A stretch of 64,000 nucleotides of DNA from Desulfuromonadales bacterium (lineage in GTDB: Bacteria; Desulfobacterota; Desulfuromonadia; Desulfuromonadales; Geopsychrobacteraceae), in the NCBI GenBank assembly GCA_019429255.1, contig JAHYIY010000010.1, positions 1-64,000 of the forward strand, in the 5' to 3' direction. Every line of letters starts with the position of its first letter. The first letter of the stretch is position 1. A program made the translations under genes and the position numbers. The notes beneath the pieces are model-generated. The model did not search any database and had not been told where the DNA came from. It was given only the letters and a program-made list of their open reading frames with translations. Shown one piece after another: positions 1 to 64,000 of this stretch.

Positions 1-659
1 CGACCCTGCAGAAACTCCAGCGCCAGGCCGCCCTACAGCATCTGCACAGAACGTCCGGCGAGGATATTTATGAATATCTTGAGGTCGATCCGCTAGAAGA
101 GCGTGGGTTCCAACGTCTTCCACGACCCGATGAGGGTGATCTCTTCTTCGATATGGAAGGGGATCCCTTGGAGGAGGGCGGACTGGAGTACCTGTTCGGG
201 CTCTATTATCTCGATCAGGGCAGGTTCGTATTCAAGCCTTTCTGGGCGCACAATCGCCAGGAGGAACGCAGGGCATTGCAAGATTTCATGGCTTTTGTCA
301 TGGAGCGCCTTGCCAGGTCCCCGAGCATGCATATCTACCACTATGCCCCGTACGAAGAGACCGCCCTGAAGCGGCTGATGTCGTTGCATGGCACCTGCGA
401 GGCCGAGGTTGATCATCTGTTACGCAGTAACAAACTGGTGGATCTGTACAAAGTGGTTAGCGAAGCGATCCTGATTTCCGAGCCCCGCTATTCCATCAAA
501 AACCTTGAACAAGCCCCTGATGCCCCTGATGTGTTTGAAAAAAGCTTTATACGTGTATGTGCTACCCATCATGCTACCTTTAAACCCTTGATGGTCTACC
601 TCTTGAGAAATTTCAAAATTCCCCTGCGTATTATCATCCAAACCCGCCACCTGTCTTAA
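1..659 (+). pseudogene. Truncated RecB-like nuclease (TM0106-type), 5' end outside window
   Basis: An open frame enters from the left edge, with codons in phase with position 3. It shows the signature of TM0106-type RecB-like nucleases: FFDMEGDP at about 138-161, then EYLFGL, WAHN, HYAPYEETALKRL, LVDLY and SEPRYSIKNLE. These motifs form the RNase H-like part that in full-length proteins precedes a Dna2/UPF1-type helicase. Recognisable similarity stops at about 509, just after IKNLE. The last 50 codons to the stop at 657-659 look unrelated, so the 3' half is lost and replaced. Gene remnant; family assignment is from motif memory. What precedes position 1 is unknown. Confidence 0.7.
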
Positions 660-1085
660 CAAAAACCATCCAGAAATTATTGGTCAAACTCACCCACCCA
701 TCGTTGCTCGGAGACTCCCGCTTGGGTGAATGATAAGTTCTAGGTGATGTGAGATTTTTTTACAGAACAAAAGGCAATACAGCCCAACCTGTTGATTTCA
801 GGTTGGACTGGTGAATGTTCTGAATTGCGTCATCTCCGAGAAGGAACAGAAAAAAGCAAAGGCTGCTTTGACAGAACTAGAAAAGATCCTGCGTCCCGGC
901 AGCTGATCATCTCGTCATCGGATGCCCTTCCTGTCCTGCCCTCTCCGTTACTTGGTAACGATCATCACACGGTTCTCCGTTGTACAGCCGAAAGATAGGC
1001 ATGGAAGATTTATAGGTGCGTGTAGCTCCCTTGAACCAGATACGCAAGATGATCCGTTAGAGAGACTGGTCTGAGCCAAGAAGAT
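660..1085. other. Intergenic decayed region without a supported gene
   Basis: No convincing gene in about 425 bases. A perfect 8-bp inverted repeat (CCAACCTG/CAGGTTGG) lies around 784-806 without a following T-run. A short frame from about 811 to 906 (about 31 codons, Lys/Ala/Glu-rich, ending KILRPGS) has no ribosome binding site and looks like a gene tail. With truncated genes on both sides, the region reads as a deletion or insertion scar. Confidence 0.5.
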
Positions 1086-1332
1086 CTACTCCACCTGCCA
1101 CACCTGCTTGGTCAGCACATCACACGCGGTCAAGGTTTTGCCGTAAACCGCCCCGGTATCCAGATTGTAGCGCCCTAGCTCAAAGTAGGGTTCACCATCG
1201 GTTGTTGGATGATGGCTGACCACATGAATGTTACCGTCCTGTCCTGGTGGTGACAGTCGTTCCCACATCAGCACGAAAGGATCTTGTATCTCCAGGGGAA
1301 GGCCCTGCTCAATCCCTGCATGGCTAAAAAGA
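1086..1332 (-). pseudogene. 5'-truncated Ser/Thr-type metallophosphoesterase
   Basis: The minus-strand frame reads LFSHAGIEQGLPLE, then a Trp-Glu segment, VVSHHPTT and YNLDTGAVYGKTLTACDV. This is the C-terminal half of PrpE/bacteriophage-lambda-type protein phosphatases, including the His-Ala-Gly motif, the second metal-binding His (VVSHH; the usual form is V-x-GHT) and the closing N-I/L-DTGA motif. The N-terminal GDxHG and GDxxDRG metal-binding blocks are absent. Coding similarity begins right at the T-run of the mgtE terminator (1325-1362), so no promoter or start codon remains. A relic, not an active enzyme. Confidence 0.7.
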
Positions 1333-1362
1333 CGCCGGTCGGCACATCATCTCCAACCGGCG
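1325..1362 (-). terminator. Rho-independent terminator of mgtE
   Basis: On the minus strand CGCCGGTTGG and CCGACCGGCG form a 10-bp stem (one G-U pair) around a 10-base loop, followed by TCTTTTT. It begins 8 bases after the mgtE stop codon. Confidence 0.9.
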
Positions 1363-1369
1363 CTACCGT

Positions 1370-2731
1370 TTATACTACGACCTGAATCGCTTCCCTTAGA
1401 TACCAGCTGGCTATACCAAAGTAGATGAGCACGCCACAGACATCAGCAATGGTGGTGATCAGCGGGGTGCTGGCCGTAGCTGGATCACACCCGAACTTTT
1501 CCAGTAAAAACGGCAATCCAAGACCAATCAAACTCCCTACCAACACGACAATAATCATCGTCAGGGCGACAACCACAGCAATATCGACGCCGGCGCGCAG
1601 AACCCCGACAGCCATCACGGCAAAGGCCATCGTCAGGCCAAGGGCGCCTGCCACCAGCACCTCTTTGCCCAGCAGTTGCAACCAGTCCTTGCCGGAAACA
1701 TCACCGGTAGCCAAACCACGCACCATCAGGGTTGCTGACTGTGAACCGGCGTTACCGGCACTGGCCACCAGCAGCGGCATAAAAAACAGCAGTGCCAGAT
1801 GGGTAGCAATGGTCTCTTCAAAGTAAGCAATGCTGGCACCGGTAAAAATATTAGCGAAGACCAGGACCACCAGCCAGGAGACACGGGAACGATACAGGGA
1901 CATGGGCGAGGCGGCACGCAGACTGGTATCCAGTTTGCCGACGGTGGCCGACTTGTGAATATCTTCAGTTGCCTCCTCTTCAGCAACGTCCATGGCATCA
2001 TCATAGGTAACGATACCAACCAGCTTATCACCACCATTAATAACCGGCAGGGCAAGCAGGTCATAGCGCGAGATCAGCCTGGCTGCCTCTTCCTGCGGTT
2101 CATCGGCATGAATCGAGACCGGGTCGGTGGTCATGAATGCGGAAATTTTTTCTTCCGGGTCAGCCATGATCAGTTCGCGCAAGGAAACCGTTCCAATCAG
2201 CCGCCGGCCACTATCAACCACAAAGGCCTGGTAAATGGTTTCCTTGTCGGCTCCGGTTTTGCGTAAAAACGCGATGCCCTGGGTAGCGGTCATCTTGGCA
2301 TCAACCACCGCATAATCCGAGGTCATGATCGAACCAACCTTATCCTCACTGTAGGAGGCAAGTTTGAAAATATCGTCGCGCTCAGCTTTTCTCATACTGG
2401 TCAGAAGCTGTTGCTGCTTTTCCAGCGGCAACTGATTGAACAGGTCGGCCCGCTCGTCGTTAGGCATCTCGCGAATCAGCTCGATCAGTATGTCCTGATC
2501 CAGGGTCAGAACAATTTCGGCCTGCTGATCGATGGAAAAGTAACCGATGACATCAGCACGCACCGCAAGGGGCATCATCACCAGCAGAGTGCCGATTTCT
2601 GCGCTGCTGAAGTCTGGCAGAAGGGCGGCAATATCTGCAGGATGCTCATTGCTGATCAGCTTGTGCAAACTGTCGCTATCGGCGGACAGCAGAATCTGCC
2701 GCAGGTCGTCCGTCATCATTGTTTCGCTCAT
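1370..2731 (-). CDS. mgtE: Magnesium transporter MgtE
   Basis: Inner-membrane Mg2+ channel of the MgtE family. In 453 residues I see the superhelical N domain with HPADIAALLPD and the repeated DLFNQLP-type helices, two CBS domains (about 135-255), the connecting helix with EEEATEDIHK, and five membrane segments from about residue 285. The pore signatures GNAGSQS and TTIADVCGVLIYF, which carries the pore-lining Asp, are present. An upstream in-frame codon would add 17 residues, but the start chosen here has AGGAGAGAATT directly before ATG. The gene is last in its transcription unit and is followed by a strong terminator. Its 356-bp leader is structured and may sense magnesium. Confidence 0.95.
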   Translation of the reverse strand: MSETMMTDDLRQILLSADSDSLHKLISNEHPADIAALLPDFSSAEIGTLLVMMPLAVRADVIGYFSIDQQAEIVLTLDQDILIELIREMPNDERADLFNQLPLEKQQQLLTSMRKAERDDIFKLASYSEDKVGSIMTSDYAVVDAKMTATQGIAFLRKTGADKETIYQAFVVDSGRRLIGTVSLRELIMADPEEKISAFMTTDPVSIHADEPQEEAARLISRYDLLALPVINGGDKLVGIVTYDDAMDVAEEEATEDIHKSATVGKLDTSLRAASPMSLYRSRVSWLVVLVFANIFTGASIAYFEETIATHLALLFFMPLLVASAGNAGSQSATLMVRGLATGDVSGKDWLQLLGKEVLVAGALGLTMAFAVMAVGVLRAGVDIAVVVALTMIIVVLVGSLIGLGLPFLLEKFGCDPATASTPLITTIADVCGVLIYFGIASWYLREAIQVVV

Positions 2732-3087
2732 AATTCTCTCCTGTATCACAAGGCAAAGAAGAGAGTTAACAGGCGCGCACATCCGCCACTTGTGCCTGAT
2801 CGCGTCGATGGTTCAACAGCGGACACAGCAATCCTTCATTGGCGAATACAAAACGCACGCAAAAACACAAAAGTCAGTTGGATGACGGCACAAGTCTGTG
2901 CAAAAAACACTACAGAGGGGGTACCGCTATCGCTTTATCAAGCAGATAGCAGCACAGATGGCAGAACTATCTACTTGAATGTGAGCCGGTCAACACCGGC
3001 CTGCAACTGTCGCCTTCTTGTCTGTTCACTAGGTTCTCCTGGTTAAAAACGATACTGCAGAGTATAAACGGCCACCAGAAAAGTCAA
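2732..3087 (-). promoter_or_regulatory. Long structured leader of mgtE
   Basis: The 356 bases between lolA and mgtE hold several mutually exclusive inverted repeats. A perfect 6-bp stem GCCGGT/ACCGGC lies at 2985-3000. AGATAG (2944-2949) can pair with CTATCT (2967-2972), or the overlapping GATAGC (2945-2950) with GCTATC (2926-2931), not both. A small ORF (2967-3029) ends inside the first of these alternatives. I could not align the segment to the M-box (ykoK) Mg2+ riboswitch, so a regulatory leader is an inference from architecture. Confidence 0.4.
2967..3029 (-). CDS. Possible 20-residue leader peptide upstream of mgtE
   Basis: A GTG codon at 3027-3029 is preceded by AGGAG at six bases' spacing and opens a 20-codon frame (MNRQEGDSCRPVLTGSHSSR). 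Its stop codon TAG falls in the AGATAG/CTATCT stem of the mgtE leader. A ribosome translating it would therefore change the pairing. No homologue is known to me; it could be chance. The interest lies in position and ribosome binding site, not in the peptide itself. Confidence 0.25.
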   Translation of the reverse strand: MNRQEGDSCRPVLTGSHSSR

Positions 3088-3852
3088 TCAAAACCTGGGC
3101 ATTTGTGCGGATGGTGACAGTTGCTCCACCCCCGCAGGAACCTCAAAAATAAACTCACTGTCGGACGGATCGAGATTCCAACGGACAGCGACAAAGGTAA
3201 TCCGCGTCAGGTTGTCCTGCGGGTCGGTCACCTGGGTTGCCACCAGAGGAAACAGCCGAAAGACAGTCCCCTGCTGAAACGCCAGCACCGCCTGGTGATT
3301 GACCGTCACTTCGATCTGCTTGAAAAATTGCGATGGGCGTTTAGGTGTCAGCAACAACAGATAATGTCCGGCCTGATCCTGACGACCTTTGCCCCAGGCG
3401 ATGTCAAAATTCTGCGTCAAATCCCCCAGGCCAGTGAAAAAAGCAGCCGGATTATCGCCGTATTCGGCTTCAACCTGGCTTATCTCGCTGACAATCACCT
3501 GACGGTTTTCCGGTACGTAGACCCACAGGGTGGTTCCGTCAGAAAGAACCTGCTGTTCATTGGGCATCTGATAATCCCAACGGAACATCGGCATGGTTGA
3601 ACCGGTGCGCGCTTGCGGCGGAAACTTGAACCACACCTTGCCCTCACCACGCTGCACCCGGTCAATGGCAACCACTGTCGATAGCTGAACAAAATCCGCC
3701 GTGAAGTCACGAATCTGCTGAGACCTCGGGGTTGCAGCGCGAAACGGGGTTTCCAGGGTTGCGATAACACTGGTTAGCTCTTCATCTGCTGCGGCACTGA
3801 TCGAGCCAGCGAGCAGGACCAGGCAGGTTAGTAAAACCACAGACCACTTCAT
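3088..3852 (-). CDS. lolA: Outer-membrane lipoprotein carrier protein LolA
   Basis: Periplasmic chaperone that takes lipoproteins from LolCDE to the outer membrane. The 254-residue product begins with a signal peptide (MKWSVVLLTCLVLLAG, predicted cleavage after SAAA). It then shows the LolA order: F-x-A-D-F-x-Q, GEGKVWFKFP, MFRWDYQMPNEQQVLSDGTTLWVYVPENRQV and the late LxLTPK strand. A longer frame exists upstream, but AAGGAGAATAGCA directly precedes the chosen ATG. The gene lies 100 bases downstream of the cheC-like gene on the same strand and 356 bases upstream of mgtE. It is probably vertically inherited housekeeping. Confidence 0.9.
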   Translation of the reverse strand: MKWSVVLLTCLVLLAGSISAAADEELTSVIATLETPFRAATPRSQQIRDFTADFVQLSTVVAIDRVQRGEGKVWFKFPPQARTGSTMPMFRWDYQMPNEQQVLSDGTTLWVYVPENRQVIVSEISQVEAEYGDNPAAFFTGLGDLTQNFDIAWGKGRQDQAGHYLLLLTPKRPSQFFKQIEVTVNHQAVLAFQQGTVFRLFPLVATQVTDPQDNLTRITFVAVRWNLDPSDSEFIFEVPAGVEQLSPSAQMPRF

Positions 3853-3952
3853 TGCTATTCTCCTTATAAAAACCTGATCCGCCAGCATAGCATTTTTTAG
3901 CCAGGCGTGTGCATTAACCGGTGATCCTCCGGAAACCAATCGGGAGTCGCCT

Positions 3953-4546
3953 TCAGGAGGTAGAGAAGGGAACATCGATATGTTGACCGTGCAGGCTAAT
4001 GAAAAGCCCAACCCTGGCAGCAAAACGTTTTTTTGTACCGGCAACCAGCGTCACTGGTAATGCGTACATCAGGCTGCTATCAGCCCTGACGCTGCCCTCC
4101 TGATAACGGGGAACGCTGATGTTCAGGCTGGGGAGGCCAGGCCGACCGCCGCTGCCGCCTAGTGCCTCGAGGGCGCTGAGAAAGGCCGAGGCAACGACAT
4201 TGCCTGCCTCCTTTAACGCCGAACAGGCCATTTCATTGAAGGCCGGTGTTGTCGCAGTTTCTCCTACTAAAGCAGTGACCAGTTGCTGCGCTGCCCTGTT
4301 GTCCAGCGCCAGGATAAAGGTACCACAAATCCTGCCCGACAGGTTCAGGGCAACCTCAACACCGTCGCCACGCAATTGTTGCAGGCAGGTGTGAGCGGCA
4401 GCAGAAGAATGAATGAAATTCTGACCCTTCAGCACGAGGGATTCCCGTGACAGCAACTGTCCGAGAGTTTCCAGCGCAGAGCGCACACCCGCTTCAATCA
4501 AACAGCTGTCCGTGGAAACATCAACAGTCTGACCGGCACCCATCAT
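3953..4546 (-). CDS. cheC: CheC-like CheY-phosphate phosphatase
   Basis: Chemotaxis phosphatase of the CheC/CheX/FliY family. The family signature [D/S]-x3-E-x2-N-x22-P is met exactly once (SALKEAGN, 22 residues, Pro), so one active site is expected where Thermotoga and Bacillus CheC carry two. The product has 197 residues beginning MMGAGQ. The start was chosen because its ATG overlaps the cheA stop (ATGA), showing translational coupling, and AAAAAGGAT precedes it. The expected substrate is phosphorylated CheY from the same cluster. Calling it CheC and not CheX is my best judgement from the position of the motif. Confidence 0.8.
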   Translation of the reverse strand: MMGAGQTVDVSTDSCLIEAGVRSALETLGQLLSRESLVLKGQNFIHSSAAAHTCLQQLRGDGVEVALNLSGRICGTFILALDNRAAQQLVTALVGETATTPAFNEMACSALKEAGNVVASAFLSALEALGGSGGRPGLPSLNISVPRYQEGSVRADSSLMYALPVTLVAGTKKRFAARVGLFISLHGQHIDVPFSTS

Positions 4547-6408
4547 ATCCTTTTTTTCCGTCGCTCGAGCAATGACTGCAGGTCCAGCAGAAAAACCACC
4601 TGACCATCGCCAAGGATGGTTCCGCCGGCGCAACCGGGAATCTGATCAAAGGGGGGTGCCAGGCGCTGGACAAAGACTTCCTGCTGACCAATCAGGCGGT
4701 CGACAACCAGGCCAATACGGCGCCCCATCACCTCTGTTACCACCAGGGGAAGCTCTTTCATTTTTCCCCCTTTTTGCTGCTTTAGCATTTTACGTAAAGA
4801 GAGCAGGGGGATAAAGGCATCCTGATAATGAACCATCAACTGCTTACTGCTGCTATGGATTTCCGCCGGACTGATTTCAATCGCCTGGATGACACGGGTA
4901 ATAGGAATGGCCAGCCGCGCACCGTCCGATTCGATCAACAGCACGCGGATAATCGCCAGTGATAATGGCAGCTTGAGGGTGATACTGGTACCTGCTCCCG
5001 GGGTCGAATCGATCAACACCAGACCGCCCATCCCCTCAATTGCGGTTTTGACAACGTCCATACCGACACCACGACCGGAAATGCCGGTGACGGTATCTAC
5101 CGTTGAAAACCCCGGTTGACAGATCAACTGATACAGATCGTAATCACGCACCATTTTTACCTCGGCGCTGCTCAACAGTCCACGCTCACGGGCAATGCGG
5201 CGAATGGTCTGCGGATCAATGCCGGCGCCGTCATCTGTCACCTGAACCAGTACCTGGTCGCGATCGCGCCAGGCTTTAAGACTGATGACTCCAACATCTT
5301 TATCTTTAAGTCCATGATCGACAGCGTTACGCACCATGTGAGTCAGGGGATCAACCAGTTCTTCAACGATGGCCCGATCTATTTCAATATCGGCGCCATC
5401 AGTCTGCAGTTCAATTTTTTTAGCACTGCTGCGAGCCAGGTCGTAAACAATGCGCGATAAGCGTGAAAACAGGGCCCGTAACGACACCATCCGCACCTGT
5501 AGCACCTGGTGATGAAGATTTTTGACCAGACGTGATAACTGTCCTATTCCATCGTCAAGGTCTTTTAGGTGCCGCTGCTTCAGGGCGTTCTGTAGCTGAT
5601 AGCGGGTGGTAATCAGTTCACCGGTCAGATTAATCAGCTGATCAAGGCGCTCGGTACTGACACGCACGCTGGCGCTCTTCTGTGGTCGCGCACCCAAACC
5701 GGTGCTGACCACCGGCTTGGGGAATGAAATCTCCTCGACCTCGCTATATCCGACCAGCTGCGCATGGATTTCTTTTGTGGGCAGTTGAGGGCGTAACTGC
5801 ACCAGCAGTCGCCCGTCTACCTTGTCGCTCAGAATGTGTTCGAGAGACGGCCAGGATTTCAGCACGATACCGAATTCGCTGCACCTTTTCAGCAAGACCA
5901 ACAATCGTGGCGCCGCTATCGGAACTGTATCGACCAGGTCTATTTGTATCAACAGCGGCTCTGCGGCGCCCGCTATTTTAGTGCCTTCTTCCTCTCCTGG
6001 CGGAGGTTGACTCCGTTCCCGGCTCACAGGGCCTTCTGAACGTTCTTCCAGGGTCAGAGCCTGGAGATAAAATTCAACACTGCGTTCCGGGCGCTCCTGA
6101 CTGATGTCATCATGCAGCGCCTCGAGCAGATCGACTCCCGCCAGCATCTGATTAATTTCACCTGCGCTCATATAACCACGCTTGCGACACAGATCCAGGT
6201 CATCTTCGAGGCGATGAGCCAGGCGGGCGGTTTCCTCATATTCCATTGTCGCCGCCATCCCCTTAATGGAGTGGGCCTCACGGAACAGGGCATCGATCTC
6301 CTGACGGTTTTCCGGATCACTGTCGAGACGCAGTAATATGTCGGACATGGCCTGCAGATGCTCCGCCGCTTCGACCAGAAACATGCTGCGGTATTTTTCT
6401 TTTTCCAT
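4543..6408 (-). CDS. cheA: Chemotaxis histidine kinase CheA
   Basis: Cytoplasmic kinase of a receptor-CheA-CheW array. The 621 residues contain an HPt domain with phospho-accepting His46 in REAHSIKGMA, a linker region (about 110-230), the dimerisation helices from RVSTERLDQLINLTGEL, an HATPase domain with N-box MVRNAVDHGL, DDGAGID and GRGVGMDVV, and a C-terminal CheW-like domain ending LLDLQSLLERRKK. The last base triplets overlap the cheC-like start. It lies 30 bases downstream of cheY. No CheR or CheB is encoded nearby, so adaptation either depends on distant genes or is absent. Confidence 0.95.
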   Translation of the reverse strand: MEKEKYRSMFLVEAAEHLQAMSDILLRLDSDPENRQEIDALFREAHSIKGMAATMEYEETARLAHRLEDDLDLCRKRGYMSAGEINQMLAGVDLLEALHDDISQERPERSVEFYLQALTLEERSEGPVSRERSQPPPGEEEGTKIAGAAEPLLIQIDLVDTVPIAAPRLLVLLKRCSEFGIVLKSWPSLEHILSDKVDGRLLVQLRPQLPTKEIHAQLVGYSEVEEISFPKPVVSTGLGARPQKSASVRVSTERLDQLINLTGELITTRYQLQNALKQRHLKDLDDGIGQLSRLVKNLHHQVLQVRMVSLRALFSRLSRIVYDLARSSAKKIELQTDGADIEIDRAIVEELVDPLTHMVRNAVDHGLKDKDVGVISLKAWRDRDQVLVQVTDDGAGIDPQTIRRIARERGLLSSAEVKMVRDYDLYQLICQPGFSTVDTVTGISGRGVGMDVVKTAIEGMGGLVLIDSTPGAGTSITLKLPLSLAIIRVLLIESDGARLAIPITRVIQAIEISPAEIHSSSKQLMVHYQDAFIPLLSLRKMLKQQKGGKMKELPLVVTEVMGRRIGLVVDRLIGQQEVFVQRLAPPFDQIPGCAGGTILGDGQVVFLLDLQSLLERRKKRI

Positions 6409-6438
6409 CTCTTTATCCAGCGCCTTGAACCAACAGGA

Positions 6439-6804
6439 TCAACTTGCTATAACCCGTTCGGCCACCTCAAGAACCTGCTCCCTCTGGAACGGCTTGACAA
6501 TAAAATCCCGAGCCCCGACAGTGAGGGCATCAAGGATCAGATGTTTCTGCCCCAATGCGCTACAGACAACCACCCGGGCTTCCGGTTCTAGTTGCAGAAT
6601 TTTTTTTAACGCCTCGATCCCCCCTAAAACCGGCATGACGATATCCATGGTCACCAGGTCCGGACGCTGCTGTTCATACATCATTACCGCCTGCTCACCG
6701 TTCTCCGCTTCGCCGACAACCTCCCATCCGGCCTGCGAAAAAATATCGATCAACATATTGCGCATAAAGAGCGCGTCATCAACAACCAGAACTTGTCCGG
6801 GCAT
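6439..6804 (-). CDS. cheY: Chemotaxis response regulator CheY
   Basis: A single receiver domain of 121 residues without output domain. The acidic pair Asp9-Asp10, phospho-acceptor Asp54 (TMDIVMP), switch Ser82 and conserved Lys104 (IVKPF) are all present, so phosphotransfer from CheA is expected. The start follows GAGGAG and overlaps the end of cheW by 26 bases. In a cluster lacking flagellar genes, its target could be a flagellar motor encoded elsewhere, pili, or another output. Confidence 0.93.
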   Translation of the reverse strand: MPGQVLVVDDALFMRNMLIDIFSQAGWEVVGEAENGEQAVMMYEQQRPDLVTMDIVMPVLGGIEALKKILQLEPEARVVVCSALGQKHLILDALTVGARDFIVKPFQREQVLEVAERVIAS

Positions 6805-7237
6805 ATTGTTCTCCTCTGCTTGTACAAGCTGTTTCTATCGCTGCCACGACATAGTTGACATCGAGCAGGCTGATCATATTATTTCCCGAGGCAAAAACAC
6901 TGCGAACCAAGGACTCTTTGGTGGCAGACTCATCATCCTTGCCAAAGCTTTTTTCCAGCGCGATCAACGGCCGCAGTCGATCAATCGCCAGAGCTAGGGG
7001 GCCATACTGGTTGGCCAGAACAATAACGCGCGAACTCCCCTGACAGGTGGCAAAACCGAGGACCAGGGGTAAGTTAACCACCGGGACGATACGTCCGTGA
7101 AAAGCAATAGCGCCGCTGACCGTTTCCGGGGCAGCGGGAAAGGGATGCAGCTTGGGCGCTTCGACAACCTCCTGAATGTCGATCAGCTCCAATGCATAGA
7201 TTTCGTTGCCAATCTCAAAAGGGAGCACCTGGATCAT
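6779..7237 (-). CDS. cheW: Chemotaxis coupling protein CheW
   Basis: A 152-residue SH3-like adaptor that links receptor tips to CheA. Recognisable blocks are [48 protein letters not shown] and a C-terminal D-x-N-Y-V-V-A. The start codon overlaps the stop of the receptor gene (ATGA). The C-terminal dozen residues ([15 protein letters not shown]) overlap the cheY ribosome binding site and start, and are unlikely to be conserved. Confidence 0.9.
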
Positions 7238-8517
7238 GGCGCTGTGCGCTCATGGTCGCTCCCCAGATTAAAGCGGCGAACGGATGTCAGCAGCTCTTCG
7301 GCCAATCGTGACAGGCGCTGTGAGGCGAAAGACATTTCCTCCATGGCAGCGGTTTGTTCTTCGGTTGCCGCGGAGACCTCCTCGGTCGCGGCGGCATTGA
7401 CTTCAGCCACCCGGGCAATCTCCTCGATGGCTTCAACAATGGCCTGTGACCCGTGGCGCTGTTTTTCGGTCAGATCGCGAATATCAATAGAGCGCTCCTG
7501 GGCCGCTTCGGCCTTGTTGATGATGGCCTTGAAGGCATTGCCGGTAACATCAACCGCTTCCCTGCCGATATCTATCGATGTGACGCTCTGCGCCATGGAT
7601 AACTGGACCTTGTGGCTCTGCTCGCGGGTTTTTTCTATCAACCGGGTAATTTCAGCGGCGGAGGTACTGGTGCTGTCCGCGAGTTTGCTGACCTCTTCGG
7701 CGACCACCGCAAAGCCATGACCATATTCTCCAGCGCGCGCTGCTTCAATGGTGGCATTAAGGGCCAGCAGGTTGGTCTTCTGGGCAATACCGGTAATGAC
7801 ATCGATAATGGTACCGATCTTCTGTACCTGCTCGCTGAAGTCAACGATCATGGCCCCGTTTTCTTCAATCTGACTGAGCACCAGTTTCATACTTTCCAGC
7901 GCCTTGTTGGTCAGACCTTCTCCCTCACGGGCGGAGATGGTCGTCTCCTCAGCTGATTCCGTCAGCTTACTGGATGAATCCGCCACCAGCTCAATCTGCT
8001 CGGCCATTTCACGTACCACGCGTGACACCCGTTCGACCATTTCCGCCTGGGTTTCGGCACCACGGCTGATCTGCTCAATCGAACCGGCAACTTCGTGGGC
8101 GGTTGCGGTCATTTCTTCGGCGGTTGTTGCCAACGCCATGGACGATTCATTGACATTCAGGGCGCTGCCGCGGATCTGTCCGACCAGATTACGTAGACTG
8201 TCGACAACCAGATTCAGGGAATTGGACAAATCTTCTGTTTCGTCACTGAACAACCCTTTTTGTAAGCGCACTTTGCGACTTAAATCACCATGACTGAGGC
8301 GTTCAGCACCTTCGGTAAGAATCTTGATGTTGGCGGTGAAGGCCCTGGAAAACAACCAGCCAAAGATCAGACCAACCAGCAAGGCACCAATCACGGTGAT
8401 GAGTTGATGCGTCCATTCGGGTGCATCAAGTCGTGGCACCAACAAGTTCAGCAGCACAACGGAGGCCACCACAGCAATGAAGCCGATGACAAATTTATAA
8501 CTGATCTCTATGCGCAT
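7234..8517 (-). CDS. Methyl-accepting chemotaxis protein without a large sensor domain
   Basis: The 427-residue receptor has two membrane helices (about 8-28 and 38-58) separated by only about ten residues. A HAMP domain (about 58-112) and a long signalling coiled coil follow, with the conserved hairpin tip [22 protein letters not shown] preceded by [21 protein letters not shown]. The lack of a periplasmic ligand domain means it must sense membrane state or an internal or partner signal. Potential methylation helices are Glu-rich. GGAGGATAAAC precedes the start. It is first in the mcp-cheW-cheY-cheA-cheC run. Confidence 0.92.
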
Positions 8518-8564
8518 GTTTATCCTCCACCTTCACAACAACGAGTTTTCATTTTTCGTATCTA

Positions 8565-8604
8565 TTCAGCACCGGGTCGGGAATCCTATGTCAAGGGACG
8601 CTGC
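8565..8604 (+). repeat. Remnant of dispersed repeat A
   Basis: About 40 bases in the mcp-thiL gap (TTCAGCACCGGG..., ...GTCAAGGGACGC) match the outer end of the full repeat A copies at 48024-48172 and 57692-57841, read in the direction of the plus strand as in the latter. Only this end is preserved, so it is a partial or decayed copy. Confidence 0.6.
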
Positions 8605-8631
8605 CCGTCCTCCTGATGGCGCTCTAACGGG

Positions 8632-9618
8632 TCAATGTGTTGCAAAATGATCAAACCCCGGTCGAAGGCATTGATACATATCGCCATTGTCCTGCCGTAA
8701 GATGATCCCGGCACCCGCTGTGATATGACCAATCTTCGCGACCCCGGGAGCGGGCATAGCGGTCTGCTCAAGATCGTGCCGCGAAGAGGTAAACAGCAGT
8801 TCGTAATCTTCCCCACCGGCCAAAGCCAGATCGATCAAGCCTGGATCCCGGGCTAGTGCGCTGCGAAAAGCCTGTGACAGGGGCAGCGCAGCAAGGTCCA
8901 GCTCGGCACCGACAGCGGAAGCAACCAGCAGATGATTCATATCCGCCAGCAATCCATCAGAGACATCAAGCATCGCTGTTGCCAGCTCGTTTTTACTTAA
9001 ATATCGTCCCACGTCAATCCGCGCACTGGGGGTGTGAAAGCGCTGCGCCAGAGCTGGCGGTGGAGTCTGCCCGGACTGCAGCAGTTTCAGTGCCAGAGCA
9101 CTATCACCAAGGGTTCCGGAAACGTAGATGGCATCACCACAACAAGCTCCATGGCGCGCCACCGCCTTACCTGCCGGCACCTGCCCCTGAACAGTAACCG
9201 AAACAATCAGCGGGCCGGGCGATCCACAGGTGTCACCGCCGGCAAGAACAACATCGTGCTGTTTTGCCTCGTGAATAAATCCACGAATAAAGTCTTTCAG
9301 ATCCGCTTCTTTGAGATGTTTTGAGCGCCCAATTCCCAGGAACAGGGCCCGTGGCGTTCCCCCCATGGCAGCGATGTCACTGAGGTTCACCGCAACCGAC
9401 TTGCGCCCCAGGTCAAACATACTGATCCAGGCGCGGGTGAAATGAACATCTTCAATCAGCAGGTCGTTGCTGGTCAGCAGCAACTGGTTGATCGGCAACT
9501 GGTCGATGGCACAATCGTCACCAATACCGCACAACAGCCGGTCGCAAATCCCCACCTGTTGCTGTATCCAGCGGATCAGCTCAAACTCACTACTCTGTAC
9601 GCTGTTCGTTTCAGTCAT
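8632..9618 (-). CDS. thiL: Thiamine-monophosphate kinase
   Basis: ATP-dependent phosphorylation of thiamine phosphate to thiamine diphosphate, the last step of cofactor synthesis. The 328-residue protein has the AIR-synthase-like order expected of ThiL: GDDCAID, LLIEDVHF, KSVAVNLSDIAAMGGTPRALFLGI, AGGDTCGSPGPLIVSVTVQG, MLDVSDGLLADMNHLL and GGEDYELLFT. The start has AAAGAG upstream. It is 114 bases upstream of the receptor gene on the same strand; a remnant of repeat A lies between. No TPP riboswitch was recognised nearby. Confidence 0.93.
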   Translation of the reverse strand: MTETNSVQSSEFELIRWIQQQVGICDRLLCGIGDDCAIDQLPINQLLLTSNDLLIEDVHFTRAWISMFDLGRKSVAVNLSDIAAMGGTPRALFLGIGRSKHLKEADLKDFIRGFIHEAKQHDVVLAGGDTCGSPGPLIVSVTVQGQVPAGKAVARHGACCGDAIYVSGTLGDSALALKLLQSGQTPPPALAQRFHTPSARIDVGRYLSKNELATAMLDVSDGLLADMNHLLVASAVGAELDLAALPLSQAFRSALARDPGLIDLALAGGEDYELLFTSSRHDLEQTAMPAPGVAKIGHITAGAGIILRQDNGDMYQCLRPGFDHFATH

Positions 9619-9685
9619 CTCTTTGTGTCCAGCTTTCTAAGCGTTTAATTATTATTTTTCTTTCATCATAAGTCAAGTTATCAGT

Positions 9686-9729
9686 TGCCTCAAACAACAA
9701 CGGCCAGCTGACGCTGACCGTTGTTGTTC
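9686..9729 (-). terminator. Hairpin terminator downstream of pckA
   Basis: A 13-bp stem (AACAACGGTCAGC/GCTGGCCGTTGTT on the minus strand, one G-U pair) with a 4-base loop begins about 30 bases after the pckA stop and continues into a T-rich stretch. The T-run is interrupted, so efficiency is uncertain. Confidence 0.65.
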
Positions 9730-9758
9730 ATTTCTGGGGAGATGGGACTGACCGAAGT

Positions 9759-11342
9759 TTAAACCTGCGGCCCGGCTTTGGTGAAATCAAAGTCGTGGTT
9801 ATCTTCATCGATATACTTTTTAAAGTTCTGAATAAACATGCCTGCCAGCTTGTTGGCGGTACGGTCAAAGGCCTCCTGATCTTTCCAGGAATTGCGCGGA
9901 TTAAGCAGCTTGGAGTCAACACCCGGCAGCGCTTTGGGAATATTCAGCTTAAAGAATCGGGTCTGATCAAACTCAGCCGAGAGGATACTACCATCGAGAA
10001 TGGCATTGATACAGGCTCTGGTCGCTTTGATGCTCATTCGCTCGCCAACACCATAGCCACCACCAACCCAACCGGTATTGACCAGGTAGGCGTTGACATT
10101 GTGTTTTTCCATCTTCTCACCCAGCAACTTGGCATAAGCGGTCGGATGCAGGGGCAGGAAAGCTTCACCAAAGCAGGCAGAAAAGGCCGCTGTCGGCTCG
10201 GTTACTCCACGCTCGGTGCCGGCAACCTTGGCGGTGTAGCCTGATAAAAAGTAATACATGGCCTGCTCTTTGGTCAATTTGGATACCGGCGGCAACACAC
10301 CAAAGGCATCACAGGTCAGGAAGATGATGTTTTTCGGGTGACCGGCGCGCAGGCTCGGTTCGTAATTGTCGATATGGTGAATAGGGTAGGAGACTCGAGT
10401 GTTTTCGGTTTTATCCTTGCTTGTGTAATCAATAATTCCATCTTCATCATAAACTACGTTTTCCAGTAGAGCATCACGACGAATGGCGTTGAAGATTTCC
10501 GGCTCACTGGCGGGGGAAAGATCGATACATTTGGCGTAACAACCCCCTTCGAAATTGAAGATACCATCATCGTCCCAACCATGCTCGTCATCGCCAATAA
10601 GCTTACGCGAAGCGTCGGTCGACAAGGTGGTTTTGCCGGTTCCGGAGAGACCGAAGAAAAGACAGACATCGCCCTCTTTACCAACATTGGCACTACAATG
10701 CATGGAAAGAATCTTGTTGAGGGGCAACCAGTAGTTCATCATGGTAAAGATCCCCTTTTTCATCTCTCCGCCGTACCAGGTGCCACCGATGATGGCGACG
10801 TTTTTCTCAATATTGAAAATGACAAAAACATCAGAATTCAATCCCATCTCTTCCCAACGCTTGTTGGTATAACCGGCAGCATTATAAACCGTAAAATCGG
10901 GGGCGAAGTTGTCCAGACCGACAGCATCGGGGCGGATAAACATATTTTTAACAAAGTGCGACTGCCAGGCTATTTCGGTAATAAAACGCACCTGACGGCG
11001 GGTTGAAGGGTTTGCCCCGGAATAACCATCAGTTACATAAATATCCTTACCGGACAGATAGTTAATGACCTTGTCATAAATCTCGTCGAAAAAATCAACG
11101 GAGATCCGCTGATTAATCGTTCCCCAGGCGATGTGCTGCCTGGACGGATCCTGCTTGACAAAATATTTGTCTTTGGGCGAACGACCGGTGAATTTTCCGG
11201 TATCAACCATCATGGTGCCGTTGGCGGAAAGCTTGCCTTCCTGGTTTTTGACCTCGTGTTCAAAAAGCTCATCATATTTTAAGTTACGATAAACCTTACC
11301 TACGCTTTTTAGCCCCAATTCCACAGCAGTCAAATCACTCAT
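9759..11342 (-). CDS. pckA: Phosphoenolpyruvate carboxykinase (ATP)
   Basis: Interconverts oxaloacetate + ATP and phosphoenolpyruvate + CO2 + ADP, the gluconeogenic or anaplerotic branch point. The 527-residue length is typical of the ATP-dependent class. Visible motifs are [20 protein letters not shown], the kinase-1a loop [34 protein letters not shown] and [19 protein letters not shown] ribosome binding site (GGGAGAAAATTA) precedes ATG. The 266-bp space to the divergent dehydrogenase gene holds the promoters. Together with acnA at 42.5 kb it fits an organism that oxidises acetate or organic acids through the TCA cycle. Confidence 0.97.
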
Positions 11343-11608
11343 TAATTTTCTCCCTGTTTTTCAGGTTTTAATGTCCCCCCGATGCTGCCAGGCATATCGA
11401 GGCTAGGTCAGTTAAAAATAACTCTGTTATAGGTTATTCACCTCGCGTAATATAGACCAAACACCTGCTGATCGCAACAACTGCACGAGCTTTGGCGGAT
11501 TTTTTCATTTATCCGAAACATCTGTTCGATCGCACTGATACGGACGGCTTTTAAATGTCTCAGCTGTTTGTTATCATCCCCTGCCAGTGGTGTAAAAGGA
11601 GCCCTTTT

Positions 11609-12493
11609 ATGCGTGTTTTTATTACCGGAGGAACCGGCTTTGTCGGCCGACAGGTCACTCAGGAACTGTTACAACAGGGTCATCAGATCAGAGCGCTGGT
11701 GCGCGAAACCGGCAAATCTCTACCTGTAGAGGTTGAAACAGTGAGCGGCGATACCACCAGCTATGAGATGTTGGCAGATGCCGCTCTAGGATGTGATGCG
11801 ATTATCAATCTGGTTGGCATTATCCGCGAGTTTCCCGTTAAAAAGATTACCTTTGACCGCCTTCATACCCAAACCACGAAAAATCTGATCCGTATGGCGC
11901 AGGAAACCGGTATTCGACGCTTCATTCAAATGAGCGCTAATGGTACCCGTGTTGATGCGGTAACCGGCTACCACCAGAGCAAATGGCGTGCCGAACAAGC
12001 ACTGCGTGATAGCGACCTGGATTGGACCATTTTCCGTCCCTCCCTCATCTTTGGCGCCGATGATTTATTTGTCAACATGCTTGCCGGATTAATAAAAACG
12101 TTACCCGTTGTTCCGGTAATGGGGGATGGCTGTTATCGTTTACAGCCGGTCTGTGTCATTGATGTAGCTCGCAGCTTTGTCCAGGCCCTTGAGCGCAACG
12201 ACACCATTCATCAAACCTACCATTGCTGTGGGCCGGAGCAGTTTTCCTACGACCAGGTCCTTGATCTCATCGGTCATGCGCTAGGACGTTCCCGTCCCCC
12301 ACTAAAACTACACCAACCTCTATGCCTGATGAAGCCTTTGATCTCTATTTTCCAGCACCTTCCTCCATTTCCCATGACCAGTGATCAGCTAACCATGTTA
12401 CTGGAAGAGAACATTTGTAACTCTAGTAACTGGCAGGAAGTATTTGACCTGCAGTTAACCGATTTTGCCGAAGGTATCCAGCAGTACCTTTAA
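11609..12493 (+). CDS. NAD(P)-binding epimerase/dehydrogenase, NDUFA9-like
   Basis: Atypical short-chain dehydrogenase/reductase of 294 residues. The N-terminal ITGGTGFVGRQV is the Rossmann glycine motif, INLVGIIRE follows, and YHQSKWRAE supplies Y-x3-K. The order resembles bacterial proteins related to complex I subunit NDUFA9 and NmrA-like enzymes. A frame extending 18 codons upstream exists, but AAAAGGAG lies seven bases before the chosen ATG. Substrate unknown. It ends at a strong terminator shared with the convergent gntR gene, so it is monocistronic. Confidence 0.8.
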   Translation: MRVFITGGTGFVGRQVTQELLQQGHQIRALVRETGKSLPVEVETVSGDTTSYEMLADAALGCDAIINLVGIIREFPVKKITFDRLHTQTTKNLIRMAQETGIRRFIQMSANGTRVDAVTGYHQSKWRAEQALRDSDLDWTIFRPSLIFGADDLFVNMLAGLIKTLPVVPVMGDGCYRLQPVCVIDVARSFVQALERNDTIHQTYHCCGPEQFSYDQVLDLIGHALGRSRPPLKLHQPLCLMKPLISIFQHLPPFPMTSDQLTMLLEENICNSSNWQEVFDLQLTDFAEGIQQYL

Positions 12494-12497
12494 AAAT

Positions 12498-12547
12498 AAC
12501 GACAGCCCTCCAGGGCTTTGCCTTAGAGGGCTGTCGTTCTATTTTTT
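12498..12547. terminator. Bidirectional terminator between the NDUFA9-like gene and gntR
   Basis: A perfect 13-bp stem AACGACAGCCCTC/GAGGGCTGTCGTT surrounds a 15-base loop. It is followed by CTATTTTTT on the plus strand and ATTTTTAAA on the minus strand, so it can stop transcription from both converging genes. Confidence 0.93.
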
Positions 12548-12556
12548 GTCACTAAA

Positions 12557-13246
12557 CTACTGGATGTTAGCAGCATCCCCATTGCGGCTATTGGTCATAC
12601 TATCAAGCAGAACCTTGCTGCCAATTGATGCCGTTTTCTTGACCAGATTCTCTGCCGTTTCAGCATCTTTGCGACGAAAAGCGTCCAGCAGGGAGTCGTG
12701 TTCATCAACGGAAATTTCCATCCGTCCGTTGACCGACAAGGATGCTATGCGTAAGCGGCTGAACTTCATTCCCAATTGATGAATCAATTCATAGAGCTTG
12801 TTATTATCAGCGGCTTTGAGAAAAACTTCATGGAATTCATTGTGAACACGGTAGAAAGAACGAACGTCACCCTCTGCGGCCAAGGTTCTTAACTTGTTAT
12901 TGACCGTTTCCAGACGCTCTAGCTCTTTTTCCGTGAGGTTGCGGGCTGCAAGAGACGCAGCGTAGCCTTCAAGGATGCTTTTGATCGCGTAGAACTCCTG
13001 CACATCGCGCTCTGACAGCGCTGCCACTACGGCTCCCTTGCGCGGAATAACGGTCAGGTACCCTTCAGATTCCAGCTGCCTGAAGGCTTCGCGGATAGGT
13101 GTCCGGCTGATGCCAAAGCGCTCTGCCAGTTCGGGCTCGGCAACTTTCTCGCCCGGTTTAAGATTACCCTTAAGGATCGCATCACGAATGGTTTCGAGAA
13201 TTTTCTCTCGCAAGGTCTGATGACGTTCCATATGCTTACTCTTCAT
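12557..13246 (-). CDS. GntR-family regulator, FCD (FadR-like) subfamily
   Basis: A 229-residue DNA-binding regulator. Residues about 12-75 form the winged helix (REKILETIRDAI, FGISRTPIREAFRQLESEGYL, PRKGAVV). The rest is an all-helical FCD ligand domain with the expected acidic and histidine residues (HNEFHEVFL, DEHDSLLDAFRRKD). The start chosen follows CGGAGAA; an in-frame ATG five codons upstream lacks a site. Its promoter contains a perfect palindrome TGTATAC-A-GTATACA between and over the -35/-10 elements, so autoregulation is expected. The same palindrome stands upstream of the ATP synthase operon. FCD ligands are usually organic acids; the ligand here is unknown. Confidence 0.88.
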   Translation of the reverse strand: MKSKHMERHQTLREKILETIRDAILKGNLKPGEKVAEPELAERFGISRTPIREAFRQLESEGYLTVIPRKGAVVAALSERDVQEFYAIKSILEGYAASLAARNLTEKELERLETVNNKLRTLAAEGDVRSFYRVHNEFHEVFLKAADNNKLYELIHQLGMKFSRLRIASLSVNGRMEISVDEHDSLLDAFRRKDAETAENLVKKTASIGSKVLLDSMTNSRNGDAANIQ

Positions 13247-13272
13247 AGTAGTTCTCCGCATTGACTATACAA

Positions 13273-13300
13273 ATTGTATACAGTATACATCTTGTGTCAA
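13273..13300 (-). promoter_or_regulatory. gntR promoter with overlapping palindromic operator
   Basis: On the minus strand TTGACA (13295-13300) and TACAAT (13273-13278) are separated by 16 bases. A perfect 15-bp palindrome TGTATACTGTATACA occupies 13275-13289, covering most of the spacer and part of the -10. The architecture is that of an autorepressor site. The identical 15-mer recurs at 20223-20237. Confidence 0.8.
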
Positions 13301-13448
13301 TCTTTTTTTTTGGCTCAACCGGGACCTTCGTACAGGGTATTAATTCTTACTTTCGTTGGTCGGCAGTTAGATATTGTTCCCGACTGAACCCTGCTTTTAC
13401 CCTCAAACTATGGTAAAATCTCGCTCTATCCCTTGGCGAAAGGCTATT

Positions 13449-14231
13449 ATGTCAGAAGTTTATGTCCACGTTCCTGCTGCACTTTTCCCCGAACGAATTA
13501 ACTTTCTCCTTGCGCGCAAACTGCAACCTGAGGTTGCCTGTCAGGATGCCAATATGGCCAAGCTCGATATTGAACTGCTTGCTGATAGCGCCGCTGCGTT
13601 GGCAGTCGCTGGGCTCAAAACGGTATTACATGCCCCCTATGTTGGCTTTTCTCCAGGGGCTGCGGACTTTCACGGTCGCCGACTGACTATCAACCTGCTT
13701 GAACAGACGCTGATTCTGGCAGAGCGGATCAATGCGGAAAAAATTATTTTCCACCCCGGTCTTGAAGCCAACGCCCATGAGCGCAGAGTAGGGGATTGGT
13801 TTGAACGCTCTTGCATCCTCTGGTCAAATTATGTGTCCTGGGCCAAGCTCAATGATTGCGCGTTCTGTATCGAAAACATCTACGAAACGTCTCCAGTGCC
13901 GTTAATACGTCTGATTTCTGCCATTAATTCCCCTTATTTTGGTCATGTTTTTGATGTCGGACACTGGAATATTTTCAGCAGAGAGCCACTAACAACCTGG
14001 CTCGATGCCGCAGCACCCCATATTTACCATCTGCATTTACATGATAATCGCGGCCAGATGGATGAGCATCTCGCCATTGGCTCGGGTACGGTGCCGTTCG
14101 ATCAGCTCTTTTCCTGGCTCGATAGCTGCGATACATCACCTTCTATCACTCTGGAAAACCACAACCGCCACGCCCTGGATCAATCGCTACTCGCCCTCAC
14201 CAGCACATCGAGAGGGTCCAATCACAAATAA
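13449..14231 (+). CDS. Sugar phosphate isomerase/epimerase (endonuclease IV-like TIM barrel)
   Basis: A 260-residue xylose-isomerase-like TIM barrel. Metal-ligand segments typical of the fold are visible: LHAPYVGF, IIFHPGLE, FCIENIYE, FDVGHW, LHLHDNRG-x-MDEHLAIGSG and TLENHN. Substrate cannot be told from sequence; proteins of this type also include AP endonuclease 2-family members. The chosen start has GAAAGG five bases before the ATG, and in-frame codons upstream lack one. It is divergent from gntR, with the palindromic operator 160 bases upstream, so it may belong to the same regulon. It ends at a terminator shared with the ATP synthase operon. Confidence 0.8.
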   Translation: MSEVYVHVPAALFPERINFLLARKLQPEVACQDANMAKLDIELLADSAAALAVAGLKTVLHAPYVGFSPGAADFHGRRLTINLLEQTLILAERINAEKIIFHPGLEANAHERRVGDWFERSCILWSNYVSWAKLNDCAFCIENIYETSPVPLIRLISAINSPYFGHVFDVGHWNIFSREPLTTWLDAAAPHIYHLHLHDNRGQMDEHLAIGSGTVPFDQLFSWLDSCDTSPSITLENHNRHALDQSLLALTSTSRGSNHK

Positions 14232-14259
14232 AAAAGGCACCCGCATAGAGTGCCTTTTT
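14231..14259. terminator. Bidirectional terminator between the isomerase gene and atpC
   Basis: AAAAAGGCAC and GTGCCTTTTT form a perfect 10-bp stem around a 9-base loop, with T-runs on both strands. It ends the isomerase transcript and, on the other strand, the ATP synthase operon 33 bases after atpC. Confidence 0.93.
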
Positions 14260-14291
14260 CATAAGTGTCGAACCGTATTGATTGTGATTAG

Positions 14292-14702
14292 TCAGCGCAT
14301 TTTGCCTGCGACCTGGATACGGATCAGGGCACGCTGGAGTGCCGCTTCCATAATGGCATAGGATTTATCTTCCTGTGACATGGTTTTTAGTGCCTCTTCA
14401 GCACGACCCAGGGCCGCCTTAGCGCGGGCAAGATCAATTTCATCAGACTTTTCTGCGGTATCGACCAAAACCGTTACAGCATCTTCATCAATTTCAACAT
14501 ACCCCCAGTTAACGGCAACATGGAAATGCTGACCGCCTCTTTTATAGCTCATTTCCCCGACACGCAAGGTTGTCAGCAGGGGGGTGTGACCAGGCAATAT
14601 TCCGAGTTCACCAATCAGGCCTGGCAGGGTCAACTCTTCAACCTCCTCAGAAAGAACCTGCTTGTATGGTGTCACCATTTCAAGCTTGAGTTTTTCAGCC
14701 AT
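14292..14702 (-). CDS. atpC: ATP synthase epsilon subunit
   Basis: Central-stalk subunit of F1 that couples rotation and inhibits hydrolysis. The 136-residue product shows the N-terminal beta-sandwich (EKLKLEMVTPYKQVLSEEVEELTLPGLIGELGILPGHTPLLTTL) and the C-terminal helical pair (ARAKAALGRAEEAL). A GTG codon directly precedes the ATG; I choose the ATG because the site AAGGAA is then better spaced. Last gene of the operon, followed by a terminator. Confidence 0.93.
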   Translation of the reverse strand: MAEKLKLEMVTPYKQVLSEEVEELTLPGLIGELGILPGHTPLLTTLRVGEMSYKRGGQHFHVAVNWGYVEIDEDAVTVLVDTAEKSDEIDLARAKAALGRAEEALKTMSQEDKSYAIMEAALQRALIRIQVAGKMR

Positions 14703-14737
14703 CACGCTATTCCTTTATCTGACAAATCGGTCATTCT

Positions 14738-16186
<1,449 letters not shown>

Positions 16187-16204
16187 CTATTTGAACTCTC
16201 GGTA

Positions 16205-17074
16205 TTATTTGATTGATTCAGCACCAGAAATAATTTCCATCAATTCTTTGGTGATAGCAGCCTGACGAGCGCGGTTGTACTGCAGGGTCAATTTGCCGAT
16301 CATCTCTGATGCATTACGGCTGGCACTATCCATCGCTGACATTCTGGCTCCCTGCTCAGAAGCATTAGACTCGAGCAAGGCACGGAACAATTGTACCTCA
16401 ACCATTTTTGGTAAAATCTGCGCAAGCACTTCGCTACGACTTGGTTCGTAAAGATAGTCGACCGAATCAATTTCTGCCTGTTCTTCTTTTTCGGCCCTAA
16501 ACGGCAATAACTGCTCTACCGTGACATTCTGGACAACGGCACTTTGAAATGCATTGTAGATCAGGTAAACCGCGTCATAGGTCTCTTGACCATACATGGC
16601 GACAATCTCCTCGCCAATCAGTTGCGCGGTTTTGAAGCTCACATTGCCGGTAACATCCTCATAAACCTTGATAATTTTATCGCCAACGCGATTTTTTAAG
16701 AAGTCACGGCCTTTACGGCCGATAATCATCAGATCGATATTGGTGTAACCTTTGGTGTTGTTACGAATAAAACGTTCTGCTTCTTTTGAAGGATTAGCGT
16801 TAAAACCGCCACAAAGACCACGATCTGCTGTCAACAGCAATACCAGCGCCCGTTCTTTGCCTCGTTGACTCAAGAATGGGTGCCCATCAGCCTCTTCGCG
16901 CTGGGCCAGATGCGACACCACTTTCTGCAGTTTTTGGGCATAGGGTCGAGCCGCTACTGCAGCTTCCTGGGCGCGGCGCAATTTCGCCGCAGCGACCATT
17001 TTCATCGCCTTGGTGATCTGCTGGGTATTTTTGACCGAGCCGATCCTCTTTTTTATGTCTTTCAGACTTGGCAT
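16205..17074 (-). CDS. atpG: ATP synthase gamma subunit
   Basis: Rotor shaft of F1, 289 residues. The terminal helices are clear: [36 protein letters not shown] at the start and [41 protein letters not shown] at the end. [14 protein letters not shown] lies near residue 85. Length and order match the family; nothing unusual was seen. It is 21 bases downstream of atpA. Confidence 0.97.
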
Positions 17075-17095
17075 CTGTTCAACCTTTTCTCAAGA

Positions 17096-18616
<1,521 letters not shown>

Positions 18617-19159
18617 TTACCCCTTTGCTAAGGTATCAGCCATACGTTTCAGCTGTGTTCTCACGCTCCCGTCAAACAACTTACCGCCCATTTCCGCCTG
18701 CAGTCCGCCGATTAACGCAGCATCTTTTTCCACATTCAGCACCACGGTTTTCCCGGTCTGCTGCTCTAGTCCTTTGCGAATCGTATCGATCCGTTCCTTT
18801 GTGAGCTTGTTTGCTGCGCGGATATTTGCCCGAATCACCCCCGATAATTCATCGGCAAACTGCCGATAGTTTATATCGATTTGTTTGACGAATGAAATCC
18901 GCCCTTTTTCCAGCAACAAGCCAAAGAATTTGCGCATCGCTTCACTGAGGATAAGAACCTCGGCAACATCATGGAGGATGGCTGCTTTTTTCTGCAGGGA
19001 GATGGTCGGGCTATCAAGTAGCAGCCGCAACAGATCTTCCCTTTCAAGCAATCCTGCCATGGTTGAAAGTTCAGCACCAAACTGATCGACCTGCTTGTTT
19101 TCCTCTGCAAGTCTCAGCAGCGCTCTGGCATACCGGATAGAAATCGCACTGTTACTCAA
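18617..19159 (-). CDS. atpH: ATP synthase delta subunit
   Basis: Peripheral-stalk subunit (OSCP-like), 180 residues, linking alpha to the b/b' dimer. It begins AISIRYARALLRLAEE and closes with the strand-rich segment GKTVVLNVEKDAALIGGLQAEMGGKLFDGSVRTQLKRMADTL. The start is TTG, preceded by AGGAG, and overlaps the atpF stop (TTGA), so the two are translationally coupled. Confidence 0.94.
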   Translation of the reverse strand: MSNSAISIRYARALLRLAEENKQVDQFGAELSTMAGLLEREDLLRLLLDSPTISLQKKAAILHDVAEVLILSEAMRKFFGLLLEKGRISFVKQIDINYRQFADELSGVIRANIRAANKLTKERIDTIRKGLEQQTGKTVVLNVEKDAALIGGLQAEMGGKLFDGSVRTQLKRMADTLAKG

Positions 19160-19731
19160 TGTAGCTCTCCTACCTTCTGCATGTATTCGTCGATCAGACG
19201 GCTGTCATCTTCTTTGGTAAAATTCTTTTTGAGCAGATCCTCAGCAACACCTACGGCTAGCTGGACAGCTTCCTGTTGCAGACTCAAACGCGCCTTAGCC
19301 ACTTCAAGCGTGGCGGCCCTTTCGGCATCCTGTTCGATTTTAATTGCCTGCTCCCGGGCATTATCGATAATTTTCTGCTTTTCCATTTCTGCCTCTCTAC
19401 GGATCGAAGCAGAAATGGTGGCTATTTCCTGTGTTGCCTGGTCCAGCTTCTTATCATATTCGGCAAATTTGGCCTCAGCTTCTTCCTTGGCTTTTATGGC
19501 TTCTGCAAGGGCCTTTTCGATATCATCGCGACGACCACTAAGAGCGTTGCGTATCGGTTTTTTTAGAAAATATACAAGAATGGCAACGACAATTGAAAAA
19601 TTCAACAAACGATAGAGAAAATCTTTAAGCAGCACACTACTGTCGACGGGATAATCAGCTGCAACAGCGATACCACAGGACAGCACTACCATCACCAGTG
19701 CTGCTGTCAGTGTTTTGTATGTCACGTTCAT
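19156..19731 (-). CDS. atpF: ATP synthase b subunit
   Basis: Peripheral-stalk subunit, 191 residues. Unusually long N-terminus: a signal-like hydrophobic segment (about 6-24) precedes the expected membrane anchor (about 35-55, LLNFSIVVAILVYFLKKP), followed by a long charged coiled coil. This two-hydrophobic-segment form is seen in deltaproteobacterial AtpF. AGGAAGG lies seven bases before the ATG. Twelve bases separate the atpF reading frame from that of atpX. Confidence 0.92.
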   Translation of the reverse strand: MNVTYKTLTAALVMVVLSCGIAVAADYPVDSSVLLKDFLYRLLNFSIVVAILVYFLKKPIRNALSGRRDDIEKALAEAIKAKEEAEAKFAEYDKKLDQATQEIATISASIRREAEMEKQKIIDNAREQAIKIEQDAERAATLEVAKARLSLQQEAVQLAVGVAEDLLKKNFTKEDDSRLIDEYMQKVGELH

Positions 19732-19748
19732 CTTCAAACCTTCCTGCC

Positions 19749-20177
19749 TTAAGTCAATGATCTGCCGAGAATTTTGGTGGCAATCTGCTGAGCCAGAGAT
19801 GCTGATTCCTTTTTCAACGTCTGATTTGCCCGAGCTGATTCCTGACCTACCTGTTCTCTGATTTGATCCATTCTCACACTTGCATTGGATTGTGCTGTTG
19901 CGATCATTTTGGACTCTTCTTCACCAGCAAGCATTCTAAATTGTGCGCGCTCATCATTGGCCAGTTTTTTGGCTTCTGCCAACTGCTGCTGGTAACGGTT
20001 CATTTTATCATCTATCTCTGCCTGTAGCTCTCTTGCGTGGGCATAAGACCCTTCTATTTTTTCACGTCTTTTTTCCATCACTGCGCGCAGTGGCTGGAAC
20101 AATATCCTATTCATTAGATAGAGTAGAACGATAAAATTTATGAACTGTAGAAGGAGTGTCCAGTTAAGGCTTATCAC
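19749..20177 (-). CDS. atpX: ATP synthase b' subunit
   Basis: Second b-type stalk subunit, 142 residues: one N-terminal membrane helix (LNWTLLLQFINFIVLLYLMNRILF) and a coiled coil rich in Ala, Glu and Gln. Start is GTG with AGAGGTGAG upstream. It opens the operon atpX-F-H-A-G-D-C. Subunits a (atpB) and c (atpE) are not in the window and must lie elsewhere, as in other Desulfuromonadales. Upstream is the 15-bp GntR-type palindrome. Confidence 0.92.
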   Translation of the reverse strand: MISLNWTLLLQFINFIVLLYLMNRILFQPLRAVMEKRREKIEGSYAHARELQAEIDDKMNRYQQQLAEAKKLANDERAQFRMLAGEEESKMIATAQSNASVRMDQIREQVGQESARANQTLKKESASLAQQIATKILGRSLT

Positions 20178-20222
20178 CTAGCTCACCTCTTTTTTTATGG
20201 TAAATGCCATGCTCGATTTTCA

Positions 20223-20237
20223 TGTATACAGTATACA
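20223..20237. promoter_or_regulatory. Putative GntR operator upstream of the ATP synthase operon
   Basis: A perfect palindrome TGTATACAGTATACA, identical to the one inside the gntR promoter at 13275-13289, lies 46-60 bases before the atpX start codon. A TATACT hexamer (possible -10) is inside it on the minus strand, without a good -35; a TTGACA lies further upstream at 20305-20310. The pairing of regulator and site is inferred from identity of the two palindromes. Confidence 0.7.
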
Positions 20238-20349
20238 GATAGACCGATCAGCGAATTGGAGACGTCTGTAAAGAACGGCATAGCTATCATACCTTCGCAA
20301 CAGTTGTCAACACTCTGTTCGACGGTCGCCGGAGTTGCTATGGAAAGAC

Positions 20350-20796
20350 CTACTCCGGCAACGTGTCTGATTCCTTTTTTTGGTTGTTTTCACCTTTTGG
20401 GGTTGACTGCTTGTCCGTGCTGTGGCGCATTTTTATCTCGCCATTGAAAATCACTTTTTCGTCAATCTTCAAACAGGGGGTTTCAATCGTTCCATCTACC
20501 TGTGCCGGCGCTCGCAATTCTACCATGGTGGTCGCCTTGATGCCCCCGACAAAGCGGCCACTGAGAATGAGTGCGCCAACACTGATTTGCCCTTCGATCT
20601 GCGCCGTTTCACCGACAACTAGGGTATCACTGGAACAAATTTCCCCAGTGAAAATGCCGTCAAGCCGCACCAGCTCATCAAAGTTCAAGGTTCCTTCAAA
20701 GCGACTTCCTTGACCCATAAAGGCCTTGATATCCGCCTTATCGATAGCTACCGGCTTTTTCACTTCTCCTTTGTCTTCCTTTTTCCCACCGAACAT
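20350..20796 (-). CDS. Bactofilin
   Basis: A 148-residue polymer-forming cytoskeletal protein (bactofilin/DUF583 domain). The core FMGQGSRFEGTLNFDELVRLDGIFTGEICSSDTLVVGETAQIEGQISVGALILSGRFVGGIKA shows the regular six-residue beta-helix rungs, flanked by charged disordered tails. The start MFGGKKEDK was chosen because AAGGGA precedes it; the longer frame runs into parB. Position 37 bases behind parB is conserved in several deltaproteobacteria, where bactofilins position ParABS components (Myxococcus). A similar role is plausible here. Confidence 0.9.
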   Translation of the reverse strand: MFGGKKEDKGEVKKPVAIDKADIKAFMGQGSRFEGTLNFDELVRLDGIFTGEICSSDTLVVGETAQIEGQISVGALILSGRFVGGIKATTMVELRAPAQVDGTIETPCLKIDEKVIFNGEIKMRHSTDKQSTPKGENNQKKESDTLPE

Positions 20797-20833
20797 AGGC
20801 TTTCCCTTTTCATTTTCGTTAGCAGAAGCGTGC

Positions 20834-21685
20834 TTATGTCCCCAGCAATTGTTCAACCAGTCTGGTCAGATCTGCATTGTCGTGGTAATAAATTTCTATT
20901 TTGCCGCCGCGTCTTTTATCAACAAGCTTTACTTGTGTTCCCAGATGGATTTCAAGTTCATTTTCAAGTCCACAGATTTCAGGACTTTTTGCTGTTTCAG
21001 TTTTAACCTTAGGAGCGCCATTAAAGCTTTTTATTTTTTTAATCAGTTTTTCGGTCTCTCTGACCGACAGTTTTTTTCTGATGATCTCGTTGCCGGCCTC
21101 AATGACATCCTCATCCTGCTCAAGGGACAAGAGAGCCCTCGCATGTCCCATGCTCAGTTGGCCCGCTATCACCATCTCCTTGATTTTCTCCGGCAATCGC
21201 AACAACCTCAGGGCGTTAGCCACTGTACTTCGATCTTTTCCAACTCGTTGAGCTACGTCTTCCTGGGAGAGATCAAAGGTGGCAACAAGATAACGATAGG
21301 CTTCGGCTTCTTCCAGGGGATTCAGATCTTCGCGTTGAATATTTTCAATCAGCGCTATTTCCAAAGCGTGATTTTCACTGACATCCTGAATGACGACGGG
21401 GACCCTGTCCAAACCGGCCTTTTGAGCTGCGCGCCAGCGTCTTTCTCCAGCGATGATCTGATAGCGGTCTCCTTGCTGGCGCACAACAAGGGGTTGAATA
21501 ACCCCTTTTTCCTTGATTGACGCAATCAGTTCCGCCATTTTTTTATCGTCAAAGTTTTTGCGTGGTTGTCTTGAATGGGGCTGCAGTTCTTCTATTGGAC
21601 AGGAAAAATATTTCTTCCCTCCTTCTTGAGCGGCAGAACTGATCAGCGCACCGATCCCCCTACCAAGAACCGGTCTTTTAGCCAT
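20834..21685 (-). CDS. parB: Chromosome partitioning protein ParB
   Basis: CTP-dependent clamp that loads at parS and spreads. Of 283 residues, 25-120 form the CTPase domain with box II GERRWRAAQKAGL and ENIQREDLNPLEEAEAYRYL. The helix-turn-helix for parS follows (LSQEDVAQRVGKDRSTVANALRLLRLP), then a C-terminal dimerisation domain. Start overlaps the parA stop by eight bases. Its binding site, a consensus parS, is at 25298-25313. Confidence 0.97.
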   Translation of the reverse strand: MAKRPVLGRGIGALISSAAQEGGKKYFSCPIEELQPHSRQPRKNFDDKKMAELIASIKEKGVIQPLVVRQQGDRYQIIAGERRWRAAQKAGLDRVPVVIQDVSENHALEIALIENIQREDLNPLEEAEAYRYLVATFDLSQEDVAQRVGKDRSTVANALRLLRLPEKIKEMVIAGQLSMGHARALLSLEQDEDVIEAGNEIIRKKLSVRETEKLIKKIKSFNGAPKVKTETAKSPEICGLENELEIHLGTQVKLVDKRRGGKIEIYYHDNADLTRLVEQLLGT

Positions 21686-22448
21686 GGCTTCCTCCTGCCA
21701 ACAATTCGCCCGCTAAATCGATATAGGCCTGTGCCCCACGGGATGCAATATCATAAAGAAGAGCCGGTTTGCCATAACTTGGGGCCTCCGACAAACGGAC
21801 GTTACGTGGCACAATGACGGTAAATACTTTACTACCAAAATGTTGACGGATTTCCTGACTAACTTGATGACATAGGTTGTTTCTGCCATCAAACATGGTA
21901 AGAAGAATTCCTTCCAGCACAAGTCGTTTATTCAATTCCTGCTGTACCAACCTGATCGTCTGGGTTATCTGCCCGAGCCCTTCCATGGCATAAAATTCGC
22001 ACTGAAGAGGAACCAAAACAGAATCGGCAGCAGCTAGTGAATTAATCGTCAATAGTCCCAGAGAGGGTGGGCAATCAATAATGATATATTCATATTGTGA
22101 GCGGATTTCATCCAGGGCACCCTTGAGCTGCTGTTCACGATTTTCTGTATCAATCAATTCGATTTCTGCACCGATTAAGTCAGTATTAGATGGTAGCACA
22201 TCCAAAAACTCCAACTCAGTGCGACAAACAACCTCTGATGCTTTTTTTTCTCCCAGCAGAACACTATAAACCGTTGATATCACATTGATTTTGTCAACCC
22301 CAAGACCACTGCAGGCATTTGCCTGCGGATCCATATCTATCAGCAATGTGCGTTTTTCCGCTGCAGCCAAGGAGGCTGAAAGATTAACTGCGGTGGTTGT
22401 TTTACCTACTCCACCTTTTTGATTTGCTATAGCGATAATCCTGGCCAC
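21678..22448 (-). CDS. parA: Chromosome partitioning ATPase ParA/Soj
   Basis: A 256-residue deviant-Walker ATPase that moves ParB-parS complexes along the nucleoid. KGGVGKTTTAVNLSASLA carries the signature lysine of the class; DMDPQANACSGLG, IIDCPPSLGLLT and the surface helix region are standard. Translation starts at GTG with GAGGAG upstream. It heads a parA-parB-bactofilin unit after a 314-base gap behind rsmG. Confidence 0.97.
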   Translation of the reverse strand: MARIIAIANQKGGVGKTTTAVNLSASLAAAEKRTLLIDMDPQANACSGLGVDKINVISTVYSVLLGEKKASEVVCRTELEFLDVLPSNTDLIGAEIELIDTENREQQLKGALDEIRSQYEYIIIDCPPSLGLLTINSLAAADSVLVPLQCEFYAMEGLGQITQTIRLVQQELNKRLVLEGILLTMFDGRNNLCHQVSQEIRQHFGSKVFTVIVPRNVRLSEAPSYGKPALLYDIASRGAQAYIDLAGELLAGGSHG

Positions 22449-22762
22449 GTTGGATTCTCCTCATTCCTGAACAACTCAGCAGGGCAGATTACCATAAAAC
22501 TATTATTCTTTCAGCTTAAAGATTGTGTAATTATTCAGCAACCGATACGGCAGTGTGGGCCTGCAGTTGATAACACCTGAAGGCAACTTCTATACTGTCA
22601 ATCCTGCGTGTTTTTGGATGGAATCCGGCTTTTATTTCTGGATCCCCGACAAAAGCACGCGGGAATGACAACATGTCCCGGCATGCTGAATAGTTACATG
22701 ACTGTTTTATTTCATTCCTTGATAACTATCTTGATCAGATTATCACTGCATAAGCCGTTGGC
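22449..22762. other. Intergenic region upstream of parA with REP-like repeat
   Basis: No gene seen. The middle contains a 31-base segment (22640-22670) shared with 49409-49439, ending in GCACGCGGGAATGACA. The part next to parA is AT-rich and probably carries the parAB promoter, though no clear -35/-10 pair was identified. Confidence 0.5.
22640..22670 (+). repeat. REP-like repeat C, copy 1
   Basis: A 31-base segment starting GGATCCCC and ending GCACGCGGGAATGACA matches 49409-49439 at 26 of 31 positions by my count. The type is common in intergenic DNA of many proteobacteria. Confidence 0.6.
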
Positions 22763-23419
22763 CTATTCGCTCTTTTTGACAATGCGCAGCAAGCATCTTT
22801 CAGCACCCGAAAAGGGAAGTTGGTATTTTATTCCACATATGGGAATATCGTACCAGCCTTGCCATTTGTTTTTAACAGCAAACAATTCTTCCTCCCCCTC
22901 TGGTCCCTTCATGGCGATCAGCATTCCGCCCGGTTTAATAACTGGTAAGGCCATCTTCAAGAGATCGTTCACATCGGCAACGGCCCGCGCAACCACTACA
23001 TCAAACCCCTGCCACGCTGGGTTGATCCTGGTTATTTCTTCAATGCGCGCACACTCGATCTCGAGGTTTTTTATTCTCAACAGTCTTTTTACGTGCTTCT
23101 GAAAGTTAATTTTTTTACCTACACTATCAAGGGAATAGAAGGTTTTCTGTGGCATCGCCAGGGCAAGGGGAATTACCGGGAGTCCGGCACCAGAGCCCAT
23201 ATCCAAAACTCGAAATTGGTCCCCCAACAATCCTACCAGTACCAGTGAGTCGAGCAGGTGCTTCTCGACAACTTCATCCATTGTTCTGATAGAAGTCAGG
23301 TTGATCTTGTCATTCCAACGCAACAACTCCTCGGCAAACAGTATCAGACGATCAACCAGTTGAACATCCACTCCGTCGATACCAAGAAGTCCTGCACCCC
23401 TTTTTAATCTATTTTTCAC
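22763..23419 (-). CDS. rsmG: 16S rRNA (guanine527-N7)-methyltransferase
   Basis: S-adenosylmethionine-dependent methyltransferase acting on helix 18 of 16S rRNA, 218 residues. RWNDKINLTSIR, VLDMGSGAGLPVIPLALAMP (AdoMet motif I), ARIEEI and DVVVARAVADVNDLLKMALPVIKPGGMLIAMKGP match the family. Start is GTG and overlaps the end of mnmG by 11 bases. Neighbour order mnmG-rsmG-parA is ancestral in bacteria. Confidence 0.95.
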   Translation of the reverse strand: MKNRLKRGAGLLGIDGVDVQLVDRLILFAEELLRWNDKINLTSIRTMDEVVEKHLLDSLVLVGLLGDQFRVLDMGSGAGLPVIPLALAMPQKTFYSLDSVGKKINFQKHVKRLLRIKNLEIECARIEEITRINPAWQGFDVVVARAVADVNDLLKMALPVIKPGGMLIAMKGPEGEEELFAVKNKWQGWYDIPICGIKYQLPFSGAERCLLRIVKKSE

Positions 23420-25283
23420 GCGATTTTTTTCTCAAGTAGACACTTAAAACAGCTACCGCGGCGGGCGTTATTCCCTGTATACGACCTGCCTGACCGAGGC
23501 TTGTGGGACGATATTTCATCAGTTTTTCTCTGACCTCAGAAGATAGGCTCGCGACCTTTTCATAATCGATATCATCCGGAATAATCACCTTTTCGTATCC
23601 TACGAAACGTTCTACCTGTTCGATCTGGCGAGCTATATACCCTTCATATTTGATTGATATTTCGACTTGTTCAAGAACTTTTTCCGGGAGAAGTGTCATT
23701 TCGGGTATTTGTTCACTGATTGTTCGGATAGAGATGTCAGGCCTTCTGATAATTTGTTCGAGCGTTACGCCACTCTTTAATTCACCAAGCCCAAACAGGC
23801 TGCACAATCTATCATCCTTGCTGGTTATTTTGGTCTCCCTACAAAGTTCATATGCTTTTTCTATTAACCCAGTCTTCTCCTGGTAACGTCGCCAGCGCTC
23901 ATCGCTCACCAAGCCAACATACCTACCCAACTCAGTCAAACGCAGGTCGGCGTTATCTTCACGTAATAATAATCGGTATTCTGCTCGTGAAGTGAACATA
24001 CGGTAGGGTTCTGTCGTGTCTTGAGTAATCAAGTCGTCGATCATGACGCCGAGATAACCCTGATCTCTTCTTATTATCAGCGGATCTTGTTCACGACATT
24101 GCAAGGCGGCGTTAATTCCTGCCAGCAAACCCTGCCCAGCCGCCTCTTCATATCCGGATGTTCCATTTATTTGTCCAGCATGAAACAACCCCGAAATCTC
24201 GCGGGCTTCCAATGTCGCTTTAATTTGGCGCGGTTCCACAAAGTCATACTCTATGGCATACCCTGGACGCATGATTTCGACTTGTTCAAACCCAACCATG
24301 GAGCGAAAATATTGTAGTTGAACGTCCGCCGGTAACGACGTCGACAGTCCACTTGGATACATCTCTGCCCCCTTGATTCCTTCCGGCTCAACAAATGATT
24401 GATGGCTTGCTTTGTCAGGGAAGCGGATAACCTTATCCTCAATCGATGGACAGTATCTTGGCCCTATACCTTCGATAACACCAGCATATAAGGGTGATTT
24501 ATGAATGTTGCTGCGGATGATGTCGTGCGTCTTCTCGTTTGTGTTGGCAATATAACAATCCACCTGGTGACGCTCTATCTTATCATTCATAAATGAAAAC
24601 GGTCGTATTATTGCATCTCCCGGCTGCCTTTCAAGCTTGGAAAAATCGATTGAGCGCGAAGACAGCCTCGCCGGTGTTCCGGTTTTTAACCTTCCAACGG
24701 TGAAACCCAGAGAGCGCAGACAGTTTGATATTTTTTCCGCCGACGGCTCTCCGGCCCTGCCCCCCGAATAATTTTTCATTCCCACGTGGATCAAACCGCG
24801 CATGAAGGTTCCAGTTGTCAAAATAACCGATCGACCAAGAAAATCTAGTCCCTCGCGCGTTTTAACACCCACAACCCTATAATTTTTAACTATGATCTCT
24901 TCTACTACACCCTGCTTCAAATCAAGATTCTCAGTTGACTCCAAAACCAGCTTCATTCTGGCACTATAAGCCATCCTATCTGCTTGTGCTCTCCCTGCCC
25001 TAACAGCTGGACCCTTGCGCATATTCAGTCGGCGAAACTGAATTCCTGTCTCATCTATATTCAACCCCATCTCGCCACCCATTGCATCTACTTCGTGAAC
25101 GAGGTGACCCTTTGCCAAACCTCCTATTGATGGATTACATGACATCTGGGCAACCATATCCAAACCCATCGTCAACAACAGAGTAGAACATCCCATGCGC
25201 GCAGCGGCAAGTGCAGCCTCACACCCGGCATGGCCGGCTCCGACAACAATAACCTGATATTTTTTTCCGTACCCTGCCATCAC
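23409..25283 (-). CDS. mnmG: tRNA uridine-5-carboxymethylaminomethyl synthesis protein MnmG
   Basis: FAD-dependent partner of MnmE that modifies U34 of tRNAs. The 624 residues begin with the FAD loop VVGAGHAGCEAALAAARMGCSTLLLTM. CNPSIGG, GTFMRGLIHVG, RLKTGTPARL, GRYCPSIEDK-type and SRAEYRLLLREDNADLRL follow, and the helical MnmE-binding tail ends SLGQAGRIQGITPAAVAVL. Two adjacent methionine codons are possible starts. The downstream neighbour is rsmG, the upstream neighbour mnmE, with a parS site in the 33-base gap. Confidence 0.97.
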   Translation of the reverse strand: MMAGYGKKYQVIVVGAGHAGCEAALAAARMGCSTLLLTMGLDMVAQMSCNPSIGGLAKGHLVHEVDAMGGEMGLNIDETGIQFRRLNMRKGPAVRAGRAQADRMAYSARMKLVLESTENLDLKQGVVEEIIVKNYRVVGVKTREGLDFLGRSVILTTGTFMRGLIHVGMKNYSGGRAGEPSAEKISNCLRSLGFTVGRLKTGTPARLSSRSIDFSKLERQPGDAIIRPFSFMNDKIERHQVDCYIANTNEKTHDIIRSNIHKSPLYAGVIEGIGPRYCPSIEDKVIRFPDKASHQSFVEPEGIKGAEMYPSGLSTSLPADVQLQYFRSMVGFEQVEIMRPGYAIEYDFVEPRQIKATLEAREISGLFHAGQINGTSGYEEAAGQGLLAGINAALQCREQDPLIIRRDQGYLGVMIDDLITQDTTEPYRMFTSRAEYRLLLREDNADLRLTELGRYVGLVSDERWRRYQEKTGLIEKAYELCRETKITSKDDRLCSLFGLGELKSGVTLEQIIRRPDISIRTISEQIPEMTLLPEKVLEQVEISIKYEGYIARQIEQVERFVGYEKVIIPDDIDYEKVASLSSEVREKLMKYRPTSLGQAGRIQGITPAAVAVLSVYLRKKSREK

Positions 25284-25297
25284 CCACCTACCATTAT

Positions 25298-25313
25298 TGT
25301 TTCACGTGAAACA
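25298..25313. promoter_or_regulatory. Consensus parS centromere site
   Basis: The 16-mer TGTTTCACGTGAAACA is the exact palindromic ParB-binding consensus. It occupies most of the 33-base gap between mnmG and mnmE, about 3.6 kb from parB and 3.8 kb from dnaA. No second copy was found in the window. Confidence 0.95.
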
Positions 25314-25316
25314 AAC

Positions 25317-26681
25317 CTACTTGCCAATACAAAAAGAAGAAAAAATATCATCAAGCACATCTTCTGTAGTAATGCTGCCGGTAACCCTTCCCAGGGAATC
25401 AAGAGCAGAGCGCAAATCAATTGAAAGAAGGTCAAGGTCGACAGATCCAAGGTTGTTAAGGAAGTTTTTTATCGAGGAGACTGACCCGGTCAGTGCTTCA
25501 TAGTGCCGGCGCTCGGTAATATAGGGTGATTCTGAGGAGGGAAGATAATCATTTAACAAAAAGGAGGCGATAGTATCAGTAAGAACATCAATACCATCAC
25601 CGAGCTTAGCAGAAACAGTAACGATAGGACCGGGGAAAAAAGAAAGGTCATGATGTTCCGACAGGAGATCTGACTTATTTACCACCAAAACAACAGGAAC
25701 GGCTGATAAATCCGCAAGAAGAGCCCTAAACTGATCGCACAAAGGTGCGGAACCGTCCAGCATTAGAAGAACCAAATTTGCAATCTTTACCACATTGCGC
25801 GCCCGCCGTACTCCTTCCTGTTCAACAAATTCATCGGAACTGCGCAAGCCCGCCGTATCGACAAGACGAACGTTAATTCCGCCTATCTGCGTTGACTGTT
25901 CTATCAGATCACGAGTGGTTCCAGGAACAGAAGATACAATGGATCGGTCTTGCTGGAGTAAAGCGTTCATAAGCGAACTTTTACCAGCATTAGGAAGTCC
26001 GGCAAGCACAACAGTAGCACCATCATGGACAAATTGTCCTGCACGATACGTATTCATTAGATCAGACATTTGAACATGAAGGTTTTCTGCAGTAGAAAAA
26101 AGTCGATCTAAATTTTCTGTTGGTAGATCTTCCTCAGGGAAATCTATCCAGGCTTCTGTTTGAACCAGAAGATTTTTTATAGTGGCAGAGTAGCTGTGTA
26201 ACTGTCGACTGAGTAAACCGTCAAGTTGTTGCAGAGCAGACCGTCGAGAAAACTCGGATGTAGACTGAATAAGACGAGAAACAGCTTCAGCCTGAACAAG
26301 GTCAATACGCCCATTTAGATACGCACGATAAGTAAATTCCCCAGGATTTGCCAACCGGATATCATTAGCATAAGCCAGTTGTAAAATCCTTCGTACTATC
26401 TGACGACTACCATGACAGTGTACCTCTACAACCGGTTCACATGTATAGGTGCGGGGAGGGTCCATGTATACAACCATTACTTCATCAATATCACTGTCGT
26501 CTTCATCAACAATCCGACCAAGATAAAGATAATGAGATTGGAAATTTTCTATCGGGTTTTTTGTCCGAAAAAAGGATTTTAAAAAGGACAATGCTCTGTA
26601 ACCTGATATGCGTATAACAGCGATACCAGATTCACTAACAGCGGTAGCAGGGGCAATAATAGTATCCTTATCAAGAATCAT
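25317..26681 (-). CDS. mnmE: tRNA modification GTPase MnmE
   Basis: GTPase partner of MnmG, 454 residues. The N-terminal folate-binding domain (DTIIAPATAVSESGIAVIRISG), helical middle, G domain with GLPNAGKSSLMNALLQ, GTTRD, DTAG and NKSD, and the C-terminal zinc/catalytic motif FCIGK are all present. The start is 11 bases from the end of yidC. The jag/khpB gene often found between yidC and mnmE is missing. G+C (about 45% in a sampled line) begins to fall here towards the origin. Confidence 0.96.
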   Translation of the reverse strand: MILDKDTIIAPATAVSESGIAVIRISGYRALSFLKSFFRTKNPIENFQSHYLYLGRIVDEDDSDIDEVMVVYMDPPRTYTCEPVVEVHCHGSRQIVRRILQLAYANDIRLANPGEFTYRAYLNGRIDLVQAEAVSRLIQSTSEFSRRSALQQLDGLLSRQLHSYSATIKNLLVQTEAWIDFPEEDLPTENLDRLFSTAENLHVQMSDLMNTYRAGQFVHDGATVVLAGLPNAGKSSLMNALLQQDRSIVSSVPGTTRDLIEQSTQIGGINVRLVDTAGLRSSDEFVEQEGVRRARNVVKIANLVLLMLDGSAPLCDQFRALLADLSAVPVVLVVNKSDLLSEHHDLSFFPGPIVTVSAKLGDGIDVLTDTIASFLLNDYLPSSESPYITERRHYEALTGSVSSIKNFLNNLGSVDLDLLSIDLRSALDSLGRVTGSITTEDVLDDIFSSFCIGK

Positions 26682-26691
26682 GATATGGCTA

Positions 26692-28278
26692 TCATGCCTT
26701 TTGTGCCTGACGACGAATCAACAATTGTTGAAGAATTGTCAGCAAGTTATTAACCAACCAGTAGATAACCAACCCGGCAGGAAAATTAAGAAAAAGGAAG
26801 GTAAAGATAATGGGCATCATCAGCATCACTTTTTCTTGTGTTGGATCAAGGTTGGTTGGCGTTAACTTTTGTTGTAAAAACATGGATGCACCCATGATAA
26901 CGGGAGTGATATAGTAGGGATCTTTGGCAGAAAGATCAGATATCCACAAAATAAAAGGTGCGTGCCGTAACTCTATAGAATCAAGAAGGACCTTATAAAG
27001 CGAGAAAAAAACCGGAATTTGAATCAAAATAGGTAAACAGCCGCCAAGAGGATTAACCTTATTATCACGGTAAAACGACATCATTTCTTGATTTAAGCGT
27101 TGTTTGTCATCAGCATATTTTTCTTTAAGTCTCTTCATTTCCGGCTGCAATTTCTGCATGCCCTGCATAGATTTATAGCTTTTATGCGTAAGGGGCCAGA
27201 AAATCAACTTTATGCATACAGTTAACAAAATAATAGAGAAGCCATAGTTATTGATATAGCCATTAAAAAAAAGAAGAACATTAAAAAGCGGTTTAGCGAG
27301 AAAATGAAAAAAACCGAAGTGAATAGCCTCCTCAAAAGAAGAATTGCTTGACGAAAGATATTCAAGATTTTTTGGACCAAGATAAGCAACATGCTGAAAA
27401 GATTTATTTTGCCCAGGTAAGAGAATAAAAGAGCTGGATGAAAATCTATTCTCAATAAAATCGGGTTCATAGCGTATCAAAACCTGATCTATGTTGCTGT
27501 TAGGATTAAGTACCTGTAAGAAATATTTATCAGTAAATCCCGACCAAACAAAGTCATTGTAAACAACTGAGTTTTTAACAATATCTTTTGGTTTATCTTC
27601 TTTTAATTTATTACCATCAAAAGTAAGTGGGCCTACAAAAGAATAGAAGTCCGATTTTTTATCAGTAGACCAGGGTGTAATTAATGAAATATTATATTTG
27701 CCGGCAAAGTGTTCTTGGTTGTTGTTTTGAATAGTAAAACTAGTATCAATATGGTAGGAGTTTTTATATAACGTAAATGTTTTAATAACAGAAAAACCAT
27801 TGTATTCTGATTGAAAAGTAAGAAGAAGAAAGTCATTTCCGTCGTCAAAGTTTTGATCTCCAATATCAACCAAAGTATAGAAAATATCTTCAGGTAAATT
27901 AAGACCATCTGAAATAAAAGATTTAAAAGAATATGTTTCAAAATTCTGAGAACTTAACAAATAAAAATTAGAGTTTTCACTATTATCATCGGCTTTATAA
28001 TCAGAAAAACTAATACTTTTTATAGATGCGCCTTTTGTAGAAAAGATAATGGTGTAAGTACCACTATTTATTTCAATCAATTTTTCTTCTATTGAATTTG
28101 AATAATCAGTAGAAACAAGTGATTCATTTTGTTTAACAAATGGGGGGTCCACTGCGGGTAAAGTAATATCTGTTGTTTTAACGGTGGGTTGTGGCAGTGG
28201 AGCAGGTGTAAAAAAAAGACTATAACCAGACCATAGCAGTATGATTAGAACGATAGCAATAATAGTTCTATTGTCCAT
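26692..28278 (-). CDS. yidC: Membrane protein insertase YidC
   Basis: Inner-membrane insertase acting with or without SecYEG. The 528-residue gram-negative form has an N-terminal anchor ([19 protein letters not shown]), a large periplasmic P1 domain and five C-terminal membrane segments with [49 protein letters not shown] and [20 protein letters not shown]. The start has AGGAT nine bases upstream; a longer frame begins within yidD without a site. Codon use is strongly AT-biased (15 G/C in a sampled 60-base line). Confidence 0.96.
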
Positions 28279-28537
28279 TATTTCGTATCCTAATTTTGTG
28301 ATGAGGGACCGGATCAAAACCACCGGGGTGGAATGGATGGCATTTGATAATCCTTATTAAGGAATAATACAAACCTTTAAATATTCCATGTATAATTAAT
28401 GCTTCACGTACATAGGAAGAACAAGAAGGATAAAAACGGCAGCAATTTTGTTTAAGGGGAGAGATTAGATATTTATAAATATCTATTAAGTAGATGAAAG
28501 GAAATACAAGTAATTTACTTGATCGAGAAAAGTTCAT
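28268..28537 (-). CDS. yidD: Membrane protein insertion efficiency factor YidD
   Basis: Small 89-residue accessory of the YidC pathway. The family signature is intact: [26 protein letters not shown] and [13 protein letters not shown] hydrophobic N-terminal helix associates with the membrane. The gene overlaps rnpA by 23 bases at its start and yidC by 11 at its end, so translation is tightly packed. Confidence 0.93.
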
Positions 28538-28847
28538 CTAATTCATTTTTTACAAAAATTGTGTTTTGTTTAGTAAAAGGGCGCCTTACAATCAAGACAA
28601 AATCAAAGTTTTTTAAATTATGCTGATTCAATCTAAAAAACTCTCTTAAAAACCGCTTAATATAGTTCCTCTTAACAGCATTGCCATTTTTCCGACTTAC
28701 AGTAAGACCAAGACGAGTAACACCTTCCAGGTTATGTTTAAATAAAAGAACAAAATGGGGTGATTTTTTTCTGCACCCCACTTTTTCCGTATACCTGAAA
28801 TCTCGCGGTTTAAGTAAACGATTTCTCTTAAGAAAAAAAAAGTTCAC
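28515..28847 (-). CDS. rnpA: Ribonuclease P protein component
   Basis: Basic protein subunit that with M1 RNA matures tRNA 5' ends. The RNR signature appears as [26 protein letters not shown]. The 110-residue frame opens with GTG immediately after the rpmH stop, followed by a run of phenylalanine codons. No better start lies nearby, so the exact N-terminus is uncertain. Strong A/T bias. Confidence 0.92.
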
Positions 28848-29000
28848 CTATTTTTTAGGAATGCTTGCCGCTAAGCATTTACGTCCCTGGGCACGGCGCC
28901 TGTTAATTGTGGCACGTCCATTTTTGGTTTGCATCCGCTTCCTAAAACCATGGGTACGTTTTCTTTTGATTCGACTAGGCTGAAAAGTTCTCTTCGACAT
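28848..29000 (-). CDS. rpmH: 50S ribosomal protein L34
   Basis: A 50-residue basic protein beginning [19 protein letters not shown] and continuing [22 protein letters not shown], the full L34 pattern, with a slightly extended tail (CLAASIPKK). ATG at 29000 follows GGAGATTATCT. First gene of the leftward rpmH-rnpA-yidD-yidC-mnmE-mnmG-rsmG run, divergent from dnaA. Confidence 0.97.
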
Positions 29001-29153
29001 AGATAATCTCCTAAAACTGACAAAAGATGAATTTTAGTTGTTTTTTATAAAAAGTCAATAAATTTTGTAAAAAAATTAGCTGGAAGGTAATAAAAAATAA
29101 ATATATAATACTGGGTCGATCTTAAATAAACATTAATAAAAAGAGTGGTAGAA
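29001..29153. other. rpmH-dnaA intergenic region, AT-rich
   Basis: The 153 bases between the divergent rpmH and dnaA genes are very AT-rich with A- and T-tracts. They must hold promoters for both directions. No perfect DnaA box was seen. It is a candidate for part of oriC because gene orientation switches here, but the dnaA-dnaN gap is an alternative. Confidence 0.45.
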
Positions 29154-30503
29154 ATGGAAAAATTTTGGCTTGAGGCTATTCATAGACTTAGTGACGAGAT
29201 AGGCGAGCAAAATAAAAAAACCTGGATAGAACCACTCATTTATTTAAGATGCACAGATGCTTTGTTAATCCTTGAGGCCCCAAATAGATTCATAAAAGAT
29301 TGGTTTATAGATAATTATCAAACAAAAATAGCTAAAAAGTTAAATGAAATAACTGGAAAAAAACTAAAAATTGAAATAAAAATCAATAAGAAAAATGAAA
29401 TTAAAAAAGAAGAAGAATATAAAACAGTAATAGATAATGATAAAAAACAGAAAATAGCTGAAAGAAAAGAAGAATCAATAAAAGTATCAAATATAAACCT
29501 TTTATATACTTTTGATACTTTTGTTTCAGGCCCATCAAATCAATTTGCCCATGCCGCTGCAATGGCTGTAGCTAAAAACCCCGCAACAACTTACAATCCT
29601 CTCTTTATATATGGCGGTGTTGGTCTAGGAAAAACTCATATTATACATTCAATAGGTAATGAAATATTGAAAAGTAATAGAAATTTGAATATTACTTATT
29701 ATTCTTCTGAAAAATTTACTAACGAACTTATAAATTCATTAAGACATGGAAGAATGGAAGAATTTAGAAATAAATTCAGAACTATTGATGTTTTATTAGT
29801 AGATGATATTCAATTTATTGCAGGAAAGAAAAGTACACAGGAGGAATTTTTTCATACATTCAATGCTTTATATGAATCACATAAACAAATTGTAGTAACA
29901 TCAGACAAATTTCCAAAGGAAATTCCTGATTTAGAAGAAAGGCTTAGATCAAGATTTGAATGGGGTCTTATAGCAGATATACAAGAACCAGATACAGAAA
30001 CAAAACAAGCAATATTAAAAATGAAGTCTGAAATAAATAATATAAATATTCCAGAAGATGTAATTTCGTTCCTAGCTAATTCTATAACAAGTAATGTTAG
30101 AGAATTAGAAGGTTATTTGATAAGAATTGGAGCGTATTCAAGTCTTACATCTACTCCAATAAATATAGATATGGCAAAAGACGTTCTCAAAAATATTATA
30201 ACTGAAAATAATAAAGAAATTACAATCGATAGAATTCAAAAAACAGTCGCTGAATACTATCAGATTAAAACCGCAGAAATTAAATCGCAAAAAAGATTGA
30301 AAAACATAGTGTTACCAAGACAAATAGCTATGTATATAAGTAGAAATATGACTAATTTATCTTATCCGGAAATTGGTGATAAATTTGGTGGAAAAGATCA
30401 CTCTACCATTATTCATGCAATTAAAAAAATTGAAGAAAAAATGGCTTCGGATATGAGTCTAAAAATGACTGTTGATAAATTGATGGAAAAGTTGTTGGGA
30501 TAA
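29154..30503 (+). CDS. dnaA: Chromosomal replication initiator DnaA
   Basis: AAA+ initiator, about 449 residues. Domain I (FWLEAIHRLSDEIGEQNKKTWIEPL), a Lys/Glu-rich linker (about 75-115), the ATPase with GGVGLGKTHIIHSIGNE, LLVDDIQFIAGK and the arginine-finger region RLRSRFEWGL, and domain IV with the DnaA-box signature GGKDHSTIIHAIKKIEEKM are all present. A GTG three codons upstream (29145) is an alternative start. Extremely AT-rich for its neighbourhood (11 G/C in a 60-base line), with AAA, AGA, ATA and TTA codons dominating. Confidence 0.97.
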   Translation: MEKFWLEAIHRLSDEIGEQNKKTWIEPLIYLRCTDALLILEAPNRFIKDWFIDNYQTKIAKKLNEITGKKLKIEIKINKKNEIKKEEEYKTVIDNDKKQKIAERKEESIKVSNINLLYTFDTFVSGPSNQFAHAAAMAVAKNPATTYNPLFIYGGVGLGKTHIIHSIGNEILKSNRNLNITYYSSEKFTNELINSLRHGRMEEFRNKFRTIDVLLVDDIQFIAGKKSTQEEFFHTFNALYESHKQIVVTSDKFPKEIPDLEERLRSRFEWGLIADIQEPDTETKQAILKMKSEINNINIPEDVISFLANSITSNVRELEGYLIRIGAYSSLTSTPINIDMAKDVLKNIITENNKEITIDRIQKTVAEYYQIKTAEIKSQKRLKNIVLPRQIAMYISRNMTNLSYPEIGDKFGGKDHSTIIHAIKKIEEKMASDMSLKMTVDKLMEKLLG

Positions 30504-30684
30504 TTTTTTAATAATGAATTTTTATAATATTTGTGTATAGAAAATTATTGTTAATTTATTTAAATTTACAATAATCATTAAATTTAGATGGTTTATAGAG
30601 ATATCAACATATAAACAGGCCCTACTATTACTATTTTAAAAGATATTAAATATAAAAGAAGTATTTCCTGTTGAGGAGTTTTTT
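30504..30684. other. dnaA-dnaN intergenic region, candidate oriC element
   Basis: 181 very AT-rich bases. TGTGTATAG (near 30532) differs from a DnaA box in one base, and ATATCAACA (near 30600) is a weaker match. ATTATTGT and ACAATAAT form an inverted repeat about 16 bases apart (around 30545-30577). Position between dnaA and dnaN is where several bacteria keep the unwinding region. The box count is low, so the assignment is tentative. Confidence 0.4.
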
Positions 30685-31788
30685 ATGGAATTTAAAATAC
30701 AAAAAGATACCTTTCTAAATGCTTTGTTTAGAATTCAAGGAATTGTAGATAAAAAACATACAATCCCAATACTTTCAAATGTATTTATTGAGGCATATGA
30801 TAATCAAATCATTTTATCAGCAACTGATTTAGAAATAGGTTTAAAAACTTGTTTTAAATGTGAAGTTAAAGAAAATGGTAAAATAACTATTTCTGCAAAA
30901 AAACTGTTTGAAATAATAAAAGAATTGCCAAATGATATTATAAATATAAAAGAAAAAAATAATTATTGGATTGAAATATCTTGTGGAAATTCTTTATTCA
31001 ATCTTGTTGGATTACCTCCAGATGAATTTCCAAAAATTCCAGAACAAAGTAATGATCTTATAGATTTTGACAGCAATATATTAAATAAAATGATTTATTC
31101 TACTGTTTTCTCAGTATCTAATGACGAAACAAAATTTAATCTTACAGGTATTTTTGTCAAATTTGATGATAATAAACTCAATTTTGCATCAACAGATGGA
31201 CATAGATTATCAGTTATAAGTAAAGAATTAAACTTTCAACTAAGTGAAAAATTTAAAAATGGTTTTATATTACCAAAAAAAGGAATAATAGAATTAAATA
31301 AAATAATTGATACTAATGGTAAAATGATAAAAATAGGTGTAACTGAAAATTTATTCAATTATGTTGATGAAAACACAACTTTTGTGATGAGAATGATAGA
31401 CGGTGATTTTCCTGACTATAAGAGAGTGATTCCAGAGAAAACTGATAACTACTCAACAATTGAAGTAAAGAAATTTACTGATGTACTTAAAAGAATATCT
31501 GTTCTTTCGAATGAAAAAACTAAAGGAGTAAAAATTAATATTTTTGATAATAAATTAGTGGTTTCATCTTCAAATCCTGATTTTGGAGATGCAAAAGAAG
31601 AGATGGATGTTGTTTATAAAGGAGATGATATTACTATAGGTTTTAATGCCAGATATATAATAGATATTCTCAATATTATAAATGAGGAAAAAATTAATTT
31701 TTATATAAAAGATAATATATCGCCAGGTATGATTATTCCCTTAAATAATGAAGAATATCTATCAGTCGTAATGCCTATGAGATTTTAG
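30685..31788 (+). CDS. dnaN: DNA polymerase III beta subunit (sliding clamp)
   Basis: Ring clamp giving processivity to the replicative polymerase, 367 residues in three repeated domains. FRIQGIVDKKHTIPILSNV opens domain 1, ATDLEIGL and ASTDGHRLSVI mark domain junctions, and the C-terminus V-M-P-M-R-F is the classic end. TGAGGAG precedes the ATG. Protein is ordinary, base composition is not: strongly AT-rich. Confidence 0.96.
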   Translation: MEFKIQKDTFLNALFRIQGIVDKKHTIPILSNVFIEAYDNQIILSATDLEIGLKTCFKCEVKENGKITISAKKLFEIIKELPNDIINIKEKNNYWIEISCGNSLFNLVGLPPDEFPKIPEQSNDLIDFDSNILNKMIYSTVFSVSNDETKFNLTGIFVKFDDNKLNFASTDGHRLSVISKELNFQLSEKFKNGFILPKKGIIELNKIIDTNGKMIKIGVTENLFNYVDENTTFVMRMIDGDFPDYKRVIPEKTDNYSTIEVKKFTDVLKRISVLSNEKTKGVKINIFDNKLVVSSSNPDFGDAKEEMDVVYKGDDITIGFNARYIIDILNIINEEKINFYIKDNISPGMIIPLNNEEYLSVVMPMRF

Positions 31789-31792
31789 TTCA

Positions 31793-35244
<3,452 letters not shown>

Positions 35245-35287
35245 CCATCACTTGAAAAAGGCTTCCGCCGGAAGCTTGGAGGAATAG

Positions 35288-37810
35288 ATGATCCAAGAAC
35301 AAAATAAGGTATCGGTAAATATTGTCGATGAGATGCGCAAGTCCTATATGGATTATGCCATGAGCGTCATTGTCGGCCGGGCGCTGCCGGATGTTCGTGA
35401 TGGGCTTAAGCCGGTCCATCGTCGCATTCTGTTTGCCATGCACGATCTCGGTAATGATTTTAATAAGCCCTATAAAAAATCAGCACGGGTTGTTGGTGAT
35501 GTCATCGGTAAATATCATCCCCATGGAGACAGTGCGGTCTACGACTCCATCGTCAGGATGGCCCAGCATTTTTCTATGCGCCACCCACTGGTGGATGGCC
35601 AGGGGAATTTCGGCTCGGTCGATGGTGATTCGGCAGCGGCCATGCGTTATACCGAAATTCGTATGGATAAAATGGCTCATGAGTTACTCGCAGACATCGA
35701 CAAGGAGACCGTCGATTTTGGCCCCAACTATGATGAATCCCTTGAAGAACCCCTGGTATTACCCTGTAAATATCCCAACCTGCTGGTCAACGGCTCAGAG
35801 GGAATCGCGGTTGGGATGGCAACAAAGATTCCACCGCACAATCTCGGTGAGGTGATCGACGGTCTGATTGCCGTTATTGATGATCCGCGTCTTGGTGTAG
35901 AAGAGTTGATGGATATCATTCATGGGCCGGATTTTCCCACGGCCGGATTTATCAATGGTAAGGAGGGTATCCGCGAGGCGTACAAAACCGGTCGCGGCAT
36001 TGTTCAAATGCGCTCGCGTGCCATGGTAGAGGTTGATCGGCGCAGTGGGCGCGAAGCCATTGTGGTGACGGAAATTCCCTACCAGGTCAATAAAGCCCGG
36101 CTGATTGAAAAAATAGCTGAGTTGGTCAAAAACAAGAAAATTGAAGGCATTTCCGATCTGCGCGATGAATCGGACCGGGATGGCATGCGGATTGTCATCG
36201 AACTGAAAAAAGACATGGTCGCTGGTGTTGTGCTTAATCAGCTTTACAAGATGACGGCGATGCAGTCTTCTTTCGGCATTATTATGCTGGCCATCGTCAA
36301 GGGACAACCAAAAATTCTGACGTTACGCGAAGTTCTCGATAATTTTATCGATCACCGCCGTGAAATTGTTACCCGCCGCTGTATCTTTGAACTGAAAAAA
36401 GCCGAAGCTCGTGCGCACATTCTGCAGGGATTAAAAATCGCCCTTGAACATCTCGATGAAGTGATAGAGCTTATCAAAGGCAGTGCCAACTCACCGGAAG
36501 CCAAGAGTCGCCTGATGGAGCGCTTTGCTTTTACTGATATCCAGGCACAAGCTATTCTGGACATGCGTCTGCATCGCTTGACCGGCCTTGAAAGGGATAA
36601 GATCCTTGAGGAGTTGGCGCAGGTTCTGGCGCAGATTGACCGGCTTAAAGAAATCCTCGCCAGCGAAGTTGAAATTCTCAACATCATTAAGCAGGAGCTG
36701 CTTGAAGTTAGAGAAAAATTTGCCAACGCCAGACGTACCGAAATCATCGATCGTACCGCTGATCTGACCCTGGAAGATATGATTGTTGAAGAAGACATGG
36801 TGGTAACCGTTACCCATAGTGGCTATATCAAGCGCAATGCGGTTTCCCTCTATCGGGCGCAGCGACGGGGCGGCAAGGGGCGCAGCGGTATGCGCACCAA
36901 GGACGAAGATTTTGTCGAGAATCTTTTCATCGCTTCAACCCATTCCTATATTCTGATTTTTACCAACCTCGGCAAGCTGTATTGGCTGAAGGTTCATGAG
37001 GTACCACAGGGCGGCATGGCCTCGCGCGGCAAGGCAATTGTCAACCTGCTTGAACTGGCGCCGGATGAAAAGGTCACGACCATTCTGCCGGTGAAAAAGT
37101 TCGAGGAAGGGCGCTACATTGTTACTGCTACTGCTCGTGGAATTATCAAAAAAACCGACCTGATGGCTTATTCCCATCCACGCAGCGGTGGTATTATTGC
37201 CCTGACCATCGATGAGGGGGATAGCCTGATCGAGGCACGCCTGACCGACGGCAACCGCGATCTTATTCTCGCCAGCAGCAACGGCAAATCGATCCGCTTC
37301 CCGGAAACCAATATCCGCTCCATGGGGCGGACAGCACGTGGCGTACGCGGCATTACTCTGGATCCGGATGATGAAGTTGTCGGATTGCAATCGGTAACCG
37401 ACAGCACCGCCATGGCACTGGTAACGATTACCGAGAATGGTTACGGAAAGCGAACCGATATTGCCGAATATCGTGTACAAAGTCGTGGAGGCAAAGGGAT
37501 TATTACCATCAAAACCAGCCGGCGTAATGGCCGGGTCGTGGCAATCAGGATGGTAGACGAAGATTCCGATCTGATGTTTATCACCAATCGCGGAAAAATG
37601 CTGCGCACCAATGTGCGCAATATCCGCTCCATCGGCCGCAATACGCAAGGGGTGCGGATGATGGTCCTCGAGGCGGATGAACTTATTGTTTCTGTGGCAA
37701 TGCTGGCGGAAAAGGATTCAGTCGATGAGTCTGGAGAAATTGAAGAAGCAATTGAGGCAGGACTTGAAGCAGGACCTGAAGCCCCGGAAGGCGACGAAGA
37801 GCAGGAATAA
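35288..37810 (+). CDS. gyrA: DNA gyrase subunit A
   Basis: Breakage-reunion subunit, 840 residues. [42 protein letters not shown] and the catalytic tyrosine in [10 protein letters not shown] are present. The C-terminal beta-pinwheel carries the GyrA box QRRGGKG, identifying gyrase and not topoisomerase IV. The tail is acidic (Glu/Gly/Ala-rich). That tail is encoded by DNA that also codes the basic N-terminus of the next gene in another frame, an 86-base overlap. GGAGGAATAG precedes the start. Confidence 0.97.
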
Positions 37811-38621
37811 TCTATTCAAGCTATCGATATTGTTCATGATTGTGTTGTTGGTCGGGGCCATCGGCTACGTAAAATGGCAAGGCTATCTTTTTTCCGAACC
37901 ACAACGTCTATTGACCAGAGGAGTGAAGCAGGAAAGCCTGGGGCGTTCGACAGAAGCTCTGGCCAGGTATCGACAGATTATCACGCAATATCCACAGGAG
38001 TCTGTTGCCCCCGAGGCACTCTATCGTATGGCGCGGCTTTGGCATTTTGATCTGCAGAATCCACAACAGGCTTTACTGAAATACCTGCAGTTGGAGCGTG
38101 ACTACACCGATAGCAGCCATATTCAGCAGGCCCGCGAAGCCGCCGCTCGTATCGTTAAAATTGATCTGGGAGACGATATCCAGGCGATTGGCTATTATCA
38201 ACGCCTGCTTGACAATAGGCAGGGGACTCTCGATCAATATCTGTACGAGATTGCTGACAGCTACTTTCGCCTGGAAAACTATCCGCAGGCGCGGATTGAA
38301 CTGGAGAATCTGCTGTCAACATATCCCGACAGTTCCTTGATTCCAGAGGCTCTTCATCGCAAAGCCACGATTCTGGTGCTTGAAAACCGCACGGACGAAG
38401 CTTATCAGGATTGGCGTCAGTTGGTTGAGGATTTTCCCGACAGTGGTTATGCCGGAAGGGCACGTTTTAATCTGGCCTCAATGCTGGAGGAAAAGGGGGA
38501 ACTGGAATCGGCACTGGCGGAGTACCGCAGTTTGGAAAATTATCCACGACCATTGTTGCTGGAACAGAAAATCGATCATTTAACACGACGCATCCAAAAC
38601 AGAAATGAGGGGTTGGAATGA
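37725..38621 (+). CDS. Membrane-anchored TPR protein
   Basis: 298 residues: a Lys/Arg-rich cytoplasmic start, one membrane helix (about 30-48, [17 protein letters not shown]) and six or so tetratricopeptide repeats of the YbgF/BamD style ([29 protein letters not shown], with later copies ending in P-D-S). Likely a periplasmic scaffold. The chosen ATG has AAAGGA eight bases upstream and lies inside gyrA. Its stop overlaps gpsA (ATGA). Function unknown; genomic neighbours do not define it. Confidence 0.8.
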
Positions 38622-39625
38622 ATACCAGAATAGCAGTAGTTGGCGCAGGCAGCTGGGGCACAACCCTTGCAAATCTACTGGCGGAAAAGAATCTGTCCGT
38701 TACCCTTTGGTGTTTTGAAAAAGACCTGGCGCAGCGAATGCAGACAACCAGGATAAACGACCTCTATCTCCCAGGCATTTCCCTGTCGCACAACCTGAAG
38801 ATAACCGATGATCTTGGCGAAGCCGTCAGTGAAGCCTCTTTTGTTATCTATGTCACGCCGTCACAGGTGTCGCGCCAGGTACTGCGTCAGTCACTACCAG
38901 CCTTAAGGGCTGATGCTGTTATCGTCTCCGCTTCGAAGGGGATAGAAAACGACAGTTTGCAGCTGCTTTCCCAGGTGTTTGACAATGAACTTCCCACAGG
39001 GTTGAAGCGGTCCGTGGTTTTTCTCTCCGGGCCTTCTTTTGCCCGCGAGGTCAGTCAGCATATGCCGACCGCAGTGGTTGCTGCCGGTTATGAACCAGCG
39101 GCTGCTGAGGCTGTGCAACAGCTCTTCAGTACCCCGGTATTTCGGGTCTATACCCACCACGACATTGTCGGGGTTGAGCTGGGCGGCGCTATGAAAAACG
39201 TTATTGCCCTGGCGGCCGGGGTCGCCGATGGTTTAGGTTTTGGGTACAATACTCGCGCCGCCCTGATTACCCGGGGGCTGGCGGAAATGACACGCATGGG
39301 GGTCAAGCTTGGGGCCGACCCGACAACCTTTGCCGGTCTGGCTGGTATGGGGGATCTGGTGCTGACCTGTACCGGCGACTTATCGCGGAATCGCAGTGTT
39401 GGTATAGAGCTAGGCAAGGGGCGCTCCCTCGAAGAGATTCTGGCGGGAATGAACATGGTCGCAGAGGGTGTTAAAACCACCCTATCAGCCTATCAATTGG
39501 CACAAAAACTGGGGGTGGATGTTCCCATTATCGAACAAACCTACTTGATCCTTTATCAGGATAAAGATCCGCGTCAGGCGGTAACTGATTTGATGTTGCG
39601 CGACCTCAAAGCGGAAAAAATTTAA
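38618..39625 (+). CDS. gpsA: Glycerol-3-phosphate dehydrogenase [NAD(P)+]
   Basis: Makes sn-glycerol-3-phosphate from dihydroxyacetone phosphate for phospholipid synthesis. The 335-residue enzyme shows [36 protein letters not shown] and the catalytic region [36 protein letters not shown], then [21 protein letters not shown]. Translationally coupled to the TPR gene. Confidence 0.96.
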
Positions 39626-39656
39626 ACTGATACGGATTACAGACAAAGGAGCACCC

Positions 39657-40226
39657 ATGAGGATTCTGATAACATTTATACTGCTGATGTGGTTTGCAAG
39701 CGGCAGCCTGTTTGCTGCTACCCTGGTTGAGATGAAAACCAGCCACGGAGCAATTCAGATTGAACTGTATCCAGAGCAGGCCCCAAAAACAGTAGAAAAC
39801 TTTCTTCATTACGTCGATCAGGGATTCTATGATGGAACGGTTTTTCATCGTGTCATTAAAGGATTCATGATTCAGGGGGGCGGCTTTGACGAGCAAGACC
39901 GCCAAAAGGAAACTGCAGCGCCGATCCGTAATGAAGCCGGCAACGGACTGAAAAACCGCGCTGGTAGCTTGGCAATGGCACGCACCAGCCAGGTTGATAG
40001 CGCCACCAGTCAGTTTTTTATCAACCTGACTGACAACGACTTTCTTAACCATCGTGGCAGAACCCCTAACGTTTTTGGCTATGCGGTTTTTGGCCAGGTG
40101 GTTGGGGGGATGGATGTAGTTGAAACAATCGGTAAACAAAAGACTTACAACCGCAATAACCTCTTTCAGGATTATCCCGAACGTCAGATAATCATTGAAA
40201 GTATTCGTAGAATTGATACATTGTAG
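39657..40226 (+). CDS. Periplasmic peptidyl-prolyl cis-trans isomerase (cyclophilin)
   Basis: A 189-residue cyclophilin with a signal peptide ([18 protein letters not shown], cleavage near AA-T), so it folds periplasmic proteins (PpiA-like). [38 protein letters not shown] and [26 protein letters not shown] carry the catalytic Arg and the Phe, Gln and Met contacts. AGGAGCACCC precedes the start. It lies 31 bases after gpsA and is probably cotranscribed with it. Confidence 0.93.
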
Positions 40227-40254
40227 CGTATTCGGTTGTTTTTGCAGACCAATC

Positions 40255-40413
40255 TTGATGCCCGCGCATAAAGCATCAGGATGGATGGCTCAGCTCAAAG
40301 CGCCACATGCAAGGCGCGCCATGGTTGAATAATGAGGCGTACTAACCTCCGTCGAAGCAGTGAGACGATGGCGGCAACACAGCAGTTGGTGCGTTTTTAC
40401 GACGCCATCAATC
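40255..40413 (+). repeat. Dispersed repeat B (MITE-like), copy 1
   Basis: About 159 bases bounded by TTGATG and CATCAA. The body (from ATCAGGATGGATGG to GGCGGCAACACAGCAG) matches the reverse complement of 60817-60973 at roughly 80% by eye. It contains no coding potential. It sits directly before the gene at 40451. Confidence 0.75.
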
Positions 40414-40450
40414 TTGGCGGCTAACCGGCGACCCAGAGAAAGGCGGATAG

Positions 40451-41194
40451 ATGGCACGATTTCGGGTCATGAGCTACGATCTCAATCATGCCCACAGCCG
40501 TTCCGGTGAACTGTGTCAGAAGCTTTGCGCCCAGATTATTCGCCAGCAGGGTGCCGATCTGGTAATGCTGCAACGCATCGGGCCGCCATTGGGAGAAACA
40601 TCCCTACAGTGGTTGGCAGAGCAAGTCGGGTTGCCGGCTTATGGATCCGATAGCGAAGGCAACTGTGCCTTTTTATCTCGTTACCCACTGCATAACCTAC
40701 AAACCATCCCTTTAGGTTATGGTGACCACAGCCTCAGAGCCGATTTTGATCCAGCCGCCGAGCGCGTTCATCTCGTTAATCTGACCTTAAGCTGGCAGCC
40801 GCGCAAGCGCCTTAAGCAAGTCATCCGACTTCTTGGCGAGCAGGTGCTTGGCGGTCGCAGTTTTCCCTGTGCAACAATTATCGCCGGAGACTTTGGCCTT
40901 CCTCTGTGGGGCTGTGGACAAGTTGCTTTTAATCCACAACTGGTGCGTGCGAACTATCCCCTGTGGCGGGCAAATTACCCGGCAGTTTTTCCTCTGTGGG
41001 GACGGGGTCGCGTCTATTTTCAGGGCCCTATTACTGCTTTAAGTGGTCAGATAATCACCAGTAAAGAAGCAAAAAGAACGCTAATTCAGCTGCCTATGGT
41101 TCTAGATGTAGAAACCCGTGATACCCGCAGTACTCTGCGCATCAAAGATCAGGTAACACTTAACCATAAACACCCAAAGCCTGTCTGTGGATAA
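40451..41194 (+). CDS. Degenerate endonuclease/exonuclease/phosphatase-fold protein
   Basis: The 247-residue protein follows the EEP order: RVMSYDLN (in place of the usual N-I/V-N start), ADLVMLQRIG, NCAFLSRYPL, VHLVNLTLS, IIAGDFGLPL. The catalytic residues are altered: the metal-binding Glu of LQE is Arg, the Asn of GDFN is Gly, and the C-terminal S-D-H motif is not found. Enzymatic activity is therefore doubtful; it may bind a ligand or be decaying. AAAGG precedes the ATG. No partner is suggested by the neighbours. Confidence 0.65.
   Translation: MARFRVMSYDLNHAHSRSGELCQKLCAQIIRQQGADLVMLQRIGPPLGETSLQWLAEQVGLPAYGSDSEGNCAFLSRYPLHNLQTIPLGYGDHSLRADFDPAAERVHLVNLTLSWQPRKRLKQVIRLLGEQVLGGRSFPCATIIAGDFGLPLWGCGQVAFNPQLVRANYPLWRANYPAVFPLWGRGRVYFQGPITALSGQIITSKEAKRTLIQLPMVLDVETRDTRSTLRIKDQVTLNHKHPKPVCG
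41186..41194 (-). promoter_or_regulatory. Perfect DnaA box
   Basis: TGTGGATAA, the reverse complement of the TTATCCACA consensus, at the 3' end of the EEP-like gene and 46 bases before nth. One 9-mer is expected by chance in a window this size, so significance is modest. Confidence 0.4.
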
Positions 41195-41239
41195 GTTGAT
41201 GAAATGTGGAAAAGTGGTTTGTGCTGAGAAATACCGGGT

Positions 41240-41881
41240 ATGAAGAGCCGCGAAAAAGCATTGCAACTGCTCAAATTTCTTGAGCAGGTTTACCCTGACG
41301 CCCATTGTGCACTGAATTACCGATCTCCATGGGAGCTCCTGGTGGCCACCATTCTCTCAGCCCAGTGTACCGATGTACGGGTGAACCAGGTGACTGTTGA
41401 ACTGTTCAGGGTTTTTCCCGATCCAGCCAGTTTAGCGTCGGCAGCACAGGAAAGGGTTGAGGAGGTGATTCGTTCAACTGGGTTTTTTCGCAACAAGGCT
41501 AAAAATCTGATCAACTGTGCGGCGCAGGTACTTGAAAGACATCAGGGCGAAGTGCCGCAAACCCTGAAAGAACTCGTTGCCCTTGCCGGGGTTGGGCGCA
41601 AAACGGCCAATGTTGTTCTAGGAAATGCCTTTGGCGTACCAGGTATGGTGGTTGATACCCATGTTAAGCGCCTGGCGCGTCGATTTGCCTGGACCAGATC
41701 TGATCACCCGGATCAAATAGAAAAAGACCTGTGTCGCTTGTTACCGTCATCCGAGTGGACCCAATGCGCCCATCTATTGATCTGGCATGGGCGGGCTTGT
41801 TGTAAGGCCCCTGTTCCCCACTGCAGTCGCTGTGTAATTGTTGCGCTTTGTCGACGAAAAGGGGTTGAACGGGCACATTAA
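41240..41881 (+). CDS. nth: Endonuclease III
   Basis: Bifunctional DNA glycosylase/AP lyase for oxidised pyrimidines, 213 residues. The helix-hairpin-helix LVALAGVGRKTANVVLGNAFG carries the catalytic Lys, VVDTHVKRLARR the Asp, and the 4Fe-4S cluster ligands follow the exact spacing C-x6-C-x2-C-x5-C near the C-terminus. The ribosome site is weak. A terminator shared with the cold-shock gene follows. Confidence 0.96.
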   Translation: MKSREKALQLLKFLEQVYPDAHCALNYRSPWELLVATILSAQCTDVRVNQVTVELFRVFPDPASLASAAQERVEEVIRSTGFFRNKAKNLINCAAQVLERHQGEVPQTLKELVALAGVGRKTANVVLGNAFGVPGMVVDTHVKRLARRFAWTRSDHPDQIEKDLCRLLPSSEWTQCAHLLIWHGRACCKAPVPHCSRCVIVALCRRKGVERAH

Positions 41882-41930
41882 TCCAGGCGTGAATATGGGT
41901 AGATAATAGGTGAGATAAGTTGACATAAGA

Positions 41931-41958
41931 AAAGCCCCGCAAGAATTTGCGGGGCTTT
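41931..41958. terminator. Terminator between nth and the cold-shock gene
   Basis: AAAGCCCCGCAA and TTGCGGGGCTTT form a perfect 12-bp stem with a 4-base loop. The T-run is better on the minus strand (TTTTCTT), so it chiefly serves the cold-shock gene; it may also stop nth transcripts. Confidence 0.9.
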
Positions 41959-42018
41959 CCGGTCTACCCTCAGAGGCGTCCATAACTACAGCGATTGCTG
42001 TAGAAAACAGTTGATAAT

Positions 42019-42219
42019 CTAGATTTTTACGACATTTGCTGATTGTGGGCCTTTTTCCCCCTGGATGACGTCAAAGCTTACACGATCTCCCTCAGCCAGG
42101 GATTTGAACCCCTCGGACTGGATAGCAGAAAAATGGACGAAGACATCAGGACCGTTGTCCTGCTCGATAAAACCAAAACCTTTAGAATCGTTGAACCACT
42201 TTACAGTACCTTCTGCCAT
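42019..42219 (-). CDS. Cold-shock protein (CspA family)
   Basis: A 66-residue single cold-shock domain. [34 protein letters not shown] has both RNA-binding motifs (KGFGFI and VFVHF). It acts as an RNA chaperone. AAGGAG lies before the ATG; an in-frame upstream extension lacks a site. The 267 bases to acnA would give a long untranslated leader, as is usual for thermoregulated csp transcripts. Confidence 0.96.
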
Positions 42220-42486
42220 GCTTTTACTCCTTATACATTTTGTCGAGGGTAACCGATTACTACGTTTTGCTTCTAGCACAAGAAACAATGAAAAACAACG
42301 TTATTTTGCAAGGAAACCATGTTTTTGTAGCACTTTTTCAGGCAACGTTAGCGTTACAATGGTGGTTAACACCCATAGTGACATAATGATTTTAGACAAA
42401 TATGATGAGGCTGTGTTGGCAATTGTACGAAACACAGGGTAGACTCAAAAATAACATAACAACATAACAACATAAGGAGGTCGCCG

Positions 42487-45144
42487 ATGGCCGGCAATTC
42501 ATTTGCGAGTGAAAAAAATCTGACGGTCAATGGTATCAATTACCGTTACCATAGCCTGAAATCAGCCTCGGCAACGGGACTGGGCAATATTGATCGTCTT
42601 CCATTTACCATCAAAATTCTGCTGGAAAACCTGCTGCGCAAAGAAGATGGTCAATTGGTCCAGCGCCAGGATATCGAAGCTGTTGCCAGGTGGGGCACAA
42701 AAACCGCACAGGCCGGCGAAATTGCGTTCAGTCCGGCGCGGGTATTGATGCAGGATTTTACCGGTGTGCCGGCGATAGTTGATCTGGCGGCGATGCGCGA
42801 CGCGGTGGCCAAACGAGGCGGGAACCCGGCAGCTATCAATCCTCAGATTCCCGTCGATCTGGTTATTGATCATTCGGTCATGGTCGATCATTTCGGTAGT
42901 TCCGACGCTTACAAGGCGAATGTTGATCGTGAAATGGAACGCAACCGCGAGCGCTATACATTTTTGCGCTGGGGACAGAAAGCTTTCAATAATTTTCGCG
43001 TGGTTCCACCAGGTACCGGAATCTGCCATCAGGTCAATCTTGAGTATCTGGCCCAGGGCGTGTGGAGCGACCAAGCTGACAGCGAAACCTGGGTTTATCC
43101 CGACACCCTGGTAGGTACCGACAGCCACACGACCATGATCAACGGCCTCGGCGTGCTGGGCTGGGGGGTCGGCGGCATTGAAGCTGAAGCGGCGATGCTG
43201 GGCCAACCCATCTCCATGCTGATTCCCGAGGTAGTGGGTTTTCGTCTGACCGGTAGCCTGCCCGAAGGGGTCACCGCCACCGATCTGGTTCTGACCGTGA
43301 CCCAGATGTTGCGTCAACACGGTGTGGTCAGTAAGTTTGTCGAATTCTTTGGTGCCGGACTGTCGCAACTACCACTGGCGGACCGCGCTACCATCGCCAA
43401 TATGGCGCCGGAGTATGGAGCAACCTGCGGATTCTTCCCCATTGACCAGATAACCCTGAAATACCTGGCGTTGACCGGACGCAGTCAGCAGACCATTGAT
43501 TTGGTCGAGGCTTACTGCAAGGAGCAGGGACTATGGCGTAGCGATGATCTGGCGGAGCCGGTTTATAGTGCTGTGCTGGAGCTTGATTTAAGCACGGTCA
43601 GACCCAGTCTGGCCGGACCGAAGCGCCCGCAGGACCGCGTCTTGTTGGAGCAGATGCGGACCTCGACACAGGAAGTTATCCCTGCACAGAACCCCGATAA
43701 GGCTGTTCCCATTCCTGACAGCAAGGATCAACTGCACCACGGTGACGTGGTGATCGCGGCGATTACCTCCTGTACCAACACCTCCAATCCGGCAGTGATG
43801 ATGGCCGCCGGGCTGCTGGCTAAAAAAGCCGTGGAAAAAGGACTGAACACCAGGTCCTGGGTTAAAACATCCCTGGCTCCCGGATCCAAGGTGGTTACCA
43901 GCTACCTGGCCAAGGCCGGCCTGCAGGACTTTCTTGACCAGCTAGGTTTTAATGTGGTCGGTTATGGCTGTACCACCTGTATCGGTAATTCCGGACCCTT
44001 AAGTGGACCGATCGCTGAAGCTATCGAAGCCGGTGATCTCACGGTCTGCTCGGTGTTATCGGGTAACCGCAACTTTGAGGGGCGTATCCACGCCCAGACC
44101 AAAGCCAACTGGCTTGCCTCACCACCCTTGGTGGTTGCTTTTGCCCTGGCCGGTACCACCCGTATTGACCTGACCAACGAACCGATCGGTACCGGCACCG
44201 ACGGTCAACCGGTCTATCTGAAGGACATCTGGCCGAGTAACGCCGAGGTTGCCGAGATGGTGGCCCTGGTCAATGCGCAGATGTTTCTTAAGGAGTATGC
44301 CGAGGTTTTTGATGGCGATGAAAGCTGGCAGAACCTGCCGGTACCCGAAGGTTTGACCTATGCCTGGGATAAAGAATCAACCTATATCCGGCGCCCGATC
44401 TTTTTTGATTCCCTGGAAGTTGCACCTGGCTATCCGGGGATTAAAGACGCCAGACTGCTGGCTTTGCTCGGCGATACCATCACCACTGATCATATTTCCC
44501 CGGCCGGAGCGATCAAGGCAAGTAGTCCGGCAGGGATCTATCTGCGTGAGCGCGGGGTTGACGAGGAGGAGTTCAATTCCTATGGTTCACGTCGTGGCAA
44601 TCCGGAACTGATGGTCCGTGGCACCTTTGCCAATATCCGCCTGCGCAATCGTATGATACCGGGTAGTGAAGGGGGCGTTACCAGGCACTACCCTTCCGGT
44701 GATGATCTGAGTATTTATGATGCATCACAACGCTATATCGATGAATCGGTCCCGCTGATCGTGGTGGCAGGCAAGGAATACGGCACCGGTTCCAGTCGTG
44801 ACTGGGCCGCTAAAGGGACTTTGATGCTTGGGATCAAAGCGGTATTAACCCAAAGCTACGAGCGTATTCATCGTTCCAACCTGGTCGGGATGGGGGTCTT
44901 ACCGCTCCAGTTTACCGGCAAAGACAGTGCTGAAAGTCTGGGGTTGGACGGTAGTGAAACCTTCAATCTGCCTGCCGGTCCAGTCCTGCAGGCAAAGCAG
45001 AAATTGCCGCTTGAGATTATCCGTGCCAACGGCCAGCGCCAGATCATCGAGGTGCTGTGCCGGATCGACACCGATCAGGAGGTGGCTTTCTTCAAAAGTG
45101 GCGGAATTCTTAACCACGTGTTGCTGGAACTGATGAAGAAGTAG
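42487..45144 (+). CDS. acnA: Aconitate hydratase A
   Basis: Citrate/isocitrate isomerase of the TCA cycle, 885 residues, AcnA/IRP1 class. Cluster ligands are in TSCTNTSNP and GYGCTTCIGNSG; DHSVMVDHFG, GTDSHTTMINGLGVLGWGVGGIEAEAAMLGQP, TDHISPAG and KEYGTGSSRDWAAKG mark the substrate site. A strong AAGGAGG is spaced six bases from ATG. Just upstream the motif ATAACA is repeated four or five times within 30 bases. A terminator follows. Confidence 0.97.
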   Translation: MAGNSFASEKNLTVNGINYRYHSLKSASATGLGNIDRLPFTIKILLENLLRKEDGQLVQRQDIEAVARWGTKTAQAGEIAFSPARVLMQDFTGVPAIVDLAAMRDAVAKRGGNPAAINPQIPVDLVIDHSVMVDHFGSSDAYKANVDREMERNRERYTFLRWGQKAFNNFRVVPPGTGICHQVNLEYLAQGVWSDQADSETWVYPDTLVGTDSHTTMINGLGVLGWGVGGIEAEAAMLGQPISMLIPEVVGFRLTGSLPEGVTATDLVLTVTQMLRQHGVVSKFVEFFGAGLSQLPLADRATIANMAPEYGATCGFFPIDQITLKYLALTGRSQQTIDLVEAYCKEQGLWRSDDLAEPVYSAVLELDLSTVRPSLAGPKRPQDRVLLEQMRTSTQEVIPAQNPDKAVPIPDSKDQLHHGDVVIAAITSCTNTSNPAVMMAAGLLAKKAVEKGLNTRSWVKTSLAPGSKVVTSYLAKAGLQDFLDQLGFNVVGYGCTTCIGNSGPLSGPIAEAIEAGDLTVCSVLSGNRNFEGRIHAQTKANWLASPPLVVAFALAGTTRIDLTNEPIGTGTDGQPVYLKDIWPSNAEVAEMVALVNAQMFLKEYAEVFDGDESWQNLPVPEGLTYAWDKESTYIRRPIFFDSLEVAPGYPGIKDARLLALLGDTITTDHISPAGAIKASSPAGIYLRERGVDEEEFNSYGSRRGNPELMVRGTFANIRLRNRMIPGSEGGVTRHYPSGDDLSIYDASQRYIDESVPLIVVAGKEYGTGSSRDWAAKGTLMLGIKAVLTQSYERIHRSNLVGMGVLPLQFTGKDSAESLGLDGSETFNLPAGPVLQAKQKLPLEIIRANGQRQIIEVLCRIDTDQEVAFFKSGGILNHVLLELMKK

Positions 45145-45174
45145 CGACATTTCAAGGCAGATCGATCATGACAG

Positions 45175-45210
45175 CGCCGGTGGAGAAAACCAACTCCATC
45201 GGCGTTTTTT
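45175..45210 (+). terminator. Rho-independent terminator of acnA
   Basis: CGCCGGTGGAG and CTCCATCGGCG form an 11-bp stem (one G-U pair), 8-base loop, followed by six T residues, 30 bases after the acnA stop. Confidence 0.93.
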
Positions 45211-45223
45211 GTGGGTCAACTAT

Positions 45224-45931
45224 TCAATCAATCTCAATGTCGCTGATAATAACTTGCGTGCCGGCAACCTGCCAGCGGATATTGAAGCGGTCAAGACGAC
45301 AGCCGTATGAGCGCTGATCGTCTCCTTGGTGGCGATAAGCCGGACGTGGATCGAGGGACAGGGTTTCGCGGATCAGGGTTTCCAGTTCCGGCGCCTGAAC
45401 AGAAAAATCGATCAGTTTGCGCCGGGCCTGATCACTGAAGCTGACCTCCAGGCAGGATTGTGGCTCGCTGCCGGCAAAGCCGCCCTGCGCATTCGGAAGG
45501 CTGTCGGCATAGGGGATATAGGGCTTGATATCAATGATCGGCGTTGCATCGATCAGGTCTGCTCCCTGCACCTCCAGCGTCAATGCGCCAGGCTTGTTGT
45601 GAATGTCAAGCAATGTAACGGCGGACAGGCCGATGGGGTTGGGGCGAAAGGGGGAACGCGAGGCAAAGACCCCAACGCGGCGGTTGCCGCCCAGCCGGGG
45701 CGGTCGCACCGTCGGGCTCCACCCCTGATCAAGATGCTGGTGAAAAACAAAAAGTAGCCAGAGATGACTGAAGCCATCAAGACCACGAACAGCTTCGGCG
45801 GAGCTGTATTCGGGCAGAAACTTGACGGTGGCCCTGATCGACGGTGCCAGACCTGCCTGGCGCGGGGTTGCGAACTTTTCCCTGAACGGCGAGTGGATGA
45901 TGGCAATGGGGGACAGCTGCAGCTTATTCAT
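45224..45931 (-). CDS. trmO: tRNA (N6-threonylcarbamoyladenosine37-N6)-methyltransferase TrmO
   Basis: AdoMet-dependent methylation of t6A37 in threonine tRNAs. The 235-residue protein has the TsaA/TrmO core: IAIIHSPFREKFATPRQAGL, LDGFSHLWLLFVFHQH, GVFASRSPFRPNPIGLSAVTLLDI and DIKPYIPYADSLPNA. The start overlaps the stop of the upstream exporter gene by one base (TAATG), indicating coupling. No other tRNA genes are nearby. Confidence 0.92.
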   Translation of the reverse strand: MNKLQLSPIAIIHSPFREKFATPRQAGLAPSIRATVKFLPEYSSAEAVRGLDGFSHLWLLFVFHQHLDQGWSPTVRPPRLGGNRRVGVFASRSPFRPNPIGLSAVTLLDIHNKPGALTLEVQGADLIDATPIIDIKPYIPYADSLPNAQGGFAGSEPQSCLEVSFSDQARRKLIDFSVQAPELETLIRETLSLDPRPAYRHQGDDQRSYGCRLDRFNIRWQVAGTQVIISDIEID

Positions 45932-46842
45932 TAAACCCCCTTTGCTGATTGCAGATTGGTCAAAGGAGCTTTGCGACTGCTCAACCAGACCCCGAAGAAG
46001 ACCAGAATGCAGGCAAATAATTGTGACAGGTTAAGTTTGTCACCCAGAATGAGCATCCCCATGATCACAGCAAATACCGGAATCAAATTGACATATGCGG
46101 CGGCGCGATTAGCCGGAATTTTGCTGACACCGAAATTATAACAGCCGTAGGCCAGACAGCTGATGGCAACCCCGAGATAGATAACGGCCAGAGCAGGAAC
46201 CATTACCCAGCCGGCCGGCAGACCCGCACCCGGCAGTAGCAAAAAAGGGAAAAAAAACAGACTGCCGATAAAAGCCTGAAAAGCCGTCAGGAACAGGGGC
46301 GGGTAGTGACTGCTTAAGTGTTTGACCGAAATGGTATAGCCGGCAGCAAAAATCATCGCGAGAAACTCCAGAAAATTACCCAGTAAGGGGTTAGGCGCAT
46401 TGTCGCTGCTGTCTCCAGCCAGGCTCAACCAGATAACGCCACCAATTGCTACACCGAAGCCGATCAGGGTCTGGCGGCGAATCTGTTCCTTCAACAGACC
46501 CCAGGCCAGCACAGCCACCAACAAGGGCAGGATAGCGGAAATCATTCCGGCTTGGGAAGCACTGGTCAATTCAAGGGCTTTGGCTTCAAACAGAAAATAC
46601 AGACAGGGTTCGCAAAAAGCCATTAACAGCAGGTATTTGACATCTTTGCGGCGGAATATCAGACGCCGGAAAGATGGGATAAAGATAGAGAAACACAGGG
46701 TAGCAATCAGCATCCGGCCAAAAACCACCTGCATTGGATGATATCCCGTGAGCGCCAACTTCATGGCAACAAAAGAGCTGGCCCAGAGAATCATCGCCAG
46801 CAGCAGACAGATTTGTGGTAACCATTGATTGAATTTCCTCAC
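45931..46842 (-). CDS. EamA/DMT-family transporter
   Basis: A 303-residue inner-membrane protein with ten predicted helices in two EamA halves (ICLLLAMILWASSFVAMKLAL opening the first, FLEFLAMIFAAGYTISVKHLS the second; conserved P-x-x-A/G patterns). Members export metabolites such as amino acids or purines; the substrate cannot be assigned. Coupled to trmO downstream. Start near TGAGG. Confidence 0.85.
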   Translation of the reverse strand: MRKFNQWLPQICLLLAMILWASSFVAMKLALTGYHPMQVVFGRMLIATLCFSIFIPSFRRLIFRRKDVKYLLLMAFCEPCLYFLFEAKALELTSASQAGMISAILPLLVAVLAWGLLKEQIRRQTLIGFGVAIGGVIWLSLAGDSSDNAPNPLLGNFLEFLAMIFAAGYTISVKHLSSHYPPLFLTAFQAFIGSLFFFPFLLLPGAGLPAGWVMVPALAVIYLGVAISCLAYGCYNFGVSKIPANRAAAYVNLIPVFAVIMGMLILGDKLNLSQLFACILVFFGVWLSSRKAPLTNLQSAKGV

Positions 46843-47033
46843 CTAAGTACTCCATAGTAAGATTCAGCCGGAAGATAATACCCCCTGATAAATCTTTCCA
46901 TCAAAAAACATAAGGAACCATTATTGTCTTGTAAGAGAGACAGAGAAATTTTCACTACCAACAAATAACCTGATAGGGTAACTTTTCTGATTGCAGGGCG
47001 AATAACAGGAAAACCCTTATTGCGGAGAACAGC

Positions 47034-48008
47034 ATGCTAATCTGTGAGCAATGTATACCTACCTTTGACGATACCCTCAACCACCACCAGATTCAGCTGG
47101 AGCGTCAAACGATTTTCACCCTCCAGATCAATGTCGGCAAGCTATGTAATCAATCCTGCGCCCATTGCCATGTTGACGCCGGCCCCTGGCGCGACGAGAT
47201 GATGACGACAACGACCTTTGACCGACTGATTGAGCTGCTGGAGCAGTCGCCTGCTGTGCAAACCGTCGATATGACCGGCGGTGCACCGGAACTCAACCCC
47301 AACTTTCGTCCCTTCGTGAAGAAGGTCAGGGCGCTGGGCAAGAACCTTCTGCTGCGCTGTAATCTGACCGTGCTGTTTGAGCCCGGGCAGGAAGATACCG
47401 CCGCATTTCTGGCACAACAGCGGGTCGAAGTCGTAGCTTCTTTGCCCTGCTATCTCGAAGATAATGTCAACAATCAGCGTGGTGACGGGGTGTTTGCTAA
47501 AAGCATCAAGGCCCTTAAGCAACTCAACGCTCTGGGTTACGGGCAGCCCGACGCAGAGTTGCAATTAAATCTGGTTTACAACCCCGTCGGAGCGCATTTG
47601 CCACCCAGTCAAACCGCTTTGGAACAGGCCTATCGCGAGCAACTTATGGGTCGGTTCGGGATTGTTTTCAACCGGCTCTATACCCTCTCCAACATTCCGG
47701 TAACCCGTTATGCCCAGCATTTGCATCGAAACCAGCAGTATGATGACTATCTGAATCTGCTGGTGGAGAACTTCAACCCCGTCGCTGCGCGCAACCTCAT
47801 GTGTCTGCAACAGGTCTCTGTCGCCTGGGATGGTAGCCTTTATGACTGTGATTTTAATCAGATGGTTAACCTTCCCGTGGGCGGTGAGGTCTGCAACATC
47901 TGGGATATCGAACGTCTCGAACAGGTCCCTCGCCGCATCGCCACCGCTGAGCATTGTTTCGGCTGCAGCGCTGGTGCCGGCAGTTCCTGTGGCGGAGCAC
48001 TGCTATGA
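47034..48008 (+). CDS. arsS: Arsenosugar biosynthesis radical SAM protein ArsS
   Basis: A 324-residue radical SAM enzyme. The cluster motif is CNQSCAHCH (C-x3-C-x2-C), followed by TGGAPELNP and LLLRCNLTVL. The C-terminal block CLQQVSVAWDGSLYDCDFNQM and the ending HCFGCSAGAGSSCGGAL are the signature of ArsS, which attaches the adenosyl group during arsenosugar formation. No arsM or other ars gene is nearby. Repeat A begins 16 bases after the stop. Confidence 0.88.
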   Translation: MLICEQCIPTFDDTLNHHQIQLERQTIFTLQINVGKLCNQSCAHCHVDAGPWRDEMMTTTTFDRLIELLEQSPAVQTVDMTGGAPELNPNFRPFVKKVRALGKNLLLRCNLTVLFEPGQEDTAAFLAQQRVEVVASLPCYLEDNVNNQRGDGVFAKSIKALKQLNALGYGQPDAELQLNLVYNPVGAHLPPSQTALEQAYREQLMGRFGIVFNRLYTLSNIPVTRYAQHLHRNQQYDDYLNLLVENFNPVAARNLMCLQQVSVAWDGSLYDCDFNQMVNLPVGGEVCNIWDIERLEQVPRRIATAEHCFGCSAGAGSSCGGALL

Positions 48009-48023
48009 GCTTCGAGACGATCG

Positions 48024-48172
48024 TAACTATTCAGCGCTATCCTTGCGCAGGGCCTTTGGATCCTGTGGCAAGGGTTTTTGTCGCCATGGACGGCGACAAA
48101 AAGCGGTCATGGAAGACCCAACGGGAAACAATCGCGTCCCTTGACATAGGATTCAAAGGCCCGGTGCTGAAC
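48024..48172 (+). repeat. Dispersed repeat A, copy 1
   Basis: 149 bases almost identical (about 93-95% by eye) to the reverse complement of 57692-57841. Ends carry a short inverted repeat TTCAGC/GCTGAA. Inside, TTTTTGTCGCC and GGCGACAAAAA form a perfect 11-bp hairpin. One frame stays open in both copies and continues into arsS-flanking DNA as an ATG-started frame (48005). Confidence 0.85.
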
Positions 48173-48336
48173 AGATACAGACGATCAATGAAACCCGCAG
48201 TCAATCGATTCAGAATTATTACGGGGATGTGCTGCAAAGCAGTCATGATCTACGGACCACCTCAGGGTTTTCACAACCACTCTGGTTTTTTTCTCTGTCA
48301 TCCCTCAGCCGTAGCCGATACGCCAGGAGCCAGCCC

Positions 48337-49029
48337 ATGCTGTTGATCTGTTTCCGCCAAATCGTTCTGATCCTCATGCTGATGGGGGGATCTCTTGTTC
48401 AGGCGGCGGATCTGCGATTATCTTTTGGCGATCCTGAACAGGGAATTGCCGACGGTTGGCGTGAGCAGCATTTTCGCGCGACAGATCCGACGCAGTACCG
48501 CTTGCTCGAAGATGGTGGCGAGGTGGTGCTGCAGGCTGAAAGCCGCAAGCAGGCGTCGGGGCTGGTGTATGAAATCGATGTCGATCTCGCCTCCTATCCG
48601 ATTCTCGTATGGCGCTGGAAGGTAGAGGGTATTATTCCTGCCGGAAACGCCCTGACCAGGGAGGGAGATGACTATCCTGCCCGCGTCTATGTGGTGTTTC
48701 CCCACTGGTTCAAGCCCAAAACCAGAAGTATCAACTACATCTGGGCCAATCGCCTGGCGCAAGGGGAGGTCGTTCCCAACCCCTTTTTCGGTAATGCCCG
48801 CATGATGGCGGTGCAAAGCGGAAATGAGCGGGCCGGCACCTGGATTACAGAATGTCGTAATGTTTATCAGGATTACCGCGAGATTTTTGGCGATGCTCCG
48901 CCAACAGCCGGAGCCATCGCCCTGATGACCGATACCGATAATACCGGCGGAGAAGCCCGCGCCTGGTACGCCGATATCCGTCTGGTGGCGGCAGACAAGG
49001 ATGCTGATCCGCCCCTTTACTGCCCCTGA
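48337..49029 (+). CDS. DUF3047 periplasmic protein
   Basis: A 230-residue exported protein: signal peptide (RQIVLILMLMGGSLVQAA, cleavage before DLR) and a DUF3047 domain with WRWKVEGIIPAGNALTREGDDYPARVYVVFP, INYIWANRLAQGEVVPNP, ERAGTWITECRNVYQDYREIFGD and AIALMTDTDNTGGEARAWYADI. The fold is probably a jelly-roll-like carbohydrate-binding type; function unknown. AGGAG stands seven bases before the chosen ATG, while the longer frame reads back into repeat A flanks. Confidence 0.85.
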   Translation: MLLICFRQIVLILMLMGGSLVQAADLRLSFGDPEQGIADGWREQHFRATDPTQYRLLEDGGEVVLQAESRKQASGLVYEIDVDLASYPILVWRWKVEGIIPAGNALTREGDDYPARVYVVFPHWFKPKTRSINYIWANRLAQGEVVPNPFFGNARMMAVQSGNERAGTWITECRNVYQDYREIFGDAPPTAGAIALMTDTDNTGGEARAWYADIRLVAADKDADPPLYCP

Positions 49030-49449
49030 GCAGGCTTGATGTTGTTGCCAATACTCCTTCCTTGGAGCCGTTTTTGAACCGCCGCCGCAGTCTGATCAGG
49101 GTTTTCTTCAGGGAGGGTGTAGGGAAGTCAGAACAGTTCGGGTGAAAAAACCGTTGGCAGTTTGGCAGCCGCTTTAACCGTCCTGTTCCCAGATATCAGG
49201 GTTTGTAAGAATAGTCAAAGGTCATCTTCTCAGGCGCATGAAGGAAAACAGAATGACTTGCGAGACTCTCTTATTGCATTTCTGACAATTCCAATCATGC
49301 CGGTGCCATTCGACTTATTGCTTCGGCGACAAAACAGTTAAAAGTTGAACTTACATCCTCATTCCCGCGAAAGCGGGAATCCAGTGAGATTTTAGGCTGT
49401 TAAAGAACGGATCCCCAATTAAGGCACGCGGGGATGACAGGTTATTTAC
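49030..49449. other. Intergenic region with REP-like repeat
   Basis: About 420 bases between convergent genes, with no supported coding frame. The right part contains repeat C copy 2 with its perfect hairpin. The left part is featureless to me. Confidence 0.5.
49361..49439 (+). repeat. REP-like repeat C, copy 2
   Basis: ATTCCCGC and GCGGGAAT form a perfect 8-bp hairpin with a GAAA loop (49361-49380). A second half (49409-49439) matches copy 1 at 22640-22670. Such hairpins are typical intergenic repeats, often at transcript ends. Confidence 0.7.
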
Positions 49450-50502
49450 TCACCGGAGTAATAACATCCTTCTAACCGGGCGCAAGGACACCAATATCAG
49501 CAGGATCAGGGCGCTCCACTCCAACCACAGGGGCAGCAATTCCTGCACGGCACCGATCTGTGCCGGAACTTCAATGCTAAATTCCCTGACAACCCCGTCA
49601 ACCAGCACTCCGAGTACCAAGGAAGTAGAAACAATACCGATCAGGTAGCAGCCAAGGGCACGATTGCCCATTTCCCGGCGCAGCACTCCGAGGGTGGCCA
49701 GACTTGTGATCGGGCCTGCCAGCAGGAATACCAGTACCGTACCCGGGGAGACCCCAGCCACCAGCATGGCTGCGGCGATGGGCGTCGCGGCGGTGGCACA
49801 GATGTACAACGGAATACCGATCACCGCCATGAGCAACATCGGCCCGAGACCACTGCCGTAAGCGGCCAGGGCTTGCGGCGGCACAAAGGCCAGAAGCAGA
49901 CCCGCCATCACCAGACCGATCACCAACCAGAGGCGAATATCATCCAGGAGCTCACCGAAAGCATAACTCACGCCGTTACGCAACCGATCGACAAAGGGAA
50001 GCTTGGCGGCATTCTGCGGCACTGATTTGCAAGTACAGGTATCCTTGCAAGCAATATTGTCGGAAGACACTGAGTCAGGAGACAAGGGGAGATTGGTTGC
50101 AGATCTGTCTGATGTGGCAACAAGCAACCCAGTGATGATGGCAGTGACCACAGCGCCACTCGCCCGTACTATAGCCATGAAGGGTCCGAGCAGAGCATAG
50201 GTGATGGCGAGGGAGTCGACCCCGATGCCGGGGGTCCCAATGAGAAACGCGGTGGTTGGCCCACGGCCGGCACCGCCCCGGTGTAGCGCCAGAGCCGTCG
50301 GAATGGCTCCACAGGAACATAGTGGCAAAGGAGCTCCGATGACCGCTGCACGGGCGATGTCCAGCAGGTCGGATCCGCCAATCAGACGCTGCAGAACATC
50401 TTCAGGCACAAAGGCTTTGATCAGCCCGGCGGCAAAAAACCCAACCAGCAGCCAGGGTGCAGCTGTTAGGGCAATGGAGAGAATTTCGTTAAGGATGATC
50501 AT
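49450..50502 (-). CDS. Permease, SO_0444-type Cu/Zn efflux family
   Basis: A 350-residue inner-membrane protein with two halves of about four helices each. GAPLPLCSCGAIPTALALHRGGAGRGPTTAFLIGTPGIGVDS is the family signature (PxCxCG-type). The cytoplasmic linker has four Cys in CKDTCTCK-like context (ACKDTCTCKS), suggesting metal binding. A second signature is VIGIPLYICATAATPIAAAML. Proposed role: heavy-metal efflux. The ATG start is preferred to an upstream TTG. No metal regulator is adjacent. Confidence 0.85.
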   Translation of the reverse strand: MIILNEILSIALTAAPWLLVGFFAAGLIKAFVPEDVLQRLIGGSDLLDIARAAVIGAPLPLCSCGAIPTALALHRGGAGRGPTTAFLIGTPGIGVDSLAITYALLGPFMAIVRASGAVVTAIITGLLVATSDRSATNLPLSPDSVSSDNIACKDTCTCKSVPQNAAKLPFVDRLRNGVSYAFGELLDDIRLWLVIGLVMAGLLLAFVPPQALAAYGSGLGPMLLMAVIGIPLYICATAATPIAAAMLVAGVSPGTVLVFLLAGPITSLATLGVLRREMGNRALGCYLIGIVSTSLVLGVLVDGVVREFSIEVPAQIGAVQELLPLWLEWSALILLILVSLRPVRRMLLLR

Positions 50503-51133
50503 GTGTCGGATTCCAATCAAGGGTTATCTGTCGAAATGATTTGTTGTACCATTATCAAGTATCATCCGAAGACCGCTGACTCCACAACCCACTGACAGGA
50601 TTATCCTTGCGCGGGGACCAGCAACAACATAATAAATCGTCCTCACCGGAGCCACAAGACAGCGCTGCTGAACTCCAATCCCAGGTGAGAGAAGCAAAAG
50701 AGTGGCACCAGGAATAGTCGCAAAATCATTGTTGGTGTAGACGGGCATTCTTGCCCTTGCCATAGCAAATGGTGCTCTAGGTGAAGCCGCTCTGACGCCA
50801 AAATCGGGCCAAGCGCCCGGCCTTTCCCTGCGCGCTTTTTTCCTTTCAGCGCTGAGCGTATGTGTGGCGTATTTTGTTCTACCTGGTTGGGGGCGACAAA
50901 ACCGTGACAGCTTGCTGCCATTGGTGGAGGCTGGTTAGTCCTCACGCTGATATGACATGGGGTCTTGTACCCGTGCGGATCTGGACACATAAGATTGACG
51001 GACTAAAAGAAAGTGACTTTATTCTTGCGGCAAAGATCAGCGTATTGAAAAAACGGGCATCCTAATATCAGCAGAACGGGCAGGAGACCGGATATTCGGT
51101 GGCCGGAACCGATCAGGTTTTTATTCTGATTGC
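50503..51133. other. 631-base intergenic region, no supported gene
   Basis: Several overlapping open frames on both strands are shadows of one another and lack ribosome sites or recognisable motifs. The region includes the permease promoter. A G+C-rich dyad GCGCTTGGCCCGATT.../...GGGCCAAGCGCCCGGCC-like patch lies around 50800-50825. Its size suggests a lost gene or an unrecognised RNA. Confidence 0.4.
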
Positions 51134-51805
51134 TTAAGAGACCCACCGGGTTTCTGAGCGGTTTTGCCAGCGTCCCAGCAGCCAGCGCCCCAGCCCCATC
51201 CCAACTAGCGTCATGAACATCACCGGGAGAAAGTGCCAGACTACAAGCTGCACTGGATCATCACTGGGATCCACCAGCCGCAGCAGGATATAACCCAGGC
51301 CGGCAACGCACAGACCGATCATGCTCCCGGCCCAGCAGCAGCGGGTGGGGGCGGCTTTGGCTGTGACATAAAACATGACTCCCCCCGGTAGCAGCCCGTA
51401 GAGGATGATGCGCACGACACAATCAAAGCGACCCAATTGTAGGCACTCACTTAAAGTCAGGGTACTGAAGTTCCACATGCCGTAGATAAGCAAGCCGGCA
51501 AACAGGCCCAGGGGTAGTAAGGGCACAAAGCGGACCCAGGGTTTCTGGTTGATGTCGGGCAGGCTGAGCCAGCCGGCAGCCAGCGTACTGAGCAGCACAA
51601 CGCCCAGCATCAGCAGGACTTCAGTTAAAAACAGGCTTTGCTGAATTTTCTGACCGATATCGTCGCGCAACCCGTGGCTCACTAACAACAGGGCAAAGTA
51701 GAGGGTCATCAGCATCAACAGGCGCAACACGACAGCGGAAGCCTTGGGTGCAGCCTTTGGCGCGCCTGCTTGGGCAAGTCGGGTGATAAGATCACTGGTT
51801 TGCAT
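51134..51805 (-). CDS. NrsF-type anti-sigma factor (DUF1109)
   Basis: A 223-residue protein with six predicted membrane helices and short N-terminal cytoplasmic part (SDLITRLAQ). It matches DUF1109/NrsF proteins, which hold an ECF sigma factor at the membrane. The coding end of the sigma gene overlaps its start by 14 bases. Conserved cysteines occur (LSECLQLGRFDCVVRI, PTRCCWAGS), as in NrsF proteins that respond to metals or oxidants. Confidence 0.85.
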   Translation of the reverse strand: MQTSDLITRLAQAGAPKAAPKASAVVLRLLMLMTLYFALLLVSHGLRDDIGQKIQQSLFLTEVLLMLGVVLLSTLAAGWLSLPDINQKPWVRFVPLLPLGLFAGLLIYGMWNFSTLTLSECLQLGRFDCVVRIILYGLLPGGVMFYVTAKAAPTRCCWAGSMIGLCVAGLGYILLRLVDPSDDPVQLVVWHFLPVMFMTLVGMGLGRWLLGRWQNRSETRWVS

Positions 51806-52361
51806 GAGAATCTTCCTGTTGGGCCTGTAGCGCCAGGGTTTTCATGGCGCGGTGGACGGCGACCTTGACGGCGCCCTCAGTCATGCCGAGGCTGTTCCCC
51901 ACGTCCCGGGCACTATGCCCTTCGATTTTCATCATCTGGATAATAGTTCGCTCCCGCGGGGATAAGGTTTCAAGTAATCTGTCAAGCTGTTGACGATCAT
52001 CCAGTGCCATCCGCAACTCCGGTGCCCTCTGTTCTGCAACAGCCTCCAGTTCCACCTGGATTCCCGCCGCTTTACGTCGGTAATGGCTGCGCAGATGATC
52101 CTTGATCTTGTAATCGGCAATGGCAAACATCCAGTTCAAAAAAGAGCGATCGCTATTGAAGGTGTGTCCGGCGCGATGGACGGCCAGCAGGACGTCCTGT
52201 ACCTGATCCTCCAACTCGCTGTGATCCCCCAGGCGCTTGTAGATAAAACCCCGAATCATTGGAGCGATATCCGTTAGCAGTTGATGGTAAGCCTTGCCGT
52301 CACCCGTCTGGGCTTTACGCATGGCTTCGGCAAGCTGCCGATCTGTTGGTGAAGGAGCCAT
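51792..52361 (-). CDS. ECF RNA polymerase sigma factor (SigF/NrsF-linked)
   Basis: A 189-residue sigma-70 family factor with regions 2 (FIYKRLGDHSELEDQVQDVLLAVHRAGHTFNSDRSFLNWMFAIADYKIKDHLRSHYRR) and 4 (LETLSPRERTIIQMMKIEGHSARDVGNSLGMTEGAVKVAVHRAMKTLA). It pairs with the NrsF-like anti-sigma downstream. GGAAG precedes the start. Target genes are not evident; the nearby permease is 600 bases further on the same strand. Confidence 0.92.
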   Translation of the reverse strand: MAPSPTDRQLAEAMRKAQTGDGKAYHQLLTDIAPMIRGFIYKRLGDHSELEDQVQDVLLAVHRAGHTFNSDRSFLNWMFAIADYKIKDHLRSHYRRKAAGIQVELEAVAEQRAPELRMALDDRQQLDRLLETLSPRERTIIQMMKIEGHSARDVGNSLGMTEGAVKVAVHRAMKTLALQAQQEDSHANQ

Positions 52362-52416
52362 CTTGGGTCTTCCGATAGTGATTTATTTGCAGAAACCATA
52401 GCATGATACGCTGAAT

Positions 52417-52542
52417 ATGATAAAAACAAACCTCTTCGCTTTTGCCTTCGCTTTTGGCGAGGTCAAGCAGATGATGACCCGGACGTACGAGTCAACGCGT
52501 CAATGGTTGGGTGATGGCAGTCTAGATCGGGATGATGACTAG
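52417..52542 (+). CDS. Possible 41-residue small protein
   Basis: An open frame beginning MIKTNLFAFAFAFGEVKQ and ending in an acidic tail lies in the 261-base gap between the sigma gene and the Crp gene. It lacks a clear ribosome binding site, and no homologue is known to me. It may be fortuitous. Confidence 0.2.
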   Translation: MIKTNLFAFAFAFGEVKQMMTRTYESTRQWLGDGSLDRDDD

Positions 52543-52622
52543 GCAGGGATTGTGCCGCATCGCCATGACATGTGATCATAAGTGACTATGCAGTTTCTGG
52601 TGCGAATAATCGCCACCAGTAC

Positions 52623-53303
52623 TTATCTTTCTTGCTTTTTTAAGGCCTCAAGATCAGGAATCAACAAAGAGCGGTAGGCGGTTTGCAGAAGTCCTGCACG
52701 TTTGAGCCGGGCGATTTCCTCAGCGACAGCTTCACGCGTTGCTCCCACCAGATAGGCAATATCCTTCTGCGTAATTGTCAGCCTGATGCCGTTTGCTTCC
52801 TTGATTCCGTGACGTTCGGTGAGGCGTAGCAAGGTTGTTTTGAGTCGTTCCGAGACAGATTTAAAGGTCAGATCCTGGAGACGGGTTTCCAATTCGCGCA
52901 GGCGAAAGCCGATCAACTTCATGATATTGAAGGTCAACTCCGGATGTTCAGTCAGAAATTTATTAAAATGGGTGCGGCTGAAGATACAGACCAGGCTGTC
53001 CTCGGTAGCTTCGGCAAAGTGTGAGCGCCTTTTTTCATCGGTGACGGCCAGTTCTCCAAAAATTTCACCAGGGCCTAAGACATCGAGCGTGATTTCATTA
53101 CCTTCGGCATTCACCATTCCCAGGCGAACCCGCCCTTTTTTAACCAGATAAATCTTGTCACTGACATCACGGGACAGATAAAAAGGCTGGCCACGGAGGC
53201 ATTCCTCCATTTTGCTGATACCTGCCAGATATGACTTGTCCTCATCACTGAGGTTGGCAAAAACCCCGCCGGCATTCTTGATGTACCAGATTTTATCCTG
53301 CAT
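52623..53303 (-). CDS. Crp/Fnr-family transcription regulator (1)
   Basis: 226 residues: cyclic-nucleotide-binding-like beta barrel (about 15-135, with PGEIFGELAVTDEKRR), dimer helix, and winged helix (ITQKDIAYLVGATREAVAEEIARLKRAGLL). The barrel lacks the complete cAMP phosphate cassette and the cysteines of FNR, so ligand is unknown (haem or redox signals are used by relatives). The ATG with CGGAGAAG upstream is chosen. Divergent from the tlpA-ccdA pair, which it may control. Confidence 0.9.
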   Translation of the reverse strand: MQDKIWYIKNAGGVFANLSDEDKSYLAGISKMEECLRGQPFYLSRDVSDKIYLVKKGRVRLGMVNAEGNEITLDVLGPGEIFGELAVTDEKRRSHFAEATEDSLVCIFSRTHFNKFLTEHPELTFNIMKLIGFRLRELETRLQDLTFKSVSERLKTTLLRLTERHGIKEANGIRLTITQKDIAYLVGATREAVAEEIARLKRAGLLQTAYRSLLIPDLEALKKQER

Positions 53304-53481
53304 TCTTTCTTCTCCGATAAACATTAAGGCCCTATTTTAACAGGTTTTTACTTGATTAAAAGAATTAACTTAACAAATAATTCCACCACTTTTACAAAAA
53401 GTATCCCAGCTTATATTTAAACGGGTTCAAATAGCGTTCTAATGACAAAAAAGCACTGAAAATCTTTCAGGAGCCGAAACG

Positions 53482-53997
53482 ATGAAAAAAAATAATTCTG
53501 CCGGGAATGTTCTTTGTTGTGCCCTATTCATTATTGCTCTGACCTGTTTTTTTGCCTCAACAGCGATGGCTTTGAAAATCGGAGATAGCGCACCGGATTT
53601 TGCAGTGCTGGATATGCAGGGTATTCAGAGAACCATGACGGATTATCAGGGGCAGGTGGTCATCGTTAATTTCTGGGCGACCTACTGCCCGCCTTGTCGT
53701 GAGGAAAAGCCGTCGATGGAGAAATTTTATCAGGAGAACAAAGATCAGGGATTGCAAATTCTTGCGGTCACCGGTGAGAAAAAACGGTCGGTAGAAAGAT
53801 ATCTAAAAAAATTCCCTTTAAGTTTAAAAGTGTTACGGGATGAACAAGGAACAATGCATAGATCCTATGGTGTATTAAGTTATCCACAGAGCTTTGTCGT
53901 GGATCGTCACGGAACAATTGTTCACGTCTTTTTTGGATCACAAGACTGGACCGGTCGTGCGGTTTCAGAGGTGATTTTCCCTTTGCTGGCAGAATAA
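53482..53997 (+). CDS. TlpA/ResA-like thiol-disulfide oxidoreductase
   Basis: A 171-residue periplasmic thioredoxin-fold protein with signal peptide (VLCCALFIIALTCFFASTAMA) and active site FWATYCPPCREEKPSM, plus cis-proline in SYPQSFVVDRHG. It probably reduces or delivers electrons to apocytochrome c or other exported thiols. CAGGAG precedes the start. It is followed 23 bases later by a CcdA membrane partner, which would supply electrons. Confidence 0.92.
   Translation: MKKNNSAGNVLCCALFIIALTCFFASTAMALKIGDSAPDFAVLDMQGIQRTMTDYQGQVVIVNFWATYCPPCREEKPSMEKFYQENKDQGLQILAVTGEKKRSVERYLKKFPLSLKVLRDEQGTMHRSYGVLSYPQSFVVDRHGTIVHVFFGSQDWTGRAVSEVIFPLLAE
53880..53888 (+). promoter_or_regulatory. Perfect DnaA box inside tlpA-like gene
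   Basis: TTATCCACA lies within the coding sequence of the thioredoxin-like gene. As an isolated 9-mer, it could be chance. Confidence 0.3.
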
Positions 53998-54020
53998 ACG
54001 GCCGGTAGCGAGAACAATTT

Positions 54021-54773
54021 ATGGGTATCGGCGCCGATGTTACCATCTGGGTTGCTTTTTCTGCCGGCATCCTGTCGTTTTTGTCCCCCTGTGTGTTGCC
54101 TCTGGTCCCCGCCTATCTGACCTATATTTCCGGTCTTTCTTTTGCCGAACTTAAAGATGAAAAAGTATCAAGTACGGGTCGCATTCGCATCTTCTGGCAT
54201 GCCCTGCTGTTTGTTGCCGGGTTTTCTCTGATTTTTATTACCCTCGGTGCTTTAACCGGACTGGCTTCCGCGTCGGTTAGTTTTTATCTGCGCGATGCCT
54301 TGGGGGTCATTCAGAAGGTCGGCGGGGTGTTGATCTTTCTGTTCGGAATCCATATCAGCGGCATTTATCGCTTCGGTTTTCTGTTGCGGCAAAAGCAGGT
54401 CCATCTGCAGCATAAACCGGTCGGGCTGGTGGGCACTTTTCTGATCGGCATTGTCTTTGCTGCCGGTTGGACACCCTGCGTTGGACCAATCCTAGGAGCT
54501 ATTCTAGCGGTTGTTGCGGGCAGTGGTGGCGGTGTCGAGCAAGGCACCATTCTGCTCAGTTTTTACTCTGCCGGACTGGGCATCCCCTTTATTCTTTCTG
54601 CTCTTGCATTTAACCGTCTGGTCGGCATTTTTGACCGGATGAAAAAACATATGCACTTGCTGGAACTGATCACAGGTTTGCTCCTGATGGGCACTGGTCT
54701 GCTTTTGTTTTTTGATCTGTTCAGTGAGATTGCCTGGTATTTGTATGAGCTGCTGCCGGAGGGTTTAGGTTGA
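54021..54773 (+). CDS. CcdA-type cytochrome c biogenesis/thiol transport protein
   Basis: A 250-residue inner-membrane protein with six helices (DsbD transmembrane domain). The two redox cysteines are in LSPCVLPLVPAYL and GWTPCVGPILGAIL. It passes reducing power from cytoplasmic thioredoxin to the periplasmic TlpA-like protein encoded immediately upstream. Same transcription unit (23-base gap). Confidence 0.94.
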   Translation: MGIGADVTIWVAFSAGILSFLSPCVLPLVPAYLTYISGLSFAELKDEKVSSTGRIRIFWHALLFVAGFSLIFITLGALTGLASASVSFYLRDALGVIQKVGGVLIFLFGIHISGIYRFGFLLRQKQVHLQHKPVGLVGTFLIGIVFAAGWTPCVGPILGAILAVVAGSGGGVEQGTILLSFYSAGLGIPFILSALAFNRLVGIFDRMKKHMHLLELITGLLLMGTGLLLFFDLFSEIAWYLYELLPEGLG

Positions 54774-54832
54774 TAAAGGGAGCATAAGTATCGGTCTAGA
54801 GTTGCCTTGTTGAGACAAATCGCGAGAAGACG

Positions 54833-54877
54833 AAAAAATCCTAGCGGCGGGCCTGACGTCAGACACGCAGCTAGGAT
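54833..54877 (-). terminator. Terminator of the small lipoprotein gene
   Basis: On the minus strand ATCCTAGC...GCTAGGAT encloses a secondary palindrome CTGACGTCAG and is followed by a six-T run. Begins about 20 bases after the 54899 stop. Confidence 0.85.
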
Positions 54878-54898
54878 CCCTTAGGATAAAACCGTTCA

Positions 54899-55054
54899 CT
54901 AGCCTCTTGTCTTGTCTTGTTCAACGAGATGTTCGTTGATATCAAAAACAGAGCCACAGTTGGGACATTTGACCATAGTTGGCTTGCCCGCTGCGCAAGC
55001 CGTTAATGACAATGCCAGCAGTAAAAGAACACCCCACCCCGCTAACTTTTTCAT
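54899..55054 (-). CDS. Small CxxC lipoprotein, 51 residues
   Basis: A short gene with every sign of being real: AGAAAGGAG at good spacing before ATG, a signal peptide (KKLAGWGVLLLLALSL), a lipobox LTAC with Cys20 as lipidation site, and a strong terminator. The mature part is only 32 residues with K-C-P-N-C-G, half of a zinc-ribbon or redox motif, then an acidic tail. Function unknown; proximity to TlpA/CcdA hints at thiol or metal chemistry, but it is on the opposite strand. Confidence 0.8.
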   Translation of the reverse strand: MKKLAGWGVLLLLALSLTACAAGKPTMVKCPNCGSVFDINEHLVEQDKTRG

Positions 55055-55319
55055 AGTATTTCTCCTTTCTTAGAGATCAAAAGACTCAGCTGAGTCGTCT
55101 ATGTAATTGTAATATTATGAGACAGGAGATAATAAGAATGTAGTCAGGAATACAATTCAGAGATTTATTCAGGAAAAATTTCATTTTTATTTTTAATTGT
55201 AACCATTAATACAATCCAAACAGCATATAACCTTATATACATGTAATCAAAGAAGTAATGTAGGTTTTTTGTTCGTGAATATTCGATCAAAAGTGTCTTT
55301 TTTACTCAAGGAGAAAAAA

Positions 55320-56033
55320 ATGAACTACATCTCGGGATTAAGAAACCTGCTTTTGTTGCTCATAGTAAGCGTTATTGTTGGCTGCGCTGGGCCGGCGAAA
55401 CGTGTTGATCCGGTCAATGCCATTGCCTTGTCTGCTCCAGTTGCTCCCGGATTAGCGTTGCACCAGGTCAGTACCGATCTGGGTGTAGTTCTGGAAACAT
55501 TGTCGGAAAATTGGGAGATAACTATGGTGCCGACACTCAATATGTTGGAGCATCAGGCCGAACATGAAGAGGAGAATGCCGTCAACGCAGGGAAGCGGAT
55601 CTCGAGATCAGAGGCTATGGAGCGCGCGCGCCGATTTTTTCAAAACAGTAAGGACCTCTATTTTCTTAATAGTGATAGTGACGCCCATTTGCTGTTCAGT
55701 TTTGCTAAGTTAACGCCGCGCCAGCCGGAACCGACGGCTGATCATGTTGCCAACTCGGTTCTGGCGGCAATGGCCGGGGTGACTGCAGAAGGGTGGATCA
55801 AGCATGCAGAAAGCCATCAACCTGTTCAAGTTAAGGGAGCCCAGTACGCACATTATTTTGAAATTGACTATACAAAAGACAAAGAACGCCAGTTTTTCAA
55901 GGGACTTGTTGGCTATACGCAGCCTTACTGGTTCTGGTTTTATACTTATGACCATCTCCATGCCCCCCAAGATAGCGCTTTATTGGAGCGAATTTTTGAA
56001 ACTTTCGAAGTTCGTACCGATGTCGCTCGCTAA
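55320..56033 (+). CDS. Lipoprotein of unknown function
   Basis: 237 residues with a lipoprotein signal (LRNLLLLLIVSVIVGC, Cys19). The mature protein is predicted soluble, rich in Glu/His in the middle (LEHQAEHEEENAV) and aromatic near the end (GYTQPYWFWFYTYDHLH). I do not recognise a family. CAAGGAG precedes the ATG; an upstream in-frame start lacks a site. Flanked by gaps of over 200 bases, so it is probably monocistronic. Confidence 0.75.
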   Translation: MNYISGLRNLLLLLIVSVIVGCAGPAKRVDPVNAIALSAPVAPGLALHQVSTDLGVVLETLSENWEITMVPTLNMLEHQAEHEEENAVNAGKRISRSEAMERARRFFQNSKDLYFLNSDSDAHLLFSFAKLTPRQPEPTADHVANSVLAAMAGVTAEGWIKHAESHQPVQVKGAQYAHYFEIDYTKDKERQFFKGLVGYTQPYWFWFYTYDHLHAPQDSALLERIFETFEVRTDVAR

Positions 56034-56250
56034 ATATGTTGACCAGAAAAAGGCCTACTCACCAAGGTGTTGACCAATGCTGATCGTTTCACAAAGATTA
56101 GCGTTATATTCTCCAGAACGTAATCAAAGCTACATTATTTTCCGATCAATGGAGGTAAGGTTTAGCCAGAAAAGAATATCAATGGTGTAACGTACATCGC
56201 ATCGGTTTACATGTTTTTTTAAGGGTGTTGGCTCTAGGGAAAACTGTTTT

Positions 56251-57009
56251 ATGCAGTTTAAAGTTGATCTACTGAAAAAAATGCCACCTTTTAGTCAGCT
56301 GTCAGAGGATGAGTTGAATCGTCTGATGAAGTCTGCTGACATGATTCGTTATAAGCGCAATGCGGTTGTTTATGTTGCCCATGATCCCAGTGACAGAGTT
56401 TTTGTCATATGCGATGGCCGGGTCAAATTGTCGCGTTCCAGCTCTGAAGGTCGTGAAGTTGTTCTTGATATTCTTGTTGCCGGCGAAATGTTTGGCGAGA
56501 TGGTCATCTGCGGGGAATCTCTGCGAACCCACAGTGCGGTAGCGATCGATGATTCTCTGCTTTGCGCGCTCAAGCGCCAGGATGTTGAGTTGGTACTCCA
56601 GACGAATCCGGATCTTGCAAAGCAAATCTTGTGTCATGTTGGAGACCGTTGCGCCGAACTGGAGCTGCGTCTGGAAGATCAGATATTTCTGCCGGTTGAA
56701 CAGCGCCTCTTGCTGATTCTCTTCAGACAGGCTGGTCGTCATGGCGAACGATGTGTCGATGGTAGTGTTATTATCCACTTGATTCAAAAAGATCTGGCCC
56801 ATTTGATCGGCGCTTCACGTGAGACAGTGGCGGAGCTGCTTGCCACCTACAAAAAAAAAGGTGTTCTTCATACCGGTTATCGCACAATCAGGCTTCTGGA
56901 TATGGATGCGATTAGCGCCGCTTTATCTGCAGAAGGTTGTGATTCCAGGAATCTACAATCGTATGCTTACTGCAGGGCAAAAACCATCAGAACACTGGCG
57001 CTAAAATAA
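56251..57009 (+). CDS. Crp/Fnr-family transcription regulator (2)
   Basis: 252 residues with an N-terminal sensing barrel (VYVAHDPSDRVFVICDGRVKLSRSSSEGREVVLDILVAGEMFGEMVICGE) and winged helix (LIQKDLAHLIGASRETVAELLATYKKKGVL), plus an unusual C-terminal extension of about 30 residues containing two Cys. It is 83 bases upstream of a cytochrome P460-like gene on the same strand and may regulate it. Shares overall layout with regulator 1 but only moderate identity. Confidence 0.9.
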   Translation: MQFKVDLLKKMPPFSQLSEDELNRLMKSADMIRYKRNAVVYVAHDPSDRVFVICDGRVKLSRSSSEGREVVLDILVAGEMFGEMVICGESLRTHSAVAIDDSLLCALKRQDVELVLQTNPDLAKQILCHVGDRCAELELRLEDQIFLPVEQRLLLILFRQAGRHGERCVDGSVIIHLIQKDLAHLIGASRETVAELLATYKKKGVLHTGYRTIRLLDMDAISAALSAEGCDSRNLQSYAYCRAKTIRTLALK

Positions 57010-57092
57010 TGAATTTAGCAGTTACAACAACGCTTGTCGCTCACATCGGAGCGTGGAGAACCCATCTTTAACTTTTAAAAGGAGATTCCATC

Positions 57093-57593
57093 ATGAAAAA
57101 GAACAATCGGTATCTGAGCGCAATGGTATTAATCAGTTTATTTGTTTTACCCAGTAGTTTTGCCTTTGCCAACGGGTCTTCTTTGCCGTCGACTGATGCC
57201 GGAGAGGTTTACAACTATCTGACCAAGGAATCTCCCTACCAGACCTGGTCACTGTTTCCCGGGACACAAAAAATGTACAAAGGCCAGAGCCCTCACGGTG
57301 CCCTGATCACGACTTACGTTTCAGCGGATGTTAAACAGGCCATTGAAACCGGCAAGGGTAAGTTGCCTGACGGCGGTTTTATCGTCAAAGAAAATTACAT
57401 GCCTGATGGCACGTTGGACGCTATCACCATTATGTACCGGGTAAAAGGCTATAACCCCGACGGCGGTGACTGGTTTTGGGCCAAATACGGTTCAGGCGGT
57501 CGGGTGGATGCTGCCGGCAAGGAAGCCATGTGCGTCGGCTGTCATGCCGCAGTAAAAGACAATGACTGGGTTTTTGTCGGTCCGATTAAATAG
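57093..57593 (+). CDS. Cytochrome P460-like c-type cytochrome
   Basis: 166 residues: signal peptide (VLISLFVLPSSFAFA), then a cytochrome P460/c'-beta type beta-sheet domain (HGALITTYVSADV, FIVKENYMPDGTLDAITIMYRVKGYNPDGGDWFWAKYG) and a haem c motif CVGCH close to the C-terminus. A Lys in FIVKENY could form the haem cross-link of true P460. Relatives bind or oxidise hydroxylamine or NO. AAAAGGAG precedes the start. Confidence 0.9.
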   Translation: MKKNNRYLSAMVLISLFVLPSSFAFANGSSLPSTDAGEVYNYLTKESPYQTWSLFPGTQKMYKGQSPHGALITTYVSADVKQAIETGKGKLPDGGFIVKENYMPDGTLDAITIMYRVKGYNPDGGDWFWAKYGSGGRVDAAGKEAMCVGCHAAVKDNDWVFVGPIK

Positions 57594-57600
57594 CGATCAC

Positions 57601-57639
57601 AAACCTCCAGGCGCTTACATCTTGCCTGGAGGTTTTCAA
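57601..57639 (+). terminator. Terminator of the P460-like gene
   Basis: AAACCTCCAGGC and GCCTGGAGGTTT form a 12-bp stem with an 11-base loop, followed by TTC. Begins 8 bases after the stop codon. Confidence 0.85.
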
Positions 57640-57691
57640 TCTCATCCTTCCCCCTTACTCTACCGACTTTTTCTTTTTCTAATAAATATAC

Positions 57692-57841
57692 GTTCAGCAC
57701 CGGGCCTTTGAATCCTCTGTCAAGGGACGCGATTGTTTCCCGTTGGGTCATCCATGACCGCTTTTTGTCGCTGTCCATGGCGACAAAAACCCTTGCCACA
57801 GGATCCAAAGACCCTGTGCAAGGATAGAGCTGAATAGTTAC
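57692..57841 (-). repeat. Dispersed repeat A, copy 2
   Basis: 150 bases, inverted relative to copy 1 at 48024-48172 and almost identical to it. Same terminal TTCAGC/GCTGAA and same perfect inner hairpin (TTTTTGTCGCC/GGCGACAAAAA). The inner frame (DPVARVFVAMD, KKRSW, TQRETIASLD, GFKGPVLN) is open in both copies. Confidence 0.85.
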
Positions 57842-57857
57842 ATATAAATATAAAAGT

Positions 57858-57909
57858 ATCGGTAAAACTTATCAGAGTGTGAGCTGTGTTACATTCTGTC
57901 TTTACCGAT
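57858..57909. repeat. Inverted repeat upstream of the AhpD-like gene
   Basis: ATCGGTAAA (57858-57866) and TTTACCGAT (57901-57909) are perfect 9-bp arms 34 bases apart, about 100 bases before the AhpD-like start. May be an operator pair or an RNA stem. Confidence 0.4.
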
Positions 57910-58009
57910 CTCGTTAGCATTAAGTACAAGGGTTGTTTAAGGAGGCGATGGTTAACCCAAAGAGCTGTCGTTGAGGTTTTATTAATGACGCTTCGACAAA
58001 GGAGGTTTT

Positions 58010-58537
58010 ATGAGTCGAATTCGTACCATTGATGTTCAGGAAGGATCTGCATACGTTACTTCTATTCTAAAGGAAATTCATCAAGCGTTTGGCTATGTTC
58101 CCCATCTGTTTTCAACTTATGCCCATCATCCGCCGCTGCTCGAAGCCAACTGGAACAAGGTGAAACGGGTGATGATGGAAGGTGACCTGTCGCGCAAGAC
58201 CAAAGAGGCCATCGCCCTGCTGGTATCGCAGGACAATGGCTGTAACTACTGTGTTGCCGCCCATACCGGTGCTTTGCAGATGATCGGGCTCAGCGACGAA
58301 GAGATCGAAAAAATATCCTCGCAACTGGACGCTGCCGATTTTTCTGAACTGGAGCGATCCCTGATCCGCTTTGCCCGTAAAGCCAACAGCGACCCCCACC
58401 GGGTCAGCGATGAAGAATTTCAGGCGCTTAAAGCGACCGGCGCGACAGATGCACAGATTGTCGAGGCTTTGGGTGTCATGGAGGTGTTTACTGCTTTTAA
58501 TAAATTCCTTGACGTCTTGCAGGTAGATTTGGGGTAG
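58010..58537 (+). CDS. AhpD-like carboxymuconolactone decarboxylase-family protein
   Basis: 175 residues, all-helical. The redox motif C-x2-C with downstream His in NGCNYCVAAHTGAL, together with upstream E-A-I-A-L-L-V-S, matches peroxidase-related AhpD proteins (alkylhydroperoxidase family). A near-perfect AAAGGAGG precedes ATG. Lies 88 bases upstream of a membrane flavin reductase, which could be its electron source. Confidence 0.88.
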   Translation: MSRIRTIDVQEGSAYVTSILKEIHQAFGYVPHLFSTYAHHPPLLEANWNKVKRVMMEGDLSRKTKEAIALLVSQDNGCNYCVAAHTGALQMIGLSDEEIEKISSQLDAADFSELERSLIRFARKANSDPHRVSDEEFQALKATGATDAQIVEALGVMEVFTAFNKFLDVLQVDLG

Positions 58538-58625
58538 CTTGCAAGAAGATTTTAAGCAGGGGAAACACCCTCATTTGATAAAAGTACCAGATGATCGGCG
58601 AGCACCTTGCTGCCGGGAGGAAACT

Positions 58626-60767
58626 ATGGGTTTTTTGGGAAAAAAAGGAATTATTGTTGCTGTCGTTGTGGTTCTGATCGGGCTCTTTTTTGTGTTTGAT
58701 CTGCATCATTTTCTGACCTTGGCGGAGCTGAAAACACGGCAGGAGGCCTTTCACCAGTTTTATCTGGCGAATCGTCTGGTGACCCTGGGAACCTATTTTT
58801 TGCTTTATATTGTCGTCACCGCCTTGTCGCTGCCCGGCGCAACCGTCATGACCCTGGCCGGCGGTGCCCTGTTCGGTTTCTGGTCGGCGCTGATCGTTGT
58901 GTCTTTCGCCAGTACCATCGGCGCGACTCTGGCCTTTCTGGTCAGTCGTTTTCTGTTACGTGACTGGGTTCAGGGGAAGTTTGGCGAACGTCTGAAGGCC
59001 CTCAATGACGGCATTGCCAAAGAGGGGGGATTCTATCTGTTTACCTTGCGGTTGGTGCCCCTGTTTCCTTTCTTTGTCATCAATCTGGTCATGGGTTTGA
59101 CCCCGATGCGCACCTGGACCTACTACTGGGTCAGCCAGATCGGCATGCTGGCTGGTACCGCTGTTTACGTCAACGCCGGCACCCAGCTTGGTCAGATCGA
59201 GAGTCTGGGCGGAATTCTCTCACCCGGGCTACTCTTTTCATTTGTCCTGCTCGGAGTTTTCCCCCTGCTTGCCCGTAAAGGAGTTGATATGCTTCAGAAG
59301 CGCAAAAGCCTGAAGAGTTTCCCCAAGCCAACATCCTTCGACTACAACATTGTCGTCCTTGGGGCCGGATCCGCCGGTCTGGTCAGTTCTTATATCGCTG
59401 CGGCGGTGAAGTCGAAAGTCGCCCTGATTGAGCGCGACAAGATGGGAGGCGATTGCCTGAATACCGGCTGTGTACCGAGTAAAGCTCTGATCCGGTCGGC
59501 TAAAATTCTTAACTATGGCCGCCGAGCCAGTGAGTTTGGCTTGCGCCGCACGGATATCAATTTTGATTTTTCCGAGGTGATGGAGCGGGTGCAGCAGGTC
59601 GTAACCAAGGTTGAACCCCATGATTCGGTAGAACGCTACACTGATCTCGGGGTTGATTGTATTAAAGGCGAAGCGCGTATCACCTCGCCTTATACGGTGG
59701 AAGTGAACGGCCGCACCCTGACCACCCGTAACATTATCGTCGCGACCGGAGCTACCCCCTTTGTGCCACCGATCCCGGGGCTGGATCAGGTCGATTATCT
59801 GACCTCGGACAACCTCTGGCAGTTACGGGAATTACCAAAGCGTCTGGTGGTGCTCGGCGGTGGTCCCATCGGTTGTGAAATGACGCAAGCCTTCGCCCGA
59901 TTTGGTGCGCAGGTGACCCAGGTTGAGATGGCTCCCCATATTATGGGGCGGGAGGATGCGGATGTCGCCGAATTTGTCCGTGAACGGTTTGTCACTGAGG
60001 GGGTGCAGGTTCTGACCAGTCACGCAGCTAAAGAGGTGGTTGTCAGGGGCGAAGACAAACTTCTGGTTTGTGAGCACCAGGGAGAACGGGTGGAGATCCC
60101 CTTTGACCAATTGCTGGTTGCCGTCGGCCGCAAGGCGCGGGTGGCCGGGTTTGGCCTGGAAGATCTGGGCGTCCGACTGAACGACCGTGGTACAGTTGAC
60201 GTCGATCCCTTCATGCGCACCAACATCCCCAATATCTTCTGTGCCGGTGATGTTACCGGCCCCTATCAGTTTACCCATACCGCCGCGCACCATGCCTGGT
60301 ATGCTGCCGTCAACGCGTTGTTTGGCGATGTTAAGAAGTTCCGCGTTGATTATCGCGTCATCCCCTGGTGTACTTTTACCGATCCCGAGGTTGCCCGCGT
60401 TGGCCTCAATGAAGCCGACGCCCGTGCCCAGGGAATCCCTTATGAAGTCACCCGTTTTGAGCTGGAAGAGCTCGATCGCGCCATCGCCGAAGAGGAAACC
60501 CACGGCTGGGTCAAGGTTATCACCCCACCTGGCAAGGATAAAATCCTTGGTGTCACCATTGTTGGTACTCACGCCGGTGATCTGATTGCAGAATATATCC
60601 TGGCGATGAAGCACGGTCTGGGCTTGAACAAGATTCTTGGCACCATCCACCCCTATCCGACCCTGGCCGAAGCCAACAAGATGACGGCCGGTGAGTGGAA
60701 ACGAGCCCATGCCCCGGAAAAACTGCTGGCCTGGCTGGAGAAATATCACGCCTGGCGGCGGGGGTGA
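58626..60767 (+). CDS. VTT membrane domain fused to a mercuric-reductase-like flavoprotein
   Basis: 713 residues. Residues 1-225 form a TVP38/TMEM64 (VTT/DedA-like) membrane domain (LSLPGATVMTLAGGALFGF, TIGATLAFLVSRFL, RLVPLFPFFVINLVMGL). Residues 235-713 are a pyridine nucleotide-disulfide reductase: FAD loop VLGAGSAGLVSSY, redox pair GGDCLNTGCVPSKALI, NAD loop VLGGGPIGCEM, FCAGDVTG, and dimer motif TIHPYPTLAEANKM. It lacks the MerA C-terminal Cys pair, so mercury is not the substrate. AGGAGGAA... reads GGGAGGAAACT before the chosen ATG. Confidence 0.92.
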   Translation: MGFLGKKGIIVAVVVVLIGLFFVFDLHHFLTLAELKTRQEAFHQFYLANRLVTLGTYFLLYIVVTALSLPGATVMTLAGGALFGFWSALIVVSFASTIGATLAFLVSRFLLRDWVQGKFGERLKALNDGIAKEGGFYLFTLRLVPLFPFFVINLVMGLTPMRTWTYYWVSQIGMLAGTAVYVNAGTQLGQIESLGGILSPGLLFSFVLLGVFPLLARKGVDMLQKRKSLKSFPKPTSFDYNIVVLGAGSAGLVSSYIAAAVKSKVALIERDKMGGDCLNTGCVPSKALIRSAKILNYGRRASEFGLRRTDINFDFSEVMERVQQVVTKVEPHDSVERYTDLGVDCIKGEARITSPYTVEVNGRTLTTRNIIVATGATPFVPPIPGLDQVDYLTSDNLWQLRELPKRLVVLGGGPIGCEMTQAFARFGAQVTQVEMAPHIMGREDADVAEFVRERFVTEGVQVLTSHAAKEVVVRGEDKLLVCEHQGERVEIPFDQLLVAVGRKARVAGFGLEDLGVRLNDRGTVDVDPFMRTNIPNIFCAGDVTGPYQFTHTAAHHAWYAAVNALFGDVKKFRVDYRVIPWCTFTDPEVARVGLNEADARAQGIPYEVTRFELEELDRAIAEEETHGWVKVITPPGKDKILGVTIVGTHAGDLIAEYILAMKHGLGLNKILGTIHPYPTLAEANKMTAGEWKRAHAPEKLLAWLEKYHAWRRG

Positions 60768-60816
60768 ACCGGGGGTGGCTCAAAACCGGTTAACCCTTGT
60801 TAGTGCCTGAACAAAG

Positions 60817-60973
60817 TTGATGGCGTCGCAAAAACTCACCAGCTGCTGCGTTGCCGCCATCGGCTCACTGCTTCGACGTAGGTAAGTACTCCTCATTGTT
60901 CAATAATGGCGCTCCTTGCATATGGCGTTTTTAGCCTATCATCCAACCTGATGTTTTTTTGCGAAAGCATCAA
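60817..60973 (-). repeat. Dispersed repeat B (MITE-like), copy 2
   Basis: 157 bases with TTGATG/CATCAA ends. The reverse complement aligns with 40255-40413 throughout. It sits between the flavoprotein gene and the DUF547 gene, ending 36 bases before the latter's start. Confidence 0.75.
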
Positions 60974-61008
60974 CGTTGATCTGTAGAAATAACCTTGTGG
61001 AGGAACGT

Positions 61009-61875
61009 ATGCGTTTTTTGCACTGGTTGTATCCGGTGTTGGTTTTTTTGGTGGTGATGGTTTTTTCAGCAACGGCCGGTGTTGCTGAAGACAATAGTGA
61101 ATTAGAAGGGCTCTATGCCCCCTATGCCGAGATACTGCAGCGTTTTGTCGTGGAAAAAGATCTGCCGGGAGGTGGCCTGGTATCAGCCTTTAACTATGAA
61201 AAAGCCCTCGCTGACAGTGATACGTTCGCATTGTTGAATCAGCAAAAAGCTAACCTGGCCGAGTTTGATCCCGGTAACCTGACGGAAAAATATCAATCCA
61301 TCGCCTTCTGGCTGAATGCCTATAATTTTTTCATGATCGAACATCTTCTGACCCATCCCCTTAAAGGACAGCTGGTCGCTTCCGTCTGGGATTATGGCGG
61401 GCGCTATAATCCCTTAAAAAAGCACGTTTTTGAGCTGGAGTTGTTCACTGTCGGCGGTAAAAAATACAGCCTGAGTGCCATCGAAAAAGATATTCTGCTC
61501 GGTAGCGAGTACCAACGCAAGGGGTGGAAGGACGCCCGCGTTCATTACGCGGTCAACTGTGCATCGGTCGGCTGTCCGCCCTTAAGAAAACACCTTTATA
61601 CCCCAACCAACACCAATGATCTGATGACGGCCAACACGGTTCGTGCATTCAAGACCCAACGCCAGTTACACATTGACGGGCGCACCCTGATGCTGTCCGA
61701 ATTGTTCAAATGGTACGCAGATGATTTTATTGAAGCGGCCGGCAGTATTCGTCAATTTATCAAAGCCTATACCGATGAAGAACGTCATCCGCAGATCGAT
61801 CAGACCGATCGGATAGGTTACATCGATTACGACTGGTCCCTGAACAGACCGGAAAATTTCAGCGAATTCAGATAA
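61009..61875 (+). CDS. DUF547-containing exported protein
   Basis: 288 residues: signal peptide (LYPVLVFLVVMVFSATAGVA) and DUF547 (YQSIAFWLNAYNFFMIEHLL, WDYGGRYNPLKKHVFELELFTVGGKKYSLSAIEKDIL, DARVHYAVNCASVGCPPLRKH). The Asn-Cys and Cys-Pro-Pro residues are family hallmarks, consistent with a papain-like active site, but activity is unproven. DUF547 genes often neighbour VTT or mercuric-reductase-like genes, as here. GGAGGAACGT precedes the start. Confidence 0.88.
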   Translation: MRFLHWLYPVLVFLVVMVFSATAGVAEDNSELEGLYAPYAEILQRFVVEKDLPGGGLVSAFNYEKALADSDTFALLNQQKANLAEFDPGNLTEKYQSIAFWLNAYNFFMIEHLLTHPLKGQLVASVWDYGGRYNPLKKHVFELELFTVGGKKYSLSAIEKDILLGSEYQRKGWKDARVHYAVNCASVGCPPLRKHLYTPTNTNDLMTANTVRAFKTQRQLHIDGRTLMLSELFKWYADDFIEAAGSIRQFIKAYTDEERHPQIDQTDRIGYIDYDWSLNRPENFSEFR

Positions 61876-61932
61876 GCCTAGGTCATAAGACCATGAACCG
61901 GTTGATGTGCGTTTAAGAGGGAGGGTTTTATC

Positions 61933-62817
61933 ATGGGATCTCATCACAAGACGGCTCTTATTTTTGCCGGTGGTGGCAGTCTTGGCGCCATTCAGGTCGG
62001 CATGCTCAAGGCCCTGGCTTTCCATGGTGTTCAGCCCGATTTACTGGTTGGTTCATCCGTCGGCGCGATCAACGCCGCCTACTTTGCCGCCGACCCTTCG
62101 CCTCAGGGGGTTGCGGGGCTCGAAGCAATCTGGCGTAGCCTGACCCGGGATGAGGTATTCCACTACTCCTGGTTTGGTGTATTAAGAAGCCTCTTAAGTA
62201 AACGAACCCATCTTTTTGATGAAAAAGTCTTTCTCCAGTTTCTGTCCAGACGTTTGCCTTACTGTGATTTTCAGGAAGCGACGGTACCGATTCATATTGT
62301 TGCCAGCGATTTTGTCAGCGGCGAAGAGGTGGTGCTTGAGCGCGGGGACATTCTTTCCGCCTTGCTGGCCAGCGCCGCTATTCCCGGGGTTTTCCCCCCG
62401 GTTAAGATTGACGGTCGCTACCTGATTGATGGTGGAGTGGCTAATCACACTCCGGTTTCAACCGCCATCAGGCTCGGTGCAACGCGTCTGATTGTCCTGC
62501 CGACCGGCTTTACTTGTGAGCCGGTTTTGCCTCCTACGGGCGCCCTGAGTATCGCCTTGCACGCGTTAAATCTGATTATTGCCAGGCAATTGCTACAGGA
62601 TCTGGAAGGCCATCGGGATCAGGCCAAGATTGCGGTTGTGCCCCCCTTATGTCCCTTGCGTACCAATCCCCTCAATTTTCAAGCGGCCGGAGCTCTGATT
62701 GATGACGGGTTTGCTGCGACGACAAGCTGGCTGGAGCAGGATGGTCTGAATAGGTGTTCTTCTTTTGAGTGCCTCAAACAACATCTTCATTCACCTCAGG
62801 ATACAGCCTCTGTCTGA
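61933..62817 (+). CDS. Patatin-like phospholipase
   Basis: 294 residues. The oxyanion loop GGGSLGAIQVGML, nucleophile GSSVGAINA (Ser near 39), and catalytic Asp in DGGVANHTP constitute the complete Ser-Asp dyad. No signal peptide, so cytoplasmic or membrane-associated, resembling RssA/YchK-type proteins. GGGAGGG precedes the start. Same strand as the DUF547 gene, 57 bases apart. Confidence 0.92.
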   Translation: MGSHHKTALIFAGGGSLGAIQVGMLKALAFHGVQPDLLVGSSVGAINAAYFAADPSPQGVAGLEAIWRSLTRDEVFHYSWFGVLRSLLSKRTHLFDEKVFLQFLSRRLPYCDFQEATVPIHIVASDFVSGEEVVLERGDILSALLASAAIPGVFPPVKIDGRYLIDGGVANHTPVSTAIRLGATRLIVLPTGFTCEPVLPPTGALSIALHALNLIIARQLLQDLEGHRDQAKIAVVPPLCPLRTNPLNFQAAGALIDDGFAATTSWLEQDGLNRCSSFECLKQHLHSPQDTASV

Positions 62818-62874
62818 AAAAGCTGATGAGGCGATGAAGCAATAGCACCTGGAATCCGTTGCACAGGAGAAATC

Positions 62875-63102
62875 ATGATGACAATTTATATCAGTGTGGC
62901 CGTCTTGCTGGGTCTGGCATATTTTCGCGTTCAGCTGTGGCTCTGGTCGCTGATTCTGGTGGTCGGCATCACTGTGCTTGCCTACGCCTGGGGCGCACCC
63001 GCCGGCATCAGCGTTGGGGTAGCGGCTGTTGCGGCGGTGGCTGCGGTGCTTCTTAATGTGCGTCCACTGCGGCGCGAGGTGCTGACCAGACCGCTGTTTT
63101 AA
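62875..63102 (+). CDS. Orphan FadE-type N-terminal membrane segment
   Basis: 75 residues with two or three hydrophobic helices and the ending NVRPLRREVLTRPLF. This order matches the N-terminal membrane region of FadE-type acyl-CoA dehydrogenases, where the same Arg-rich motif (R-P-L-R-x-x-x-L-T/S-x-P) leads into the catalytic domain. Here a TAA stop follows at once and no dehydrogenase sequence is found downstream. ACAGGAG precedes the ATG, so it is translated well. Either a remnant or a stand-alone small membrane protein. Confidence 0.65.
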   Translation: MMTIYISVAVLLGLAYFRVQLWLWSLILVVGITVLAYAWGAPAGISVGVAAVAAVAAVLLNVRPLRREVLTRPLF

Positions 63103-63305
63103 GTTGACCTACTCTTATATCTATCAGACCCGCCAGTCAGTTTGATACCCAGAACGATAACCAAACTTATGGTTTATTGAGTTTGGCCTGGTCTTTTTAA
63201 TCATTGGCATGAATGATGTGGCTGTCGACGTGACAGTCTCCACTAGGGGGCCATGCCTGACGGTTGATTTTCATTAAGCGCATTCAACTTCCAGGGAGTT
63301 ATTAC
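63103..63305. other. Intergenic region before the symporter gene
   Basis: 203 bases. CCAAACT...AGTTTGG (about 63159-63192) is a 7-bp hairpin followed after five bases by TCTTTTT, a possible terminator for the FadE-like segment. No homology to acyl-CoA dehydrogenase was seen in any frame. Confidence 0.45.
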
Positions 63306-64000
63306 ATGGATTACGTTCTTCCCGCTTTTGCCGGTTTTGTCGCTCTGGCTTCGGTCGTGCTCTCGCCTCGCGCCGAGAGTGAAGGTGCCTTCTACCAGGG
63401 CCTTGGTGCCAACGGCAGTCAACCGGGTCTGCTGAGTCTGACCTTTTCCCAGGTCACCACCTGGATTTTTGCCCGCTCGCTGATGAACGCCGCCATTCTC
63501 GGTTTCTATTACGGCATCTGGGGCACGCTGGCCTATGCGTTCTATTACTTCTCATTTCTGACCGGTGGCAAGATCGTTGACAGCTTACGCTTCGAACATG
63601 GCTTTCACAGTGTTCAGGATTTTCTGCGCTCCCGTTTTGGTCGTTGGGGAACGGGTTGTTACAATTTTGTCATCGGTATTCGTCTGATCAGTGAGGTGTT
63701 TGCCAACCTTCTTGTTATCGGCATTTTGTTTGGTGTCGCCGGCAGTCAGGCCTATACGCTGACCATTATCGGCTTCTCGGCGGTTACTCTGCTATATTCA
63801 ATGCTCGGAGGCTTAAGTGCCTCATTACGCACCGATGTATTTCAGATGGTCATTTTTCTCGGAACATTGCTGATGCTGTTAGCTCTGGTGGTTGGTAGCC
63901 AGGCTGTGCAGTTGCAGGATCTCTGGTTCAAGCCGTTTGTTTTTGATCAACCCGGACCGGTCCTGATGCTGGTGGCGCTGCTGCAGGTCTGGAGTTATCC
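63306..64000 (+). CDS. Sodium:solute symporter family protein (3' end outside window)
   Basis: The frame is open from ATG at 63306 to the window edge (231 codons). It has six or more membrane helices with the LeuT-fold SSS pattern: LLSLTFSQVTTWIFARSLMNAA, GIRLISEVFANLLVIG, ITVLYSMLGGLSASLRTDVFQMVIFL-type segment (read as AVTLLYSMLGG, SLRTDVFQ). The G-G-x-x-A-x-x-x-T-D-x-x-Q block is the family marker. AGGGAG lies seven bases before ATG. Solute unknown. Confidence 0.85.
   Translation, partial: MDYVLPAFAGFVALASVVLSPRAESEGAFYQGLGANGSQPGLLSLTFSQVTTWIFARSLMNAAILGFYYGIWGTLAYAFYYFSFLTGGKIVDSLRFEHGFHSVQDFLRSRFGRWGTGCYNFVIGIRLISEVFANLLVIGILFGVAGSQAYTLTIIGFSAVTLLYSMLGGLSASLRTDVFQMVIFLGTLLMLLALVVGSQAVQLQDLWFKPFVFDQPGPVLMLVALLQVWSY

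Follow-up and report, generated by a model that had tools for sequence, protein, structure and literature searches.

A 75-codon open reading frame in a Desulfuromonadales bacterium is very probably the start of fadE, cut off at a rearrangement junction

In a Desulfuromonadales bacterium (family Geopsychrobacteraceae; assembly GCA_019429255.1, here termed G000), a 75-codon open reading frame (ORF) lies between genes coding for a patatin-like phospholipase and a sodium:solute symporter. It is located near the end of the stretch of DNA analyzed, the first 64,000 nucleotides of contig JAHYIY010000010.1 (the window). The ORF begins with ATG at position 62875, is preceded by AGGAG at 62865-62869 with five-base spacing, and ends with TAA at 63100-63102. 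Reading these signals in the sequence confirmed the original prediction of a well-initiated gene, and its placement between a patatin gene upstream (PF01734) and a symporter gene downstream (PF00474) was likewise borne out. The start region is intact, and the frame is uninterrupted, with 0 internal stops and 0 indels over its 75 codons. A promoter scan of positions 61800 to 63400 found one promoter-like site, on the opposite strand (0.9 expected from shuffled sequence), along with 3 terminator-like sites (2.1 expected). The product is hydrophobic, with 19-residue Kyte-Doolittle means of up to about 2.1, and has a basic C-terminal part. An alignment of FadE N termini revealed the N-terminal hydrophobic part of FadE and its basic LTRPLF-type junction in the ORF, which, judged by hydropathy, encodes the putative membrane part of this enzyme. 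When searched alone, the ORF matched the NCBIfam family FadE_coli (NF038187) weakly (E of 0.0051, residues 2 to 74 on profile positions 2 to 70). In Pfam, no family scored over its cutoff for the 75 residues, and they gave no match to the N, middle, and C domains of acyl-CoA dehydrogenases (PF02771, PF02770, and PF00441). The location of FadE within the cell is little known in Escherichia coli, according to a review (PMC9329746).

To place the ORF among its relatives, we compared it with other genomes, of which G001, G002, and G003 belong to the same genus. At an E value of ≤0.01, the 75 residues matched 7 of 60 genomes, G000 included (G000, G003, G028, G001, G007, G045, and G050, the last two being marginal with E of about 0.003). 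The closest nonself match was in G003, with 97% identity over all 75 residues (E of 2.4e-39), which bears out the predicted likeness to the N terminus of FadE. This match lies inside an 825-codon open frame that encodes a FadE of 809 residues without a stop and with four Pfam domains (PF02771, PF02770, PF00441, and ACDH_C [PF09317]). In G003, fadE directly follows the same patatin gene as in the window, and the gene order on contig C16 (14,921 bases) is that of the window: two genes which we take, from their sequences alone, to be AhpD-like and DedA/pyridine-nucleotide-oxidoreductase-like, followed by DUF547, patatin, and FadE. Scanning named genomes with the full G003 FadE yielded 188 relatives, among them a 100% match in Pelovirga terrestris strain M08fum, and G003 is most likely this strain. 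The neighbors on the 3′ side of fadE in G003 differ from those in the window.

TABLE 1 Coordinates of features in the window around the 75-codon ORF
Feature	Position	Strand	Basis or remark
Dispersed 151-bp repeat	57692..57842	+	First base is the left edge of the high-identity block; inverted copy at 48023-48172
Block 97.6% identical to G003 contig C16, gapless, 5409 bases	57692..63100	+	Alignment; right end is the junction
DUF547 gene	61009..61875	+	PF04784, E of 1.4e-21; upstream neighbor common to G003
Patatin-like phospholipase gene	61933..62817	+	PF01734, E of 8.4e-33; directly 5′ of intact fadE in G003
Probable fadE 5′ remnant (codons 1-75 of an 809-codon gene)	62875..63102	+	97% amino acid identity to the start of G003 FadE; 3/75 codons differ
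Rearrangement junction, fadE codon 75/lpxR codon ~313	63100..63101		120-base query splits in G003
lpxR-type 3′ remnant (residues ~313-343 plus stop), frameshifted	63101..63200	+	tblastn of G003 LpxR, two frames
Sodium:solute symporter gene, runs beyond the window end	63306..64000	+	PF00474, E of 4e-5 (in-window part)

Homology to the G003 fadE ended at position 63100, right after codon 75. When a 120-base query centered on this point was searched against G003, its first 60 bases matched fadE at 100% and its last 60 bases matched the end of an lpxR gene at 83%. That gene, whose product belongs to Pfam LpxR (PF09982, E of 7.6e-105), is located about 8.8 kb from fadE on the same contig and strand, before the symporter. 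Among 4 genomes of the genus, the query found matches in 2 and was unbroken in G000 only. The TAA of the ORF spans the junction: its T (T63100) derives from fadE and its two A's (A63101-A63102) derive from lpxR. The end of the frame is an accident of the junction. The window symporter (91% amino acid identity to that of G003) follows the lpxR stub just as its counterpart follows lpxR in G003. Overlap with the G003 lpxR sequence before the join was not more than a base or so. A break caused by a local repeat was rejected, since no direct repeat was found in a search of positions 62900 to 63400. The original prediction had considered a relic left by a deletion of 2 kb, and only the relic part of this proposal held, through the intact fadE of G003. 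A simple in-place deletion of that size was rejected, because the DNA after the break is the tail of lpxR and not the 3′ end of fadE. Moreover, lpxR and the symporter gene lie upstream of the shared block in G003 and downstream of it in the window, and one simple deletion does not account for the G003 gene order. It had also been proposed that an intact fadE at this place in close relatives would point to a simple pseudogene; G003 has such a gene with regard to its upstream side, but the rearrangement has left a different downstream side.

A search for the full gene in the rest of the genome, as suggested with the original prediction, found none. The G000 assembly comprises 2.74 Mb in 61 contigs and is 99.93% complete, with contamination estimated at 0.15%. 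ACDH_C (PF09317) was not found anywhere in it at an E value of ≤0.001, E. coli being found among 14 control genomes in the same search. Besides the ORF, the G003 FadE gave two matches only in G000, at 31 to 32% identity, both on contig C8 and both leaving the N-terminal part uncovered; these are generic acyl-CoA dehydrogenases. In the absence of both ACDH_C and a close FadE, an intact fadE elsewhere in G000 was rejected. The loss extends further than a 2-kb deletion would suggest, as G000 also lacks close relatives of FadI and FadJ. For the FadJ of G001, the best G000 match reached 42% (residues 11 to 204, in a 276-codon frame), and another reached 33% (residues 382 to 587) in a 747-codon frame, the type of which occurs in G001, G002, and G003 as well. 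For the FadI of G001, the sole match was at 35%. G000 thus keeps some enzymes of the fatty-acid type, and it is the members of the fadE-fadI-fadJ operon that were not found in it.

The state of this operon varied among the relatives. G001 has fadE, fadI, and fadJ whole and in that order. G003 has FadJ (73% identity to that of G001), but its FadI (C12) is reduced to residues 1 to 43 and about 392 to 440, and a short tandem repeat made of the end of fadE and the start of fadI runs across the boundary of the two genes at a contig end. The assembly may have a share in this, fadE and fadI being located on separate contig ends with a shared end of 127 bases. No FadE match was found in G002 (84% complete). 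Its region, largely collinear with the window, has another deletion at the same place, where an incomplete DUF547 gene is joined directly to the second half of the gene found after the symporter in the window. In G028 (80% complete), from another genus of the same family, the FadE frame is broken at 221 codons (C221), and the start of the same symporter gene, with 98% identity over 96 amino acids, lies about 5 kb after this broken fadE. Judged from these arrangements, the region around fadE seems prone to breakage and exchange, and the operon looks as if it had been eroded stepwise within the genus, being whole in G001, gutted of fadI in G003, and reduced to the start of fadE in G000.

We consider it very probable that the ORF is a pseudogene fragment, the start of fadE left after a rearrangement. 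It would be an ordinary gene remnant, because G003 keeps the whole fadE beside the same upstream neighbors. An intact fadE (809 amino acids long in G003, the nearest relative, and with fadI and fadJ after it in G001) would have been broken after codon 75 and joined to the lpxR tail standing before the symporter gene, and the remaining fadE together with the associated fadI and fadJ would have been lost, although the order and type of these events can be proposed only tentatively. The rearrangement may have been a tandem-duplication junction, a translocation then followed by deletion, or an import of already rearranged DNA.

The ORF lies at the right end of a block with unusually high identity to G003 (Table 1). 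Four comparison stretches over window positions 20001 to 40000 matched G003 at 73, 77, 79, and 82% (E of ≤1e-80), and just left of the block identity was 76 to 79%. Right of the junction, it was 96 to 100% in four 100-column windows from about position 63200, then 73 to 95% to about 64500 and 55 to 74% beyond. The left edge of the block coincides with the first base of a dispersed 151-bp repeat, of which there were at least 42 matches in G000 and at least 43 in G003 and, among the scored candidates, none in G004 and G007. As single-stranded DNA this repeat folds better than shuffled sequences (z of -4.8). An Rfam family for it was rejected, since nothing in the window, repeat included, passed the Rfam gathering thresholds (0 matches), and the repeat resembles a REP- or MITE-like element specific to the genus. 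Another dispersed repeat, some 160 bp long (60816-60974), has copies at least in G000, G001, G002, and G003.

The block would most likely stem from DNA recently exchanged with a strain similar to P. terrestris, and a chimeric assembly is less likely. If the join at 63100/63101 were itself chimeric, the organism would carry at this place either the intact fadE gene or no sequence of fadE. The contrast between the 97.6% identity of the block and the 73 to 82% of other window stretches would suit such a misjoin, as would the left edge of the block in a many-copy repeat, a usual place for misjoins, and the division of the assembly into 61 contigs. However, the right junction lies outside repeats and has an overlap with the G003 lpxR of at most a base or so, identity to G003 is also high on its far side, and the contamination estimate is low. 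Furthermore, the lpxR stub carries a frameshift of its own, and the C-terminal part of fadE was not found elsewhere in G000. Taken together, an assembly artifact is improbable, and we infer that the junction is biological.

Since a clean frame with an intact start is also what a kept gene would show, we considered the second proposal of the original prediction, an independent membrane peptide. Stand-alone copies in relatives, the other check suggested, were searched for across 136 genomes of the order, using a profile built from an alignment of six FadE N termini (E of ≤0.001), which very divergent anchors could escape. The FadE N terminus was matched in 16 of these genomes: 14 times in frames of at least 754 codons, once in the 221-codon frame of G028, and once in the window. 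No other 75-codon copy was found among the 136 genomes, the shortest other frame being that of 221 codons. Six of the 14 long-frame matches start at model position 43 or later, and those that cover the hydrophobic part itself lie in eight long frames, in G028, and in the window. When named genomes were scanned with the 75-residue ORF, the 591 pattern matches included 0 confirmed relatives, an uninformative negative, as the P. terrestris contig was also missed. In the scan with the full G003 FadE, which favors long copies, each of the best 80 of the 188 relatives had a match that started no later than residue 70 and extended at least to residue 748 of the 809; the neighboring genes were inspected in two of them. 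The accessible portions of the literature on FadE, membranes, truncation and pseudogenes, Pelovirga terrestris, and Desulfuromonadales contained nothing on the present locus.

Compared with G003, the ORF has a nucleotide identity of 98.7%, with 1 silent and 2 replacement codon changes, too few to test selection. The corresponding numbers were 14 and 9 for the patatin gene, 38 and 14 for the DedA/oxidoreductase-like gene, and 12 and 16 for the DUF547 gene, and the AhpD-like gene had 0 codon changes (100% identity over 525 bases). Given the 98.7% identity, the ORF would show no decay because little time has passed since divergence. That a truncated anchor, born at the junction, was kept as a functional small membrane peptide after loss of the enzyme is hardly credible: its intact start, uninterrupted frame, hydrophobic stretches, and basic C-terminal part are outweighed by the lack of a second copy in the order, by a frame end set by accident, and by codon changes that give no sign of constraint but are too few for a test. 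As a leader and ribosome-binding site survive, the hydrophobic peptide of 75 amino acids may still be produced, but it is presumably without function, there being no sign of any activity.

With the ORF read as a remnant of fadE, the locus illustrates how a gene stump can take the form of a tidy, well-initiated small ORF, and it documents the apparent stepwise loss of the fadE-fadI-fadJ beta-oxidation operon within one genus. Compared with known FadE enzymes (NF038187, NF009586, and NF007000, with PF09317 as the C-terminal domain), the ORF shares the N-terminal hydrophobic part and the basic junction but lacks all catalytic and C-terminal domains. Truncated-gene pseudogenes at rearrangement junctions are a generally established kind. 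The present locus does not differ from them in any substantive way: the remainder of the gene was not found, homology stops abruptly within the gene, the junction creates the stop codon, and the stub of a second gene lies on its other side.
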